Below, piece by piece: positions 1 to 58,746 of a stretch of DNA of 58,746 bases (position 1 is its first letter; each line of letters opens with the position of its first letter). Under the pieces are notes generated by a model that was not told the origin of the DNA, searched no databases, and worked only from the letters and a program-made list of their open reading frames with translations. Location of the stretch: the NCBI GenBank assembly GCA_030524585.1, contig JAUNGJ010000011.1, forward strand, positions 1 through 58,746, read 5' to 3'. The DNA comes from Eubacteriales bacterium (GTDB taxonomy: Bacteria; Bacillota; Clostridia; Lachnospirales; Lachnospiraceae). The position numbers and the translations under genes were made by a program.

Positions 1-511
1 CTACCAGATTGTCCAGCTTTCTGTGAGCTGCCAGCATGGAAGCCTCCCACACCTGGCCCTCCTGAATCTCACCGTCTCCAAGCAGTGTATACACGCGGTA
101 GTCATCTCCTGACAGCTTTGCTGAGATCGCCATGCCAACGGCCGCAGAAATTCCCTGTCCCAGAGAACCGGATGACATGTCTACGCCCGGAACATGCTGC
201 TTACAGGGATGTCCCTGCAGATAAGATCCGGTATGACGGAAGGTAGGAAGATCTTCCACCGGGAAAAATCCTCTCTGCGCCAGTACAGAATAGTAACCTG
301 GTGTTGTATGTCCCTTAGATAATACAAAACGATCTCTGTCTGCTTTGTCCGGATCTTTCGGATCCACATTCAGTTCTTCGAAGTACAGATATGTATAAAT
401 ATCTGCTGCTGATAATGAGCCGCCCGGATGTCCGGACTTCGCACTGTGCACTGCCTCGATAATACCCTTGCGAACCTCATTAGCAGTCTTCATCAGTTCT
501 ACTTTGTTCAT
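1..511 (-). CDS. tkt: Transketolase, N-terminal subunit (partial, 3' end outside window)
   Basis: Thiamine-diphosphate-dependent two-carbon transfer in the non-oxidative pentose phosphate pathway. About 170 codons are visible, from MNKVELMKTANEVRKG onward. Family landmarks are SAKSGHPGGSLS near residue 25, LSKGH near residue 60, and the TPP/Mg site GDGEIQEGQ near residue 150. The start is an ATG at 509-511 with a GGAGG site eight bases upstream. The gene runs off the left edge. In related Clostridia transketolase is usually split into two adjacent ORFs; I infer this is the N-terminal subunit because the start is complete, but the break point cannot be seen here. It has its own promoter at 567-595. 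Confidence 0.93.
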   Translation of the reverse strand, partial: MNKVELMKTANEVRKGIIEAVHSAKSGHPGGSLSAADIYTYLYFEELNVDPKDPDKADRDRFVLSKGHTTPGYYSVLAQRGFFPVEDLPTFRHTGSYLQGHPCKQHVPGVDMSSGSLGQGISAAVGMAISAKLSGDDYRVYTLLGDGEIQEGQVWEASMLAAHRKLDNLV

Positions 512-566
512 GAAAATTGCCTCCTACTTATTATTAATTTTTCTTTACCGATAACTTAGTAACTTC

Positions 567-595
567 ATTATATCCACAAAAGAATCGATGGTCAA
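567..595 (-). promoter_or_regulatory. Sigma-A promoter of the transketolase gene
   Basis: Minus-strand TTGACC (590-595), 17-base spacer, TATAAT (567-572). This is a near-consensus vegetative promoter 56 bases upstream of the tkt start codon. Confidence 0.8.
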
Positions 596-620
596 GAACA
601 CGAACCCTTCTTCTTACCTT

Positions 621-664
621 TTATACATATGTTCAGCACGCATTTGTTCCGAACATATGTATAA
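621..664. repeat. Perfect 14-bp inverted repeat upstream of tkt promoter, LexA-box-like halves
   Basis: TTATACATATGTTC at 621-634 is repeated exactly as its reverse complement at 651-664, with a 16-base gap. Each arm contains GAACATATGTAT in one orientation, one short step from the Gram-positive LexA consensus GAAC-N4-GTTC. A GTTCCGAAC mini-palindrome (646-654) lies between. The repeat sits just upstream of the -35 of tkt and downstream of recR. It lacks a U-run, so it is not a good terminator; an operator is more likely. Confidence 0.6.
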
Positions 665-685
665 ATCATTTCTCTCACTCTGTAC

Positions 686-1282
686 TTACAGCTCTGTCCT
701 GCCCTCCAGTGCACGAAGAAGCGTCACTTCATCAATGTATTCCAGATCACCGCCAACCGGAACGCCGCTCGCAATCCTGCTGACCTTAATCCCGGTCGGC
801 TTAATCAGCTTACTGATATACATTGCCGTTGTCTCACCTTCCAGACTTGAATTGGTGGCAATAATCACCTCATCCACATCCTCCTGAAGACGCTGCATCA
901 GTTCCTTCAGCTTAATATCTCCGGGGCCAATTCCAAGCATCGGGGAAATCGCCCCATGAAGCACATGATAGACACCGTCATACTTACCGGTTTTCTCATA
1001 GGCTGCCAAATCCCTGGTAGTCTCCACTACCATGATAGTTTTATGATCTCTCTTACTGCTGCTGCAGATTGGACAAATCTCCTGATCCGTCAGGGTATGA
1101 CAGCATTTGCAGTAGCGCACATTCTCCCTGGCATTCACCATAGAATCTGCCAGCTCCTTCACCTGCTCCTTCGGCATATGGATCAAATGAAAAGCCAGCC
1201 TCCCGGCCGTCTTTGGTCCGATTCCCGGAAGTCTTGAGAACTCCTCTATTAACTTACTGATTTGACTGCTAAAATAGTCCAC
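686..1282 (-). CDS. recR: Recombination mediator RecR
   Basis: RecFOR-pathway protein that helps load RecA at gaps, working with RecO. The protein is 198 residues, the normal RecR length, when started at GTG 1280-1282 ([15 protein letters not shown]). The helix-hairpin-helix [16 protein letters not shown] is at residues 18-33. A four-cysteine zinc motif (CKCCHTL...CPIC) comes next, then the Toprim domain with [16 protein letters not shown] longer upstream reading exists, but the GGGAGG eight bases before the GTG favours this start. It overlaps the end of ybaB by 14 bases, so the two are translationally coupled as usual. Confidence 0.95.
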
Positions 1283-1613
1283 CCGGCATTCCTCCCGTAA
1301 ATTTGGACATAGCACCTGCCGACTCAGCATCCACCTTATCCAGCGCCTCATTCATAGCCACTACAATCAAATCTTCCAGCATCTCAATATCATCCGGATC
1401 TACAACTTCCTCGTCAAGCTTCACCTTCAGTACCTGCTTTTTACCGGATACCGTCACTTCAACCGCGCCTCCGCCGGCAGTTGCTGAAAATTCCTTTGCC
1501 TCCAGCTCCTTTGCCTGTTCTTCCATCTGACGCTGCATCTTCTGCGCCTGTTTCATAAGATTTGCCATATTTCCCGGCATTCCTCCGCCTGGGAATCCAC
1601 CACGTTTTGCCAT
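1269..1613 (-). CDS. ybaB: YbaB/EbfC nucleoid-associated protein
   Basis: Small DNA-binding protein of 114 residues. The N-terminus is Gly/Met-rich ([15 protein letters not shown]) and is followed by the helical [18 protein letters not shown]. The middle carries the typical [17 protein letters not shown] strands, and the end is again Gly/Met-rich. AAAGGAGG precedes the ATG. It lies 12 bases after dnaX and overlaps recR, the dnaX-ybaB-recR arrangement widespread in bacteria. Confidence 0.94.
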
Positions 1614-1625
1614 GGGTTACCTCCT

Positions 1626-3185
1626 TTAATCTTCTATGGTAATATCCATATGGATTACCTTTTCTATATCTACAAAACTATCTTCAAAATGTCTGCCCTC
1701 TTCCACCTGGCGGATATCAATCTCCATAGTTTTGCCGATTTTCTCCTCAATCAGACGAACGATCTCGTCTTTGTGCTCCTGCCCTGCCACAAATCCGGCG
1801 CTCACCTCATCCGGCAGAACAATCAGAAGCCTGTCATTCTCTCCCGCACTTAGACGGGCCTTCTTCAGATACTGCCTCAGCATCACCGATGCATTGTCCG
1901 TAATAGAGCGAAAATTCTTCGCCACCTCTTTTACATCCTCCGACAGTGCTTTCGGAAGCTGGGGCTTTCGTTTTTCCTCCTGTACATCCGGCTGCACATA
2001 TACCACATGCTCTGCGGGCGATGCCGCCATCTTCTTTTCTACTTCTTCCTCCAGCGCACGGATTCTCGACAGGAGAGCGTCCTGACTTACTTCCATCTGC
2101 GGCTTACACAGCTTAATAAATGTCACTTCCAACAATACCCGCTTCTGTGTGGAGTACTTGAGGCTGCTCGTAAGCTCTGAAAAAATACGGATATAGCGAA
2201 TCAGCTCTTCCGTGCTGATCATCTGTGCCTCTTCTTTCAGCTGCGCCAGATTCTCTGTGGACACATCCAGCACATCCTCCATATCATCCGAACTCTGAAT
2301 CAGTAAAAGATTCCTCAGATACCAGGTAAAATCTGCCGCCAGCTGGGACAGCTCCCTGCCCTGCATGACCAGTTCATCCAGAATGGATATGACACGCTTC
2401 ACATCCCGGGCAATCAGTTCTCTGAGAAGCTTACTAAACACATCTGTGTCCACTGCTCCAAGAACCTCCAATACACGGTCATAGGTCAGCCGTTCTCCCA
2501 CATAAAACGCCACGCACTGATCCAGCAGACTCAGCGCATCACGCATCGCTCCATCTGCCATCTTGGCAATGTAGCGCACCGCCTTCTCCTCCACGTCCAG
2601 GCCTTCCTTTGCAATCAGCTCATTCAGCCTATCGCAGATAGTGTCAATGGAAATCCTCTTAAAATCATACCTCTGGCAGCGGCTTAAAATTGTCACCGGT
2701 ATCTTATGGGCCTCTGTGGTCGCAAGAATAAATATCACATACTCCGGCGGTTCTTCCAGGGTTTTTAACAGTGCATTGAACGCTCCAATGGAGAGCATAT
2801 GCACCTCATCGATAATGTAGACCTTGTATCTCCCTTCCGTCGGACGATAGGCAACCTCCTCCCGGATCTCACGAATATTATCCACTCCATTATTAGAGGC
2901 TGCGTCAATCTCAATTACATTCATAGATGTGCCCGCCGAAATCGACTGGCACATCTGACATTCCTCACAGGGACTTCCCTCCAGCGGATGCTCACAATTC
3001 ACCGCCTTGGCAAATATCTTGGCAACCGTGGTCTTGCCTGTTCCCCTTGTTCCGCAGAACAGGTAAGCATGGCCTATACGCCCTGTCTTTATTTGATTTT
3101 TCAAAGTCTTAACAATAGCATCCTGTCCCTTGACATCCTTAAATTCATCCGGACGGAACTTGCGGTACAGTGCCGTATAGCCCAT
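1626..3185 (-). CDS. dnaX: DNA polymerase III subunit gamma/tau
   Basis: AAA+ clamp-loader ATPase of the replicative polymerase, 519 residues from ATG 3183-3185 (MGYTALYRKFRPDEF). Walker A is GTRGTGKTT near residue 45, a four-cysteine zinc module follows (CEHPLEGSPCEECQMC), then the Walker B region YIIDEVHML and the sensor SRCQRYDF. The C-terminal half is the less conserved tau-like part. A GTG three codons upstream also opens the frame, but GGGAG sits directly against it, while it is nine bases from the chosen ATG. No slippery A/T run for frameshifting was evident to me. It lies 26 bases after pfk. Confidence 0.95.
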   Translation of the reverse strand: MGYTALYRKFRPDEFKDVKGQDAIVKTLKNQIKTGRIGHAYLFCGTRGTGKTTVAKIFAKAVNCEHPLEGSPCEECQMCQSISAGTSMNVIEIDAASNNGVDNIREIREEVAYRPTEGRYKVYIIDEVHMLSIGAFNALLKTLEEPPEYVIFILATTEAHKIPVTILSRCQRYDFKRISIDTICDRLNELIAKEGLDVEEKAVRYIAKMADGAMRDALSLLDQCVAFYVGERLTYDRVLEVLGAVDTDVFSKLLRELIARDVKRVISILDELVMQGRELSQLAADFTWYLRNLLLIQSSDDMEDVLDVSTENLAQLKEEAQMISTEELIRYIRIFSELTSSLKYSTQKRVLLEVTFIKLCKPQMEVSQDALLSRIRALEEEVEKKMAASPAEHVVYVQPDVQEEKRKPQLPKALSEDVKEVAKNFRSITDNASVMLRQYLKKARLSAGENDRLLIVLPDEVSAGFVAGQEHKDEIVRLIEEKIGKTMEIDIRQVEEGRHFEDSFVDIEKVIHMDITIED

Positions 3186-3211
3186 ATGCTTCACTCCCTG
3201 ATTATTCTATA

Positions 3212-4288
3212 TTATTCATCGCCAAAGCTGATGCCAACCTGTTTTGCTTCTTTGACGATCTTAGACTGTGGATCCACATACTTCAGTTTGCCTGCAACCT
3301 CTGACAGCGGAACCTTTGTTGTCTCTCCATTCTTAATTGCCGCCATGTATCCGTACTCACCCTTCAGGATCATCTTCGCAGCATATGCACCCAGACGGGT
3401 AGACAGGACTCTGTCATACGGACATGGGGTGCCTCCGCGCTGTGTGTGTCCCGGCACAGTGATGCGCACTTCCTGCTGCGTCCTCTTCTGAAGCTTTGCC
3501 GCAACCTCATATGCAACCGAAGGATAAGCCTTCTTTGCCTGCTTCTCCTTCAGCTCTTTCTTGGACAGCTTTGCATCCTTCTTGGAAATAGCTCCCTCTG
3601 CCACAGCAATAATCGTAAAGCGCTTGCCTTCCTTTGCCCGTTTCTTTATCATCTCTGCGAGCACTTCTATATCATATGGAATCTCCGGAATCAGAATAAT
3701 GTCAGCTCCGCCTGCAATACCTGCGTGAAGCGCCACCCAGCCAACGCTGTGTCCCATAATCTCTACAATAAATACGCGGCTGTGAGAGGTCGCCGTTGTA
3801 TGGATCTTATCAATTGTGTCGGTGGCAATATCCACTGCACTCTGAAATCCAAAGGTCATATCCGTTCCCCACAGATCATTATCAATTGTCTTCGGAAGAG
3901 TGATCACATTCAGTCCTTCCTCTCTCAGCATATTGGCGGTCTTATGCGTGCCATTTCCTCCCAGCACAACCAGACAGTCCAGGTTCAGCTTATGATACGT
4001 ATGCTTCATAGCCTCTACCTTATCCAATCCATTCTCATCCGGCTCTCTCATCTTCTTAAACGGCTGTCTGGAGGTTCCGAGGATCGTTCCTCCCACAGTA
4101 AGAATACCTGAGAAATCTCTGGATGTCAGCATCTTAAAATTTGAGTAAATAAGTCCCTTATAACCCTCCTGAAATCCGTAAATCTCCACGTCATCCCGCT
4201 CCGCAAAGATTCCCTTCACGATTCCGCGCATGGTCGCATTCAGCGCCTGACAGTCTCCACCGCTCGTAAGCATTCCGATTCGTAACAT
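3212..4288 (-). CDS. pfkA: 6-phosphofructokinase, group III/mixed motif type
   Basis: Phosphorylates fructose 6-phosphate in glycolysis; 358 residues. N-terminal nucleotide loop MLTSGGDCQALNATMRG; substrate motif PKTIDNDL at residues 132-139; IMGHSVGWVA and PGHTQRGG further on. The phosphoryl-donor loop reads GGNGTHKT (110-117): the glycine at 113 is the ATP-type residue, but lysine 133 is the residue of PPi-type enzymes, and asparagine 112 replaces the usual aspartate. Group III ATP-PFKs are known to combine the ATP-type Gly with Lys, so ATP use is likelier than PPi, but not certain. AAGGAG lies ten bases before the ATG. Divergent from map. Confidence 0.88.
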   Translation of the reverse strand: MLRIGMLTSGGDCQALNATMRGIVKGIFAERDDVEIYGFQEGYKGLIYSNFKMLTSRDFSGILTVGGTILGTSRQPFKKMREPDENGLDKVEAMKHTYHKLNLDCLVVLGGNGTHKTANMLREEGLNVITLPKTIDNDLWGTDMTFGFQSAVDIATDTIDKIHTTATSHSRVFIVEIMGHSVGWVALHAGIAGGADIILIPEIPYDIEVLAEMIKKRAKEGKRFTIIAVAEGAISKKDAKLSKKELKEKQAKKAYPSVAYEVAAKLQKRTQQEVRITVPGHTQRGGTPCPYDRVLSTRLGAYAAKMILKGEYGYMAAIKNGETTKVPLSEVAGKLKYVDPQSKIVKEAKQVGISFGDE

Positions 4289-4328
4289 GATAGTTCCACT
4301 CCTTCCATTCGCAATCCAAATTAAATAT

Positions 4329-4361
4329 ATTATAGCACAATCGGATAAAATGTGCTACAAT
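4329..4361. promoter_or_regulatory. Divergent pfkA/map promoter region with 7-bp inverted repeat
   Basis: TAGCACA (4333-4339) and TGTGCTA (4351-4357) form an inverted repeat with an 11-base gap. A minus-strand TATAAT (4329-4334) reads toward pfkA and a plus-strand TACAAT (4356-4361) reads toward map, so the repeat arms touch both likely -10 boxes. Neither has a convincing -35. A shared operator is plausible. Confidence 0.45.
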
Positions 4362-4428
4362 AAAAGACAGTGGTGGATGTGAAAGACCTATCCTGCACAT
4401 ATCGCTATATAAGGAGATGGATTGATCC

Positions 4429-5238
4429 ATGGACAGACTTGATATTAAGCTTTGGACTCTTGCTTCAAAGGGCCATATCGTTCCGGATCGGAGCTTGCTC
4501 AAGACTCCTGATCAGATTGCGGCTATTAAAAAAAGCGCCGCCCTTAACACAGCCGTTCTTGATCATGTAGCCGCACATATCAGAGCTGGTATGAGTACGG
4601 CGGATATTGACAGATTGGTATATGACTATACGACAGAGCACGGCGGTATACCCGCCCCACTGAATTACGAAGGATTTCCAAAGAGCGTCTGCACCTCCAT
4701 CAACAACGTGATCTGCCACGGCATCCCGGATGAGTATGAGATTCTTCAGGAGGGAGATATTATCAATGTCGATGTCTCCACTATTCTGGACGGATACTTT
4801 TCCGATGCCTCCCGCATGTTTGCAATCGGCGAGATCAGCGAGCGCAGCAGACGGATTCTCCGGGTCACCGAAGAGTGTGTGGAGCTTGGTTTAAAAGCTG
4901 CCAGACCATGGGGACATTTGGGAGATATTGCACACGCCATCAACTCTCACGCACAGGCCAACGGCTATTCCGTTGTCGAAGAGATTGGCGGTCACGGCAT
5001 TGGTCTGGAATTCCACGAGGAACCCTTCGTCAGCTACGTTGCTCCTAAGGGTACGGAGATGGTTCTGGTTCCCGGCATGATGTTTACAATTGAACCGATG
5101 ATCAACGAGGGCAGTCCTGACTTCTATATTGATGAGGACAATGGGTGGACCGTTTATACCATAGATGACGGTCTCTCCGCCCAGATTGAATACATGGTGC
5201 TGATCACCGAGACCGGTGTAGAGGTACTGACCAAATAA
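4429..5238 (+). CDS. map: Methionine aminopeptidase type I
   Basis: Removes the initiator methionine from nascent proteins in the cytoplasm. It has 269 residues and the pita-bread fold. The five metal ligands are all present: D115, D126, H189 (in GGHGIG), E222 (in TIEP) and E254 (in QIEY), with the expected family spacing. A histidine at H97 (VICHGIP) matches the conserved substrate-binding one. Compared with minimal type Ia enzymes it has an N-terminal extension of about 18 residues. AAGGAGA precedes the ATG. It is transcribed alone and divergently from pfkA, and ends in the strong terminator at 5280-5330. Confidence 0.94.
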   Translation: MDRLDIKLWTLASKGHIVPDRSLLKTPDQIAAIKKSAALNTAVLDHVAAHIRAGMSTADIDRLVYDYTTEHGGIPAPLNYEGFPKSVCTSINNVICHGIPDEYEILQEGDIINVDVSTILDGYFSDASRMFAIGEISERSRRILRVTEECVELGLKAARPWGHLGDIAHAINSHAQANGYSVVEEIGGHGIGLEFHEEPFVSYVAPKGTEMVLVPGMMFTIEPMINEGSPDFYIDEDNGWTVYTIDDGLSAQIEYMVLITETGVEVLTK

Positions 5239-5279
5239 CGGGTATTATACCTTTCTTTTTCAGAGGTTAAAGTCTAACC

Positions 5280-5330
5280 AAAATAAAAGACTCCTGAAAG
5301 CCTTACCTACTTTCAGGAGTCTTTTATTTT
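5280..5330. terminator. Bidirectional rho-independent terminator (map / GH13 gene)
   Basis: A perfect 21-bp inverted repeat (5280-5300 with 5310-5330) around a 9-base loop. The arm ends are A-rich on one side and T-rich on the other, so it can stop transcription from both convergent genes, map and the glycosidase. Confidence 0.92.
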
Positions 5331-5341
5331 GCTCTTTTATT

Positions 5342-7393
5342 TCAAAATTCCATATTCTTAAGCACCAGCGCAGAATAACCGCCCATATTGACTACTACCT
5401 CTCCGTCCTCAATCAGGTATTCTTCAAACTCGGTCGTGTATCCCCTGTCATAGCTGTACATCAGCCTGCGCATGCTTCCCTTCATCGGAAGCTCCGCCTG
5501 CCACACAGGTATACGAACCTGTCTCAGCCCATCACTGTTATTTACCACGATCACAAACTGATTGCGAATATCGAAACGCCCGTAGGCAAGCACATTTTCT
5601 TCCATCGTCAGCATCTTAAGAGAACCAGTGCGAAAGGTCCTATACTTGTTGTGAATAGCGATCATCTCTTTGTGGAAGGCAATCAGTTCCTGATCCTCAT
5701 GCCCCCAGGGATAGGTTCTTCGATTATCCGGATCTGTAAATCCGCATACGCCAGCCTCATCACCATAATAGATCGTAGGCGCTCCTATCCAGGTCATCTG
5801 CACGACAACCGCCTCCCGCATAACCGCAGGATTCACATTCTTTTCCGCATCCTCCGACCTGTATCTGCCAAGCCTCCCGACCACATGATTCGTTCGGCTC
5901 AAGAAACGGGAATGATCATGGTTCGACAGTTCATTCATCGCCGTCTGAAGAGAAGGCGTCATGTAACAGGCCATATTATGGGTAATGGAACTGACAAATG
6001 CATCTGCATTTCCCCGAAGATCCGTCCGCTCTTCATCACTGTGCTTCTCCATGCCCGTAAAAAACCAGGTAACCGGCTCCATAAAAGCGTCGTAATTCAT
6101 AACAGAATCCCACTCGTCACCTTCCAGCCATTCCTTTGGATCACCATAGTGCTCTGCAAGAATCAGCGCATCCGGGTTCACTTCCTTCACTGCCTTTCGG
6201 AATTTCTTCCAGAACTCGTGATTATATTCTTTGCTGTGTCCCAAATCCGCCGCCACATCCAGACGCCATCCGTCCACATTATATGGCGGAGATACCCATT
6301 TCTGACCAATACGCAGAATATATTTCTCTAAATCATTGGTTCCTCCACGGTTATCATAGTTAAGCTTTGGCAGAGTATCATGTCCCCACCAGCCATCATA
6401 ATTCCCGTTGTAAGGCCAGGCATCATCACCCGCTCCACGGAAGTCAAAATAAGACCGATATGGGCTGGCCGCCGACACATACGCTCCGGGCTCATACCCA
6501 GGTCTGCCCTCATAGATGCATTCTCTGTCCATCCACTTGTTGAACGAACCGCAGTGATTGAACACACCATCCAGAATCACCTTCATGCCCCGGCTATGAA
6601 TCTCTTCCACCAGCTCCGCAAAAAAACGGTTGCTTGCCTCCAGATTCTCCCAATCCGTTACGCGCACCTGATATTTGGTGGCATGCCGGTTATCCGAATC
6701 CCAATCCGGCAGCGCATCTCCTCCATCCTTCAGGATCACACCATAATGCGGATCAATATAGTCATAATCCTGACTGTCATACTTGTGATTAGACGGCGAT
6801 ACAAACAGCGGATTAAAATAGATTACCTCTACTCCCAAATCCTGCAGGTAGTCAAGCTTATCCTTCACACCCTGCAGGTCGCCTCCGTAAAAATCGCGCA
6901 CATCCATAGAAGACGGATACTGATTCCAATCCTTCACAGCTTTTACCGTCTCATTGATATAATAATATTCATTATCCACCACATCATTGGTCGGATCTCC
7001 ATTGCAGAAGCGGTCCGTAAATATCTGATACATCACAGCACCCTTTGCCCACTCCGGCGTGGCAAACCCCGGACAGATCCGGAAATCATAGTCTTCAACC
7101 GCCTCGTCCGCCACACCATACTGGTTATAATAAAGGGTCTCTTCCCCCTTCTGAATTCGGAAATAATACCGCATGGTCTCTGTTCCCAGCTTTCGATAAA
7201 TCCGATAATAGTCAAACTCACCAACAGAATCCGCTTTCTCCATCCTATGAAAGCTTCCTTCCGTATACAGCTCAACACTGTCTACATCATCCACACCTGT
7301 GCGAAACAGAAGCTCTACCGTATCTTCCGCTATTGGTTCTGGAGGTATTACATAATTTTCTGTTCCATCGCAAAATAAAGCCTGTTTATTCAT
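5342..7393 (-). CDS. GH13 alpha-glycosidase (neopullulanase/cyclomaltodextrinase/alpha-amylase type)
   Basis: Cytoplasmic enzyme acting on alpha-glucans; 683 residues with no signal peptide. Residues 1-115 resemble the CBM34-type N-terminal domain of neopullulanases, followed by the (beta/alpha)8 barrel. The four GH13 signatures are present: DGVFNH (275-280), GWRLDV with the nucleophile D379, LILAEHYGD with acid/base E414, and NHD (491-493). Region III has AEHYGD rather than the usual GEIW, so substrate range is hard to predict. The start codon overlaps the ftsH stop (ATGA), indicating co-transcription and coupling with ftsH, although no functional link is obvious. Confidence 0.9.
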   Translation of the reverse strand: MNKQALFCDGTENYVIPPEPIAEDTVELLFRTGVDDVDSVELYTEGSFHRMEKADSVGEFDYYRIYRKLGTETMRYYFRIQKGEETLYYNQYGVADEAVEDYDFRICPGFATPEWAKGAVMYQIFTDRFCNGDPTNDVVDNEYYYINETVKAVKDWNQYPSSMDVRDFYGGDLQGVKDKLDYLQDLGVEVIYFNPLFVSPSNHKYDSQDYDYIDPHYGVILKDGGDALPDWDSDNRHATKYQVRVTDWENLEASNRFFAELVEEIHSRGMKVILDGVFNHCGSFNKWMDRECIYEGRPGYEPGAYVSAASPYRSYFDFRGAGDDAWPYNGNYDGWWGHDTLPKLNYDNRGGTNDLEKYILRIGQKWVSPPYNVDGWRLDVAADLGHSKEYNHEFWKKFRKAVKEVNPDALILAEHYGDPKEWLEGDEWDSVMNYDAFMEPVTWFFTGMEKHSDEERTDLRGNADAFVSSITHNMACYMTPSLQTAMNELSNHDHSRFLSRTNHVVGRLGRYRSEDAEKNVNPAVMREAVVVQMTWIGAPTIYYGDEAGVCGFTDPDNRRTYPWGHEDQELIAFHKEMIAIHNKYRTFRTGSLKMLTMEENVLAYGRFDIRNQFVIVVNNSDGLRQVRIPVWQAELPMKGSMRRLMYSYDRGYTTEFEEYLIEDGEVVVNMGGYSALVLKNMEF

Positions 7394-9249
7394 ACTGTCT
7401 CCGCGTTATCCACAATCTCAGATATCTCCAATCCATCAAATAACGCCTCAAATTCCTCTCTTGTAATCTTCTCTTTCTCCAAAAGCAACTGTGCACATTC
7501 AGCCAACACTTTATCATATTTACAGATAATGCGTTTTGCTCTCTGATAGCACTCATCAATAATTCTCTTGATCTCCTGATCAATGGCGCCTGCCACTTCT
7601 TCTCCGTACCCCCTCTGAGCATGAACAAGGTCCCTTCCGATAAACACCTCATCACTGTCATTGTCATAATTGATCAATCCCAGCTTCTCGGACATACCAA
7701 ATTTGGTGACCATTGATCTGGCAATTCCGGTTGCCTGCTTAATATCCTGGGAGGCTCCGGTAGTAATGTCTCCAAACACCAGCTCCTCGGCGATACGCCC
7801 TCCAAGCGCTACCGTGATATCCTGCAGCATCTTTCCTCTGGTGTTAAACATCTCATCCTGCTCCGGAAGCGGCATGGTATAGCCCGCCGCCCCCATACCT
7901 GTCGGTATGATCGACACACTGTATACCGGTCCCACATCCGGAAGAACATGAAACAGAATCGCATGGCCGGCCTCATGATAGGCCGTAATTCTCTTCTCTT
8001 TCTCAGAAATGACCTTGCTCTTCTTCTCCGCTCCAATCCCTACCTTCACAAAGGCATGACGGATATCAGACTGACGGATATACACCCGGTTCTCCTTCGC
8101 TGCAAGGATCGCCGCTTCATTCAGAAGGTTCTCAAGATCGGCTCCGGTAAATCCTGCCGTTGTCTGTGCAATCTGTTTCAGATCCACATCATCGCCCAGC
8201 GGCTTGCCTTTTGCATGAACCCGAAGGATCTCCTCGCGTCCCTGTACATCCGGCCGCCCTACCGCCACCTTACGGTCAAACCGGCCCGGCCTTAAGATTG
8301 CCGGATCCAGAATGTCCACACGGTTTGTGGCCGACATGACAATGATTCCTTCATTAACGCCAAAGCCGTCCATCTCAACCAGAAGCTGATTCAGCGTCTG
8401 CTCTCTCTCATCGTGTCCGCCGCCCATACCGGTTCCGCGGCGTCTGGCCACTGCATCAATCTCATCGATGAATATAATACACGGTGCATTCTTCTTGGCG
8501 TCCTCAAACAGATCTCTGACACGGGATGCACCCACACCTACAAACATCTCCACAAAATCAGAACCGGAAATAGTAAAAAACGGTACTCCCGCTTCTCCGG
8601 CAACCGCCTTGGCAAGCAGTGTCTTACCTGTTCCCGGAGGTCCCACAAGAAGGACTCCCTTCGGGATCCGCGCTCCCACCTGAATATACTTCTTCGGCGC
8701 TTTCAGAAAATCGACAATTTCCTCCAGCTCTTCCTTTTCTTCCTGAAGACCTGCCACGTTGGCAAAGGTCACCTTCCTCTCACCAGTGTGAAGCTTAGCC
8801 CGGCTCTTGCCAAAATTCATGGCCTTGCTGCCCGAACCATTCTGTCTGTTCATCAGGTAAAACAGCAGAAGCACGCCGGCAAGCATAACTATTACCGGAA
8901 AGATCGTTGTCATCAGCCAGCTCTCTGCCGGAACATCCACCAATCTGTATTCTGCCTGCTGTTCCTTCAGGTAATCGCAGATGTCATTTACATCTGATAC
9001 AACAAGAATTCCTTCCTCCCCGGACTCGTCGCCCTTGCGGGTAATCTCAACCCGCCCGGTGGGAATGTCCCGGTTCTGTACCACCACAATCGTATCTGCC
9101 TGCTGATTTTCTACAATATCATAAAATTCTTTATAGGTCAGCTGTTTTTCCTGCTGCTCCATCTGATTGGTAAACCAAAGGACTCCAAACAGAATTACAA
9201 TAAGCATCAGAAAAGTGACCCCTCCTGGTCCTTTTCTCCTATTCTCCAA
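7390..9249 (-). CDS. ftsH: ATP-dependent zinc metalloprotease FtsH
   Basis: Membrane-bound AAA+ protease for membrane-protein quality control and, in spore formers, sporulation; 619 residues. It has a transmembrane helix at about 11-28, an extracytoplasmic domain, and a second helix at about 112-133. Walker A GPPGTGKT is at 203-210, Walker [11 protein letters not shown] and the arginine-finger region RPGRFDRKV follow, and the zinc protease motif HEAGH is near 425. It lies 15 bases after hpt. The tilS-hpt-ftsH order is conserved in Firmicutes. Confidence 0.97.
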
Positions 9250-9264
9250 ACCCGTATATTCCTC

Positions 9265-9792
9265 CTACTCTGCGCCTTCCACAACTCCAATGTACGGAAG
9301 GTTTCTATATTTTTGCGCATAATCCAGACCATATCCCACTACAAATTTATCCGGAATACTGAATCCCACATAGTCTACTTTGACATCTTTTACACGCCTC
9401 TCCGGTTTGTCAAGCAATGTACAGAGACGGACACTGTTCGGATTTCTCTTCTGCAGGATGTCAATTAGATAAGAAAGGGTCCTTCCCGAATCGATGATAT
9501 CCTCTACGATCAGTACATCCTTTCCTTCCAGATGCTCATCCAGATCCTTAACAATCTTAACCACGCCGCTGGACTTCGTATCATCGCCGTAGCTGGACAC
9601 GCTCATAAAATCCATGCTTACCGGCACAGATATTCTCTTGGCAAGATCACACATAAAGAATACCCCGCCTTTGAGCACACAGATTAAATGCACCTGTTTT
9701 CCAGCATAATCTTTACTGATCTGTTCGCCCATCTCGCGAATTCTCTCTTCAACATCCTTCTCTGATATCAATACATTAATTGTCTCTGCCAT
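9265..9792 (-). CDS. hpt: Hypoxanthine phosphoribosyltransferase
   Basis: Purine salvage: makes IMP or GMP from hypoxanthine or guanine and PRPP; 175 residues. PRPP loop [14 protein letters not shown] and the substrate region [20 protein letters not shown] are intact. The frame stays open upstream, but GAAGGAG placed before ATG 9790-9792 and homology starting at [13 protein letters not shown] fix the start. It overlaps the 3' end of tilS by 17 bases. Confidence 0.95.
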
Positions 9793-11194
9793 CACTTTCT
9801 CCTTCGTAAATCTTAAAATGAATTTCCAGAATTCTTCTGGTGTTCTCAGTAACCTGATACCTTTGATTCTGCCGGTATCCCACAACCCACATAATCTGCG
9901 CTCCATCCGCCACCAGCGGCACTTTATTCCGCAGTTCTTTGGGAATCTTCTCATTAATGAAGTAATTCTTCAGCTTCTGTGTATGTCCGCGGTTATCAAT
10001 ATCCAGATAATCTCCCGGTCTCCGGGTCCGCAAAACAATATTATTTTGTATTATATCATAATCAAACCATTTCGTGTAGGGGCGTTCCTCAATTGTATCA
10101 TGTATTTCTTTGCGTACAAAAACTCTTATTTCCGCATATTCACAGTTCCTGCTCATCTCACCCGTATCTCCCGGATGACAGAGCAGAATCTCCCGGTTTT
10201 CTTCGAATGTATCCGACGCCTTCCGGCTCTCAATACAAATATCCCCGTATCTCCGTACAGCCTGCAGTCCATAGGGCAGCGTAATCCGCCTTCCGGTCTG
10301 CTTATCAATCAGCCCCTGAATCTCCCTGATATGAATCCCTTCAATGTCTTTCTCCCGTCCTGCCGCCCCGGCCAAAGCTCTGCGGATCAGATAAGGCCAA
10401 AGAGCCCCGTCTGCCATCTCCAATCTATCAATATGCAGCAGATATCTGCCATCTTCGGCAGTTACGCACTGCTCCCACAAATCATCCACCTGACGGGCAA
10501 TATAGTCCGACAGCATTTCCATCTGTTCTGAAAGCTCCTGTATATGCTCTACCGCTTTCCGGTTAATCTCCCGCTCAAAATATGGCATAATATGATTCCG
10601 AATGCGGTTTCTGGTATACATATCCTCCTGATTTGTCCGATCCACACGGTATTCCATATTCTCTGCTGCCAGATACGCTTCAATCTCAGCTCTCCGAACC
10701 GTCAGCAGCGGCCGGATATACACTCCCGCCACTGGCCGGATTCCTGCCATTCCCTGTAATCCGGTTCCTCTTACTATATTAAGAAGCAGCGTCTCAGCAT
10801 TGTCATCCATATGATGGGCAAGAGCAATCTTCGTCCCTCCGTATTCCTGCATCGCGCGGTGATAGGCTGCTCTTCTTACTTCTCTCCCGGCCTCCTCCGA
10901 GGACATCCTGTGCTTTCTGGCATAGTCCGCCACATCAGAACCTACTACCAGCAGCGGAACCTCCCACTCTCTGCAAAGCTCTCTTACGAACTGCTCATCC
11001 TGATCGGCTTCTTCTCCCCGAAGTCCATGATTTACATGAACAGCAGCCACCTGAAATCCCATTTCCTTCTGCAGCTCCTTCAGAATACAGAGCAGGCAGA
11101 CAGAATCCGGGCCTCCCGATACCCCTGCTATTACCATATCCGATTTCTGAATCATACGGTGCTTGCGCACATAGGTCTTTATCTTCTCATACAT
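9776..11194 (-). CDS. tilS: tRNA(Ile)-lysidine synthase
   Basis: Modifies C34 of tRNA-Ile(CAU) to lysidine using lysine and ATP, which makes AUA decoding accurate. It has 472 residues, with the N-type PP-loop SGGPDS at 26-31, [10 protein letters not shown] in the ATP-binding domain, and the TilS substrate-binding and C-terminal domains ([15 protein letters not shown] near the end). Upstream neighbour is the spoIIE-like gene across an 80-base gap; downstream it overlaps hpt. Confidence 0.95.
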
Positions 11195-11273
11195 AGACGG
11201 TTCCTCTTATCCTTCGTGTATGGCTGAACTTATTTTACATAGTCTCATTGAAAAAAGCAAGTCCTCCATTTTA

Positions 11274-12677
11274 CTATAATTCCCATATTCCAACGACGAT
11301 AACCGTCATATCGTCCAAAGGAGCCTCTCCCGTCCATTCCAGCACCTGCTCCAGGATATGATGAGCCATTTCTTTCGGGTTCTCGCTCCCCGTCCCCTGG
11401 ATAAAGGTACCAAGCAGCGCTTCCTGTTCTCCCACCGGCAGTGCATCCATAACTCCATCCGTCACCATAACCACGAAATCCCCATCCTTAAGCTCTCTTC
11501 TGACGCAGTCGATCTCAATGTTCTGGATCACGCCAACCGGAAGCGTTGATGAAGTAATTTTTTCCACTCTGTCCGCATACCGGATAAAGGTTGTGGAGGC
11601 GCCGGCCTTCAACAGCTCGCAGCTCCCTTCATAAAGATCAAACACACACATATCAATGGTAGAAAAATACACCTCTTCCCTTCCCATTACCAACGCTGTG
11701 TTCAGCATCTGTATCGCCATTTTCATGGGGAAGCCCGCCGTCAGCAGCTCTTCCATCATTTCCACTACCATAGCGCTTTCCCGAAAGGCCTCCTCCCCAG
11801 ATCCCATACCGTCTGACAGCACGACCCCTTCTTTACCGCCGGGAAGTGCCGTCATCAGAAATGTGTCTCCGGATATCTGTTCGCATCCCTTCCCGATTTT
11901 CGCCACTCCCTGCAGCGTATGAAACCTGGCTCCCTCTCTTATGATGATTGTGCTGTACTCCTCCCAGACGATCGGCTGCTCCCCCGCCTCCGGATACATC
12001 GCCCGGCCTGTACACACACTCAGGATTCTCGCCACCTCCCTGGTCGCCACACACTGGCCCTTTAATGCCTTCAGCGTCAGATGAATCTCGTACTTACCGT
12101 TTTCAGACATGAAGAACACCATGCTGATCACCTTGATTCCCACCTTTTTCAGCTGATTACGGATTTTCTTTTCCAATCGCTCATCCGTAAATATGCCGGC
12201 CCCCAGCTCTCTGGCTGCCCGCTGGATCATATCTGCAAAGGAAATCATCGACAGGGCGCAGCCCTCTCTGTTCTGCACAATTCGGTTGTTCCAGAGAAGC
12301 TTTTGCTTGGCATCGCCGAACACCTCCAGCGTTTCCCGCAAAAACCGGGGAGCCATATCACATTTCTTCTGAAGCTTTCTCTTCATCTCCGTATTCAGTT
12401 CCGCCCCATAATCTTCCACAGTACAGAGAATCTCATACACCATCTGGCAGGTATGGATGCGGTTTTCTCCCAGACACCAGTTCTTCTTCTCACAGCCTGC
12501 GCACACTCTCTCCGACACCCGGAGAAACATCTCTTCCACTTCATCCCTCGTAAATGTTCCCTTATAATCCTCCAGATGCAGAAACGCCTCCGACAGATGC
12601 TTCAGGGAATCCGCAAACTTGTCCATCCGTATAATATATGGATTGGAAAATATTTCCCGCTCTCTTACCTTCTCCAC
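11274..12677 (-). CDS. spoIIE: SpoIIE-type PP2C phosphatase lacking the membrane domain
   Basis: In B. subtilis SpoIIE dephosphorylates SpoIIAA and so activates sigma-F in the forespore. Here 467 residues run from GTG 12675-12677, preceded by GGAGGAGGG. A Cys-rich segment near residues 50-70 (CAGCEKKNWCLG...C) corresponds to the SpoIIE central domain, and the C-terminal third is the PPM phosphatase with LSDGMGSGEEA, VTDGVMDAL and DDMTVIVV. The roughly 300-residue ten-helix N-terminal domain of Bacillus SpoIIE is missing, and no hydrophobic ORF upstream could supply it. Position between divIC and tilS matches spoIIE in B. subtilis. A terminator lies only about 20 bases before the start. Confidence 0.85.
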   Translation of the reverse strand: MEKVREREIFSNPYIIRMDKFADSLKHLSEAFLHLEDYKGTFTRDEVEEMFLRVSERVCAGCEKKNWCLGENRIHTCQMVYEILCTVEDYGAELNTEMKRKLQKKCDMAPRFLRETLEVFGDAKQKLLWNNRIVQNREGCALSMISFADMIQRAARELGAGIFTDERLEKKIRNQLKKVGIKVISMVFFMSENGKYEIHLTLKALKGQCVATREVARILSVCTGRAMYPEAGEQPIVWEEYSTIIIREGARFHTLQGVAKIGKGCEQISGDTFLMTALPGGKEGVVLSDGMGSGEEAFRESAMVVEMMEELLTAGFPMKMAIQMLNTALVMGREEVYFSTIDMCVFDLYEGSCELLKAGASTTFIRYADRVEKITSSTLPVGVIQNIEIDCVRRELKDGDFVVMVTDGVMDALPVGEQEALLGTFIQGTGSENPKEMAHHILEQVLEWTGEAPLDDMTVIVVGIWEL

Positions 12678-12697
12678 AGTTATCCCTCCTCCTGCCA

Positions 12698-12739
12698 CAA
12701 AATAAAAGAAAAGCTTCAGGTTCTCCCTAAAGCTTTTCT
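12698..12739 (-). terminator. Rho-independent terminator after divIC, immediately before spoIIE
   Basis: On the minus strand AGAAAAGCTT (12730-12739) pairs with AAGCTTTTCT (12707-12716) and is followed by TTTATTTT. It separates divIC from spoIIE, leaving about 20 bases before the spoIIE GTG. Confidence 0.8.
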
Positions 12740-12750
12740 TTCGTATTCTA

Positions 12751-13074
12751 TCACTTTCTCTTAAATATAATCTCATTCTCATGAACAAGTCCCAGCTTAT
12801 CCTTCGCGGTCTGCTCTATATACTCGTCTGTTCCCACATATTCTTCCAGCTCCGCAATCTCTTCGGACCGATCCTGCTCCGCCTGAATCTGTTCTTCCAG
12901 CTCCGCTTCCTGTGCAATGTACGCTTCGTTCTTTGCCCGAAGCGATATGCTGCTGACCGATATCACTGCAACCAACAGAAGAATCACTGCGCTTATTCCC
13001 ATTACGCTTGCCTTATGCCTCTGCAAACGGCTGTTCCGCCTGTTTGTCCGGCTCTTTTGTCTTACTTTGCTCAT
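12751..13074 (-). CDS. divIC: Septum formation initiator DivIC/FtsB family
   Basis: Bitopic division protein that acts with FtsL and DivIB at the septum. It has 107 residues: a basic cytoplasmic N-terminus, one transmembrane helix (about 24-44, MGISAVILLLVAVISVSSI), an acidic coiled coil, and the family signature YVGTDEYIEQTAKDKLGLVHENE. Located between yabQ and spoIIE as in B. subtilis. Strong terminator downstream. Confidence 0.93.
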   Translation of the reverse strand: MSKVRQKSRTNRRNSRLQRHKASVMGISAVILLLVAVISVSSISLRAKNEAYIAQEAELEEQIQAEQDRSEEIAELEEYVGTDEYIEQTAKDKLGLVHENEIIFKRK

Positions 13075-13171
13075 TTTATATACTCACCCATATCCGATAC
13101 CCCTATCGGATAAAACCCCTATCATAGTCATTAATATCTTATCGTTTTTTCTTCCCAATTTCAATAGTTTT

Positions 13172-13492
13172 TCAGGATTTCTTTTTTCTTTTTTTATACA
13201 GACTGTTTCCTGCCTTTCCAATCAGCCTGACAAGCAGCAGAAACACCATCAGCCCCAGAAGCATGCCAATCACAAAATACCATCGGATGCTGCCGCTGCT
13301 CGTATGGTAAATCTGTACAAATATATATACGGCCGTACCGATCCAGTACAGCGCATCCTCCACCGTAACCGCTGCCAGAGAATGCCGGATCACTCTCCTC
13401 AGCTTTCGAATACACAGATACACGCAGGCCACGGTCATCCCTGTCAAAAATGCCGTCAGGAAGGAGGCGATTTCCTCTCTCAATCCCAGCAT
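13172..13492 (-). CDS. yabQ: Spore cortex biosynthesis protein YabQ
   Basis: Membrane protein required for cortex formation in Bacillus. It has 106 residues with three predicted membrane segments (about 10-30, 45-62 and 70-90) and a Lys/Arg-rich end (KKRKKKS). The N-terminus LREEIASFLTAFLTGMTVACVYLCIRKLRR is typical. It lies 18 bases after yabP; a gap of about 100 bases separates it from divIC, with no feature I could assign there. Confidence 0.88.
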   Translation of the reverse strand: MLGLREEIASFLTAFLTGMTVACVYLCIRKLRRVIRHSLAAVTVEDALYWIGTAVYIFVQIYHTSSGSIRWYFVIGMLLGLMVFLLLVRLIGKAGNSLYKKRKKKS

Positions 13493-13510
13493 GATTTCAC
13501 GCTCTCCAAT

Positions 13511-13795
13511 CTAGCGGAACAGCTTGCCAAGCAGCGATTCTCCACTCTTACCCTGTTTGTGGACATCTGAATATGCGACACTGTCAATATTCCCCGACAG
13601 ATCCACTTCTCCCTTTTCCAGATTCAAACGGTTCACATGCATATCCGTCCCTTTAACCATCAGCATTCCCTGCTCTGTCTCCAGCAGTATCTCATTCAGA
13701 TCAAAAGACAGAACATCCAAAACTCCCGTCACAAGGCTGGTCTTACGATTGTTCACCACAAGCCTGTGCGGTCCGCGTACCTGTTTTTCTTCCAT
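13511..13795 (-). CDS. yabP: Sporulation protein YabP
   Basis: Small protein (94 residues) of the YabP/YqfC family, made under sigma-E control in Bacillus and needed for cortex assembly. Diagnostic stretches are PHRLVVNNRKTSLVTGVLDVLSF and MLMVKGTDMHVNRLNLEKGEVDL. Followed closely by yabQ. Confidence 0.92.
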   Translation of the reverse strand: MEEKQVRGPHRLVVNNRKTSLVTGVLDVLSFDLNEILLETEQGMLMVKGTDMHVNRLNLEKGEVDLSGNIDSVAYSDVHKQGKSGESLLGKLFR

Positions 13796-13848
13796 TTATA
13801 TCACAACCTCTCTTTCTTAACAAAACTATGCCCGGTTGTGATCAATTA

Positions 13849-14088
13849 TTACAAATATCTGAACAGGTCTTTTGCCTCTTCCTTCTTCGTTGTGTCCCTA
13901 ATATCCAGAACCTCTGCCTTTACAGTCTTTGTTCCAAACTGAATCTCTATAATGTCCCCCGGCTTCACCTTGACCGAAGCCTTGGCAACCGTTCCATTTA
14001 CCAGAACACGGCCCGCATCGCAGGCCTCATTCGCCACCGACCTTCTCTTTATCAATCTGGAAACCTTCAAAAATTTATCTAATCTCAT
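13849..14088 (-). CDS. rqcP: S4-domain RNA-binding protein RqcP/YabO (Hsp15-like)
   Basis: S4 RNA-binding fold of 79 residues starting MRLDKFLKVSRLIKRRSVANEAC. In B. subtilis this protein works in ribosome-associated quality control with RqcH, adding alanine tails to stalled peptides. An earlier ATG eight codons upstream is in frame, but family start and an AGAGG site favour 14088. It stands first in the yabP-yabQ-divIC series. A GC-rich hairpin (14106-14122) lies just upstream of its ribosome site. Confidence 0.9.
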   Translation of the reverse strand: MRLDKFLKVSRLIKRRSVANEACDAGRVLVNGTVAKASVKVKPGDIIEIQFGTKTVKAEVLDIRDTTKKEEAKDLFRYL

Positions 14089-14152
14089 ATTTACCTCTTC
14101 CTGCTGCCGCATTCTTGCGGCATCCTATTTTATGCAGAGCTCATAGCCCAAA

Positions 14153-14183
14153 CAAAAATGACACCGGGGCAGTCCCGATGCCA
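14153..14183 (-). terminator. Rho-independent terminator after hup
   Basis: On the minus strand TGGCATCGGG and CCCGGTGTCA pair (two G-U pairs) around a short loop and are followed by TTTTT. It closes the single-gene hup transcript. Confidence 0.75.
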
Positions 14184-14210
14184 TCATATACATGTTTAGA
14201 ACATTCGCTA

Positions 14211-14486
14211 TTACTTATTAACGGCATCCTTTAAAGCCTTACCAGCTTTGAATTTTGGAGCCTTGCAAGCCTTAATCTCCATAGTCTTTCCTGTCTGAGG
14301 ATTTCTTCCCTCTCTGGCTGCCCTCTCAGAAACCTCGAAAGTACCAAATCCAACCAACTGAACCTTCTCACCTTTCTTAAGTTCTTCTGTTACAGCCTCA
14401 ACAAAAGCTGCCAAAGCCTTCTCAGAATCTTTCTTAGATAATTCTGCCTTTGCAGCAATTGCTGCTACCAGTTCTGTCTTATTCAT
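14211..14486 (-). CDS. hup: HU-type DNA-binding protein
   Basis: Histone-like dimeric nucleoid protein; 91 residues from [20 protein letters not shown]. The DNA-binding arm signature [21 protein letters not shown] is present. AAGAGGAGG precedes the start; an upstream in-frame ATG ten codons earlier lacks such a site. It has its own promoter (14534-14562) and terminator. Confidence 0.97.
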
Positions 14487-14533
14487 GTATAGTTTCCTCC
14501 TCTTGTTTGTTCGCATTATTGTGCTTTATTCTT

Positions 14534-14562
14534 GTTATAACGCGTTTCCCTATGTTTGTCAA
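14534..14562 (-). promoter_or_regulatory. Sigma-A promoter of hup
   Basis: Minus-strand TTGACA (14557-14562), 17-base spacer, TATAAC (14534-14539): a strong vegetative promoter 48 bases before the start codon, fitting an abundant protein. Confidence 0.85.
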
Positions 14563-14601
14563 GGAAATAAGCCGGAAAACCGCCATTTCCGGGGATTTCA
14601 T

Positions 14602-15588
14602 CTATATCCGGAAGGCAAATACATCCTCTAACAGCCTCCCCTTTTCTTCCGTCTGCGTTACTGCCGTTTGAAATTTTTCTACATTTTTCACAGAGATCCA
14701 GGCCTTATTCGAGCGATAGTAGGATCCGGCAATCTTCCAGATTTTTTCCGGATAAACAAAGCGAATTTTTAAATACTCCATCTCCCGCTCACTGATTGGC
14801 CGGATCGCGCTGTATGCATTTAACATGCAGTCACACAGATGTACGTTCCACCCATGCTTTTCCATTGCCTTCCTCAGAAAATAATACAGATCCTCCACCT
14901 GAACATTTTTTCGGAACTTTTCAAAATTTGTAGTGGCAATTCCCTCCGAAGTCATCAGAATATTGTGGTAATTGTATTCTCCATGCACCAGACAGTTTCC
15001 GGCAATGCTGTCCGCATAAAGCCCATCATACCCGGAGCCATCCAGCGTGCGGACCGCTGCCTGAGCCCACTCGTACAATCCGTCGAATTCTTTCAGAAAT
15101 TGAAGCTCAAACTCTCCCTTAGTAGCTCTGCTTCTGATAAATTTGCGGACCTTTCGAAGCTCTCTGTTATGACTTTCATATGTCTCCTTCAGATGTGGCT
15201 CTGCAAATACATACTCCTCCATCGGCGCCGCCATCAGAAGATGCAGTCTTGCCAGATTTTTCACTCCCAGCGAGAGCTCTCTGTTTCTCCGAATATCACA
15301 TTCTCTGCCGCCGAACCAATGTTTCAGTATATATCTGCCGCCGTCCTCTGATACACTGATGTAATTCCCCTCTGCGTTCGGAAGGATCTGATCAACTGCA
15401 GTATAACCGGCTTCCTTCAGTACCTCTCCCAATCTATATAGTGCAGGCACCCGTTTCTCGGAAATCCCCGCCTCTTTTAACAGGAACAATCCCTGTTCCG
15501 TGTCGCAAAAAAATGCACCCCTCGTTTTCCGGGTGCCTCTCACATTAATATCATACTGTTCCAATATTTTTAGTTCATATTCCTGCAT
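14602..15588 (-). CDS. CotS-family spore coat protein (kinase-like fold)
   Basis: About 328 residues. CotS/YtaA-type proteins have an aminoglycoside-phosphotransferase-like fold and sit in the spore coat. Here the catalytic loop reads VHGEYNYHNIL near residue 205, with glutamate where phosphotransferases have HGD, and the metal-binding position reads TNFEKF rather than DFD. It is therefore probably a degenerate or inactive kinase, as in other coat members. A GTG five codons upstream is possible; ATG 15586-15588 has AGGGG six bases before it. Lies 66 bases after cca. Confidence 0.82.
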   Translation of the reverse strand: MQEYELKILEQYDINVRGTRKTRGAFFCDTEQGLFLLKEAGISEKRVPALYRLGEVLKEAGYTAVDQILPNAEGNYISVSEDGGRYILKHWFGGRECDIRRNRELSLGVKNLARLHLLMAAPMEEYVFAEPHLKETYESHNRELRKVRKFIRSRATKGEFELQFLKEFDGLYEWAQAAVRTLDGSGYDGLYADSIAGNCLVHGEYNYHNILMTSEGIATTNFEKFRKNVQVEDLYYFLRKAMEKHGWNVHLCDCMLNAYSAIRPISEREMEYLKIRFVYPEKIWKIAGSYYRSNKAWISVKNVEKFQTAVTQTEEKGRLLEDVFAFRI

Positions 15589-15594
15589 AGCCAA

Positions 15595-15642
15595 CCCCTG
15601 CACCTTATTTCATCCATTCTTTTCAATGTATGAGTGCAGGGG
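15595..15642 (-). promoter_or_regulatory. Inverted repeat covering the cotS-family ribosome site
   Basis: CCCCTGCAC (15595-15603) and GTGCAGGGG (15634-15642) are a perfect 9-bp inverted repeat. In the minus-strand mRNA the downstream arm contains the AGGGG of the coat gene, so the hairpin could mask it. There is no U-run, so it is not a terminator. Confidence 0.5.
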
Positions 15643-15654
15643 CTCAGTTATTCC

Positions 15655-16971
15655 CTATAATCGCATAAGCAATTTTTCTTTTGTATTTAGTTCCGGTTCC
15701 TCAATTACCAGTTCCAGCAGGCGATCCAGCGTCCGTCCAATCTCTTTTCCCGGTTTCATTCCGGCATCGATCAGGTCTTTTCCCGTCACCGCAAGCTCCT
15801 TCAGCGATACACACTGCTCCTTTGCCCGGATCTCCATGTACAATTTTTCCACGCCGTCAATGTCTGCAAGCTTCTCTTCACGCTGATATGTGCTCTGCGC
15901 CAGCACATCCGCTCTCCGCACTTCCAGATAAAGCGGAAAAAGCTCTTCTCCAATCCGGTTCATGGCACGGCGCACACATTTTGCCGTCACAGGCATCCGG
16001 TAATCATGATAGTATACCAGCTTTTCTACTTTATGAAGCGTTTCATTGTCAAACTTCAGTCTCCGAAGCACCGTCCTCGCAATCTCCCGGCTTTTTTCTG
16101 CATGGCCTTTAAAATGTGCAGTCCCATCATCATCCACCGTTTTCATAACCGGTTTCCCCATATCATGGAACAGCATAGTCAATCTCAGCACACGGTCGCT
16201 GCGAATATTCCGGAGAGTGTGCAGGATATGTTCTCCCACCGTATACATATGATGAGGCGTCTCCTGATCCGTCTCCATCGCAGCATCAAATTCCGGAAGA
16301 AACTCCTTTGTAATGCCAAGCTTCCAGGCCTCTCTCAGCATATCCGGTCTCGGTGATACAAGCATCTTTACAAGCTCCGTCTGAATCCGTTCTGCGCTGA
16401 TTTTCTGCAAAGTGGGCGCCAGCAGCCGCATTCCCTCTCTCGTCTCATCCTCAATCTCAAATCCAAGCTGGGCGGCAAACCGTACCCCCCGAAGAATCCG
16501 CAGGGCATCCTCAGAAAACCTCGCCCTGGCATTTCCCACACAGCGGATGATTCCTTTCTGAAGATCCTCCATGCCTCCAAAAATGTCTACAAGTCCGTCC
16601 CTGTCATTGTACGCCATGGCATTGATGGTAAAATCTCTCCTAAGCAGATCTTCCTTCAGATTCCGCACAAATGTCACCTCCGTCGGATGACGGCTGTCCT
16701 CGTATCTGCCATCTACCCGGTAAGTGGTCACCTCAAAGCCTTCATGATCCAGCAGCACTGTAATCGTGCCATGCTCAATCCCCGTATCAAAGGTATGGGA
16801 AAATAGTTTCTTTGTCTCCTCAGGCATAGCAGATGTGGTAATATCCCAATCCTCCGGCGTCCGTCCGAGAATGGAATCCCGAACGCATCCTCCCACCGCA
16901 TATGCTTCATAGCCGTCAGACTGCAGAGTATCAATGATTTGCTTCACTTTATCAGGTAACTGAATCTTCAT
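15655..16971 (-). CDS. cca: CCA-adding tRNA nucleotidyltransferase with HD domain
   Basis: Class II nucleotidyltransferase that builds or repairs the tRNA 3' CCA end; 438 residues. The catalytic loop is VGGCVRDSILGR with DWDITT (residues 26-44), RRDFTINAMA is near 110, and the nucleotide-selecting region EDALRILRGVRFAA follows. A C-terminal HD domain (LTMLFHDMGKP near 260 and HDYR near 320) may give phosphohydrolase activity. It lies 28 bases after proS, so it shares the T-box-controlled transcript. Confidence 0.95.
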   Translation of the reverse strand: MKIQLPDKVKQIIDTLQSDGYEAYAVGGCVRDSILGRTPEDWDITTSAMPEETKKLFSHTFDTGIEHGTITVLLDHEGFEVTTYRVDGRYEDSRHPTEVTFVRNLKEDLLRRDFTINAMAYNDRDGLVDIFGGMEDLQKGIIRCVGNARARFSEDALRILRGVRFAAQLGFEIEDETREGMRLLAPTLQKISAERIQTELVKMLVSPRPDMLREAWKLGITKEFLPEFDAAMETDQETPHHMYTVGEHILHTLRNIRSDRVLRLTMLFHDMGKPVMKTVDDDGTAHFKGHAEKSREIARTVLRRLKFDNETLHKVEKLVYYHDYRMPVTAKCVRRAMNRIGEELFPLYLEVRRADVLAQSTYQREEKLADIDGVEKLYMEIRAKEQCVSLKELAVTGKDLIDAGMKPGKEIGRTLDRLLELVIEEPELNTKEKLLMRL

Positions 16972-16999
16972 CCTACTTCCTCTTTTTAACAGAGACTAA

Positions 17000-18439
17000 T
17001 TAATATGATTTACCCCAGTATGCCATGTGTTTAGCCGGTTTTCCGCACCAGATGCATTTGTCTGATACAAATTCTTCATCTTCGATCAGACATCTGGTTG
17101 CTGCGCCGCCTGTTACGTATTTCACTTCACCTTCACATTCCGGATCTCCACACCAGCAGGCCTTCACGAATCCACGGCTCTTTGTGAATTTCTCCTTCAT
17201 CTCATCCAGTGTTGTTGCGGTATAAATATGACTGTCCAAAAATTCCTTTGCTCTGTCATACATATCCTGCTGAATCGTCTCCAAAATGTCACGAAGCTTT
17301 GCGGCAACCTCGTCCATAGAAACAATGATCTTCTCACGAGTATCACGACGGACAACTACTACCTGATTCTTTTCGATATCCTTTGGTCCGATTTCGATAC
17401 GGGTTGGGATTCCAAGCATCTCCTGCTCAGAGAATTTCCATCCAGGACTCTTATCGGAATCATCAATTTTCACTCTGTATCCGGCCTTCTTCATCTCGTC
17501 AAGAAGTGCATATGCCTTATCCAGAACGCCCTCTTTATGCTGTGCAATTGGAATGATTCTGCACTCAACCGGAGCAACATGCGGCGGCAGAACCAATCCG
17601 TCATCATCACCATGTACCATGATCAGCGCTCCGATACTTCTGGTAGACCATCCCCAGGATGTCTCATATACGCTGTGAAGCTCGTTGTTCTTATCTACAT
17701 ATTTAATACCGAATGCATCTGGGAATCCGCTTCCGAAGAAATGGCTGGTTGCAGACTGCAGAGCCTTGCCGTCATGCATCAGCGCCTCTATTGTGTAAGT
17801 ATCCTGGGCTCCGGCAAACTTCTCGTGCTCTGCCTTTCTTCCGGATACATATGGAATTGCCATGGTCTCTCTGTAGCAATCCTCGTATACATGGAACATC
17901 TGGATTGTACGCTCTTCAGCCTCCTCATAGGTCGCATGAATGGTGTGTCCTTCCTGCCACAGGAATTCTCTGGAACGAAGGAAAGGTCTTGTTGTCTTCT
18001 CCCAGCGAAGCACGGAATTCCACTGGTTCCATACCTTCGGAAGGTCTCTGTAAGACTTTACGGTTCTCGCCCACAGATCACAGAACAGGGTCTCTGATGT
18101 AGGACGGATACATAATCTCTCCTGAAGTCTCTCCATACCGCCATGAGTAACCCATGCTACCTCCGGCGCAAATCCTTCTATATGGTCAGCTTCCTTTTCC
18201 AGAAGGGATTCCGGAATCAGCATCGGAAGCGATACATTCTCTACTCCTGTTTCTTTAAAACGTCTGTCAAGGTCAGCCTGAATGAGCTCCCAGATCGCAT
18301 ATCCGTTTGGAAGATAATTTAAGCATCCCTTTACGCTTGAATAATCACACAATTCTGCTTCACGTACAACGTCTGTGTACCACTGAGCAAAATTTTCATC
18401 ACGAGATGTGATATTTTTTACCATTTTTTCCTTTGCCAT
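17000..18439 (-). CDS. proS: Prolyl-tRNA synthetase, archaeal/eukaryote-like short form
   Basis: Charges tRNA-Pro; 479 residues, without the bacterial editing insertion of about 180 residues. Class II motifs are visible (RPTSETLFCDLWA; EFLWQEGHT; RSIGALIMVHGDDDGLVLPP). The C-terminal zinc domain of this subtype is intact: CWCGDPEC near 437 and CIWCGKPAKHMAYWGKSY at the end. AAAAGGAG precedes the ATG. It is regulated by the T-box upstream; cca and probably the coat gene are downstream in the same transcript. Confidence 0.96.
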   Translation of the reverse strand: MAKEKMVKNITSRDENFAQWYTDVVREAELCDYSSVKGCLNYLPNGYAIWELIQADLDRRFKETGVENVSLPMLIPESLLEKEADHIEGFAPEVAWVTHGGMERLQERLCIRPTSETLFCDLWARTVKSYRDLPKVWNQWNSVLRWEKTTRPFLRSREFLWQEGHTIHATYEEAEERTIQMFHVYEDCYRETMAIPYVSGRKAEHEKFAGAQDTYTIEALMHDGKALQSATSHFFGSGFPDAFGIKYVDKNNELHSVYETSWGWSTRSIGALIMVHGDDDGLVLPPHVAPVECRIIPIAQHKEGVLDKAYALLDEMKKAGYRVKIDDSDKSPGWKFSEQEMLGIPTRIEIGPKDIEKNQVVVVRRDTREKIIVSMDEVAAKLRDILETIQQDMYDRAKEFLDSHIYTATTLDEMKEKFTKSRGFVKACWCGDPECEGEVKYVTGGAATRCLIEDEEFVSDKCIWCGKPAKHMAYWGKSY

Positions 18440-18527
18440 GTCTCTTTTCTCCTTTTCCTTTCATTTTCCGCAGGGCCCTTGCCCCACATCTTCTTATTAA
18501 GAAATTGATGAGGGATCTCCTGTGGCA

Positions 18528-18806
18528 ATAAAAAACCGCCCTACATTCCGATTCCCTCAAAGGGACCGAAACGTTCGGCGGTACCACCCTAATTAACCGC
18601 AGCCTTCTGCAGTTCTCTCATTTCATCGTTAACGCCAATGCCACGCCGCACTTTCATGCAGTGGCTCCAAGGTAGGTTCATCGTTTTTCCATTCAGGAAT
18701 CTCTCAGCCTCCGACTCCCTCTCTGTGGAACTTCCTATCGATTACTAATCCTCTTCATCGCCAGCTCCGCCTTCTGTAACTATCATTACCAGCGGATATT
18801 TTCGTT
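18528..18806 (-). promoter_or_regulatory. Proline-specific T-box leader of proS
   Basis: Uncharged-tRNA-sensing leader. The T-box sequence AGGGTGGTACCGCC lies at 18577-18590. The terminator arm pairs ACCGCC with GGCGGT and ends in TTTTTT (about 18530-18536), and the competing antiterminator uses the T-box. The stem I K-turn GATGAAGAG and the AGAGAGGGAG element are present. In the conserved GAA-NNN-A-CCUUGGAGC context, the specifier reads CCU at 18674-18676, a proline codon, agreeing with the gene. This long gap between proS and the next gene is fully explained by the leader and its promoter. Confidence 0.95.
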
Positions 18807-18813
18807 AAACGTA

Positions 18814-18842
18814 ATTCTAATGGAAGCATTGAACTTTGTCAA
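18814..18842 (-). promoter_or_regulatory. Sigma-A promoter of the T-box/proS transcript
   Basis: Minus-strand TTGACA (18837-18842), 17-base spacer, TAGAAT (18814-18819). Confidence 0.85.
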
Positions 18843-18913
18843 GAAAAATATCAAAAAAACTCGTGCGTACTCTATTCTATATCCTTATTATTACAAAATA
18901 CTTCCCACGCAGA

Positions 18914-18943
18914 TTGACATTTTCCTTCTTACTGTGATTAAAT
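18914..18943 (+). promoter_or_regulatory. Possible promoter of the pseudouridine synthase gene
   Basis: Plus-strand TTGACA (18914-18919), 18-base spacer, TTAAAT (18938-18943), 33 bases before the start codon. The -35 is perfect and the -10 is weak. Confidence 0.5.
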
Positions 18944-18976
18944 ATGCTTAACTAACATAAATCAGGAGATTCCCAC

Positions 18977-19696
18977 ATGAAACATCAATTGAAAATCTTA
19001 TATGAAGATTCCCACATCATCGTATGCTTCAAACCACACGGTCTTGCCACCCAGAGCCGAAGAGTCGGTCTCCCGGATATGGAACGTATGATTTTAAATC
19101 ACCTGGCTCTAAATAATCCAAAAGACAAACCGTACCTTGCCGTTATCCACAGATTGGATCAGCCGGTATCCGGTATTCTGGTCTTTGCCAAGACTCCGAA
19201 AGCTGCCAAAGAGCTGAGCAGACAATTAACAGAAAAAGAGTTCGGCAAGCATTATCTCGCGCAGGTTGACGGCATTCCGCCGAAAAGCGAAGGCTCTCTT
19301 ACCGATTACATGGTAAAAGATGGGCGCACCAACACCTCACGCATCTGCGAGAAGAACACTCCCGGCGCCAAACAGGCAAGGCTCAGCTACCAAACCGTAT
19401 CTGAGCATCCCTCTCTTTATGCTAATATTTTCCCTGAAACCGTCACCGAAGCTGAAGAATCCTCCGCCCTGCGTACCCTTCTTAAAGTCACTCTGGATAC
19501 CGGACGGCATCATCAGATCCGTGTTCAGCTCGCTCATATAGGCTGTCCCATTGTCGGCGATACCAAATACAACCCGAAGGCTGCCGCCGCCTGCAAATGG
19601 CAATCAATACGGCTCTGCGCATACAGACTTACTTTTCGGCATCCAATCACAGGCAGAACAATGAGCTTCAGCCTGGCTGATGAAAAAACGGATTGA
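18977..19696 (+). CDS. RluA/RluD-family pseudouridine synthase
   Basis: Isomerises uridine to pseudouridine in rRNA or tRNA; 239 residues. The catalytic motif HRLDQPVSGILVFAKT holds the nucleophilic aspartate, residue 61. TGRHHQIRVQLAHIGCPIVGDTKY and the KPHGLATQS strand are typical. There is no S4 domain, so this is a small single-domain member whose target RNA cannot be told from sequence. It stands alone on the plus strand and converges on prs with only five bases between the stops; no terminator was seen. Confidence 0.92.
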   Translation: MKHQLKILYEDSHIIVCFKPHGLATQSRRVGLPDMERMILNHLALNNPKDKPYLAVIHRLDQPVSGILVFAKTPKAAKELSRQLTEKEFGKHYLAQVDGIPPKSEGSLTDYMVKDGRTNTSRICEKNTPGAKQARLSYQTVSEHPSLYANIFPETVTEAEESSALRTLLKVTLDTGRHHQIRVQLAHIGCPIVGDTKYNPKAAAACKWQSIRLCAYRLTFRHPITGRTMSFSLADEKTD

Positions 19697-19701
19697 CTTC
19701 T

Positions 19702-20892
19702 TTAAGGAGTAATCTCTTCTCCTCTTTTATACATCTCAAGAACATTCTGAATACGGTCAGCCGGATTCAGAATACTATTGATAGAGCTGTCATGATTCAG
19801 CGTATCAATCATCAGAGCTACATATTTGCTCATATCACAGTTGATGTAATATGGCTTAGACAAAAGCTCCGGAGTCTGATAAATCAGATTCGTCGTCAAA
19901 ATGCCGTCAATCAATCCATCTTCATATGCCTGGTCAAATTTCTCCATACCGCTGGTAAACAGACCAAAGGTTGCCGCAGCGTAAATACGTTTTGCCTTAC
20001 GCTGTTTTAACTGTCCTGCCACATCCAGAATACTGTCACCGGAAGAAATCATATCATCCAGTATGATAACATCCTTTCCCTCTACCGATGAGCCGAGAAA
20101 TTCATGGGCAATAATCGGATTACGGCCATTTACAATACGGCTGTAGTCTCTTCGTTTATAGAACATACCCATATCAAGATTCAGTACGCTTGCCAGATAG
20201 ATCGCCCGCTCCGTCGCACCTTCATCCGGGCTGATTGCCATCATATGATCGCTGTCAATCTGCAGATCCTTAACCGTACCAAGAAGTCCCTTTACAAATT
20301 GATAGGTTGGACGCACCGTCTCAAAACCATGTAAGGGAATCGCATTCTGCACGCGGGGGTCATGGGCGTCAAAAGTAATGATATTATCCACACCCATGCG
20401 GACCAGCTCCTGAAGCGCCAGTGCGCAATCCAAGGATTCTCTTCCGCTTCTCTTATGCTGACGGCTCTCGTATAAAAATGGCATGATGACATTAATACGC
20501 CTTGCCTTGCCACCGATCGCAGCAATAATTCTCTTCAGATTCTGATAATGATCGTCCGGAGACATATGATTAACATGTCCAGTCAGTGAATAAGTCAGGC
20601 TGTAATTACAAACATCCACCAACAGATAGATGTCTTTTCCCCGCACAGACTCGTTAATAATACCTTTGGCTTCACCCGAACCAAATCGCGGCACCTTGGC
20701 ATTGATCAGATAAGAATCCTTTTCATATCCGCTGAATGCAATATTGTCCTTGAATTCAGAGCCATCCTCGTGGCGCCACTTCACAAGATAATCATCGACC
20801 ATCGCTCCCATCTGCTGGCATCCATCAAGCGCAATGATTCCAAGCGAGCCTACTGGAATGTTGTCTAAGTTACGTTCGTTACGGCGTAGCAT
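19702..20892 (-). CDS. prs: Ribose-phosphate pyrophosphokinase
   Basis: Makes PRPP for nucleotides, histidine and tryptophan; 396 residues, longer than the usual 310-320, a length I associate with Clostridia-type PRPP synthetases. The PRPP loop VIILDDMISSGDSI (near 280), the flexible loop RQHKRSGRESL (near 150) and the DEGATERA region are intact. ATG 20890-20892 has AGGAGG ten bases upstream; the upstream in-frame extension overlaps dnaC and is not supported. 19 bases after the DnaC-like gene. Confidence 0.93.
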   Translation of the reverse strand: MLRRNERNLDNIPVGSLGIIALDGCQQMGAMVDDYLVKWRHEDGSEFKDNIAFSGYEKDSYLINAKVPRFGSGEAKGIINESVRGKDIYLLVDVCNYSLTYSLTGHVNHMSPDDHYQNLKRIIAAIGGKARRINVIMPFLYESRQHKRSGRESLDCALALQELVRMGVDNIITFDAHDPRVQNAIPLHGFETVRPTYQFVKGLLGTVKDLQIDSDHMMAISPDEGATERAIYLASVLNLDMGMFYKRRDYSRIVNGRNPIIAHEFLGSSVEGKDVIILDDMISSGDSILDVAGQLKQRKAKRIYAAATFGLFTSGMEKFDQAYEDGLIDGILTTNLIYQTPELLSKPYYINCDMSKYVALMIDTLNHDSSINSILNPADRIQNVLEMYKRGEEITP

Positions 20893-20911
20893 ACTAAATG
20901 TACCTCCTAAA

Positions 20912-21901
20912 TTATAATCTTCCCATGAGTTTCTTTTGAATTCGGATATCATCTCCCGTTATCCGAAGAACGGTATATGCACTGGTGATCCGGGAAAATA
21001 CCCGTTCCGAGTACAGCGTATTCAGGTCATCCAGCGAAAGGTTCGTGGAAATCATCGTTGATTTCTTCCTGAGAAGCCTTTCGTTCAGACAGACAAACAG
21101 CTGGGATGTGGTAAATGCATTGGGAAACTCCGTTCCCAGATCATCGATGATCAACAGATCACAATCATAAATATGCTCATAATCCCGTGCAGCTTCCTCG
21201 TCTTTTTCAAACTGTTTCTTTGAAAAGATATCAAACAACCCAGCAGCTGTAAAGTATATTACTGAAAAAGTTTTATCAAGAACCTCCTTTGCCACACAGT
21301 GGGTCAAAAAGGTCTTGCCAACACCGGTATCTCCATAGAGCAGAAGATTCCTGCCGCCTCCCGGAAACTCATCTGCAAACTCACGGCATATCCTGACCGC
21401 GGTCTCCATTGCCTCCAGAGAAGATCTGCCAGTGAGAGCGTCTATATGGCTGCGGGAATAATATTCCAGCGACAGCGTATCAAAATTCTCTTTTTTTAAT
21501 ATTTCCTGTAAATTTGACTGTGTGTAAAGAAAGTCTATAATTGCTTTTTTGAAACAATGACATTTCTGATCCCCAATATAACCGGTGTCATGGCAGTCAG
21601 GACAGGTATATTGAAGTTCCAGATAATTCTCCGGATATCCTGATTGACGGAGAAGCAGCTTTTTTTCCTCAAAAAGAAGATGGAGATCGTTCTTTAGTAC
21701 AGTTAAAGCAGCGTTGTCTCCATCTAATAGTTTACGGGCCTGACAGACACTGAGTTCAGAGATAGAGTTATCCAAAGTCCGAAGCCTTGGAACCTTCTCA
21801 TATACCTCTTCAAAGCGTCTGCGCAGGCGATTCTCATTATTCAATTGTCTCTTCTCATATATGCGCATGAAATGATCATACTGGGAATTGGTAAGCGCCA
21901 C
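20912..21901 (-). CDS. DnaC/DnaI-type helicase loader ATPase
   Basis: AAA+ protein thought to load replicative helicase; 329 residues from GTG 21899-21901, preceded by AAGGAG. Four cysteines/histidines form a DnaJ-like zinc motif (CPDCHDTGYIGDQKCHC, residues 98-114). Walker A is LLYGDTGVGKTF, Walker B is DLLIIDDLGTE, and the sensor is ISTNLSLDDL. It follows the DnaD-domain gene by 16 bases, a pairing that resembles DnaD/DnaB plus DnaI primosome genes of Bacillus. Confidence 0.88.
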   Translation of the reverse strand: MALTNSQYDHFMRIYEKRQLNNENRLRRRFEEVYEKVPRLRTLDNSISELSVCQARKLLDGDNAALTVLKNDLHLLFEEKKLLLRQSGYPENYLELQYTCPDCHDTGYIGDQKCHCFKKAIIDFLYTQSNLQEILKKENFDTLSLEYYSRSHIDALTGRSSLEAMETAVRICREFADEFPGGGRNLLLYGDTGVGKTFLTHCVAKEVLDKTFSVIYFTAAGLFDIFSKKQFEKDEEAARDYEHIYDCDLLIIDDLGTEFPNAFTTSQLFVCLNERLLRKKSTMISTNLSLDDLNTLYSERVFSRITSAYTVLRITGDDIRIQKKLMGRL

Positions 21902-21917
21902 GGGGGGTCTCCTTCTT

Positions 21918-22931
21918 CTACTGAATTTCAATTAATCTTCGTGTCAGTTCATCCATATCCTGATACTTCCGCCCTTCAAAGTTATTAAACTTATTGCGGG
22001 CACTTCCGGTCTTTCTGGAAGACGTATTTATCTTCTTTGTATCCTTGTCCTTCATGTGAAGCACGTCAAGCGCTTTCACATCGGCAAGTGTCTTTACTCC
22101 CTTGTCCATCCAGTTCTTGAGAATCGATTCCGTATAATCGAAACTCGGCTGATGGATCGCATTCATCGTCCGGTTACAGGCTTCTACAATCAAATCGGAA
22201 GAGAAGCCATACTCATCGTTCCAGCGCCGGATATATACCAGCTCCGGCGCCGCAGGAGCCCGTCCCTTAATGCCATAAGCGTTCAGAACCGCATAGCTGT
22301 TCCTGCTGTACTGGCCGGAAACTGCTTTCGCCTCTTCCACCGTAGTAATCTGTCCGTCCGCCCAGGAGAGGGCAACCGTCTTTATGTAATGAATGCTCTT
22401 GTGTCCGTTCTCCACACAATATTCGATCAGGTATTCAATCAGATCCGCCGACATCTTCAGCTCATCATAAAAATAGACAATCGCCTCTGACTCTGTCTTC
22501 GTAAGAGTCTTACCCAGATACTGCTCGGTCACATGAATAATCTCTTTAAATTCTTTGCGGTTATTCTGACTTGGCGTACTCCGCACGACCGCCTTCTTCG
22601 ACGCGCTGCTTTTGGTACCGGAAGCTTCTTTCTCCTCTGATGCAGAAGCAGCAGGCTCTCTGCGTATCTCCTGCGTCTTCGCCTCGTAGTCGAGAAGCCC
22701 TTTCTTCTTCCAGTAGTTCAGCGCACGGACCACATCCTTCTCCGTGCACTCCAACGTATCGGCAATTCGGGCAATACTTGGCTCCGCGGATGGATCTCCC
22801 ATATAGCGCAGCAGTAAAAGGTATACCTTCACATACTCTCCATTCGCTGCCGGCATATATTCATCTATAAATTCATTCTCAAGCAGGGTTGCATTACCCT
22901 GAACATAATTTGTTAAAGTCAATTTCGTCAT
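21918..22931 (-). CDS. DnaD/DnaB-domain replication initiation protein
   Basis: 337 residues. The N-terminal winged helix (about 1-100) shows VKVYLLLLRYMGDPSAEPSIARIADTLECTEKDVVRALNYWKKKGLL. A Ser/Lys-rich linker lies around 105-130. The C-terminal DnaD-like domain at about 215-290 includes the helix IRRWNDEYGFSSDLIVEACNRTMNAIHQPSFDYTESILKNW, the YxxxIxxxW signature of helicase-loading primosome proteins. A TATAAT (22970-22975, minus) upstream is a likely -10. Co-transcribed with the DnaC-like loader. Confidence 0.88.
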   Translation of the reverse strand: MTKLTLTNYVQGNATLLENEFIDEYMPAANGEYVKVYLLLLRYMGDPSAEPSIARIADTLECTEKDVVRALNYWKKKGLLDYEAKTQEIRREPAASASEEKEASGTKSSASKKAVVRSTPSQNNRKEFKEIIHVTEQYLGKTLTKTESEAIVYFYDELKMSADLIEYLIEYCVENGHKSIHYIKTVALSWADGQITTVEEAKAVSGQYSRNSYAVLNAYGIKGRAPAAPELVYIRRWNDEYGFSSDLIVEACNRTMNAIHQPSFDYTESILKNWMDKGVKTLADVKALDVLHMKDKDTKKINTSSRKTGSARNKFNNFEGRKYQDMDELTRRLIEIQ

Positions 22932-23059
22932 GTCTGATCCATCCTTGTCTGTTGTCTTATAGCAAAGACATTATAGCATTACAGAAGGGACCAAAAAAGA
23001 ATTTTTTGACCTGAAATCAAGGTTTTTTGTTGATAAAATTATGTGGAAATTGTGGATAA

Positions 23060-24439
23060 CTAATTTTTCAAAAGATATTCGCCGATATTTACAACATCTC
23101 CGGCTCCCATAGTTATCAACACATCACCATTTTTACAATTTTCAAGGAAAAATTCCTCTATCGCTTCAAAGGTCGGAAGATAATACGCATCACATCCCCG
23201 GGCCTTTAACGCCTCCGCAAGCTGTTTGGATGAAACTCCCAGCGTATCCGTCTCTCTCGCCGCATATATATCTGCGAGAACAATATGCTGCGCCCCAGAA
23301 AGCGCATCCACAAATTCATCAAACAGCGCTTTCGTCCTTGTATAGGTGTGCGGCTGAAATACATACCACAGCTCCCGATGGGGATAATGCTCGGCTGCTG
23401 TCAGCGTTGCCCTTATCTCAGTCGGATGATGTGCATAGTCGTCGATAATGGTAAAACCATTTCTCTCGCCCTTATACTCAAAGCGGCGGTTCGTTCCGCG
23501 GAAAGAGGCCAGCCCTTTCTGCATGGAATCTATAGAAATTCCCATTCGGTCAGCTGTTGCAATTGCGGCAAGCGCATTTAAGACATTATGATCTCCCGTC
23601 ACAGACAGATCAATATGTCCGGCAGGCCCGCCATGCTTAACCACGTCAAAGGATGCGTCTCCTTCCCCGTTATGGGTAAGATGTGCCACGCTGTAATCCG
23701 CAGACGGATTCATGCCGAATGTGATAATCTCACAGGCTAATCCCTCTGTAATCTCCTGGATATTCGGGATCTCATCACTGATGATCAGCGTTCCGTCTGC
23801 CGGGAGAAGTTCCGCAAACCTGCGAAAAGAATTACGAATGTCCTGCAGATCCTTAAAAAAGTCCAGATGATCTGCGTCAATATTCAAAATCACTGCAATC
23901 TTTGGGAAGAAATGCAGAAAGCTATTGGTGTATTCACAGGCTTCTGTTACAAACACCTCCGAGTCTCCGACACGGATATTTCCACCGATTGCTTTTAAGA
24001 TGCCTCCCACTGAGATGGTTGGATCCTGTTCATCGGCAAGAAGAATGTGCGAAAGCATGGAAGTGGTAGTCGTCTTTCCATGGGTACCTGAAACTGCAAT
24101 CGGCATTTCATAGTTGGTCATCAGCTGCCCCAAAAGCTCCGCACGGCTCAGCATCGGGAGTCCCTGCCTTTTTGCTTCTGCAAATTCCTCATTGTCCTCA
24201 TGAATCGCCGCTGTGTATACTACTGCATCAATTCCTTCTATAATATTCGACGCCTTCTGTCCATAAAAAACAGTTGCTCCCAGTTCTTCCAGATGCTGGG
24301 TCAGCGCGGACTCTTTGGCATCTGAACCTGATATGGTAAAGTTCTCCTTTAAAAGAATCTCGGCGAGACCACTCATGCTGATTCCGCCAATACCGATAAA
24401 ATGTACATGAATTGGTTGATTGAAATTAATTTTATACAT
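23060..24439 (-). CDS. murC: UDP-N-acetylmuramate-L-alanine ligase
   Basis: First amino-acid-adding Mur ligase of peptidoglycan synthesis, cytoplasmic, ATP-dependent; 459 residues. IHFIGIGGISMSGLAEIL at the N-terminus binds the UDP-sugar, ATP loop SGTHGKTTTTSML is near 115, VTEACEYTNSFLHF and NIDADHLDFF follow, and DDYAHHPTEI is in the third domain. Transcribed alone from a promoter at 24501-24529. Confidence 0.97.
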   Translation of the reverse strand: MYKINFNQPIHVHFIGIGGISMSGLAEILLKENFTISGSDAKESALTQHLEELGATVFYGQKASNIIEGIDAVVYTAAIHEDNEEFAEAKRQGLPMLSRAELLGQLMTNYEMPIAVSGTHGKTTTTSMLSHILLADEQDPTISVGGILKAIGGNIRVGDSEVFVTEACEYTNSFLHFFPKIAVILNIDADHLDFFKDLQDIRNSFRRFAELLPADGTLIISDEIPNIQEITEGLACEIITFGMNPSADYSVAHLTHNGEGDASFDVVKHGGPAGHIDLSVTGDHNVLNALAAIATADRMGISIDSMQKGLASFRGTNRRFEYKGERNGFTIIDDYAHHPTEIRATLTAAEHYPHRELWYVFQPHTYTRTKALFDEFVDALSGAQHIVLADIYAARETDTLGVSSKQLAEALKARGCDAYYLPTFEAIEEFFLENCKNGDVLITMGAGDVVNIGEYLLKN

Positions 24440-24500
24440 AAGACAATGCCTTTCTTAAATATTCTAAAAGTTGTCATATAATCAAAGATCTACTTATATT

Positions 24501-24529
24501 ATTATAAACATATATTAAAAAAAAGCCAA
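24501..24529 (-). promoter_or_regulatory. Sigma-A promoter of murC
   Basis: Minus-strand TTGGCT (24524-24529), 17-base spacer that is T-rich, TATAAT (24501-24506). Confidence 0.75.
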
Positions 24530-24628
24530 GCTGTATTTCATTTTTATATTTACAAAAATAAAAGCCGTGTGTATTTGTTAATTTTCAACAAAAAAATTTA
24601 GAATTTTACGATTTTTTTATGAAATTTA

Positions 24629-24657
24629 TTCACATCAAAAACCAGGTGTGATATACT
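24629..24657 (+). promoter_or_regulatory. Sigma-A promoter of glgC-glgD-spoVG
   Basis: Plus-strand TTCACA (24629-24634), 17-base spacer, TATACT (24652-24657), 57 bases before glgC. TCACA and TGTGA also form a short inverted repeat across the spacer. Confidence 0.75.
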
Positions 24658-24713
24658 TTACATATATTAATCTATACAGTGCGGCTATATAACAGCAGAA
24701 AAGGGGTGACATC

Positions 24714-25988
24714 ATGATTAAGAAAAAGATGATAGCAATGCTGCTGGCAGGAGGACAGGGCAGCCGGTTGGGAGTGCTGACTTCTAAGGTTGCCAAGCCA
24801 GCCGTTGCTTTTGGAGGCAAATACAGAATCATTGACTTTCCACTTAGTAACTGTATCAATTCAGGCGTAGATACCGTGGGTGTATTAACACAGTATCAGC
24901 CTCTCAGACTGAATACACATATCGGAATCGGAATCCCATGGGACCTGGACCGCAACATTGGAGGAGTATCCATCCTGCCGCCATATGAGAAGAGCAGAGG
25001 CAGCGAATGGTATACCGGAACTGCCAATGCTATCTATCAGAATCTGGAATACATGGAGACCTTCCATCCGGATTATGTTCTGATTCTTTCCGGTGACCAT
25101 ATTTACAAGATGGACTACGAGATTATGCTGGATTTCCACCAGGCGAATCATGCAGATGTCACGATCGCAGCAATGCCGGTTCCGATGGAAGACGCGAGCC
25201 GCTTCGGCATCGTGGTAACCGGTGAGAACGGGCAGATTGAAGAGTTTCAGGAGAAACCGCTGAAACCAAAGAGCAATCTCGCCTCCATGGGAATTTATAT
25301 CTTCAACTGGCAGGTGCTGAAAGATTCTCTTTTAAAATTAAGTACAGTTCCGGGATGTGATTTCGGCAAACACATCATTCCATACTGCCATGAACAGGGC
25401 AGACGTATGTTTGCATACGAATACACCGGCTACTGGAAGGATGTTGGAACTCTGGCTTCCTACTGGGAAGCAAACATGGAGCTTATCGACATTATTCCTG
25501 AATTTAATTTATATGAAGAGTACTGGAAGATTTATACCAATACAGACCTGATTCCCCCTCAGTATATTTCCGATCAATCCGCAATCGAACGAAGTATTAT
25601 CGGTGATGGATCAGAGATATACGGCCAGATACATAACTGTGTCATCGGCTCCGGTGTATATATCGGGAAGGGAACCGTGGTAAGAGACTCTATTATTATG
25701 AAGGATGTGACCATAGGCGACGGATGTGTCATCGACAAGGCTATCGTTGCCGAAAGCGCAGAGCTTGGGGATAATGTGACCCTTGGCATCGGCGCCGAAG
25801 TGCCGAACCGGATGAAGCCGGACATCTATACCTTTGGTCTGGTAACGATTGGCGAAAATTCCGTAATACCGGCAGGCGTTCAGGTCGGAAAAAACACAGC
25901 AATCAGCGGTGTAACACGTAAGGAAGACTACCCGGATGGCATACTGGTAAGCGGTGAGACTTTGATAAAGGCAGGTGAACGGATATGA
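24714..25988 (+). CDS. glgC: Glucose-1-phosphate adenylyltransferase, catalytic subunit
   Basis: Makes ADP-glucose for glycogen synthesis; 424 residues. The N-terminal nucleotidyltransferase domain has [15 protein letters not shown] and [20 protein letters not shown], plus the catalytic region [11 protein letters not shown]. The C-terminal left-handed beta helix appears as hexapeptide-like repeats from about 290 ([27 protein letters not shown]). The stop overlaps the glgD start (ATGA), which fits the GlgC-GlgD heteromer known in Firmicutes. Confidence 0.96.
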
Positions 25989-27103
25989 GAGCAGCAGGAA
26001 TTATTCTGGCAGGCGGCAACAATCATCGCATGAGGGATCTTACAAACAGACGTGCCGTAGCGGCAATGCCAGTTGCAGGAAGCTACCGGGCAATTGATTT
26101 TGCACTCAGCAATATGTCCAACTCCCATGTACGGCAGGTGGCTGTATTGACACAGTACAATTCCCGTTCCCTGAATGAACATCTGAATTCCTCCAAATGG
26201 TGGGATTTCGGAAGAAAAAACGGCGGACTCTATGTATTTACACCGACCATCACAAAGGAGAATGGTGACTGGTATCGGGGAACCGCAGATGCAATCTATC
26301 AGAACATGGATTTTCTGAAGCGCTGCAACGAGCCGTACATCATCATCACTTCAGCAGATGCGGTGTACAAGCTGGATTATCATAAGGTGTTGGATTATCA
26401 CATTGCAAAGGGCGCGGATATTACCGTAGTATGCACAGAGATGAATCCGCTGGAGGATGCCAGCCGTTTTGGAACCCTGAAGATGAATGAGGATATGAGA
26501 GTCCAGGAATTTGAAGAGAAACCGATGGTAGCGACCTCTAATACCATTTCCACAGGCATTTACGTCATCAAGAGACTGGATCTGATTGATCTGATTGAGC
26601 ACTGTGCGGAAGAAGGACGATTTGATTTTGTAACCGATATCCTGATCAGATACCGAAATCTGAAAAAGATATATGGTTATAAGATAGACAGCTATTGGAG
26701 CAACATTGCAACAGTTGACGCGTATTACCGGACAAATATGGATTTTTTGAAACCGGACGTAAGACAGTATTTCTTTAAGGAGTATCCAAGTATTTACTCC
26801 AAGGTCAGCGATTTGCCGCCGGCAAAGTACAATCCCGGAGCGGTGGTTAAGAACAGCCTTGTAGCAAGTGGATGCATTATCAACGGTACTGTGGAGAACT
26901 CCGTACTATTTAAGAAAGTGTTTGTGGGTAACAATTGCGTGATCAAGAATTCGATTATTCTGAACGATGTTTATCTGGGGGACAATACATATATTGAAAA
27001 CTGTATTGTAGAGAGTCGAGATACAATCCGTGCGAATACCCGTCATGTTGGAGAGAATGGTGTAAAGATAGTAGCAGAAAAAGAAGACAGGTACGCACGA
27101 TAG
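25985..27103 (+). CDS. glgD: Glucose-1-phosphate adenylyltransferase, GlgD subunit
   Basis: Paralogue of GlgC, 372 residues. In Firmicutes GlgD lacks full catalytic residues and modulates GlgC. Here the nucleotide loop reads [26 protein letters not shown], with GGNNHRM replacing GGQGSRL. That supports a regulatory subunit. The beta-helix domain is at the C-terminus. Coupled to glgC; spoVG follows after 33 bases. Confidence 0.94.
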
Positions 27104-27136
27104 TGTGATAACTGTAAGAAAGGAGCCGAATACGCG

Positions 27137-27409
27137 ATGCAGATTACAGATGTACGTGTGCGCAAAGTAGCCAAAGAAGGAAAACTTAAAGCGGTCGTTT
27201 CAATTACTATGGATGAAGAATTCGTAGTACATGACATCAAGGTCATTGAGGGGGAAAAAGGTCTCTTCATTGCCATGCCAAGCAAAAAGACCTTAGATGG
27301 CGAATACCGCGATGTTGCGCATCCAATCAACTCTGGAACAAGAGAGCGGATTCAGAGCATAATTCTTAAACGATATGAAGAAGCTATGCAAGAGCCGGAG
27401 ATGGAATAA
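27137..27409 (+). CDS. spoVG: SpoVG RNA/DNA-binding regulator
   Basis: 90 residues, [52 protein letters not shown], a near-textbook SpoVG. It binds nucleic acids and affects septation and sporulation in Bacillus. AAGGAG precedes the ATG. The last gene of the glgC-glgD transcript, closed by the terminator at 27450-27484; the glycogen link may reflect stationary-phase/sporulation carbon storage (inference). Confidence 0.96.
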
Positions 27410-27449
27410 GCTTTGGCTATAGAATGATAAGAAGTACCGGGATTAAACG

Positions 27450-27484
27450 AACTGCCGCACTAAGGAATTAGGGCGGCAGTTTTT
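27450..27484 (+). terminator. Rho-independent terminator after spoVG
   Basis: AACTGCCGC (27450-27458) pairs with GCGGCAGTT (27473-27481), followed by a T-run. Confidence 0.9.
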
Positions 27485-27542
27485 CTGCTCTTCTGATCCA
27501 TTCGCCAGGCTCCCACAGGAGCTGTATTGACGTCGTATAATA

Positions 27543-28898
27543 CTAACCGTTTTCAAACAGATCATCTCTCGTAATATTATTCAGCCATTTCCCGCTTCGG
27601 TATCTTCGGATCACCGCCGGCCACTTGGCAAATTCATCCGTACACAGCAGGAAGTAGACCCACAGCACCGGAAGCTTCAGCACAAATGCAGCGAAAAATC
27701 CCAGAGGTACCGCATAGCACCACATGGTAATTCCATCACAGATACATCCGAACCTGCTGTCTCCGCCTGCCCGGAAGATTCCCGCAATCAGCGTGGTATT
27801 GACCGCAATTCCGATCACATAATAACTATTGATATACAGCATCACCTTCAGGTAATGCATTGCTGTGTCCGTCAGATCTGCAAACCGAAGCACAAAGGGC
27901 GTGATCAGCAGAATAATCACACCGCCCACAATGCCTGTGATGACAGTTAGCTTCATTACCCGTGAGGTGTAATCCTTCGCCTTGTCGATCTTATTTTCTC
28001 CCAGCACATTGCCCACTAAAATACCGCCGGCGCTGGCAACGCCGAAGCAGAGGATCGTTCCGAAATTGCGCACCACCGTAACCAGCGAATTTGCCGCAAC
28101 CGCATCGGTTCCCAGATGACCGATGATGACAGAGTACATGGAAAATGCAACACCCCACAGCACATCATTCAGCAGCGCCGGAAGCGCAAGTTTGACAAAA
28201 TCCTGAAACAGAAGTTTGTTTCGAATCAGCATATATGCCGGATTCAGCTTAATCTCCCGGGTTCCTGCGGACACGATCACACAGGCAATAAGTTCTATTA
28301 CACGGGAGGCTGCCGTTGCAATCGCCACACCCGTAACTCCGAGCCTGGGCGCACCAAACAGCCCGAAAATAAACACCGCATTCAGAACAATATTCAGAGA
28401 AAAGGCCAGCACATTCATCGACATGCTGACGAATGCCTTTCCCGCACTTCTTAAAATAGCCAGATATACCTCTGTCACACCCCAGCACAGATACGCAACG
28501 CTCATGACCCGAAGATAGGATGCGCCCAGCGCAATCAGCTCCGGCTCATTGGTAAACAGTTTCATCATAAGCTCCGGTACCGTGACCGCTGCTATGGCAA
28601 ATAAAACCGATGCCGCCACCGAGAATCGCATGGCAATTCCCTCTACCACACGAATCGGTTCCCAATCACCTTTTCCATAATACTGCGCGCACAGAATACT
28701 TGCTCCCGTGCCAAGTCCATAATAAAACATAAACAGAATCTGGGCATATTGTGTTGCAAGAGAAACCGCAGAGATTGCCGACTGCCCTACATAATTGAGC
28801 ATAACCACATCTGCCGAATTTACTGCCGCACTGAGCAGGTTCTGAATAACGATCGGAATAATCAATTTCCATATCTGTCTATAAAATTGTTTTTGCAT
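27543..28898 (-). CDS. MATE-family multidrug/Na+ efflux protein
   Basis: About 451 residues with some 12 predicted membrane helices in two repeats. The first repeat starts LIIPIVIQNLLSAAVNSADVVMLNYVGQSAISAVSLA and the second LALPALLNDVLWGVAFSMYSVIIGHLGTDAVAANSL. These are the MATE signature positions. Exports organic cations with Na+ or H+; substrate unknown. ATG 28896-28898 is preferred over one four codons upstream because GAGGA abuts that one. It overlaps the 3' end of the YhaN-like gene by 20 bases, so it belongs to the 33.3-27.5 kb series. Confidence 0.9.
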   Translation of the reverse strand: MQKQFYRQIWKLIIPIVIQNLLSAAVNSADVVMLNYVGQSAISAVSLATQYAQILFMFYYGLGTGASILCAQYYGKGDWEPIRVVEGIAMRFSVAASVLFAIAAVTVPELMMKLFTNEPELIALGASYLRVMSVAYLCWGVTEVYLAILRSAGKAFVSMSMNVLAFSLNIVLNAVFIFGLFGAPRLGVTGVAIATAASRVIELIACVIVSAGTREIKLNPAYMLIRNKLLFQDFVKLALPALLNDVLWGVAFSMYSVIIGHLGTDAVAANSLVTVVRNFGTILCFGVASAGGILVGNVLGENKIDKAKDYTSRVMKLTVITGIVGGVIILLITPFVLRFADLTDTAMHYLKVMLYINSYYVIGIAVNTTLIAGIFRAGGDSRFGCICDGITMWCYAVPLGFFAAFVLKLPVLWVYFLLCTDEFAKWPAVIRRYRSGKWLNNITRDDLFENG

Positions 28899-30450
28899 AA
28901 TGAATCCCATTCCTCTTCATAAGCTCTTCCTCCCGCTTCTGACAGGAGAAAATAATCACCTGATGCCCGCACTCCGCAAGCCATCCAAGGGTTCGGGCAA
29001 GACGCACATCATCGTAAAACGCAAAAGTGTCATCCAGAATTAACGGATGTTTCTCATCATACATCAATTCGAAAGCTGCCATACGAAGAGCGAAGTAAAT
29101 CTGTTCCAGAGTCCCCTGACTAACCTGCTCCATCGCCACGCATCTGCCATCATGCAGGATGCTCATATGCAGCTCTCCATCCACCATAAGCCTATCATAT
29201 CTGCCTCCGGTAATTTGTGCAATAATCTCCGAGGTTCTCTGATTCAGACGCATAGTAAGCTGTCGCTGCATATCCTCAGACACCTCTTCCAGACGCTTAA
29301 CTGCCAGCAGCAGCGCCTCTCTTTTTCGGTCGGACTCACGGTATTCCGAGCCCATCTCATCCATTTCCTGAAGCTGCTCCTGCAGATTATCATACTCAAC
29401 CTGCTTTTCCATACGCTGTCTGATCAGATGCTCCCGCTTCCAGGTAAGTTTATCCGTGGGGACCAGCTCTTCCTCAGAGGTAAACTCTTCCAGAAGCTGT
29501 TCCGGCTCTGTCTTCACCTTGTTCTTACTGATTTTCATACGGTTCCAGATATAAATCGCCCCTAACAGCGCAACAATCACGGTCACAAAAGAATTCCAGG
29601 GACCGGGAATCACCGTAAAGGAAAGTATGATCATCGTCAAAATCACTGCAACCTCAATCGGATGTATCCTCCATTTGGCAGGACGGAGAATATCTGTTAT
29701 CCGTCTCTTGCCCCATTCAGCCTCCATTTCGTCTTCCCTGCTTTTATCCGCTTCCTCAGTCTCCCGCAGTTCCAGCTCCGCCTGAACCGATTCTATCTCA
29801 CCGTCTATGTGATGGATATCTCTCCATATGTAGGAAGCCTCCTGTTCCATCATATCCCGCTTTTTCTGCTTCTCAAAAAGCGCCTGTTTGATCTTTCGGT
29901 CTTCCGCCTTCTTCTTTGTAAGGAGAATTTCCTGAGCAGCCGTCAGATTGATGTCACTGTCTCCTGTCACATAATAATTTGTGGCATAATTCTTAAGTTC
30001 TGCCGCCAATGTCTGCCCGGCAGCCGCATGCAGCTGGCCAATACACAGCGTATTCTCATAGGAAGCCTTGCTTAAGCCATCCAGAATCATATCCAGATCT
30101 CCATTTTCAACCGACAGTTCTTCCCCATCTGTCTCACAGACCAGCATGGCCTTCTTTGAATATTTATCAAAATTCCTCTGCAGACAGAATATTTTTCCGT
30201 CACATTCAAATCTGAGCTTTCCCGCATAATAATTTTCATTTTCCCAGGGTTCATATCTGGAGAAGGTATCTCTCACCGCAGCTCTCCCTCTGCCCCGTTC
30301 CAAACCAAACAGCATCGCTTTGATAAAAGCATGAATGGTAGACTTTCCTGATTCATTCTCCCCGTAAATCAGATTCACCCCATCCTGAAGCTCTATCCTC
30401 TTATTATGAAATTTCCCAAAATTCTGAATCTCTAATTCAAGCAGTCTCAT
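28879..30450 (-). CDS. YhaN-like SMC/Rad50-type ATPase with membrane segment
   Basis: 523 residues. Walker A GENESGKST is at 31-39 and the C-terminal signature VSQGTLEQIYFALRMA plus Walker B HPLILDDTFAFYDD complete a split ABC ATPase. The middle is coiled coil interrupted by two hydrophobic stretches near 265-305 (VAVILTMIILSFTVI; FVTVIVALLGAIYIW), so the coil seems anchored in the membrane, as described for B. subtilis YhaN. Two bases separate it from the nuclease gene upstream. Likely partner of that nuclease in DNA-end processing; no experimentally known role that I can assign. Confidence 0.85.
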   Translation of the reverse strand: MRLLELEIQNFGKFHNKRIELQDGVNLIYGENESGKSTIHAFIKAMLFGLERGRGRAAVRDTFSRYEPWENENYYAGKLRFECDGKIFCLQRNFDKYSKKAMLVCETDGEELSVENGDLDMILDGLSKASYENTLCIGQLHAAAGQTLAAELKNYATNYYVTGDSDINLTAAQEILLTKKKAEDRKIKQALFEKQKKRDMMEQEASYIWRDIHHIDGEIESVQAELELRETEEADKSREDEMEAEWGKRRITDILRPAKWRIHPIEVAVILTMIILSFTVIPGPWNSFVTVIVALLGAIYIWNRMKISKNKVKTEPEQLLEEFTSEEELVPTDKLTWKREHLIRQRMEKQVEYDNLQEQLQEMDEMGSEYRESDRKREALLLAVKRLEEVSEDMQRQLTMRLNQRTSEIIAQITGGRYDRLMVDGELHMSILHDGRCVAMEQVSQGTLEQIYFALRMAAFELMYDEKHPLILDDTFAFYDDVRLARTLGWLAECGHQVIIFSCQKREEELMKRNGIHYAKTIL

Positions 30451-30452
30451 GC

Positions 30453-31508
30453 CTAACCCCTCTTTGTTTCCAGTAATGCCTGAACTCCCTCACACAGCGC
30501 CTCATATTCCACACTGTCCGGCTCCGCATCCTGAAAGCTTTCAATAAACTTTCCCATCAGATTATCCTTATTCCGGACGAGAAGCTTTACAAAATCAAAC
30601 GCCGGTTTTGTGTGGTCCACAATCTCAACGATATTCCCATAGGTATCCATATGTCCCAGGTCAAACTGTGTCTCCGGCGCTTTGAAGCCTTCCAGCACAA
30701 TCTTATAAATATTCTGAATTCCCCGTTTCTTAATTTCATCACAGATTCGTGAGTGCAGAGCAAATCCCGTCATTTCTTCCTCAACCTCGATCTCCATGTG
30801 AATGTATTCTCTTAAAGCTGTAGGTACAAACTCCGTTTTACAGCCCCGCTCATCCAGACGCCCTCTGATGATACCATGCTTTCCCTGATCATTCTTATCA
30901 ATTGGCTCCAAAGCTCCTGCATAGGCCATACGGTCAGGAACTAACTCCTTGGGCCTGTGGATATGGCCCAGCGCCACGTAATCAAAACCAATTCTGTCTA
31001 CCACCGCCCCACGAAATGGCAGATGCTGCTCATCTCCGCCATGAGCAAGAAGAATATGATACCTGCAGGAATCCTCTATCTGAATCCTCTCATACAGCGG
31101 CTCCTTCATCTCTTTCTTCTGGTAGCTGAGCCCATAGACCGCCACATCCAGACTCTGCAGCTCTACGAAACGGATCTCTCCGCTTAGAATCATATGTACA
31201 TTCTCACTCCATGAAAATGTCCGGTAATAGGAATTTTTCCTGATATAATCATGATTTCCGGCCACCAGTACCACCTGAGTTCTGGTCAGGCTCCGGAAAA
31301 GATAATCCACCTCTTTCAGTTCTCTTAAAAGCGGCTGGCGGTGAAACAGATCTCCGGCGATCAGCAAAAGGTCTGTCTGTTCCGTCTCACACAGCTCAAT
31401 TACTCTGCGAAAAGCAGCCCATATCTCATTTTCCCTGTCCGCGCTGTATGCGCTTCCTGCGTCCGGTCTTGCTCCTAAGTGTACGTCTGCTATGTGTATG
31501 AACTTCAT
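30453..31508 (-). CDS. YhaO/SbcD-like metallophosphoesterase nuclease
   Basis: 351 residues. Calcineurin-like motifs in order: IADVHLG (D8, H10), LIAGDLFHR (near 55), GNHDY (near 100), LLAHGG, and GHIHRP (near 190). This is the Mre11/SbcD fold. Paired with the YhaN-like ATPase as in Bacillus yhaO-yhaN. Its first 83 bases overlap the end of the histidine kinase gene in a different frame; AAGGAG before the ATG and the immediate IHIADVHLG motif make this start secure. Confidence 0.88.
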   Translation of the reverse strand: MKFIHIADVHLGARPDAGSAYSADRENEIWAAFRRVIELCETEQTDLLLIAGDLFHRQPLLRELKEVDYLFRSLTRTQVVLVAGNHDYIRKNSYYRTFSWSENVHMILSGEIRFVELQSLDVAVYGLSYQKKEMKEPLYERIQIEDSCRYHILLAHGGDEQHLPFRGAVVDRIGFDYVALGHIHRPKELVPDRMAYAGALEPIDKNDQGKHGIIRGRLDERGCKTEFVPTALREYIHMEIEVEEEMTGFALHSRICDEIKKRGIQNIYKIVLEGFKAPETQFDLGHMDTYGNIVEIVDHTKPAFDFVKLLVRNKDNLMGKFIESFQDAEPDSVEYEALCEGVQALLETKRG

Positions 31509-32652
31509 GCTCTGCTCCTTCTTCCTGCTTATTCTTCGACGGCAGTGTTACAATAAACTGCGTCTTCTCATCATCACTCCTTGCCATGATCCGCCCGCCA
31601 TGAAGCTCTACGATTTCCTTGGCAATTGCCAATCCGAGTCCTGCGCCGCCCGTTTCCGTAGAGCGGGAATTGTCCAGCCGGTAGAACTTCTCAAATATCG
31701 TCTGAAGCTTAGCTCCCGGAATCTTATTTCCTCTATTCTGGAAAACAATTTCCACATCGCCCCGTTTCATATGGGCATCAATGCGAATCGTCGTATTTTC
31801 ATAGCAGTAGGCTACCGCATTCCTCAGAATGTTATCAAATACCCTGGCAAGCTTATCCGGATCTCCTTCAATTTCCAGATTCTCATCTGCCCTGACTTCG
31901 CATGTCAAATGCTTATCCTGTAAGACACCATATAATTCATCGGCGATCTGTTCCAGCATCATAGACAGATTCAAATCCACCGGTTCCAGTTCAAATTCCT
32001 GTAAACCAAACTTGGTAATGTCAAAAAATTCATTGATCAAATCCCCCAGGCGCACCGCCTTCTCCAGAGAAATATGCGTATACTTTGCCCGTTCCTCCAC
32101 AGACATATCCGGATGGCTGTCCAGCATGGTCAGATAGGCCACCACAGACGTCAGCGGCGTCTTTAAATCATGTGCCAGAAACAGCACCATGTCATTCTTG
32201 CGCTTCTCGCTCTCGACTGCCTCCAGCTCCTGCCTTTTAATCGTAGCTTTTATCTCATTCAGACGAATCTCAATCGGCTTCAGTTCCGTAATCAGATGGA
32301 TCGGTTCCGTAGATTCAGACAGAATATTCTCAATACCATCTCCAACCTGATCCAGATACCTGATCATCTTCGACAGCGCGATATAGAAAAAGACCGCAAA
32401 AAGCAGCAGGAATCCCACGATCATAAAAAAGATCTTGTTATTCCCGATTAATCTCCAATATAAATCAATGGCGGTCTGTTCTTCCATGTGAAAAGATTCC
32501 ATAAATCTCACAAATGTCTTTGCAAAGGAATCGTTGTAAATTCCATCAATGACATAATTTAGAAGAAAGCCGCCAACCAGCACAGTCAGTGCGGTAATCA
32601 GCACTGTCTGTAATAGAATACTGAACTTTAACTTGCGATAATTATTCTTCAA
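31426..32652 (-). CDS. VanS-like sensor histidine kinase
   Basis: 408 residues. Two membrane helices (about 11-31 and 75-93) flank a short extracytoplasmic loop of about 43 residues. A HAMP-like segment follows, then the H-box FLAHDLKTPLTS (H161), N-box DNILRNAVAY, and G-boxes GAGLGLAIAKEIVELHGG. The ending after FIVTLPSKNK is an unusual basic tail (RRTLRSKTGRRKRIQRGQGK) translated from DNA that also encodes the nuclease N-terminus. Overlaps the response regulator by 11 bases. No van ligase genes nearby, so resistance is not implied. Confidence 0.92.
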   Translation of the reverse strand: MKNNYRKLKFSILLQTVLITALTVLVGGFLLNYVIDGIYNDSFAKTFVRFMESFHMEEQTAIDLYWRLIGNNKIFFMIVGFLLLFAVFFYIALSKMIRYLDQVGDGIENILSESTEPIHLITELKPIEIRLNEIKATIKRQELEAVESEKRKNDMVLFLAHDLKTPLTSVVAYLTMLDSHPDMSVEERAKYTHISLEKAVRLGDLINEFFDITKFGLQEFELEPVDLNLSMMLEQIADELYGVLQDKHLTCEVRADENLEIEGDPDKLARVFDNILRNAVAYCYENTTIRIDAHMKRGDVEIVFQNRGNKIPGAKLQTIFEKFYRLDNSRSTETGGAGLGLAIAKEIVELHGGRIMARSDDEKTQFIVTLPSKNKQEEGAEHEVHTHSRRTLRSKTGRRKRIQRGQGK

Positions 32653-33331
32653 CCTTATACCCTACTCCCCACACTGTTTTGATAAAGTCAGAGTTACCGG
32701 TAGGCGCACTCAGCTTTTCTCTGAGATGCCGGATATGCACCATTACCGTATTATTGCTGTTTTTATAATATTTCTCGTTCCACACCTTCTCAAACAGCTC
32801 TTCTGAGCTGATCACCTTGCCGCGGTTCTCACACAGCAGCCACAGAATGTCAAATTCAATCGGCGTCAGAGTAAGAGGAACTTCATTATAGACACACTCA
32901 TGAGAAGTCCGGTTCAGGAACAGTCCTCCGAAATCAATCACATCACCGGCATCCTTTCCCCCGTCATTATACTGGGTATAACGGCGGAGCTGCGCCTTGA
33001 CCCGGGCAATCAGCTCAAGCGGATTGAACGGCTTCGGAATATAGTCATCCGCTCCCAGGGTGAGACCTGTAATCTTATCCATGTATTCCGTCTTTGCGGT
33101 CAGCATAATAACCGGAAACGTGTACTTCTCCCGAATCTTCTTCAAAATCTGGAAACCATCGATATCCGGAAGCATTACATCCAAAATTGCAAGATCAATC
33201 TTCTTTTCCTCAATACAATCAAGCGCATCCTGTCCCGTATAAAACTTAAATACAGAATACTGATCGTTCTGAAGATACAGCTCGACAACGTCAGCAATCT
33301 CCTTCTCATCATCCACTACTAAAATATTCAT
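32642..33331 (-). CDS. OmpR/VanR-type response regulator
   Basis: 229 residues. Receiver domain with DDE at 7-9, phosphoacceptor D51 (LAILDVMLPD), T79 and K101-type residues (MLTAKTEY; IPKPFNP). C-terminal winged helix: LTPIEFDILWLLCENRGKVIS...VMVHIRHLREKL and the ending VWGVGYKVE. It is cotranscribed with the kinase, with AGGAGG before the ATG. Its target genes are not evident from the sequence. Confidence 0.94.
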   Translation of the reverse strand: MNILVVDDEKEIADVVELYLQNDQYSVFKFYTGQDALDCIEEKKIDLAILDVMLPDIDGFQILKKIREKYTFPVIMLTAKTEYMDKITGLTLGADDYIPKPFNPLELIARVKAQLRRYTQYNDGGKDAGDVIDFGGLFLNRTSHECVYNEVPLTLTPIEFDILWLLCENRGKVISSEELFEKVWNEKYYKNSNNTVMVHIRHLREKLSAPTGNSDFIKTVWGVGYKVEE

Positions 33332-33356
33332 ACCGTCCCTCCTTATCTATGGTCAA

Positions 33357-33406
33357 ATGCCCTTGGGCATAATCAGGCCGTCACCGATTCCTGGCATGGC
33401 CTGATT
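33357..33406 (-). promoter_or_regulatory. Two hairpins between asnS and the response regulator
   Basis: AATCAGGCC (33371-33379) with GGCCTGATT (33398-33406) gives a perfect 9-bp stem, followed on the minus strand by ATGCCC/GGGCAT (33357-33370). Only short T-runs follow, so termination of asnS would be partial at best; attenuation or processing is possible. Confidence 0.5.
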
Positions 33407-33412
33407 CTCTGT

Positions 33413-34804
33413 TTAAAGGTCGCAGTTCTTTACCGTTCTTGGGAATGGCACCACATCGCGGATATTGCCCATGCCTGTCAGGTACATAATACACCGTTCG
33501 AATCCCAGGCCAAATCCTGAATGTCTGGTGGAGCCATATTTGCGCAGATCCATGTAGAACTGATAGTCCTCTGTCTTCATGCCAAGCTCTTCCATGCGGT
33601 TCTTAAGCTTCTCGTAGTCGTCCTCCCTCTGGCTTCCGCCGATAATCTCTCCAATTCCAGGTACCAGACAGTCTACTGCCGCAACCGTTTTATTATCATC
33701 GTTCATCTTCATATAGAACGCCTTAATATCCTTTGGATAATCCGTAACAAATACCGGACGTTTGAAAATTTCCTCTGTCAGATAACGCTCATGCTCTGTC
33801 TGCAGATCCACGCCCCAGGATACCTTGTACTCGAATTTGTCATTATTCTTTTCCAGAAGCTCTACCGCCTCTGTGTAGGTCACCCTTGCGAACTCCGAGG
33901 ACACCACATTCTCAAGTCTTGCAATCAATCCCTTATCCACAAAGGAATTAAAGAACTTCATTTCCTCCGGTGCCTCTTCCATCACGTAACTGATCACATA
34001 CTTCAGCATGGCCTCCGCAATCTCCATGTTGTCATTCAGGTCTGCAAATGCCATCTCCGGCTCGATCATCCAGAACTCTGCCGCATGGCGGGTGGTGTTG
34101 GAATTCTCCGCGCGGAACGTCGGCCCAAAGGTGTAAATATTGCGGAATGCCTGCGCATAGGTCTCGCCGTTTAGCTGGCCACTGACGGTCAGGCTTGTCT
34201 CTTTCCCAAAGAAGTCCTGCGAATAGTCAATGCTTCCGTCATCCTTTCTGGGCGGATTCTCCATATCCAGAGTCGTCACCCTAAACATCTCACCTGCGCC
34301 CTCACAGTCACTTGCCGTGATCAGCGGCGTGTGTACATACACAAAGCCTCTCTCCTGGAAAAACTTATGAATCGCATATGCGGTCAGTGAACGCACGCGG
34401 AATACTGCCTGAAACGTATTCGTCCGCGGTCTCAGATGCGTGATGGTTCTCAGATACTCAAAACCATGGCGCTTCTTCTGCAACGGATAGTCCGGCGCTG
34501 AAGCTCCCTCAACTACAACCTCATCCGCCTGAATCTCAAACGGCTGCTTCGCCTGGGGCGTCGCCACCAGCGTTCCCTTTACAATGATTGCAGCTCCAAC
34601 ATTTAATTTCGAAATTTCTGCAAAATTATCCAGCCTGTCACTGTAAACCACCTGCAAAGGCTGAAAATAAGTTCCGTCATTTACCACAATAAATCCAAAT
34701 GTCCTGGAATCCCGGATGCTTCTTACCCATCCCCCAATGGTAATCTGCCTGTCCAAGTACTCCTCCTGATTTTTGTATAATTCTCTGATTGTCACCAAAT
34801 CCAT
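33413..34804 (-). CDS. asnS: Asparaginyl-tRNA synthetase
   Basis: Charges tRNA-Asn; 463 residues. N-terminal OB anticodon-binding domain ([25 protein letters not shown], residues 21-45), class II catalytic core with [24 protein letters not shown] (near 230) and the motif 3 ending [34 protein letters not shown] precedes the ATG. Preceded by a roughly 190-base structured leader rather than a T-box. Confidence 0.97.
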
Positions 34805-34830
34805 ACCAATAACTCCTTCTTACTTCTTTT

Positions 34831-34999
34831 GTCGTGCACGGGCTTTCGCCTTTTCTGCTCACGTCGTGCACGCTCGCAATTCCTTCGGCCTTCCTCGCTC
34901 ACGGGCTTTCGCCCTATAAAAATCCGGGAGGACAAATCTGACTGCAAGCAGTCGTTTTGCTCTCCCGGATTTTTGCACGACTCATTGCTATCGTGCACA
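34831..34999 (-). promoter_or_regulatory. Structured, repeat-containing leader of asnS with terminator-like hairpin
   Basis: A perfect 13-bp stem AAAAATCCGGGAG (34918-34930 with 34962-34974) contains an inner GACTGC/GCAGTC hairpin (34940-34953) and ends in TTTTT on the minus strand. Around it, GCACGGGCTTTCGCC-like units recur (34837-34850, 34900-34913), and TCGTGCAC recurs at 34832-34839, 34864-34871 and 34991-34998. GTCGTGC and GCACGAC copies can pair across the terminator. There is no T-box AGGGTGGNACCGCG. It looks like a cis-acting attenuator or a mobile palindromic repeat. A minus-strand ORF across it has no credible protein. Confidence 0.55.
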
Positions 35000-35027
35000 T
35001 TATAACACAGAATGATTTTTTTATGAA
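34999..35027 (-). promoter_or_regulatory. Likely promoter of the asnS leader transcript
   Basis: Minus-strand TTCATA (35022-35027), 17-base spacer, TATAAT (34999-35004), about 195 bases before the asnS ATG. Confidence 0.65.
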
Positions 35028-35092
35028 CTCTATTTTCGAAGGATTCTCTCTTCTCACCGATTTCATGCAAAGAGCTTCTGCCTTAAGTCTTC

Positions 35093-35176
35093 CTATACTC
35101 CGAACATTACCGAGGTTGCTTTGATCACTGCCACGGCTTCTTTTCCTGACAACTGATTTCTTGCACTTAATCTCAT
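35093..35176 (-). pseudogene. Mop (molybdate-binding) protein remnant, 27 codons, internally deleted
   Basis: Reading from ATG 35174-35176 gives MRLSARNQLSGK joined directly to EAVAVIKATSVMFGV and a TAG stop. Both halves match the two ends of the 68-70-residue Mop/TOBE molybdate-binding domain (SARNQLKGK at the start, VTAVIKATxVMxGV at the end); about 40 middle residues are gone, with the frame kept. AGGAG stands eight bases upstream and modC ends 11 bases before it, so it was once the last gene of the mod operon. It could still be translated, but half a Mop fold should not bind molybdate. Confidence 0.75.
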
Positions 35177-35187
35177 ACTAATGTCTC

Positions 35188-36240
35188 CTATTTCAAAAAT
35201 AATAATTGTTCTTCCGGAAATTCCAGATAATCCGGAAGTCCCTGTTCATTTAGGATTGCCCACTTATCCTTCTGAATATACCAGCAAATAGATTCCTGCC
35301 CCATCTCTCCCTGCTGCTCTGGTTTTATATAAAAATTCTTTTCAAAAGGCAGCTCTGCACTGCCTGCCAGTTCGAGTCTGATACAATTTGCCCTTCGTTC
35401 TCCCCATACGGGGATAAATTCATGTGCACGAAATCCCACATGGGTAATATCCTCCGGTATTTCCCGCTTCAGATGAAATTCGATTCCCCAATCCAGCGCC
35501 CGCATCGTATGTGCATCCATCCTTTGAATCTTTGAAAAATTCTTACATCCGGTCAGTCTTGCCGCCTCTACCCGTTTCGGATTTTCAAATACATTTTTTG
35601 TCTTTCCCTGACAGACGGCTTTTCCTTCATTCATAATCACCAGTTCTTCACTGAACCGGTATATCTCATCCCGGCTGTGAGACACCAGGATCACGGTGCC
35701 TTTATAATCTTCCAGCATCTGGGTTAATTCCTGCTGCAGACGGTCTTTCAGGAATCCGTCCAGTGCCGAAAATGGCTCATCCAGAAGAATCACATCCGGC
35801 TCATAGGCCATAATTCTTGCAAGAGCCACCCGCTGCTGCTGTCCTCCCGAAAGCTTTCCCGGAAGACGGTTTTCCAAGCCATCCAACTGGAATTTGGCAA
35901 TCATCTTATCCACAATCTGTCTTTTTTCTTCTCTGGTTCCCTGCAATCCTGCAGCAATATTTGCCCTTACTGTCATGGTCGGAAACAGCGCATAATTCTG
36001 AAATAAATAACCTACATTTCGCTTCTGGGGCCGTATATTAATCCCCTGGTCATACAGAATACGTCCGTCAGCTACGATTTTCCCCTGATCCGGCGTCTCA
36101 ATCCCTGCGATGCACTTTAACGTCATGCTCTTTCCGCAGCCGGAGGCTCCCAGAATGCCTATGCGCCTGCTGTTGCTGTCAAACTCCATATCCAGTTCAA
36201 AATTTCCAAGCTTTTTCCTGATTTGGACTTCAATTGCCAT
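35188..36240 (-). CDS. modC: Molybdate ABC transporter ATP-binding protein
   Basis: Energises molybdate uptake; 350 residues. Walker A GASGCGKS (31-38), Q-loop FQNYALFP, signature LSGGQQQRVALARI (near 130), Walker B VILLDEPFSALD, H-loop VSHSRDE. The C-terminal 130 residues are in the position of a TOBE/Mop regulatory domain but show no SARNQLKG signature, so that domain is divergent. Overlaps the end of moaC by 11 bases. Confidence 0.92.
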   Translation of the reverse strand: MAIEVQIRKKLGNFELDMEFDSNSRRIGILGASGCGKSMTLKCIAGIETPDQGKIVADGRILYDQGINIRPQKRNVGYLFQNYALFPTMTVRANIAAGLQGTREEKRQIVDKMIAKFQLDGLENRLPGKLSGGQQQRVALARIMAYEPDVILLDEPFSALDGFLKDRLQQELTQMLEDYKGTVILVSHSRDEIYRFSEELVIMNEGKAVCQGKTKNVFENPKRVEAARLTGCKNFSKIQRMDAHTMRALDWGIEFHLKREIPEDITHVGFRAHEFIPVWGERRANCIRLELAGSAELPFEKNFYIKPEQQGEMGQESICWYIQKDKWAILNEQGLPDYLEFPEEQLLFLK

Positions 36241-36721
36241 ATTCTGTTCCCCGCTCCCACAGTCCGCTTTTTCCGCCGGTCTTCCGAAGAAGCCGGATTT
36301 CTCCGATTTCCATTCCTTTATCCACCGCCTTGCACATATCGTAGATGGTCAGAAGCGCAACGCCTACTCCTGTCAGAGCTTCCATTTCCACGCCTGTTTT
36401 TCCGGTAGTTTTTACCGTACACCTCGCCTCAATCCCACAAATTTCGTCGTGGTACAAAAAGTCAGTCTCCACCTTGCTCAGGTTCAGAATATGGCAGAGC
36501 GGAATCAGCTCTGATGTCTTCTTCGTTCCCATGATTCCCGCAATCCGGGCTACTCCCAGGACATCTCCCTTTTTCATTCCGCCGCTCTTTACCTGATTGT
36601 AACACTCCCGCGACATACGAATCATTCCAGACGCAGCCGCCTCTCTTACCGTATCCGGCTTTCCGCTGACATCTACCATAATGGCATCGCCCTTCTGATT
36701 AAAATGTGTAAATTCACCCAT
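36230..36721 (-). CDS. moaC: Cyclic pyranopterin monophosphate synthase MoaC
   Basis: Second step of molybdopterin synthesis, closing the cyclic pyranopterin after MoaA; 163 residues. Signatures MGTKKTSELIPLCHILNLSKVE (near 65-86) and EALTGVGVALLTIYDMCKAVDKGM (near 115-138) contain the active-site residues. Interposed between modB and modC. This ties molybdate import to cofactor synthesis. Start ATG 36719-36721 with GGAGAGA upstream. Confidence 0.96.
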   Translation of the reverse strand: MGEFTHFNQKGDAIMVDVSGKPDTVREAAASGMIRMSRECYNQVKSGGMKKGDVLGVARIAGIMGTKKTSELIPLCHILNLSKVETDFLYHDEICGIEARCTVKTTGKTGVEMEALTGVGVALLTIYDMCKAVDKGMEIGEIRLLRKTGGKSGLWERGTEYGN

Positions 36722-36739
36722 AGTTTCTCTCTCCTTGTC

Positions 36740-37444
36740 CTACCAGCGGCCCACCTGCTTCATTTTCTTTCCCGAAACAAGATTCATCAGGAATATGACT
36801 GCAAAAGCAATCACCATTACGATAATTACCCATATGCCGGCAGTCAGATAATCTCCATCCTGTATGACCATGGCGATCCTCTGAGAAATGGTTCCTGTTT
36901 TCCCGGGAATATTGCCGGCAAGCATCGAGGTCGCTCCATATTCGCCCATGGCTCTGGCAAATGTCAGAATGGTTCCCGATATAATCCCGGGTCCCGCCGC
37001 GGGTATCACAACCTTCCATAAAATCGTCCATTCGCTCATCCCCAGTGTTCTCCCGGCATAGACCAGATTTGCATCTACCTGCTCGAAGGCCGCCCTGGCA
37101 TTGCGGTACATCAAAGGAAAGGCAATGACCGTAGCTGCAATGATGCACCCCAGCCAGGTCTGCACCACCTTAATATCAAAATTCTCATATAGAAATACAC
37201 CAAGAGGCCGCCTTCTGCTAAATAATAACAACAGAAAAAATCCGGCAACCGTAGGCGGCAGCACCATCGGCAGTGTCAGAATCCCGTCTGCCACTGCCTT
37301 TAATCTAGGTCCCGCTTTGATAACCTTCCGCGCCGCAAAGATACCAAGGAAGAAGGAGATAATCGTTGCCACAGCTCCCGTTTTCAGCGAAATGACAAGT
37401 GGACTCCAATCCAGATTCCGTAAAATCTCCACACTCTTTTCCAC
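36740..37444 (-). CDS. modB: Molybdate ABC transporter permease
   Basis: Integral membrane subunit, 234 residues with about five to six helices. PLVISLKTGAVATIISFFLGIFAARKV opens the fold; the EAA loop that contacts ModC reads YAGRTLGMSEWTILWKVVIPAAGPGIISG; FARAMGEYGATSMLAGNIPG follows, typical of ModB. AGGAGGAA precedes the ATG; modA ends 14 bases upstream. Confidence 0.95.
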   Translation of the reverse strand: MEKSVEILRNLDWSPLVISLKTGAVATIISFFLGIFAARKVIKAGPRLKAVADGILTLPMVLPPTVAGFFLLLLFSRRRPLGVFLYENFDIKVVQTWLGCIIAATVIAFPLMYRNARAAFEQVDANLVYAGRTLGMSEWTILWKVVIPAAGPGIISGTILTFARAMGEYGATSMLAGNIPGKTGTISQRIAMVIQDGDYLTAGIWVIIVMVIAFAVIFLMNLVSGKKMKQVGRW

Positions 37445-37458
37445 GGTATTCCTCCTGA

Positions 37459-38361
37459 TTATTCTACATCTGTATCAAAATAATATTTCTGATATACTTC
37501 CTTTGCCGTATCTGATGTCAAAAAACGGATAAAATCAAGGGCCGCCTCACTCTGAAGCTCGTCCGCCTCATCATTTACAATCTGTGCAATCGGGTAGATT
37601 ACATTACCGGTCAGGTCATAGCTTACGATTTCCAGAATCTCAAGATCATCCTCGAATCCATATGTGTCAGATTTGTATACGGTACCGACCTCGTTGGAGC
37701 CTTCTGCAACTGCTGCTGCAACTGCGCCAACATTTGCGCACTCATTAATCTCGATTCCGCCCAGCGCATCAGATACCTGCTGGGTTGTGATGGCAGATAC
37801 GTCTTCTGCTTCATCCAGCATTCCTGCATTCACCAGCGCCTGACGGGTATACTTTCCAACCGGAACACTTCCGTCAGCCAGTGCAAAGCTCTTTGCATCC
37901 GCGATGTTCTCCAGGCCTGTCACACTGGTTCCGCTGTCCTTATAAGTAACCACACAGACTTGATTGTTTACAACATTTGCTCTGGTTCCCTCAACTACGA
38001 GATCGTTTTCCTCAAGTTCATCCATCTGCTTCTGTGCCGCAGAAAAGAACACATCACATGCCGCTCCTTCCTCAATCTGAGCCATCAGTGTTCCGGAGCT
38101 GTCATAGCTTGTGACAATCTCTACATTCGGCTGCGACTCATTGTAAATGCCAATCAGCTCATCAACTACGCTATTCAGGCTCTTCGCCGCAAAAATCGTA
38201 ACGGTTGTCTCATCAAACTGATCCGGTGCTTCTGTCTCTTCCTCTGTACCGCTCTCTGTGGCCGCCTCTGTGCTGTCCCTGCCGTCAGTGCTGTTTCCGC
38301 ATCCGGCCATTCCAAGAACCATACATCCTGTCAATAACGCTGCTAAAATTCTCTTTTTCAT
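37459..38361 (-). CDS. modA: Molybdate-binding lipoprotein
   Basis: Extracellular substrate-binding protein of the Mod transporter, 300 residues. Signal peptide with lipobox LGMAGC and lipid-modified C21, then an acidic Ser/Thr/Glu linker to about residue 50. Binding-domain features: TIFAAKSLNSVVDEL and SYDSSGTLMAQIEEGAACDVFFSAA, where the serines normally hold the oxyanion. AAAAGGAG before the ATG. A 92-base gap upstream may carry a weak promoter (TTGCGT and TATATA with a long 19-base spacer). Confidence 0.94.
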   Translation of the reverse strand: MKKRILAALLTGCMVLGMAGCGNSTDGRDSTEAATESGTEEETEAPDQFDETTVTIFAAKSLNSVVDELIGIYNESQPNVEIVTSYDSSGTLMAQIEEGAACDVFFSAAQKQMDELEENDLVVEGTRANVVNNQVCVVTYKDSGTSVTGLENIADAKSFALADGSVPVGKYTRQALVNAGMLDEAEDVSAITTQQVSDALGGIEINECANVGAVAAAVAEGSNEVGTVYKSDTYGFEDDLEILEIVSYDLTGNVIYPIAQIVNDEADELQSEAALDFIRFLTSDTAKEVYQKYYFDTDVE

Positions 38362-38453
38362 AATTTGTCTCCTTTTCCTGTGAATTTTTGTTAGCCTACG
38401 CTTTATATAAACCGTTCTGTTTTAAAAAACGCAACGATTTCTCACCAGACCGA

Positions 38454-39428
38454 TCATAGCCTGGCGCAGTCTCCCTCGCTTCCCCGCAGAATCCCAAGAC
38501 CGTGTCCCAGGTGGGGAAGCAGAAATTCCAGTGCCTCCTGTACTGCCTTCGGGCTGCCCGGCAGATTAACGATCAGTGTCCTGCCGCGGATTCCCGATAC
38601 CGCCCGGCTAAACATTGCCCGCGGTGTGATGGTCATCGAATAATTTCGAATTGCATCTGCAATCCCATTTGCCATGCGGTCACATACTTCCATTGTCGCC
38701 TCCGGCGTCATATCCCGCTCTGAAAATCCGGTTCCTCCCGTCGTAAATATCACATTGATCTGGCGCTGGTCCGAAAGACGGATCAGCTGTCTTTTCAGGG
38801 GACCTTTCCCGTCGGGAAGCAGCAGTACTTCTTTCACATCATAGCCTGCCTGCACTGCCATCTCTCTAATCTTTGGTCCGCTCCTGTCCTCCCTCAATCC
38901 GGCGGCTCCTTTATCGCTTAAAGTAATAACTGCCGCCGTAAATGGTCTGTCCTTCTCCGGCTCTGTCACCTCAACTGCATCTCCAACCCAAATGTGCCCT
39001 CCGGTGATCACCTCTGTAAACACACCTTCTCTTGGCATGATACAATCGCCCATTTTCTTATATATCTCACAATGGCTGTGACATTCTTTCCCAATCTGAG
39101 TCAGCTCCAGCACAGCTTCGCCGATCCTAAACCGGGTTCCAACCGGAAACTTTCGCAGATCAAATCCTTCGATAATCAGATTCTCTCCGAATGCTCCCGG
39201 CACTATCTCTGCTCCCTGTTCCCGGAAAGCCTCTATTTTCTCATAGGACAGCAGACTCACCTGACGGTGCCAGTTACCGCCATGGGCATCATTCTCAATC
39301 CCCCACCCCTTCACAATATCCGCCACATCTACCGGGTGCTTCTGGGTTCCCCGTTTTTCACTGATACAGATTCCCACAAGTTTTCCATTCATATTTTTGC
39401 CCGCGTCCATCAGCCTGACATCGTCCAT
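38454..39428 (-). CDS. MOSC domain fused to MogA/MoaB molybdopterin adenylyltransferase domain
   Basis: 324 residues in two parts. Residues 1-155 are a MOSC domain (VADIVKGWGIENDAHGGNWHRQVSLLS; GAFGENLIIEGFDL; IGKECHSHCEIYK with its conserved cysteine). Residues 160-324 are a MoCF domain (AAVITLSDKGAAGLREDRSGP; TTGGTGFSERDMTPEA; NLPGSPKAVQEAL), which adenylates molybdopterin before Mo insertion. The ATG at 39428 uses GGAGG lying in the last codons of moaA. A MOSC-MogA fusion in a Mo-hydroxylase setting suggests that cofactor maturation steps are tethered (inference). Confidence 0.9.
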   Translation of the reverse strand: MDDVRLMDAGKNMNGKLVGICISEKRGTQKHPVDVADIVKGWGIENDAHGGNWHRQVSLLSYEKIEAFREQGAEIVPGAFGENLIIEGFDLRKFPVGTRFRIGEAVLELTQIGKECHSHCEIYKKMGDCIMPREGVFTEVITGGHIWVGDAVEVTEPEKDRPFTAAVITLSDKGAAGLREDRSGPKIREMAVQAGYDVKEVLLLPDGKGPLKRQLIRLSDQRQINVIFTTGGTGFSERDMTPEATMEVCDRMANGIADAIRNYSMTITPRAMFSRAVSGIRGRTLIVNLPGSPKAVQEALEFLLPHLGHGLGILRGSEGDCARL

Positions 39429-39432
39429 ATGC

Positions 39433-40398
39433 TTATCCTCCAATCTGAACCATCTTCTTATGCTCGGTAACATTCTGCATCTGTTCAAAACAATGCATCT
39501 TCGGCTTCATAAGAATTGCTCTTTTTATTACATCCCGCACCTCATCGCCGCTTCCCTCCCGCAGCGCACTGCGAACCGATATGGCATCCTGATAGCAGAG
39601 ACAGGGTTTCAGGTCTCCGGTTGCCGTCATACGGATTCGATTGCAGGAATCGCAGAATCTTCCATGAATTGCGCTAATAAATCCAACACTGCCCCGGAAT
39701 CCGGGAATCCGGTAGTACGCCGCCGGACCGTTTCCATGCACCCGCTCATCCTTCTCCACACCGGCATATACTTCTTTTACTTTTCCCAAAAGCTCTTCTC
39801 CCGATACCATCCCACATTCTTTTCCATATCCGATAGGCATCATTTCAATAAACCGCACATCCAGCGCCCTGTCCCGGGCAAGCTCCAGCAGATTGTTCCA
39901 TTCTCCGTCGTTAACCCCAGGCTGAAGCACTGTATTAATCTTTACCCGGATTCCACTGTCCATCGCCCGGTCTATAGCTGACAGAACAGCATCCATCCTG
40001 TCGAAGCCGGTAATTGCTTCATATTTCTTCCGATCCAGTGTATCCAGGCTGATATTTAGGCCATCCAGACCGGCTTCCAGCAATGCTTTCAGATTCTCTT
40101 CCAGAAGAACTCCATTGGTCGTCATAGTCACCTGTTCGATACCGGACAGCCTCTTCATATTCCGCACAAGATTCGCGCATCCTTTCCGCACCAACGGTTC
40201 CCCTCCGGTAATCTTAAACTTCCGGATTCCCAGTGCCGCTGCCTGTAAGCAGACTTCCAGAATCTCTTCATAGGTCAGAAGCTCCTCCATCGGTATCAGC
40301 CGAATCCCTTCCGGCATACAGTATTTGCAGCGCAGATTGCAGCGGTCGGTAATGGATATTCTCATATAATCAATCGTTCTTCCCTGCAAATCCTTCAT
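39433..40398 (-). CDS. moaA: GTP 3',8-cyclase MoaA
   Basis: Radical SAM enzyme for the first step of molybdopterin synthesis, 321 residues. N-terminal cluster motif CNLRCKYC and the second C-terminal cluster (FCDSCNRIRMTATGDLKPCL) are both intact; KITGGEPLVRKG is the SAM region. It ends in ...VQIGG, not the usual double-glycine-containing longer tail, but GG is present at the C-terminus as expected. GGAGG lies seven bases before ATG 40396-40398; the upstream extension is not supported. Confidence 0.95.
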   Translation of the reverse strand: MKDLQGRTIDYMRISITDRCNLRCKYCMPEGIRLIPMEELLTYEEILEVCLQAAALGIRKFKITGGEPLVRKGCANLVRNMKRLSGIEQVTMTTNGVLLEENLKALLEAGLDGLNISLDTLDRKKYEAITGFDRMDAVLSAIDRAMDSGIRVKINTVLQPGVNDGEWNNLLELARDRALDVRFIEMMPIGYGKECGMVSGEELLGKVKEVYAGVEKDERVHGNGPAAYYRIPGFRGSVGFISAIHGRFCDSCNRIRMTATGDLKPCLCYQDAISVRSALREGSGDEVRDVIKRAILMKPKMHCFEQMQNVTEHKKMVQIGG

Positions 40399-40415
40399 AT
40401 CGTAACCTCCGCTTC

Positions 40416-41444
40416 TCAAACCGTCTCCAGCAATACGTCCACGATGCCGCCGCACACCATACCTTCATCCTCTGCTTCTTCTCCTGTCAGATCTATATGG
40501 CATACTTTCGCCTCCCTGGTCTCTGCTCTCATCATAAGGAGCGCCTTCTGAAAGACTCCTGCTTCCATACAGCCGCCTCCAATGGTTCCAATGCATTTTC
40601 CATCAGGAAGCACCAGCATCTTGACACCAATCCCCTGGGGCGCCGATCCTTTTCTGGCAACAATCGTTGCCAGTACCTTTCTTCCCGGATACGTTTCCGT
40701 ATCCAGAATTGCCCGGACAATTTCTCTGGAATAACCATAAGTACGCCTTTTCTTATTCTTCACCTCTATGATCTCTGCCATGATCGCCACGCCGATTTCC
40801 GCCGGTGTCTCTGCGCCAATGTCCAGACCAATCGGAGTATATACCGCATCTAACACCTGCTTATCGCTCCCGCTCTCAATTAAGAGCCGCTTCACCATCG
40901 CTACCCGCCGTCTGCTGCCAATCATTCCGATATATGCATGTTCTTTTTTTGCGATTTTTTCCAGACATACCTGATCATATCTATGTCCTCGGGTAACAAT
41001 AACAAAATACGTGTCCGGTCCCCCTTCCACCTTATCCAGGCCCTGTTCGAAGGGTTCACAGATCACATGGGAAGCCCCTGCTCTTCTGGCATGATCGGCA
41101 AACTTGGGGCGATCCTCCAGCACCGTCACTTCACATCCCATCATGACGCCGATCTGAATCACCGGTATCGACACATGTCCGCCGCCGCAGACAACAATCT
41201 GCTTCTCCCGCCCGAGAGTGTCACAAAATACCCTGCAGCCATCAATCTCTGCAATCCCGCTTTCGCAGAATGCCGCCGCTTCTTTTCTGTGATTAAAGAA
41301 AAATCCATTCTCTTTACTCTCCCAAACGAGCTGTCCATCTGAAATCAATGCTTTCTCCCCAAGATCGTTTTCATCCAGAACGGTGAGCACCATATTGACA
41401 GCGCCTGCCTCACAGGTATCGATCCTCTTCAATAATTCCCGCAT
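40416..41444 (-). CDS. XdhC/CoxI-family maturation factor with permuted domain order
   Basis: XdhC proteins bind molybdopterin, protect it, and insert it with its sulfido ligand into xanthine-dehydrogenase-family enzymes. 342 residues. The Rossmann part is here in front: VVCGGGHVS at 84-92, IVTRGHRYD and YIGMIGSRRR up to about 180. The CoxI part is behind: LATIVARKGSAPQGIGVKML and GTIGGGCMEAGV from about 257. The usual order is CoxI first. AGGGG precedes ATG 41442-41444. In the cofactor operon between the MoeA-like gene and moaA. Confidence 0.88.
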   Translation of the reverse strand: MRELLKRIDTCEAGAVNMVLTVLDENDLGEKALISDGQLVWESKENGFFFNHRKEAAAFCESGIAEIDGCRVFCDTLGREKQIVVCGGGHVSIPVIQIGVMMGCEVTVLEDRPKFADHARRAGASHVICEPFEQGLDKVEGGPDTYFVIVTRGHRYDQVCLEKIAKKEHAYIGMIGSRRRVAMVKRLLIESGSDKQVLDAVYTPIGLDIGAETPAEIGVAIMAEIIEVKNKKRRTYGYSREIVRAILDTETYPGRKVLATIVARKGSAPQGIGVKMLVLPDGKCIGTIGGGCMEAGVFQKALLMMRAETREAKVCHIDLTGEEAEDEGMVCGGIVDVLLETV

Positions 41445-41480
41445 TTTGTTCCCCTCCATACCGTTTTTATTTACAATTCT

Positions 41481-42512
41481 CTATCTGCTGCCACATTTGC
41501 CGAATCCGCAGTTCGGGAAGGTACAGACCGAACAGTTCAGACATAAGCCGCCTTCACCTAAGCTGTTCAGGTCTTCTGCCGTCAGCACCTCTCCTGCCAT
41601 CACCCTTGGCAATACCAGGTCGAAGATGGTCCTCTTCGCATACATAACACATCCCGGAAGTCCCATGATTGGCAGATCGCCGCCATAATACGCCAGCAGG
41701 AACATCGCTCCCGGAAGCACCGGCGCCCCGTAGCTCACCACCTTCGTGCCCACGTTTCGGATTGCTAACGGCGTCCTGTCGTCAGGATCTACGCTCATCC
41801 CTCCCGTACAGATGATCATACTGCAGCCTTTCTTTAGCAGATCATGAATTGCTTCCGTGATCATCTCATGGTCATCGTTACAGATTATATGTCCGCAAAC
41901 TTCTGCATCAAATTCTGACAGCTTCTGCTCGATGACAGGGGTAAATGTATCCTCAATCCGATGATGATATACCTCACTTCCGGTGGTGACAATTCCAACT
42001 TTTTTGTGCCGGTATGGCATCACGGAAAAGATGGGTTCTTTTCCGGCTGCCGCCTTAGCCTCCTCCATCCTGTCCTTCTGTATGACCAGCGGGATCACCC
42101 TGGTTCCCACAACCTTGTCTCCCTTTTTCACCGGAAAATTTCCATGGCGGCTGGCAATCATCATCTCACCCAGAGCATTGATTTTTCGAAGCTTCTCTCC
42201 ATTCACCTTCAGCACGCCGTCACAGTCTGCAATCAGCTCAATCTTCCCTTCCTTTACCTCCGACGGATGAAGATTCTTGCCCTGACAGATTTCTCTCAGA
42301 ATCTCAGCCGCCTCATTCTCATGGAGCATCCCTTCTTCTTTCTCCCACACGTAGAGATTTTCTTTGCCCACAGACAGAAGAACCGGAATATCTTCTTCTG
42401 TCACTACATGCCCTTTGCGGAATACCGCATCCTTAGTTACCCCTTTGATAATCTGAGTAATATCATGGCACAGCACATGTCCCACCGCTTCTTCTGTTTT
42501 GATCAATTTCAT
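41481..42512 (-). CDS. MoeA-like molybdopterin-binding protein with C-terminal Cys cluster
   Basis: 343 residues from ATG 42510-42512 (AAGGAGG upstream). The MoCF fold is at about 170-310: KKVGIVTTGSEVYHHRIED, IICTGGMSVDPDDRTPLAIR, and PVLPGAMFLLAYYGGDLPIMGLPGC. The N-terminal half is only loosely like MoeA and includes LCHDITQIIKGVTKDAVFRKGHVVTEEDI. The last 20 residues contain five cysteines (CLNCSVC...NC...KC), enough for an Fe-S or zinc site. Likely acts in Mo insertion or in cofactor handover to the hydroxylase (inference). Neighbours support this. Confidence 0.83.
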   Translation of the reverse strand: MKLIKTEEAVGHVLCHDITQIIKGVTKDAVFRKGHVVTEEDIPVLLSVGKENLYVWEKEEGMLHENEAAEILREICQGKNLHPSEVKEGKIELIADCDGVLKVNGEKLRKINALGEMMIASRHGNFPVKKGDKVVGTRVIPLVIQKDRMEEAKAAAGKEPIFSVMPYRHKKVGIVTTGSEVYHHRIEDTFTPVIEQKLSEFDAEVCGHIICNDDHEMITEAIHDLLKKGCSMIICTGGMSVDPDDRTPLAIRNVGTKVVSYGAPVLPGAMFLLAYYGGDLPIMGLPGCVMYAKRTIFDLVLPRVMAGEVLTAEDLNSLGEGGLCLNCSVCTFPNCGFGKCGSR

Positions 42513-42538
42513 GTCGTTTCCTCCTTGCACTGCTTATC

Positions 42539-43621
42539 TCATTTTGATGTGTGTCTGCGCTCTATATAATTAAGAATTTTACGTTCGACTTTTTTCGCTT
42601 CCCTGTAACGTCTCTCATGAGCCGCCAGCGCTTCTTCCGAAGCCTCCTTACGAATACACTTCCTTCTGCTGTCTGCAAACCGCTTTTCCAGAGTCACTGC
42701 CTTATCCTCGGCGGTCAGTTTATCCGCCAGATAGACCACCTCCGCCTCATTGGGGATTTCCCCCACTATCGTTAGATCATGATGGCTTTTTACAATCTCT
42801 GCCACCATAAGATATCCCTCCCGCACAAGAATGGAATATCCTTCCATGGCGTGATTCTTTTTCTCCCGGGCCACGTCATGCAGAAGCGCCGCACTCCGGA
42901 TCAGTTCCATATCCAGCCTGCATCCGGCAAGTCTCAGTTTTTCTCCAAGACTAACCGCCTGTTTACATACTGCCTTACAGTGATTCCTGACACGCTCCGG
43001 CGTGTGGTAATGATCCCAGATTTCCTGACACTCCCTCTCATCCGGCGCGCATTTCGGCATAATTCCCAGATCAGCCACCTGCATCTTTCCGGAATCCATA
43101 ACCAGAATCCGGCTAAATCCTCCATAGGGCTGCGGCAATGACCGGCAATCCTTAAGCGGCGTATCAAGAAGACTTGACAGATAGCAGCAGCTGACTCCCG
43201 CATGGGCCACACATACAATATCTCCTGTAGTTTCCTCCAGAAGCCTGTCCATCGTTTTTTGAAAACGTCTGAGACCAGCAGCTTTGCCCTCTCCACGCTC
43301 CGGTTCTGACCCAAGTTCTCTATGAAGCTGTTTGATAGGTACATTCTCCCATTCACCCATATCCAGCTCCTGAAGTCCCGGTATGATCTGCACCGGATAA
43401 CGTCCGTCAGCTAAAAGCTCCGCCGTTTCCCGGCTTCGTATCAGCGGGCTGGTAAAAATATGCTCCACCGGATGCCGTGCAAAATAAGCTGCAAGCTCCC
43501 GGGCCTGCTGTCTTCCCGTTTCGCTTAACGGCAGTTCCGTCCGCCCGATGCATCTGCGAATCCCTCCCGGGAAATCCGGCTTCCCATGCCGGACAAGGTA
43601 TATGCTCCTTACCTGCTTCAT
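42539..43621 (-). CDS. Histidine phosphatase-HD hydrolase fusion
   Basis: 360 residues with two enzymatic halves. Residues 1-185 are a phosphoglycerate-mutase-type histidine phosphatase: VRHGKP (R11, H12), RSRET, LDMGEWE and CVAHAG with the second histidine H140. Residues 205-345 are an HD domain: H214, LLHDVAR (H248, D249), SHHDL (280-281) and YLADKL (D300). The substrate is unknown; the tight packing with the NTP transferase upstream (stop and start adjacent) and the MoeA-like gene suggests a nucleotide-linked cofactor intermediate or a signalling nucleotide (inference). Confidence 0.85.
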   Translation of the reverse strand: MKQVRSIYLVRHGKPDFPGGIRRCIGRTELPLSETGRQQARELAAYFARHPVEHIFTSPLIRSRETAELLADGRYPVQIIPGLQELDMGEWENVPIKQLHRELGSEPERGEGKAAGLRRFQKTMDRLLEETTGDIVCVAHAGVSCCYLSSLLDTPLKDCRSLPQPYGGFSRILVMDSGKMQVADLGIMPKCAPDERECQEIWDHYHTPERVRNHCKAVCKQAVSLGEKLRLAGCRLDMELIRSAALLHDVAREKKNHAMEGYSILVREGYLMVAEIVKSHHDLTIVGEIPNEAEVVYLADKLTAEDKAVTLEKRFADSRRKCIRKEASEEALAAHERRYREAKKVERKILNYIERRHTSK

Positions 43622-44566
43622 CTATCCACAAATTCCCCTTCCAAAATACTTCTGGTAAATCTTATCCGTGCTCTCCTGTATCTCCGCTACCATCTTCTGA
43701 TAATTGTTCACAAGATTTCTTCCTTCCTCCGTCAATACCGAACCTCCGCCGCCGGTTCCTCCCGCCCATCTTCGAACCGCCGGAAATCCAAGCTGCCTGT
43801 CAATTGCCTTGATCATTCGGCTCCCTTTGCTGTAAGATAAATCCATCCTTGCACAGGCTTCCTGTATGGAGCCGGTCTGGTCAATCAGTTCCAGCAGTTC
43901 ACAGACACCCGGTCCAAAGAACTGTTCGCCAGCCATCAGCTTCACCTGAACCAGCGGCTGCATCGGACAGCATTCTCCCCGGTTATAATTCCACCGGATC
44001 AATTCCCTGTATTCCTCCGGCGTATCCACATCCATATAGATTGCCTCATCTTCTACTTCCAGATCTGTAATGGGAACACCGGACTCCTCCATCGCCCCGC
44101 GAAGTCCCCGGCGTCCGTCATCTGCACAGATAAGAGGAATCATCTCTGTCCGAATAAGGATTGGATGCCCCGGCTCTCCCTTGCAGACAGTACGCACCAG
44201 ATCCGCATTGATCATCAGCGTCTGCCGGATAGTCTCCGGTCGGATTGCCGGCGTGTCTATCGGCATCAGCATTACCCGCTCACAATCTTTTTCAATCGCC
44301 TGCAAACCAATTTTTATGGAGTCAAACATTTCTGTTTCTCTATAACGTTCGTTTCTCACAAACCGAACGCCCGCATAAGCAAGATGTGCCTCCAGGCGCT
44401 CGGCACGATATCCTGTTACTACTATAATCGGATCAAGCCCCATATCTTTAAGCACGGTCACGATATGATTTGCTATGGTAGAATTTCCAAAAGGAAGCAT
44501 CGGCTTAAAATCCTGCATTCTGGAGGACATCCCTGCCGCCACCAGCACCGCTCCTGTTTTTTTCAC
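43622..44566 (-). CDS. MobA/MocA-like NTP transferase fused to ModE-type helix-turn-helix
   Basis: 314 residues. Residues 1-195 are a cofactor nucleotidyltransferase: VLVAAGMSSRMQDFKPMLPFG, VRNERYRETEMFDSIK and MLMPIDTPAIRP, like MocA, which makes molybdopterin cytosine dinucleotide, the form used by many bacterial Mo hydroxylases. Residues 210-300 are a LysR/ModE-like winged helix: GPGVCELLELIDQTGSIQEACARMDLSYSKGSRMIKAIDRQLG and GGGGSVLTEEG. So one polypeptide may both build the cofactor and regulate the operon. First gene of the cofactor operon, with a 23-bp palindrome just upstream. Confidence 0.88.
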   Translation of the reverse strand: MKKTGAVLVAAGMSSRMQDFKPMLPFGNSTIANHIVTVLKDMGLDPIIVVTGYRAERLEAHLAYAGVRFVRNERYRETEMFDSIKIGLQAIEKDCERVMLMPIDTPAIRPETIRQTLMINADLVRTVCKGEPGHPILIRTEMIPLICADDGRRGLRGAMEESGVPITDLEVEDEAIYMDVDTPEEYRELIRWNYNRGECCPMQPLVQVKLMAGEQFFGPGVCELLELIDQTGSIQEACARMDLSYSKGSRMIKAIDRQLGFPAVRRWAGGTGGGGSVLTEEGRNLVNNYQKMVAEIQESTDKIYQKYFGRGICG

Positions 44567-44594
44567 ACCCTCTCCTCCTGTCAGGTTCTTTATG

Positions 44595-44617
44595 ATTTGA
44601 CTAAACTATAGCCAAAT
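44595..44617. promoter_or_regulatory. Operator-like palindrome before the NTP transferase-ModE gene
   Basis: ATTTGACTA (44595-44603), five bases, TAGCCAAAT (44609-44617): eight of nine positions are symmetric. On the minus strand it contains TATAGT, a possible -10, 29 bases before the start codon. Placement on the promoter of a gene with its own DNA-binding domain suggests autoregulation. Confidence 0.55.
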
Positions 44618-44667
44618 CCAATGTTAAAAAGAAGTAGTCCATGTTACAGTTTCCCGGCTTTCTTCTC

Positions 44668-44698
44668 CATCCGCCCGCACCTAAGGCACGGGCAGATG
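44668..44698 (-). other. Long hairpin after the saccharopine-dehydrogenase-like gene, without a U-run
   Basis: CATCCGCCCGCACC (44668-44681) pairs with GGCACGGGCAGATG (44685-44698), 14 pairs including G-U, loop of three. On the minus strand it is followed by GAGAAGAAAG, not by T's. It may mark an RNA 3' end or slow read-through into the cofactor operon, but is not a classic terminator. Confidence 0.55.
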
Positions 44699-44706
44699 CT
44701 GCCTAA

Positions 44707-45951
44707 TTAAAATAACTGTGTACCTTTCTCAATCTTCTCCATCAAAATAATTCCTCTGGCTCCGATCTTTTCATCCCACATCTCTTTTTCCGGCCAGAGC
44801 TCTGCCACATTGATTACACCCCGCTTTGTATACTCACCTCGGCACAGCATCAATATCATCTCAATGACAATACTTCCAATCGTACCGTATACATTATGTC
44901 CTGCCCACGGAAGGTGTTTCATTGCTTCGCTCATGGTTGCCGCATGAAATGCAGTGTGACGCACAGTGACTCCCTTTTGCTTTCCGGTAACTTCCACAGA
45001 GATTGCCAGCATACCGTCCTTTAATACACCCTGATCTATAAACTCCCGAAAATTCGTATTATATGCCAGAGACTGCCCGAAGGTGTCAAACATATCTTCG
45101 GTTTTTGCACATTTGGCGGTCTGCTCGCTGATTGCCTTCAGCCACATATCCTTCATTTCCATACCGCCCATACAGATTCCCATCTTGCCTTCAATATAAG
45201 GCAGCGGTTTTTTGGAAAACTTGCTTACCAGAACAATATCCGGATCATTTGTAAATGTGTATATCTTCTGTTTACCTGCAGGATATGGAAATTCATACTC
45301 TTCTTCACTTTCCAGCAGATCAATCTTCTCCGGTTTGCCATTGATAATTCGTGTAGGATGCGGAGGTCCCAGCCACAGCGCAAAAATATTTCTCGGAGCA
45401 ATCGGCGCCAGCAGTATTTTGCTGTCAATCCAATCAATATTGCGGAATATTACACGGTCTACGGAATCCATTTCTTCAATCATATAGTTTGCGACCATGT
45501 TTGCCCATCCGGGGCTTACTCCCATACAGGGGCAGGCTGTAATTCCTGCCTGTCTAAATTCCTCGTCCATATCAAACTGCGCGTCAATGGTCTCACGGTA
45601 CGGAATCCCCGGTCCTTCCATAACATTAGAACGAAGATCCATATAATGAGCCCCCACCTTCAGGCAGGCTCTCATCAGCGGATAATTGAACGCAGCATAG
45701 ATTCCATTAAAAATCAGGTCCACACCTTCCGCAATTTCCGCAATCTGCTCTATGTTCGAAGCATCTCCCTGCACTGCAAGAATTTCTTCCACAGAACACC
45801 GGTCGCCAAGGCTCTCCACCAAGGTCTTGGCCTTAACTGCTTTGGCCTCTTCAATATCAACCAGAATCAGCTTCTCCACATCCTTTTCCTGGGCCAGCAG
45901 ACCTGCTACTCCAGTACCCTGGTTTCCCGTTCCCACGATACATATTTTCAT
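44707..45951 (-). CDS. Saccharopine-dehydrogenase-like oxidoreductase
   Basis: 414 residues from ATG 45949-45951, AAGGAGG upstream. Rossmann motif VGTGNQGTGVAGLL (6-19), then DIEEAKAV and the saccharopine-reductase-type MRACLKVGAHYMDLRS. Family members oxidise or form secondary amines with NAD(P). The central region ACPCMGVSPGWANMVANYMIEEMDSV and the C-terminal HLPWAGHNVYGTIGSIVIEMI match the overall fold. It is not lysine-pathway saccharopine dehydrogenase by context. The second gene after the sigma-54 promoter at 47464-47480, downstream of nhaC, so it belongs to the Mo-hydroxylase regulon. Substrate unknown. Confidence 0.85.
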   Translation of the reverse strand: MKICIVGTGNQGTGVAGLLAQEKDVEKLILVDIEEAKAVKAKTLVESLGDRCSVEEILAVQGDASNIEQIAEIAEGVDLIFNGIYAAFNYPLMRACLKVGAHYMDLRSNVMEGPGIPYRETIDAQFDMDEEFRQAGITACPCMGVSPGWANMVANYMIEEMDSVDRVIFRNIDWIDSKILLAPIAPRNIFALWLGPPHPTRIINGKPEKIDLLESEEEYEFPYPAGKQKIYTFTNDPDIVLVSKFSKKPLPYIEGKMGICMGGMEMKDMWLKAISEQTAKCAKTEDMFDTFGQSLAYNTNFREFIDQGVLKDGMLAISVEVTGKQKGVTVRHTAFHAATMSEAMKHLPWAGHNVYGTIGSIVIEMILMLCRGEYTKRGVINVAELWPEKEMWDEKIGARGIILMEKIEKGTQLF

Positions 45952-45985
45952 AATTGCCTTCCTCCTTATCTTTTTATTCTCCGCA

Positions 45986-47413
45986 TTATGCTTCTGTTTT
46001 CTCCAGCTTCTCATTGCCGATTCCAAGGAAGCTCAAAACCACTACCAGAATCGGAACAAGCGGGAAGAGAATTGCATATGGGAAGAACTGCCCGATTGTC
46101 ACGCCGTACACATTTCCTGAATAGAATGCACAGAAGGACCATGGCAGGCAAAGGGTTGTAAGAAGACATCCGGACAATGCAATCGTAGCCGCCCGCTTCG
46201 GATTATATCCCGCCTTCTCAAACGGTCTCTTCAGCAAATCATTACTGATAATAACCGGTGGATATGGGTCTGCCGTAACAACGCCAAACAGCAGGATTGC
46301 CAGCATAGAAACAAGATGCAGCTTTCCAGGACTCTTAATATCCTTAAAGATCGTCTTCTGAATCACATCAAATACGCCAATCACATCCAGCAGGCCAACA
46401 CAGGCCAGCGCACAGAACAGAAATATTACGGAATCCGCCATTGAGAACATGCCGCCGCGGTTTACCAGCGATGCAAGCTCCGGTGAGATTTCTTTTCCCG
46501 CCAGAAAGGCATCGGAGGAGAATCCACTGTATGCTCCGGAGATTACCTGTCCAATATCATATCCCTGGAACACAACACCCTGAATCAGAGCCACAAACCC
46601 GGAACCGAACAAAACCAATACCGTCGGAACCTTCATAACCGACAGCACAATTGCAAGTACGATTGGGAGGATCAATATCGGATTCGTATTAAAGTTTGCG
46701 TGCACATCTGCAACAAAAGCCTGTACATTTGCCATCGCATCTGCTGTTCCGGCAGTGTTCATCAATCCCAGCACAAAGAACCAGATCGTTGTGATAACTG
46801 TTGCGATGCCAAGAGGTCTTGCCATATCCTTCATACATTCATATGTAGTCATCTTATTTACCTGAGCCGCACAGTTTACAATATCTGCCACCGGCGAAAT
46901 ATACTGGCCAAACCAGGAACCGCAGATTACTGCTGCCGCCGCCATTCCTGCCGGAATTCCCTGCAGCGTTGCCACGCTGAACATTACCACGCCCAGAGTT
47001 CCCATAGCTGCAAAGCTAGAACCAATTGCAAGCGCCAGAATCGACAGCAGGATAAAGGACAGCACCAGACAATACTTCGGAGATATCAGACTTGCCAGCC
47101 ATCCTACCAAAAGAGGCATCGTTCCCGATATCATACAGCATCCGATCAGAAAACCAATGCCTATAAGAATTAAGAAGCATGGTCCCATAGATGTAATCTT
47201 TGCCACGATTCCTGCCTGCATTTCCTCCCAGGATGCATGGCATCTCCAGGCAATGAGCATATTAACCCCCGTGCATACGACCAGCATCATTTTAAGGTCA
47301 TATCCCAGCACACCGTTCCCCACACCTATGATCACAAGCATACAGATAACTGCAAAATACGCCTCAAACACGGTGGGCTGTCTGTGTTCTTTCTTTTCTC
47401 TTTGTTTTTTCAT
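45986..47413 (-). CDS. NhaC-family Na+/H+ antiporter-like transporter
   Basis: 475 residues, roughly 11-12 membrane helices. SSFAAMGTLGVVMF and WFGQYISPVADIVNCAAQVNKM resemble the conserved polar membrane motif of NhaC proteins; a second polar stretch TADPYPPVIISNDLLKR is near 380. Members exchange Na+ for H+ or an organic anion. First gene after the sigma-54 promoter; AAGGAAGGAG precedes the ATG. With the NSS symporter of the sister operon it may recycle sodium, or exchange substrate and product (inference). Confidence 0.87.
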   Translation of the reverse strand: MKKQREKKEHRQPTVFEAYFAVICMLVIIGVGNGVLGYDLKMMLVVCTGVNMLIAWRCHASWEEMQAGIVAKITSMGPCFLILIGIGFLIGCCMISGTMPLLVGWLASLISPKYCLVLSFILLSILALAIGSSFAAMGTLGVVMFSVATLQGIPAGMAAAAVICGSWFGQYISPVADIVNCAAQVNKMTTYECMKDMARPLGIATVITTIWFFVLGLMNTAGTADAMANVQAFVADVHANFNTNPILILPIVLAIVLSVMKVPTVLVLFGSGFVALIQGVVFQGYDIGQVISGAYSGFSSDAFLAGKEISPELASLVNRGGMFSMADSVIFLFCALACVGLLDVIGVFDVIQKTIFKDIKSPGKLHLVSMLAILLFGVVTADPYPPVIISNDLLKRPFEKAGYNPKRAATIALSGCLLTTLCLPWSFCAFYSGNVYGVTIGQFFPYAILFPLVPILVVVLSFLGIGNEKLEKTEA

Positions 47414-47463
47414 TTCTTACTCCTTCCTTTTCGTTTTTCGTTCTACCTTGTGTATAAATTAAC

Positions 47464-47480
47464 AAGCAAATTCTGTGCCA
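47464..47480 (-). promoter_or_regulatory. Sigma-54 (-24/-12) promoter P1 of nhaC operon
   Basis: Minus-strand TGGCACAGAATTTGCTT fits the consensus TGGCAC-N5-TTGCW exactly. It lies 50 bases before the nhaC ATG. The 22-base segment 47460-47481 recurs identically at 57837-57858. Confidence 0.93.
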
Positions 47481-47572
47481 GCCCGGCCAGCCTTTTATCT
47501 AACATCCATGTGCATCGTTTTCTTCCCCAGTATCTTCATATCCGCGAGCTGCGCATCATTGCGCGAAGCGCA

Positions 47573-47617
47573 TTTTATGTCACAGGGAATCCCGACGGGA
47601 TTTCCTATGACATAAAA
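47573..47617. promoter_or_regulatory. Imperfect 21-bp inverted repeat upstream of P1 (candidate enhancer site)
   Basis: Arms 47573-47593 and 47597-47617 match at 19 of 21 positions around a 3-base centre; the outer parts are TTTTATGTCA and TGACATAAAA. The centre is about 140 bases upstream of the predicted P1 start, the usual distance for an enhancer-binding protein. Its right arm touches the U-run of the rpoN terminator. Confidence 0.55.
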
Positions 47618-47663
47618 AAGAGAGCGACTAATATTAGGCATCTGCCCAAAATCAGTCACTCTC
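47614..47663 (-). terminator. Rho-independent terminator after rpoN
   Basis: On the minus strand GAGAGTGACTGAT pairs with ATTAGTCGCTCTC and is followed by TTTTTT (47614-47619). It ends the long Mo-hydroxylase-rpoN operon. Confidence 0.82.
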
Positions 47664-47678
47664 CTTCTCTGGTTTTTT

Positions 47679-48956
47679 CTAATCTCTTTCCTGTCGTTCC
47701 ATACTGGATGGTATCCCCATTTCCTGGCGGTATTTCGCAACTCCTCTTCTGGATAGCTGTATCTTGTCCTTCTTTAGCTCTTCGCTGATCCGCTGATCAC
47801 TGAGGGGGACTTTCTTGCTTTCTTCTTCTACCAGATTCCGAATCCGCTCCTTAATCTGTATTACCGATTTCGTATCGCCGCCGGTTCCCACTCCGGAAAC
47901 AAACACATCCTTCATAGCCAAAATACCGCCGGAATATTCCATATATTTATTGCGGATCGCTCTGCTGACCGTCGATACATGAATCCCAAGCGCAGATGCT
48001 ATATCTTCCATCTTTAACGGCTTAAGCCCGCCTTTGCCCTCGAAGTAATCCGCCTGAGCATCCAATATCTGTTCCGTAACTTTTAATATGGTTCTTCTTC
48101 TCTGCTCAATACTGTTTATAATGAAACGGGCTTTATCTAATTTCTTTTTAAAGTAGAGCTTCAGCTCTTCGTCCTCTGCCCTCTGATACATCCTGACATA
48201 GTAATCATTGATCTCATAATTACCAACCCATTCATCATTCATGCAGATCTCCCACTTCCCGTCCCGTTTTCTGCAGATAATATCCGGCACAATATATTCG
48301 CTTTTCTGCATACCAACTCCCGCTAAAGGTACCGGTTCCATCTTTTTAATAAATTCCACATACTTTTTCGTCTGTACCGATGATATCCCCAATGCCCGGG
48401 TAATCGTTCCGATTCTTCCCTTTGAGATGTCCTCCAGATGATATGTAATCATATCTTCCAGAATTTCGTCGCAGATTCCAAGCCTGTGCAGCTGTATGAG
48501 AAGGCACTCTTTCAGATCCGATGCAAATATTCCCGCCGGCTCCAGCTCTTTTAGGTGATCCAGGCAGCTCATTACAAGCTTCGTATCTACCTGCAGCAGC
48601 TCTGCAATATCATCAATCGACTCCGTAAAATATCCTTTGCCATCCAGGCATAAAATCAACGCGTTCATCACTCTCTGCTCGGCCTTTGTATAGATTTCCA
48701 TATTCAGCTGTTCCTTAATCAAAACACCAGCTTCCTGTCTATCATACACCGGAATATCTCTTAGATCAGAAAATCTCTCTTCCCCCATCACTGCGCTTTT
48801 GCTTCCTGTATATTCAAGCATAGGATTTTCCAGATATTCACTTTCCAAAAGACTCTGCAGCTCCATATTATTAAGAACCAAAAGCTCTAGGGATTGAAGT
48901 TGTGTTTGATTTAATAAACAATTACATTCAACGGATAACCTTTGCTCAATGCCCAT
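47679..48956 (-). CDS. rpoN: RNA polymerase sigma-54 factor
   Basis: 425 residues. The N-terminal activator-interacting region is Gln/Leu-rich (LLNQTQLQSLELLVLNNMELQSLLESEYLENPML). The core-binding domain is in the middle, then a helix-turn-helix ALGIHVSTVSRAIRNKYM (near 330), and the RpoN box is SRRGVAKYRQ (near 402-411; consensus ARRTVAKYR). Sigma-54 recognises -24/-12 promoters and needs an AAA+ activator, which is encoded two genes upstream. The last gene of the operon that it probably transcribes itself. Confidence 0.95.
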   Translation of the reverse strand: MGIEQRLSVECNCLLNQTQLQSLELLVLNNMELQSLLESEYLENPMLEYTGSKSAVMGEERFSDLRDIPVYDRQEAGVLIKEQLNMEIYTKAEQRVMNALILCLDGKGYFTESIDDIAELLQVDTKLVMSCLDHLKELEPAGIFASDLKECLLIQLHRLGICDEILEDMITYHLEDISKGRIGTITRALGISSVQTKKYVEFIKKMEPVPLAGVGMQKSEYIVPDIICRKRDGKWEICMNDEWVGNYEINDYYVRMYQRAEDEELKLYFKKKLDKARFIINSIEQRRRTILKVTEQILDAQADYFEGKGGLKPLKMEDIASALGIHVSTVSRAIRNKYMEYSGGILAMKDVFVSGVGTGGDTKSVIQIKERIRNLVEEESKKVPLSDQRISEELKKDKIQLSRRGVAKYRQEMGIPSSMERQERD

Positions 48957-48972
48957 ACCTATCTGTCCTTTA

Positions 48973-49944
48973 TCAATCTGTCCTATTTCTGATCAGAGCC
49001 ACCGTGACTGCCATGGCGATTTCATATGGCGTCTCACATTTATATTCCTCCAGCGTAATATCAGTAAGTCGCTGTATCTCCTCCTGAGTATATCCGTGTT
49101 TCCTGAGCCATTCTTTTCCCTGCATTTTCTGCTGCTCATTGTTTACCGTCAGAATACTGCGGACAGGCGTCTCCAATATCTGCCCCATCACAGTTTTGTC
49201 ACACTGGAAGCTCCTGGTTAATATAACCACATGATCTTCCGGTTCAATCAGCAAACATTTTAGCTTGTTATAAGCTCTGATCTGGATATCATACGCCCTC
49301 GGAAATCGCTCCCTGTTCGCATATTCAATGCTGTCATCAATAATCACAGTCCTAAAATTTGCCTTATCCAGCATCTCAACCAGTTCCAACGCAATATTGC
49401 CGCCGCCGATAATATATACCTTCCCGTTATAGTGTATCGGTTCCAGATAATATTTCACGTCTTCTGTAATAATTTCCGCGTGTTCCGGACGCGCCTTACA
49501 GACCGAGGCCGGAATTCTGCACCCGCAGGATACCCCAAAAGCGTCTATGACTGCCATTTCTGCTGTATGCAGATTCACCGCAAGCCACATATTTTCACCT
49601 TCTCTGATCAAATCAAGCGCACGCCAAACCATCTGTCTGTTTTGAGGCTTTCCTGCCTCTATATAGCAGAAGCAGACCCTGGCCTTCTCCTCTTCTCCCC
49701 CAAAAGAGTACGCAAATTCTCCCATTGTGCCGCGGCATTCATCAAACAGGCTCTGTGCCCACAATTCCACACTATGCTCTACATAGGTTTTATAGAAATA
49801 GCCATATATGAGCCCAAGCTCATCAATCAGCATATGCGTTCCATACTGATTTCTGGCTCCTGCGCCATCCTGCATTAAAATTGCCGCCACAGAATCCTTT
49901 CCTTTATTTATCTGCTCACATAAACTTTCAAACAATGTTCTCAT
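48973..49944 (-). CDS. Divergent XdhC-like maturation factor
   Basis: 323 residues. The N-terminal half has VAAILMQDGAGARNQYGTHMLIDELGLIYG, corresponding to the CoxI strand VxxxGSxPRxxGAxMLV but without the Ser-Pro-Arg triad. The second half is a Rossmann fold with VYIIGGGNIALELVEMLDKANF and VVILTRSFQCDKTVMGQIL, as in XdhC C-terminal domains. Order is the standard one, unlike the XdhC in the cofactor operon. Probably the dedicated chaperone for this hydroxylase. The start overlaps the activator stop by four bases; rpoN follows after 16. Confidence 0.78.
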   Translation of the reverse strand: MRTLFESLCEQINKGKDSVAAILMQDGAGARNQYGTHMLIDELGLIYGYFYKTYVEHSVELWAQSLFDECRGTMGEFAYSFGGEEEKARVCFCYIEAGKPQNRQMVWRALDLIREGENMWLAVNLHTAEMAVIDAFGVSCGCRIPASVCKARPEHAEIITEDVKYYLEPIHYNGKVYIIGGGNIALELVEMLDKANFRTVIIDDSIEYANRERFPRAYDIQIRAYNKLKCLLIEPEDHVVILTRSFQCDKTVMGQILETPVRSILTVNNEQQKMQGKEWLRKHGYTQEEIQRLTDITLEEYKCETPYEIAMAVTVALIRNRTD

Positions 49945-51377
49945 CTTTTATCCTCTGAATGTTCAATTCCCAGCTTCTGCATTCGATATTGCAGATTAGA
50001 ACGCGTGTAGCCAATCATTTTTGCCGTCTTTGATATATTCCACTCGGTTTTCTCTAAGGTCTCCAGGATAACTTCCTTTTCTATCTCTGACAAATAGGTC
50101 TTCAAATCCCCCTGTACAAAGGAACCGCCCTTTTTCTTCCCCTTTGCCAAATACGGCTCTCGGATATAAGGATTCAGATGAAATACACTCATCTCTTCCC
50201 CAGGCTCCATCATGACCAGGCCACTCTCAATGGCATGTTCCAGCTCCCTGACGTTCCCCGGCCACTTATGGAAAAGCAGCGCATTCTTCACATCTTCGGT
50301 CATCTCTATCTTGGGTATTCCGTAGATCTTCGCATATTTCCGCATAAAATACTCGGCAATCGTGATAATATCCTCTTTGCGCTCCCGAAGCGGAGGAATA
50401 TCGATACAAATAACAGATACCCGGTAATATAAATCATCCCTCAGCGTATTATTCTGAATACACTCCAGCGGCGGTTTATTACAGGATGCAATGATTCTGC
50501 AGCAGATGGGCGTGTCCACGGTTCCGCCGAGTCTGCGTACCGTCTTTTCCTGAATCGCACGAAGCAGCTTTGTCTGAAGGTAAATCGGCATAGAGTTCAA
50601 TTCATCCAAAAAAAGCGTTCCATTCTTCGCCTGTTCAAACAGTCCCTGGGTATCGCCGGCGCCGGTAAACGCTCCCCGCTTCGTTCCAAACAGCATGCTC
50701 TCTAAAAGTGTATCCGGTATCGCCGCACAGTTTACTGCAATAAAAGGGCTGTCTTTAAACACACTGGCATTATGTATGCTCTGCACAAACAATTCTTTTC
50801 CTGTCCCTGTCTCGCCATACACCAGAACCGGGGAGCTGCTCAGCGCCGCTTTCTTCGCCATCTTAATCGCTTCCCGGATCTGCGGACTGTCCCCTATGAT
50901 ACGGTCAAAGGTGTAGCTTGTTCCATTTTCGCCCTTTCCCTGGGAGACCAATTGTTTTTGTAATTCAATCGTCTTGGTCAGCAATTGACGGATTCCGTCA
51001 TGAAAACGGGTAATTGCAAATGCTCCTATCAATTCCCCATCCCGTTTTATCGGATATGCACTCCCAAGCTGATGTACCTTCTTGCCTCCTTTTGTGATGT
51101 AAGAAAGGTCCTTATTTAATACCGGCTCTCCGGTTTTCAGTACCTGAAGAATTGCTCCGTTTTCATTATCCTTAAAAATATCCGTAAATTGCTTTCCCAG
51201 AACCTGTTCTACCTGCATATCATCATAAATAGAAGAAGGCAGGTTATATAAAATAATCCGCCCATTTCTATCACATGCTAACATCCCCTGGTCTACGGCA
51301 GAATCATAAATCGCCCGCAAAATAAAAACTTCATTTTCCAAGTCTTTGAATTGCTTTTTCTTATTGTCGTCGCCCAT
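49941..51377 (-). CDS. Sigma-54-dependent enhancer-binding activator (PAS-AAA-Fis)
   Basis: 478 residues from ATG 51375-51377. PAS-like sensor at about 20-130 (AVDQGMLACDRNGRIILYNLPSS; GAFAITRFHDG), AAA+ domain with GETGTGKELF (near 185), the sigma-54-contact loop GAFTGA (near 237), Walker B GTLFLDELN, and RERKEDI. The C-terminal Fis helix-turn-helix is NISKTAKMIGYTRSNLQYRMQKLGI. A PAS sensor points to a small ligand, possibly the pathway substrate (inference). The only activator in the window, so it is the likely driver of P1 and P2. Confidence 0.94.
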   Translation of the reverse strand: MGDDNKKKQFKDLENEVFILRAIYDSAVDQGMLACDRNGRIILYNLPSSIYDDMQVEQVLGKQFTDIFKDNENGAILQVLKTGEPVLNKDLSYITKGGKKVHQLGSAYPIKRDGELIGAFAITRFHDGIRQLLTKTIELQKQLVSQGKGENGTSYTFDRIIGDSPQIREAIKMAKKAALSSSPVLVYGETGTGKELFVQSIHNASVFKDSPFIAVNCAAIPDTLLESMLFGTKRGAFTGAGDTQGLFEQAKNGTLFLDELNSMPIYLQTKLLRAIQEKTVRRLGGTVDTPICCRIIASCNKPPLECIQNNTLRDDLYYRVSVICIDIPPLRERKEDIITIAEYFMRKYAKIYGIPKIEMTEDVKNALLFHKWPGNVRELEHAIESGLVMMEPGEEMSVFHLNPYIREPYLAKGKKKGGSFVQGDLKTYLSEIEKEVILETLEKTEWNISKTAKMIGYTRSNLQYRMQKLGIEHSEDKR

Positions 51378-51395
51378 GATGCCCTCCATTGTTAA

Positions 51396-51441
51396 TTTTC
51401 TGACTAGCTGTATTTTTATTCTACTATACTTCGTCAGAAAA
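51396..51441. promoter_or_regulatory. 9-bp inverted repeat upstream of the activator gene
   Basis: TTTTCTGAC (51396-51404) and GTCAGAAAA (51433-51441) are a perfect inverted repeat in the 72-base gap between the NSS gene and the activator. TATAGT and TAGAAT, possible -10 boxes, lie between the arms on the minus strand. Confidence 0.45.
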
Positions 51442-51449
51442 CGACATGA

Positions 51450-52823
51450 CTAATTGATAAAAAATTTCGATATATATCCTGACAGGAATGAAATTCCTAT
51501 CACAATCGGAATAAGATATCTCAATATTTTAAACATTCTCTCCGGGAACCTCAAGCCCTTTCCTTGATTTGCTTCTTTTACAAAATTATCCCAGCCCCAG
51601 CCTTTTTTACTGATACAAAATGCCGCATAAATCAGGCTTCCCAGCGGCAGGATATTATTGGTAACAAGAAAATCCTCGAAATCCATAATGGTGCTTCCTG
51701 CTCCAAAAGGCTGAACACCTTTCCAGACATTATATCCCAGGATACATGGCATAGACAGAATCAGCATACAGACAATATTACCTGCAACCGATTTTCTCGC
51801 TGTGCATCCCGTCAGATCTACTACCATAGAAACAATATTAGCAAACGCCGTTATTACAGTTGAAAATGCTGCAAAAAACACTGCTATTAGGAAGAAACTT
51901 CCTATAACGCGCCCTCCCGGCATAGATGCAAATACACTCGGAAGTGTCACAAATACCAGATCCGGCCCACTGTCCGGCTGAATTCCGCAGGAGAAGCATG
52001 CGGGGAATATAATCATTCCCGCAAGCAGCGCCGCTACCGTATCTAACGCAACAATCCAGAATGCTTCACTGACAAGGCTTCTCTCTTTCCCGATAAAGCT
52101 TCCAAATACGCCAATGGATCCCATTCCGATTCCCAATGTATAAAAGGCCTGAGTCATCGCTGCATTGACCGGCTCCCAGATTCCGTTCGCAAATAATCTC
52201 CCAAAATCCGGCTTCAGATAAAAACTGATTCCCGCTCCGGCTCCATCCAGCGTCATTACATAGAAGGCCACCCCTATCATCAGCGCAAACAGGCTTCCTG
52301 TTATGATCGTACAGAATCGTTCAATCCCATTGCGGATACCGCCGGCACAGATCAGAAAAGCCGCCACAACAATCAATCCGGTTGTAATCATCATTGTAAC
52401 CGGCTGATCCAGCATTTCTGTATACACTGTTCTGATCTGAGCAGTGTTTTTTCCCTGAAATTCACCATTTACCATCTTTACTGCAAATAACAGCACCCAG
52501 CCTGCCACCGTTGTATAAAACATCTGAAACAGATAGTTTCCTGCAAAAGCCGGATATTTGATCAGGTGCCATTTCTGCCCTGGAGCCTCCAGCACATCAA
52601 AGCTTCTCGTTATACTTTTCTGACTCGCCCTTCCTACTGTAAGCTCCATGGTAATCAGCGGAAATCCCAGCACCACCAGAAATACAAGATAGATCAAGAT
52701 AAATGCCGCTCCGCCATATTTTCCTGTAATGTACGGGAATCTCCAGATATTCCCAAGTCCAATCGCACAGCCTACCGCTGTAAATACAAATCCTACCCTC
52801 GTCGAAAATTTTTCTCTCTCCAT
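51450..52823 (-). CDS. Sodium:neurotransmitter symporter (NSS) family amino acid transporter
   Basis: 457 residues with about 11-12 helices. TM1 has FVFTAVGCAIGLGNIWRFPYITGKYGGAAF, the NSS signature holding the sodium and substrate sites, and GFPLITMELTVGRASQKS is in loop 1. LeuT-type bacterial members import amino acids with Na+. Ligand cannot be read from sequence. The start at ATG 52821-52823 has GGAGG six bases upstream. The gene sits between the oxidoreductase and the activator, so it probably imports the pathway substrate. Confidence 0.92.
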   Translation of the reverse strand: MEREKFSTRVGFVFTAVGCAIGLGNIWRFPYITGKYGGAAFILIYLVFLVVLGFPLITMELTVGRASQKSITRSFDVLEAPGQKWHLIKYPAFAGNYLFQMFYTTVAGWVLLFAVKMVNGEFQGKNTAQIRTVYTEMLDQPVTMMITTGLIVVAAFLICAGGIRNGIERFCTIITGSLFALMIGVAFYVMTLDGAGAGISFYLKPDFGRLFANGIWEPVNAAMTQAFYTLGIGMGSIGVFGSFIGKERSLVSEAFWIVALDTVAALLAGMIIFPACFSCGIQPDSGPDLVFVTLPSVFASMPGGRVIGSFFLIAVFFAAFSTVITAFANIVSMVVDLTGCTARKSVAGNIVCMLILSMPCILGYNVWKGVQPFGAGSTIMDFEDFLVTNNILPLGSLIYAAFCISKKGWGWDNFVKEANQGKGLRFPERMFKILRYLIPIVIGISFLSGYISKFFIN

Positions 52824-52853
52824 CTTTATCCTCCGGTAACTGATCATTTCAGC

Positions 52854-53843
52854 TTAGTTTCTGCTGTTATCCCCAAAATAAATTCCGCATGCCGGTGATT
52901 TTAAAGTGTTATGGTATCCGGCCGGTGCATCTGCAATAAATGGAATCGCATTTACAATCGAACCAATCGTGGATGCCATACCTCTGTCCGGCGTATAATT
53001 GCACATACAGTCAATCATCGGTGTTCCTTCAACCTTTAGATGATCATAGTATTTTCTTTCCGGATCCTCCACCATAACATAGTTCATTTCCAGCTTCTGT
53101 TCCCCATCCTGAAAACCGCGGACAGTAGCTTTTAATCCATATACCCTGCCGCTTTCGTTTACCATAGGTGCTTTATCTAAAGTAACATCATCAATCTTCC
53201 ATCCAAATGCATCTGCCACATACGGAATGGAAGCCTTCAGCTCTTCTTTTGACTTAACGGTGCCTGCTTCGATTCCCTTATAGTAATCCTCTTCCTGAAG
53301 CGTAATTCCCCATTCCGCCGCATTACTTTCATCAGAAAAAGCCTGTACGTCTGCATAATGGGTAAAGGCAATATTCTTTACATCTGTGCTTCCTTCCGTC
53401 ATGGAAATAATAAAGCGTTCTTCGGTCTGGGTTGCGCCCCGGCCAATATAGCTGACTCCGTTCTCCTTACACAGCCGGTCAATCTCTTCTGCTATCTCTT
53501 TATCCGTAAATTCTAAATTGCAGGTCTCCGCACTGGCAACAATCGCATTCATACCGCTCTTAAGAGCCGGGATCAACTGCTGGTAGGTCTCCTGTATTCC
53601 CACCGGCGACGCTGTATTGATAATTACATCGGCTTTTTTCTCAGCACAGAATGCTTCAAGATCATTCGTAACAGCAACGCCAATTGCTGATCCCCCTGTC
53701 AGTTCTCCCACATCTTTGCCTATTTTTTCCGGATCAATATCAATGGCTCCTACCACTTCAATTCCTTTGCGGTTCTGCAATGTCTGCACAATACCAGAGC
53801 CGACACTTCCGACACCCAAAATCACAACCTTAATACTACTCAT
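52854..53843 (-). CDS. DapB/2,4-diaminopentanoate-dehydrogenase-like NAD(P) oxidoreductase
   Basis: 329 residues (330 if the preceding adjacent ATG is used). Rossmann motif VVILGVGSVGSGIVQTL at the N-terminus; VIINTASPVGIQETYQQLIPALKSGMNAIVASAETCNLE follows the pattern of dihydrodipicolinate reductase-like proteins; the C-terminal part has LKATVRGFQDGEQKLEMNYVMVEDP and AIPFIADAPAGYHNT. The closest function I can name is the ornithine-fermentation 2,4-diaminopentanoate dehydrogenase, an amine dehydrogenase. No partner ornithine genes are here, so the substrate differs or is unknown. 15 bases after the Mo subunit gene. Confidence 0.82.
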   Translation of the reverse strand: MSSIKVVILGVGSVGSGIVQTLQNRKGIEVVGAIDIDPEKIGKDVGELTGGSAIGVAVTNDLEAFCAEKKADVIINTASPVGIQETYQQLIPALKSGMNAIVASAETCNLEFTDKEIAEEIDRLCKENGVSYIGRGATQTEERFIISMTEGSTDVKNIAFTHYADVQAFSDESNAAEWGITLQEEDYYKGIEAGTVKSKEELKASIPYVADAFGWKIDDVTLDKAPMVNESGRVYGLKATVRGFQDGEQKLEMNYVMVEDPERKYYDHLKVEGTPMIDCMCNYTPDRGMASTIGSIVNAIPFIADAPAGYHNTLKSPACGIYFGDNSRN

Positions 53844-53858
53844 CATTTTCCCTCCTTT

Positions 53859-56180
53859 TTATTTTGCTGAATGGAGCGCTCTCCATACGCGTTCTTTTGT
53901 CATTGGCAGATCATTTACCTTTACGTCCATCGCATTGTTAATTGCATTGGCGATTGCAGGCATAATCGGCACCATCGCCACCTCGCCAATACCTTTGGCC
54001 CCATAAGGTCCTCTCTTATGAGGTTCTCCTACAAATCCGGATTCAATTCCTTCATTAAATGGAATGTCCAGCATGGTTGGGATCTTGTAATCCCTGTAAT
54101 TGCCGTTAATAATCTTACCATTACTGTTAAACAGGGTTTCCTCAAAGACAGCCTGGCCGATTCCCATCGCCACAGCGCCGTCTATCTGCCCCTGAATCGT
54201 TTTTTCATTCAAAATCTGTCCTGCATCATACCAGCCGCCGGACTTAAGGATACGAACCTCTCCCGTATCACGGTTCAGGGCAAGTTCAATACCAATCGCG
54301 CCATAAGAATAATATGCCACCGGCTCACCCTGTCCGGTCTCTGCATCAATCGTACCCTCGTCATAAGTAAATGCAGAAGTAGCAATCAGCTCACCCTTCT
54401 CCGGAATCCATCCTCCGTTATTGAACATTTTCTTATAGGTGCATCGATTCTCCGGATTGTTGATTTCAAAAATCTCACCATTGCTGGTATCCAGCTGCTC
54501 TGCCGGTACTCCCAGAACTTCCGCTCCTCTCTCAAGTACCATTTGTTTCAACTTCCGGCAGGTTTTCAGCACGGCATTTCCATTCATGAAGGTTCCGCGG
54601 CTGCAGAAGGTTCCATGGTCAAATGGACAGAATGCGGAATCATCAAATACAATCTTAACTTTATCCGGCGTAATTCCAAACTGCTCTGCTGCAATCTGAG
54701 CCAATACCGTATTGCATCCCTGTCCCATCTCAATCTGGTAATGTCTGATCTCAATCGTGCCATCATCATGAGCCTTAGCAATAATAGAGGAAGTAGATCC
54801 GCTCATGGTGTACTTGTTGCCGCAGGCAAGCCCCTTGGCAATGATCCATGGTCCATCCTCTCTTCTCATATCTTTGCCCCACTGAATATATTCTGCGGCC
54901 TTGTCGAGCGCTTCCATGGTAGCATTGTTGTAAGTCACCTGATTATTGGCATCAATATCGCCATCTACAAGGAGATTCATTTTACGGATTTCTAACTGAT
55001 CAATTCCAAGCTGCTCTGCCGCTCTGTCCATATGACACTCAATGGCAAAGTCCAGAAGCTCTGCTCCCAGCGCCCGGTACGGTCCCGTTGCCGGCGTATT
55101 AGTATGTACACCGTATGCGTCCAGCTTCATATGCGGTACCCGATAGGTTCCTGTTGCTCCAAACGCCCCATCATTACAGAGCACCGTAACATGCCCGCTG
55201 TACGCACCTCCATTGATGTATTCTGTAATCTGTCTGGCAACCAGCGTTCCGTCTTTTTTGTATCCGTCTTTGATCTGAACGATCGCAGGACTTCTCGGAT
55301 TTCCATGAATAAATACTTCTTCCCGGGACATCTCAAGTCGTACCGGACGTCCGGACTTGGCTGCAAGCATTACCGCAATCGGGGTAACCATCAGGTCAAC
55401 CTTTCCCCCGAAGCCGCCGCCTACATAAGGCGTGATAAACCGTACCTTCGATGACTCAAGTCCAAATGTATCACAGATAAAATATTTCAGGCGTACGCCT
55501 CCCTGTTCACTTGCCCAGATGGTAATTCCACCGTTTACATCCGGCTCTACCACACAGGCATGTGGCTCCATGGGACAATGCTGTGCTCTTGGCATCGTAT
55601 AAGTATCCTCATAAATAAAATCTGCCTCTGCAAATCCTTCCTCAATATTGCCATGACGAATTTTCCTATGTATAAATACATTTTTGTGATCCGGCTCCAG
55701 GCGATACGTAAGAAGCGGTACCGGCTTTGTTCTGTAATTTGGCAGATCCTCGTGAATAACCACCGGGCAGTCGGATTGAAAGCTTTCAATCGGATCCAGT
55801 ACCGCCGGCAGCTCTTCATACTCCACCTTAATCAGATCCAGCGCATCTTCCGCAATCTCCGGTGTTACTGCTGCTACCGCTGCCACCGGGTCTCCCACAT
55901 ATCGCACCTTTTTTTTGCAGATCACATGACGATCCTCGATATAACCGGTTCTGATATCCGGAGCATCCGCCCCTGTTACAACCGCAACCACTCCTTCCAG
56001 CTTCTCCGCCTCAGACGTGTCAATGCTTTTGATGATTCCATGGGCAATCGGGCTTCCAAGTAATCTTCCGTATGTAAGTCCCTTCGGCTGCATGTCCGCT
56101 GCATAAAGCGCTCTTCCTGTCACCTTATCCATGGCATCTTTTCGAATAAAGCCTTTTCCAATAACTGAATATTCCGCCAT
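53859..56180 (-). CDS. Molybdenum hydroxylase (xanthine dehydrogenase family), Mo-binding subunit
   Basis: 773 residues from ATG 56178-56180, GGAGG seven bases upstream. Contains the aldehyde oxidase/xanthine dehydrogenase a/b hammerhead at about 18-125 and the Mo-cofactor domain behind. Landmarks: HCPMEPHACVV, PYVGGGFGGKVDLM (pterin loop), NTPATGPYRALGAE (substrate arginine loop), IEMGQGCNTVLAQIAAEQFG, and the catalytic glutamate in GPYGAKGIGE near 735. All key residues are present, so it is probably active. The substrate loop differs from classical XDH (RALGAE instead of RGFG), so xanthine is not assured. Confidence 0.93.
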   Translation of the reverse strand: MAEYSVIGKGFIRKDAMDKVTGRALYAADMQPKGLTYGRLLGSPIAHGIIKSIDTSEAEKLEGVVAVVTGADAPDIRTGYIEDRHVICKKKVRYVGDPVAAVAAVTPEIAEDALDLIKVEYEELPAVLDPIESFQSDCPVVIHEDLPNYRTKPVPLLTYRLEPDHKNVFIHRKIRHGNIEEGFAEADFIYEDTYTMPRAQHCPMEPHACVVEPDVNGGITIWASEQGGVRLKYFICDTFGLESSKVRFITPYVGGGFGGKVDLMVTPIAVMLAAKSGRPVRLEMSREEVFIHGNPRSPAIVQIKDGYKKDGTLVARQITEYINGGAYSGHVTVLCNDGAFGATGTYRVPHMKLDAYGVHTNTPATGPYRALGAELLDFAIECHMDRAAEQLGIDQLEIRKMNLLVDGDIDANNQVTYNNATMEALDKAAEYIQWGKDMRREDGPWIIAKGLACGNKYTMSGSTSSIIAKAHDDGTIEIRHYQIEMGQGCNTVLAQIAAEQFGITPDKVKIVFDDSAFCPFDHGTFCSRGTFMNGNAVLKTCRKLKQMVLERGAEVLGVPAEQLDTSNGEIFEINNPENRCTYKKMFNNGGWIPEKGELIATSAFTYDEGTIDAETGQGEPVAYYSYGAIGIELALNRDTGEVRILKSGGWYDAGQILNEKTIQGQIDGAVAMGIGQAVFEETLFNSNGKIINGNYRDYKIPTMLDIPFNEGIESGFVGEPHKRGPYGAKGIGEVAMVPIMPAIANAINNAMDVKVNDLPMTKERVWRALHSAK

Positions 56181-56191
56181 TTTCATCCCTC

Positions 56192-56671
56192 CTATTTCCC
56201 TGATTCTTTCAGCAGTTCCTGTGCTCTGTATACAGCATTGATAATATTGGTATATCCTGTACAGCGGCAGATATTTCCTCTCAGATAGTCCCGAATCTCC
56301 GCTTCCGTCGGATTTGGATTCTCATCAAGAAGCGCTACCACTGACAGTACCATTCCCGGTGTACAGAAACCGCATTGAATTGCAAATTCATCAACAAATG
56401 CCTGCTGATACGGACTCAGTACGCCACCTTTGGACAAACCCTCAACTGTTATAATTTCTTTGCCCTGAACCTGTGCCGCAAGAGTGCTGCAGGAAGCTAC
56501 ACCTTTTCCATTTACCAGCACAGTGCATGCTCCGCAGTCTCCCTCATCACAGCCTCTCTTTACGCTGGTAATGCCAAGACCATCTCTTAGAAAATTCAGA
56601 AGTGTTGTATTTGGCAGTACAGCAGCTTCTACCCACTCACCATTGATTTTAAATCTCATTAGCTGTTTCAT
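56192..56671 (-). CDS. Molybdenum hydroxylase, 2Fe-2S subunit
   Basis: 159 residues. N-terminal plant-ferredoxin-type cluster RGCDEGDCGACTVLVNG plus a fourth cysteine in ASCSTL; C-terminal helical-bundle cluster QCGFCTPGM and ICRCTGYTNI. All eight cysteine ligands are present. Moves electrons from Mo to FAD. Five to eleven bases separate it from the Mo subunit gene. Confidence 0.96.
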   Translation of the reverse strand: MKQLMRFKINGEWVEAAVLPNTTLLNFLRDGLGITSVKRGCDEGDCGACTVLVNGKGVASCSTLAAQVQGKEIITVEGLSKGGVLSPYQQAFVDEFAIQCGFCTPGMVLSVVALLDENPNPTEAEIRDYLRGNICRCTGYTNIINAVYRAQELLKESGK

Positions 56672-56695
56672 TTTTCACCCTCCATTATATCCATA

Positions 56696-57571
56696 CTACA
56701 GACCGGCAATTTCACAAAGTCCATTGCGCGTCAGTACTCTTACCATTTCACGCCGGTATTCACTGGTTGCGCGCATATCAGTAATCGGTGCACAGTCATT
56801 CATACATGCACACTCTGCTGCTTCCTCAATCAATTCCTTCGTCAATTGTTTTCCAATCAACAATTTTTCTGCTTCATACGCACGTTTTGGTGTAATCGCA
56901 ACAGCGCCAAGTCCAATTTTGACCTCTTTACACACGCCAGCTTCTACGATTCCACCAACTGCTACGCCAACCATGGCCAGATCCAGCGCTCTTCTGGCCG
57001 TATGGCTGTAATATACGGATTTATACCCCTGTGCCGGCGCCGGAATCTGAAGTTCTGTCACTACTTCATTCCGTTTCAGCACCGTTCTGCACACTCCTGT
57101 AAAAAATTCTTCAATCGGTATAAGTCGTTCGCCTTCACTGCTTAAGATTCTAACTTTAGCTCCAAGCACCAGCAGAGACGGTGCGGAATCTGCTGAAGGC
57201 ACTGCATTACAGATGTTGCCGACAATTGTTGCCACATTACGGATCTGTGTTGATGCAATACTCGAAGATCCCTGATAAAGTGCGGGATAGTTATCCCTTA
57301 CAATTTCTGATGCCTCGAGCTGCTTCAAGGTAAGCGCTGAGCCAATGCGAAGTCCGTCTTCTTCATCATACTTCAGATAAGACAGCTCCTTGATTCCACT
57401 GATATCCACAACATGGTCCGGCGCCAGCACCCTTCCTTTTAATTTAGGAACCACATCGGTTCCACCTGCAATAATCACCGCTTTCTCCTGATACTCATCA
57501 AGAAGTCCCAGCAATTCTTTTATGGAAAGAGGCGCATGGTACTCAAATGGTTTCATGGTTTTTACTGACAT
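56696..57571 (-). CDS. Molybdenum hydroxylase, FAD-binding subunit
   Basis: 291 residues from ATG 57569-57571, with AAAGGAGG seven bases upstream. FAD-binding PCMH fold: FEYHAPLSIKELLGLLDEYQEKAVIIAGGTDVVPKLKGR, then STQIRNVATIVGNICNAVPSADSAPSLLVLGA, the classic XDH FAD subunit pattern. The C-terminal CO-dehydrogenase-flavoprotein domain is present. It passes electrons to NAD or another acceptor. An in-frame extension to 57637 is not supported. Second gene after sigma-54 promoter P2. Confidence 0.95.
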   Translation of the reverse strand: MSVKTMKPFEYHAPLSIKELLGLLDEYQEKAVIIAGGTDVVPKLKGRVLAPDHVVDISGIKELSYLKYDEEDGLRIGSALTLKQLEASEIVRDNYPALYQGSSSIASTQIRNVATIVGNICNAVPSADSAPSLLVLGAKVRILSSEGERLIPIEEFFTGVCRTVLKRNEVVTELQIPAPAQGYKSVYYSHTARRALDLAMVGVAVGGIVEAGVCKEVKIGLGAVAITPKRAYEAEKLLIGKQLTKELIEEAAECACMNDCAPITDMRATSEYRREMVRVLTRNGLCEIAGL

Positions 57572-57636
57572 TTTTGATCCTCCTTTGATATGTTTTTTGT
57601 GCTCATTTTTGGGCACTGCCCATTTTTCTTCCAACA

Positions 57637-57798
57637 TTATTGGATTCTTCTGGCAGTCTCCTCATCTTCTCTGCATTTTGCGCCAGGATATGGACATATC
57701 CTGCACGAATGCCCGCAGGCGTACTGCTTGGTCGTATAGTCCCTTATTTCCTGTTCATCTTTCACTCCGGTCCCGGAAAAGCGTTTGTTGCTATCCAC
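57637..57798 (-). CDS. Small cysteine-rich protein, unrecognised, first gene of the P2 operon
   Basis: 53 codons from GTG 57796-57798 with AAAGGAG seven bases upstream. Hydrophilic protein; four cysteines lie in CGHSCRICPYPGAKC (residues 28-42), spaced C-X3-C-X2-C-X6-C, followed by an acidic tail REDEETARR. This could hold a zinc or an Fe-S cluster. I do not recognise the family. The ORF lies within about 260 bases of leader between P2 and the FAD subunit gene, and its TAA overlaps an ATG (TAATG). Without it the leader would have no explanation. Expression is not proven. Confidence 0.6.
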   Translation of the reverse strand: MDSNKRFSGTGVKDEQEIRDYTTKQYACGHSCRICPYPGAKCREDEETARRIQ

Positions 57799-57840
57799 AT
57801 TTCTTCTCCTTTCTAAACTAATCTTTGATACTTATATAAC

Positions 57841-57857
57841 AAGCAAATTCTGTGCCA
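57841..57857 (-). promoter_or_regulatory. Sigma-54 (-24/-12) promoter P2 of the Mo-hydroxylase operon
   Basis: Minus-strand TGGCACAGAATTTGCTT, identical to P1, inside a 22-base identity (57837-57858). The start point would be near 57829, about 30 bases before the small Cys-rich ORF. Confidence 0.93.
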
Positions 57858-57928
57858 GGCGCGGAAAATGTGGAGACAGCTTTCATCCCGTTCTAATCCG
57901 TCATATCAAATCTACAAATCCGAAATGC

Positions 57929-57970
57929 AAAACAGACAAGACTAAGAATTCTCTCAATCTTGTCTGTTTT
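57929..57970. promoter_or_regulatory. Perfect 13-bp inverted repeat upstream of P2 (candidate enhancer site)
   Basis: AAAACAGACAAGA (57929-57941) and TCTTGTCTGTTTT (57958-57970), gap 16. Its centre is about 120 bases upstream of the predicted P2 start. The genes on both sides are divergent, so a terminator has no obvious purpose here; an activator site is likelier, though a stem-loop reading cannot be excluded. Confidence 0.55.
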
Positions 57971-58010
57971 CCTAATTTCCCGATACTGTTCACAGCTTAT
58001 CAATCATCTA

Positions 58011-58039
58011 TTTACTCCCCATCCCCTCTATATTATAAT
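58011..58039 (+). promoter_or_regulatory. Sigma-A promoter of the AIM24-family gene
   Basis: Plus-strand TTTACT (58011-58016), 17-base spacer, TATAAT (58034-58039), 26 bases before the start codon. Confidence 0.7.
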
Positions 58040-58065
58040 AGAAGAAAAACGAAAGAGGTGGCTTT

Positions 58066-58746
58066 ATGAAGTATCAGATACAGGGAGAAACTTTACCGGT
58101 TGTTATCTGCGAGTTAGAAGCAGGCGAGCGGATGATCACAGAAGGAGGCGCTATGTCCTGGATGTCTCCGAATATGAAGATGGAAACTACCAGCGGCGGC
58201 GGTCTCGGGAAGGCGGTTGGGCGTGCATTTTCCGGAGAAAAGATGTTTCAGAACATTTACACTGCACAGGGCGGAACGGGCATGATCGCATTTGCCTCCA
58301 GCTTTCCTGGCTCTATCCGGGCATTTCAGATCACGCCGGGCAACGATATGATTTTTCAGAAGAAATCCTTTCTCGCCAGCGAAGCAGGTGTAACGCTCTC
58401 TGTACATTTCCGAAAGAAACTGGGTGCCGGTCTGTTCGGCGGCGAAGGTTTTATTATGCAGAGAGTCAGCGGACTTGGAATTGTATTTGCTGAATTCGAC
58501 GGTCATGTTGTGGAATACAATCTGCAGCCGGGGCAGCAGATCATTATCGATACCGGGCATCTGGCCGCTATGGAAGCCACCTGCAGCATGGATATTCAAT
58601 CCGTTCCCGGCATGAAGAACATGCTGTTCGGCGGTGAAGGATTGTTCAATACAATCATTACAGGTCCTGGAAGAATCTGGCTTCAGACTATGCCGATCAG
58701 TAATGTGGCCGGCGCTATCCGTCCATATATACCGACCGGAAACTAA
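58066..58746 (+). CDS. AIM24/TIGR00266-family protein
   Basis: 226 residues; the stop is the last codon of the window, so the gene is just complete. AIM24-type beta-rich fold: EGGAMSWMSPNMKMETTSGGGLGKAVGRAFSGEKMFQNIYTAQGG, then FLASEAGVTLSVHFRKKLGAGLFGGEGFIMQRVSG and a second GLFNTIITGPGRIWLQTMP. Biochemical role unknown in bacteria. Gly-rich loops are characteristic. AAAGAGGTGG precedes the ATG. Divergent from the Mo-hydroxylase operon; a functional tie is not evident. Confidence 0.9.
   Translation: MKYQIQGETLPVVICELEAGERMITEGGAMSWMSPNMKMETTSGGGLGKAVGRAFSGEKMFQNIYTAQGGTGMIAFASSFPGSIRAFQITPGNDMIFQKKSFLASEAGVTLSVHFRKKLGAGLFGGEGFIMQRVSGLGIVFAEFDGHVVEYNLQPGQQIIIDTGHLAAMEATCSMDIQSVPGMKNMLFGGEGLFNTIITGPGRIWLQTMPISNVAGAIRPYIPTGN

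Follow-up and report, generated by a model that had tools for sequence, protein, structure and literature searches.

A predicted self-contained sigma-54 regulon built around a molybdenum hydroxylase in a Lachnospiraceae bacterium

Amino-acid catabolism and fermentation are frequent targets of sigma-54 regulons in Clostridiales. In a survey of 57 genomes, each carried a single sigL, and none of the activator groups in its Table 1 is associated with the gene set described here (excerpts of PMC6615313). The groups closest to our locus are OrdR, which controls ornithine oxidation (ord-ortBA-oraSEF-orr-nhaC), and DioR, which controls purine degradation. Two further reference points are the native amine dehydrogenases, a family whose members without the catalytic glutamate were inactive on the substrates tested (excerpts of PMC11164908), and the Bacillus halodurans transporter MhsT, whose substrates are hydrophobic L-amino acids (excerpts of PMC9350835). 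No paper describing the gene set was found among open-licence PMC papers, and the excerpts of PMC12316311 held nothing relevant to it.

The window, that is, the whole stretch of 58,746 nucleotides that was analysed, derives from a bacterium described as gut-type. Its predicted catabolic gene block spans approximately 35.2 to 57.9 kb. The families named by the initial annotation for positions 44707-57858 are all present, on the minus strand and correctly placed, as judged by Pfam and NCBIfam profile matches, and a molybdate-uptake and cofactor (Moco) block at 35188-44566, on the same strand as the Mo-hydroxylase genes, extends the island. Profile scans covered 16 island proteins (ten, five more and a small Cys-rich protein); the remaining window was assigned by reading, and for MoaA, MoaC and ModABC the identification comes from reading and tblastn only. 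Among the scanned proteins there was no member of the ygeWXY, ssnA, hydA or ornithine-cleavage families, in line with the initial annotation, and no aminomutase, thiolase or purine gene. Two starts were corrected by reading, that of the FAD subunit to about 57571 (from 57637) and that of the saccharopine dehydrogenase-like protein to 45951. The locus is not a compositional island, as G+C in 2-kb windows stays between 0.43 and 0.51 over the entire window with no step at the island, and riboswitch control was discarded, since only a T-box at 18558-18767 reached the Rfam gathering score. A plasmid search returned 31 records, none with a single place covering 80% of the query, and relatives were not found in a scan of viral contigs.

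The following elements are predicted to control the island:

57842..57857, minus strand: sigma-54 promoter P1 (TGGCACAGAATTTGCT), no mismatches to TGGCACN5TTGCW, 5' of the small Cys-rich protein and the Mo-hydroxylase operon
47465..47480, minus strand: sigma-54 promoter P2 (TGGCACAGAATTTGCT), a perfect site 5' of NhaC
47679..48956, minus strand: RpoN (sigma-54), TIGR02395 352 bits (cut-off 277); the genome has two copies
49941..51389, minus strand: PAS-AAA+-Fis sigma-54 activator with GAFTGA; PF00158 (E 2e-59), PAS, HTH_8
47573..47617, no strand: 45-bp palindrome, 22-nt arms, 91% complementary, candidate activator-binding site

P1 and P2 each lie inside one identical 22-nt stretch. Perfect sites occur six times in the genome and the reversed control pattern not once; two of the six are in the island, one lies 5' of a PTS-like gene on the contig carrying the other activator and the other rpoN, and three are not followed by a convincing gene start. 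When up to two mismatches were allowed, the window contained 18 matches to the pattern against 28.8 expected and locus L039 contained 9 against 9.8, no enrichment in either; the promoter case leans on the perfect repeated sites and the published consensus. The island RpoN contains the activator-interacting, core-binding and DNA-binding domains (PF00309, PF04963 and PF04552). Its genome encodes two RpoN proteins, which are 30% identical to each other, and yields two strong activator matches, each rpoN having its own activator on its own contig; outside the island, the host seems to rely on sigma-54 for one sugar system only. Since the survey counted a single sigL per genome, an extra rpoN dedicated to one island is uncommon (excerpts of PMC6615313). 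With two perfect -24/-12 promoters, its own RpoN and its own activator, the view of the locus as a self-contained regulon is upheld, and at the level of sequence a dedicated sigma-54 regulon is well supported. The centre of the palindrome is about 115 bp upstream of the P2 -24 box and has no counterpart at P1. No motif common to the sequences 5' of P1 and of P2 rose above shuffles, and the half-site TGCCYAATWTTRG, present in UBA1047, the second genome introduced below, and near P2, was not above chance in either. Some of the NhaC-to-ModC unit may be served by promoters of its own, as there is a 140-bp gap above 44566, or by its own terminators, for which there are four weak minus-strand candidates.

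The molybdenum hydroxylase consists of three subunits:

56696..57571, minus strand: FAD subunit, PF00941/PF03450
56192..56671, minus strand: [2Fe-2S] subunit, PF01799/PF00111
53859..56186, minus strand: molybdenum subunit, PF02738/PF20256, catalytic Glu735 kept, loop RALG

Three subunits and E735 place the enzyme in the xanthine oxidase superfamily. The molybdenum subunit is 69% identical to its UBA1047 copy and 34-40% identical to the ten next-best places found. It scores below the curated cut-offs for XdhA (NF043082; 521.4 bits, cut-off 780) and for the alpha subunit of 4-hydroxybenzoyl-CoA reductase (543 bits, cut-off 994.55), the FAD subunit falls below that for XdhB (243 bits, cut-off 310), and a selenium-dependent hydroxylase was rejected as well (TIGR03313; 329.9 bits, cut-off 1101.9). 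The active-site loop carries L373 (RALG) in the window and in UBA1047, and reads RG[FY]G in 13 other molybdenum subunits. Human xanthine dehydrogenase (XDH) has Phe in the L373 column; the substrate-stacking Phe of the XDH RGFG loop, which we take to be bovine F914, with residue roles presumed as in bovine XDH, is thus absent. This Phe is also missing from 1rm6 (RGHG, 4-hydroxybenzoyl-CoA reductase) and 7dqx (RAPG, a pyridine-ring hydroxylase), and the loop therefore counts only against XDH and does not separate aldehyde from heteroaromatic substrates. Given the low family scores and the RALG loop, a xanthine dehydrogenase is an improbable identity for the enzyme, and the objection that it might be an ordinary one, raised at the outset, probably does not apply.

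Molybdenum uptake and enzyme maturation are assigned to the following genes:

48973..49944, minus strand: divergent XdhC (XdhC_rel_AOR-like), PF13478; NF045664 122 bits (cut-off 350)
43622..44566, minus strand: fusion of a MocA/MobA-like nucleotidyltransferase and a ModE-like DNA-binding domain, DVU_1551-like with a score below cut-off
42539..43621, minus strand: histidine phosphatase-HD protein, HD half matching DVU_1551 below cut-off
41481..42530, minus strand: MoeA-like protein with Cys-rich C-terminus, 62% identical to UBA1047
40416..41459, minus strand: XdhC 1, both XdhC domains (domain profile matches)
39433..40455, minus strand: MoaA, by reading; tblastn match to UBA1047 copy
38454..39488, minus strand: MOSC-MogA fusion (domain profile matches)
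35188..38361, minus strand: ModA, ModB, MoaC and ModC, by reading; matched in UBA1047

In the divergent XdhC, the Rossmann half alone is recognised. The maturation genes resemble the DVU_1551 / XdhC_rel_AOR / DVU_1556 set, with every score below cut-off; the NCBIfam name XdhC_rel_AOR refers to aldehyde oxidoreductase.

The other enzymes, the transporters and a small protein complete the island:

52854..53846, minus strand: NAD(P) oxidoreductase of DapB/Ord fold, lacking the catalytic Glu of amine dehydrogenases, PF19328 (E 3.6e-18)
44707..45951, minus strand: saccharopine dehydrogenase-like NAD(P) oxidoreductase, PF03435 only; 8deb (E 8.7e-15)
51450..52847, minus strand: NSS Na+ symporter, PF00209 140.5 bits (cut-off 27)
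45986..47413, minus strand: NhaC-family Na+/H+ or solute antiporter, PF03553; TIGR00931 266.5 bits (cut-off 370)
57637..57798, minus strand: Cys-rich protein of 53 aa, C-x3-C-x2-C-P-x-P-G-A-K-C, GTG start, Shine-Dalgarno-like sequence

The best PDB matches of the DapB-like protein are amine dehydrogenases, which also came first in a search with its structure model, a poor one (mean pLDDT 62). It does not reach the cut-off for 2,4-diaminopentanoate dehydrogenase (NF040740; 158.7 bits, cut-off 400). The catalytic glutamate (P3), which we take to be E102 in AmDH4 numbering, is replaced by A, M and M in all three DapB-like proteins of the window and UBA1047, and all 24 distinct full-length homologues compared retain it (26 rows, two from the same place; the partial matches L010-L016 and matches without a given locus were set aside). 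An identity as Ord or amine dehydrogenase was therefore rejected, and the description of both oxidoreductases as amine-type is weakened by this alignment together with the inactivity of Glu-less relatives (excerpts of PMC11164908). The saccharopine dehydrogenase-like protein, 75% identical to its UBA1047 copy, is distantly related to carboxy(nor)spermidine dehydrogenases and stays far from the cut-off for carboxynorspermidine synthase (NF043000; 47.5 bits, cut-off 800); its structure model is poor (mean pLDDT 46). The NSS symporter, the sole importer of the island, has MhsT (4us3) as its nearest solved structure (E 6e-74, 252 bits, end-to-end alignment). By resemblance only, it may be an MhsT-type importer of hydrophobic amino acids, which lends support, in the window only, to the earlier idea of an imported compound. 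The Cys-rich protein, an addition to the initial gene list, recurs in UBA1047 between the molybdenum subunit and a DapB-like gene (34% identity, four of four Cys, tblastn E 2e-7); it had no NCBIfam match and in Pfam only a sub-threshold one to DUF5522 (E 0.09).

Co-occurrence of the core set is very rare: one other genome, UBA1047, was found, and it was the only match in a search of 120 genomes around it. Its gene order is FAD-FeS-Mo-smallCys-DapB-DapB, with a divergent saccharopine dehydrogenase-like gene and mod/moa genes. Sigma-54-like sites precede both divergent units (three in 18 kb, 0.21 expected; none of 200 shuffles had three). Chance is ruled out for the gene set because the core recurs there. 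The NSS gene has a single match of 31% identity and no close relative in UBA1047, the best match to the activator there, at 40%, is not a clear orthologue, and rpoN lies on another contig of this fragmented assembly; the claim of conservation thus stays with the enzyme core and does not extend to transport and regulation. Of the co-occurrence predicted initially, the association between the Mo hydroxylase and the two oxidoreductases stood, in one other genome, and that with the NSS gene did not. Gene content, promoters, maturation set and this co-conservation of the enzymes can be read from the DNA itself.

The reading we prefer, with a probability of roughly 0.5, is that of a catabolic island under sigma-54 control that handles an amino-acid-like compound, in which the Mo enzyme oxidises an aldehyde, a cyclic imine or an N-heterocycle. 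Activation, substrate class and the order of steps are what we infer. The PAS-type activator would sense a signal, perhaps the substrate, and fire the two identical promoters together with the neighbouring RpoN. P1 would drive the small Cys-rich protein together with the Mo hydroxylase, the DapB-like enzyme and the importer and, by positive feedback, the regulators' own genes, and P2 would drive NhaC, the saccharopine dehydrogenase-like enzyme and probably also the genes for Mo uptake and the cofactor. The MhsT-like symporter could admit an amino-acid-like compound, whose C-N bond would be oxidised by the saccharopine dehydrogenase-like enzyme; the resulting aldehyde or cyclic imine would be oxidised by the Mo hydroxylase, the DapB-like enzyme would perform a further hydride transfer, and NhaC might serve Na+ balance or product exchange. 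More tentatively, and with less than even odds, this may be an undescribed anaerobic pathway for an amino-acid-derived compound, e.g. an N-substituted amino acid or a cyclic imine, combining a new Mo-hydroxylase clade, a Glu-less DapB-fold dehydrogenase, a saccharopine dehydrogenase-like C-N oxidase and a four-Cys microprotein in a portable unit that carries its own sigma factor and activator as well as genes for Mo uptake and Moco. If the substrate is found, the Glu-less amine-dehydrogenase relative, the distinct Mo-hydroxylase clade and the conserved microprotein would gain a function, and two identical promoters with native induction make the substrate search practical.

Catabolism of an N-heterocycle, similar to nicotinate fermentation, is unlikely but deserves consideration. 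The Mo enzyme would hydroxylate the ring next to the nitrogen and the DapB-like enzyme would then reduce it, as DapB reduces dihydrodipicolinate. A DapB fold without the amine-dehydrogenase glutamate fits this idea, as do the PDB matches of the molybdenum subunit, 4-hydroxybenzoyl-CoA reductase (1rm6) being the best, 6-hydroxypseudooxynicotine dehydrogenase (7dqx), whose RAPG is near RALG, the second, and nicotinate dehydrogenase also among them. However, the sole importer is MhsT-like, the set that the maturation genes resemble takes its name from aldehyde oxidoreductase, and a saccharopine dehydrogenase-like enzyme is not known to have a step in the nicotinate route. It is quite improbable that the Mo-hydroxylase operon and the NhaC/saccharopine dehydrogenase unit are adjacent but functionally separate systems, the latter for another pathway: each unit has its own promoter, and a 42% homologue of the saccharopine dehydrogenase-like protein lies in a sugar-type cluster (L040) with no Mo genes in the 9.2 kb covered, but P1 and P2 are identical and the units are divergent neighbours in UBA1047, with sigma-54-like sites before both. 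Oxidation of 2,4-diaminopentanoate, as in the ornithine route, or of another primary amine by the DapB-like protein is very doubtful; PF19328, the PDB matches and the activator, which shares 38-44% identity with activators next to distant DapB/Ord-like genes in 14 of 19 cases (one neighbourhood, L074, gave no match at all, not even its own DapB-like gene), speak for it, whereas the replaced glutamate, the inactive Glu-less relatives (excerpts of PMC11164908) and the lack of aminomutase and thiolase among the scanned proteins speak against it. An ordinary xanthine or purine dehydrogenase locus with unrelated neighbours is highly improbable, since, although the FAD and molybdenum subunits score with the XdhB and XdhA models and purine genes are under sigma-54 control in some Clostridiales (DioR; excerpts of PMC6615313, Table 1), the scores and the loop argue otherwise, both dehydrogenases are co-conserved in the second genome and the scanned proteins include no purine genes.

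Returning to the preferred reading of an amino-acid-like substrate, the island can be set against known systems. Its Mo enzyme shares three subunits and the catalytic Glu with 4-hydroxybenzoyl-CoA reductase and xanthine dehydrogenase, and differs in its sub-cut-off scores and in its loop (RALG versus RGHG in 1rm6 and RGFG in XDH). The NSS symporter aligns with MhsT from end to end. The saccharopine dehydrogenase-like protein has an N-terminal NAD(P) half like that of carboxy(nor)spermidine dehydrogenase (8deb; NF043000) and a weak full-length match to it, but scores far below the cut-off and has its 42% homologue in an unrelated cluster. The DapB-like protein has the fold and the PF01113 and PF19328 domains of native amine dehydrogenases and 2,4-diaminopentanoate dehydrogenase, but lacks the P3 glutamate and a stretch of the C-terminal domain, and would belong, if anywhere, to the Glu-less G5 group (excerpts of PMC11164908). 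Sigma-54 control and xdhC-type genes are common to the island and the DioR regulon, but ygeW, ygfK, ssnA and ygeY are missing from the island and its Mo subunit loop is not XDH-like (excerpts of PMC6615313, Table 1). With the OrdR/Ord regulon, the island shares a related PAS-type activator, the Ord fold, the NhaC family and the -24/-12 promoter; it lacks oraSE and ortAB as well as the catalytic Glu of its Ord-like protein, and adds the Mo hydroxylase, the saccharopine dehydrogenase-like enzyme, the NSS symporter, XdhC, Moco genes and an RpoN of its own (excerpts of PMC6615313).

The Mo-hydroxylase/sigma-54 island occupies around 35.2-57.9 kb of the window on the minus strand, in a genome of 2.8 Mb (115 contigs, completeness 91.8%). 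The initial annotation had described this locus correctly, but had understated it; MoaA, ModABC and MoaC were identified by reading and tblastn. In order of transcription, the features are:

57798-57637, minus strand: 53-aa Cys-rich protein, first in transcription order
start at around 57571, minus strand: FAD subunit, second, after the small Cys protein
downstream of the FAD subunit, minus strand: 2Fe-2S subunit, Mo subunit, DapB/Ord-like protein, NSS symporter
downstream of the NSS symporter, minus strand: PAS-AAA+-Fis activator, divergent XdhC, RpoN
between RpoN and NhaC: gap of 265 bp
after the 265-bp gap, minus strand: NhaC, saccharopine-DH-like protein, MocA/ModE fusion, histidine phosphatase-HD
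after the histidine phosphatase-HD, minus strand: MoeA-like protein, XdhC1, MoaA, MOSC-MogA, ModA, ModB, MoaC, ModC

Between 39433 and 57637, 12 of 14 gaps measure 60 bp or less. No terminator-like sites were found on the minus strand at 47.0-58.3 kb, and four weak ones are present on this strand at 34.7-48.0 kb. The MoeA-like protein (41481-42530) ends with a tail rich in Cys, LCLNCSVCTFPNCGFGKC, which may be a metal site. Elsewhere in the window, a T-box leader (18558-18767) precedes a gene resembling that of prolyl-tRNA synthetase (17000-18439).

The pattern TGGCACN5TTGCW occurs twice without mismatch in the window, at 57857-57842 (P1, upstream of the small Cys/FAD unit) and at 47480-47465 (P2, upstream of NhaC); both are the same 16-mer, each embedded in the identical 22-nt stretch CTGGCACAGAATTTGCTTGTTA. 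Tolerating two mismatches gives no enrichment across the window (18 observed vs 28.8 expected), and only perfect sites therefore carry weight. Genome-wide, six perfect sites are present, against zero for the reversed control pattern. Of the four sites outside the window, one lies before a PTS-like gene on contig C115, which additionally carries a LevR-like activator and a second rpoN around 7 kb away; no convincing gene start follows the other three, one of which is located inside a 505-codon frame. At this second system (C115, 20108-31417), the LevR-like activator comprises 943 aa and the neighbours read like PTS and dihydroxyacetone-kinase genes. The genome yields eight Sigma54_activat matches, two of them strong (203 and 146 bits); the six others (25-41 bits) are taken as other AAA+ proteins due to their low scores and because the search also matches control genomes in which the rpoN search gives none. 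With two rpoN copies (30% identical) and two strong activators, the genome thus has a separate activator and promoter(s) on the contig of each rpoN, although cross-talk may occur as far as the sequence tells. The proposal of a sigma-54 regulon is strengthened by the repeated perfect promoters and by the presence of RpoN, activator and promoters on one contig. The centre of a 45-bp palindrome (47573-47617) lies around 115 bp upstream of the P2 -24 box, inside the 100-250 bp stated as usual for Clostridiales activator sites in PMC6615313. P1 is preceded by a different inverted repeat (57929-57970), and a search for a motif common to the P1 and P2 upstream regions found none.

Judging from family chemistry, the most likely pathway would begin with an amino-acid-like compound being taken up through the MhsT-like symporter; MhsT substrates are described as hydrophobic L-amino acids in PMC9350835. 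The saccharopine-DH-like enzyme, a relative of carboxyspermidine dehydrogenase, would oxidise a C-N bond, the Mo centre would oxidise the resulting aldehyde or cyclic imine, and the DapB-like enzyme would perform one more hydride transfer. The main rival is an N-heterocycle route. The Mo hydroxylase scores under the NCBIfam cut-offs, with 4-HBCoA reductase alpha (543 bits) and XdhA (521 bits) as best models, and the structures nearest to its Mo subunit are 4-HBCoA reductase (1rm6) and 6-hydroxypseudooxynicotine DH (7dqx). The catalytic Glu is retained (E735). At the loop that holds the stacking Phe in XDH, the window enzyme and that of UBA1047, the second genome with the core gene set, share the sequence RALG, whereas RG[FY]G is present in 13 further Mo subunits, ten of them from different genomes and three from the own genome, and RGFG in human XDH. 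The human XDH chain in the alignment is the E803V mutant, which makes it uninformative for the column of residue 803. Since the alignments give RGHG for 1rm6 and RAPG for 7dqx, the RALG loop argues against XDH only, and, as the 7dqx enzyme hydroxylates a pyridine ring, the Mo hydroxylase may act on a heteroaromatic substrate. An ordinary xanthine dehydrogenase, which the initial annotation had named among the outcomes that would refute its reading, is disfavoured by the RALG loop and the XdhA score under cut-off. The maturation genes match the DVU_1551/XdhC_rel_AOR/DVU_1556 set, all with scores below cut-off; the XdhC model of this set is named after aldehyde oxidoreductase maturation.

Another locus of the same genome (contig C39) contains three Mo subunits within 18 kb, which are 25-32% identical to the window enzyme, and both FAD subunits found in it (7255-9618 and 17027-18370) carry Fer4_20 and Pyr_redox_2. 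This insert, a 4Fe-4S and pyridine-nucleotide oxidoreductase module, interrupts the FAD domain two thirds of the way along; CO_deh_flav_C follows it in the first subunit, and the second ends at the contig end.

For the DapB-like enzyme, we took the column of E102 (AmDH4 numbering) to be that of the P3 glutamate. Glu occupies this column in each of the 24 distinct full-length homologues in the comparison, and since three of these carry Gln in the adjacent column, it is the Glu of the E102 column that is marked as essential. In this column, Ala is found in the window protein and Met in both UBA1047 proteins. The neighbouring Glu is kept in the window protein and one UBA1047 protein, and a shift of the catalytic role to this residue is therefore possible for these two, but not for the third. 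According to PMC11164908, native amine dehydrogenases and 2,4-DAPDH depend on the P3 glutamate, and family members that lack it showed no activity on the substrates tested. A reading as a standard amine dehydrogenase is rejected on the Ala or Met in this column, and the initial description of two amine-type oxidoreductases is weakened, as the DapB-like protein lacks the P3 glutamate.

The saccharopine-DH-like alignment was run against 84,980 species genomes in one scan and returned two relatives. That of Firmicutes bacterium UBA1047 is 75% identical to the window protein, and its gene is divergent from FAD-FeS-Mo genes (53, 65 and 69% identity), the gene of a small Cys protein and, at the contig end, a pair of DapB-like genes (58 and 45%); the same contig carries moaA, moaC, mog, modABC and moeA. 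When up to one mismatch is tolerated, this 18-kb locus contains three matches to the published sigma-54 consensus of Clostridiales (0.21 expected; three sites in 0 of 200 shuffles), located before FAD, the saccharopine-DH-like gene and a DVU_1556-like methyltransferase gene; the TGGCAC form with two mismatches is not enriched in the locus (9 vs 9.8 expected). UBA1047 is activator-rich (20 matching places), and its sole rpoN match consists of two pieces on another contig. Judging by gene order and sigma-54-like sites, the enzyme core is conserved in UBA1047, and sigma-54 control probably is as well. The co-occurrence sought by the initial annotation thus holds in UBA1047 for the Mo hydroxylase, DapB-like and saccharopine-DH-like genes, whereas NSS gave a single match there (31% identity). 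The 53-aa protein, with the motif C-x3-C-x2-C-P-x-P-G-A-K-C (window 57637-57798; UBA1047 locus L039 2427-2588), adjoins the Mo hydroxylase in both genomes at differing operon positions and gave no family match above threshold. The same UBA1047 stretch (L039 10334-13628) also encodes a flavocytochrome-type reductase (FMN_bind and FAD_binding_2) and a regulator with a PucR-type DNA-binding domain. The second relative (42% identity; Lachnospiraceae locus L040, 1-8793) is surrounded by split transketolase, class II aldolase, glyoxalase-like, PfkB and MFS genes, with no Mo genes found in the 9.2-kb stretch; from these neighbours, enzymes of this family may additionally serve a sugar-type pathway.

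The saccharopine-DH-like protein is found in three of 397 family genomes (own included) and, among 120 genomes around UBA1047, in UBA1047 itself. For the DapB-like protein, 61 genomes (own included) gave nothing exceeding 34% identity apart from the own copy; at E 1e-20, 35 of 391 class genomes matched (own included), all others at 26-32%. The Mo subunit reached E 1e-150 in 10 of 391 class genomes (own included), with at most two candidates scored per genome among the matches listed. Ten other Mo-subunit places are 34-40% identical to the window's, and none of their neighbourhoods (5.6-19 kb each, some ended by contig ends) contains DapB-like, saccharopine-like, NSS, activator or small Cys homologues at E 1e-4.

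A literature search of open-licence PMC papers found no published description of this cluster. The island's gene set matches no Clostridiales activator group in Table 1 of PMC6615313, where the DioR group covers purine genes and OrdR is assigned to ord-ortBA-oraSEF-orr-nhaC; that paper gives a sigL copy number of one in each of 57 sigL-bearing genomes. Among 19 neighbourhoods of distant DapB/Ord-like homologues, one (L074) is without a match of any kind and none has a Mo-subunit or saccharopine-like match. An activator 38-44% identical to the window's lies beside 14 of these 19 homologues, and the activator/Ord-like pair thus fits a derivation from an ornithine-type regulon.
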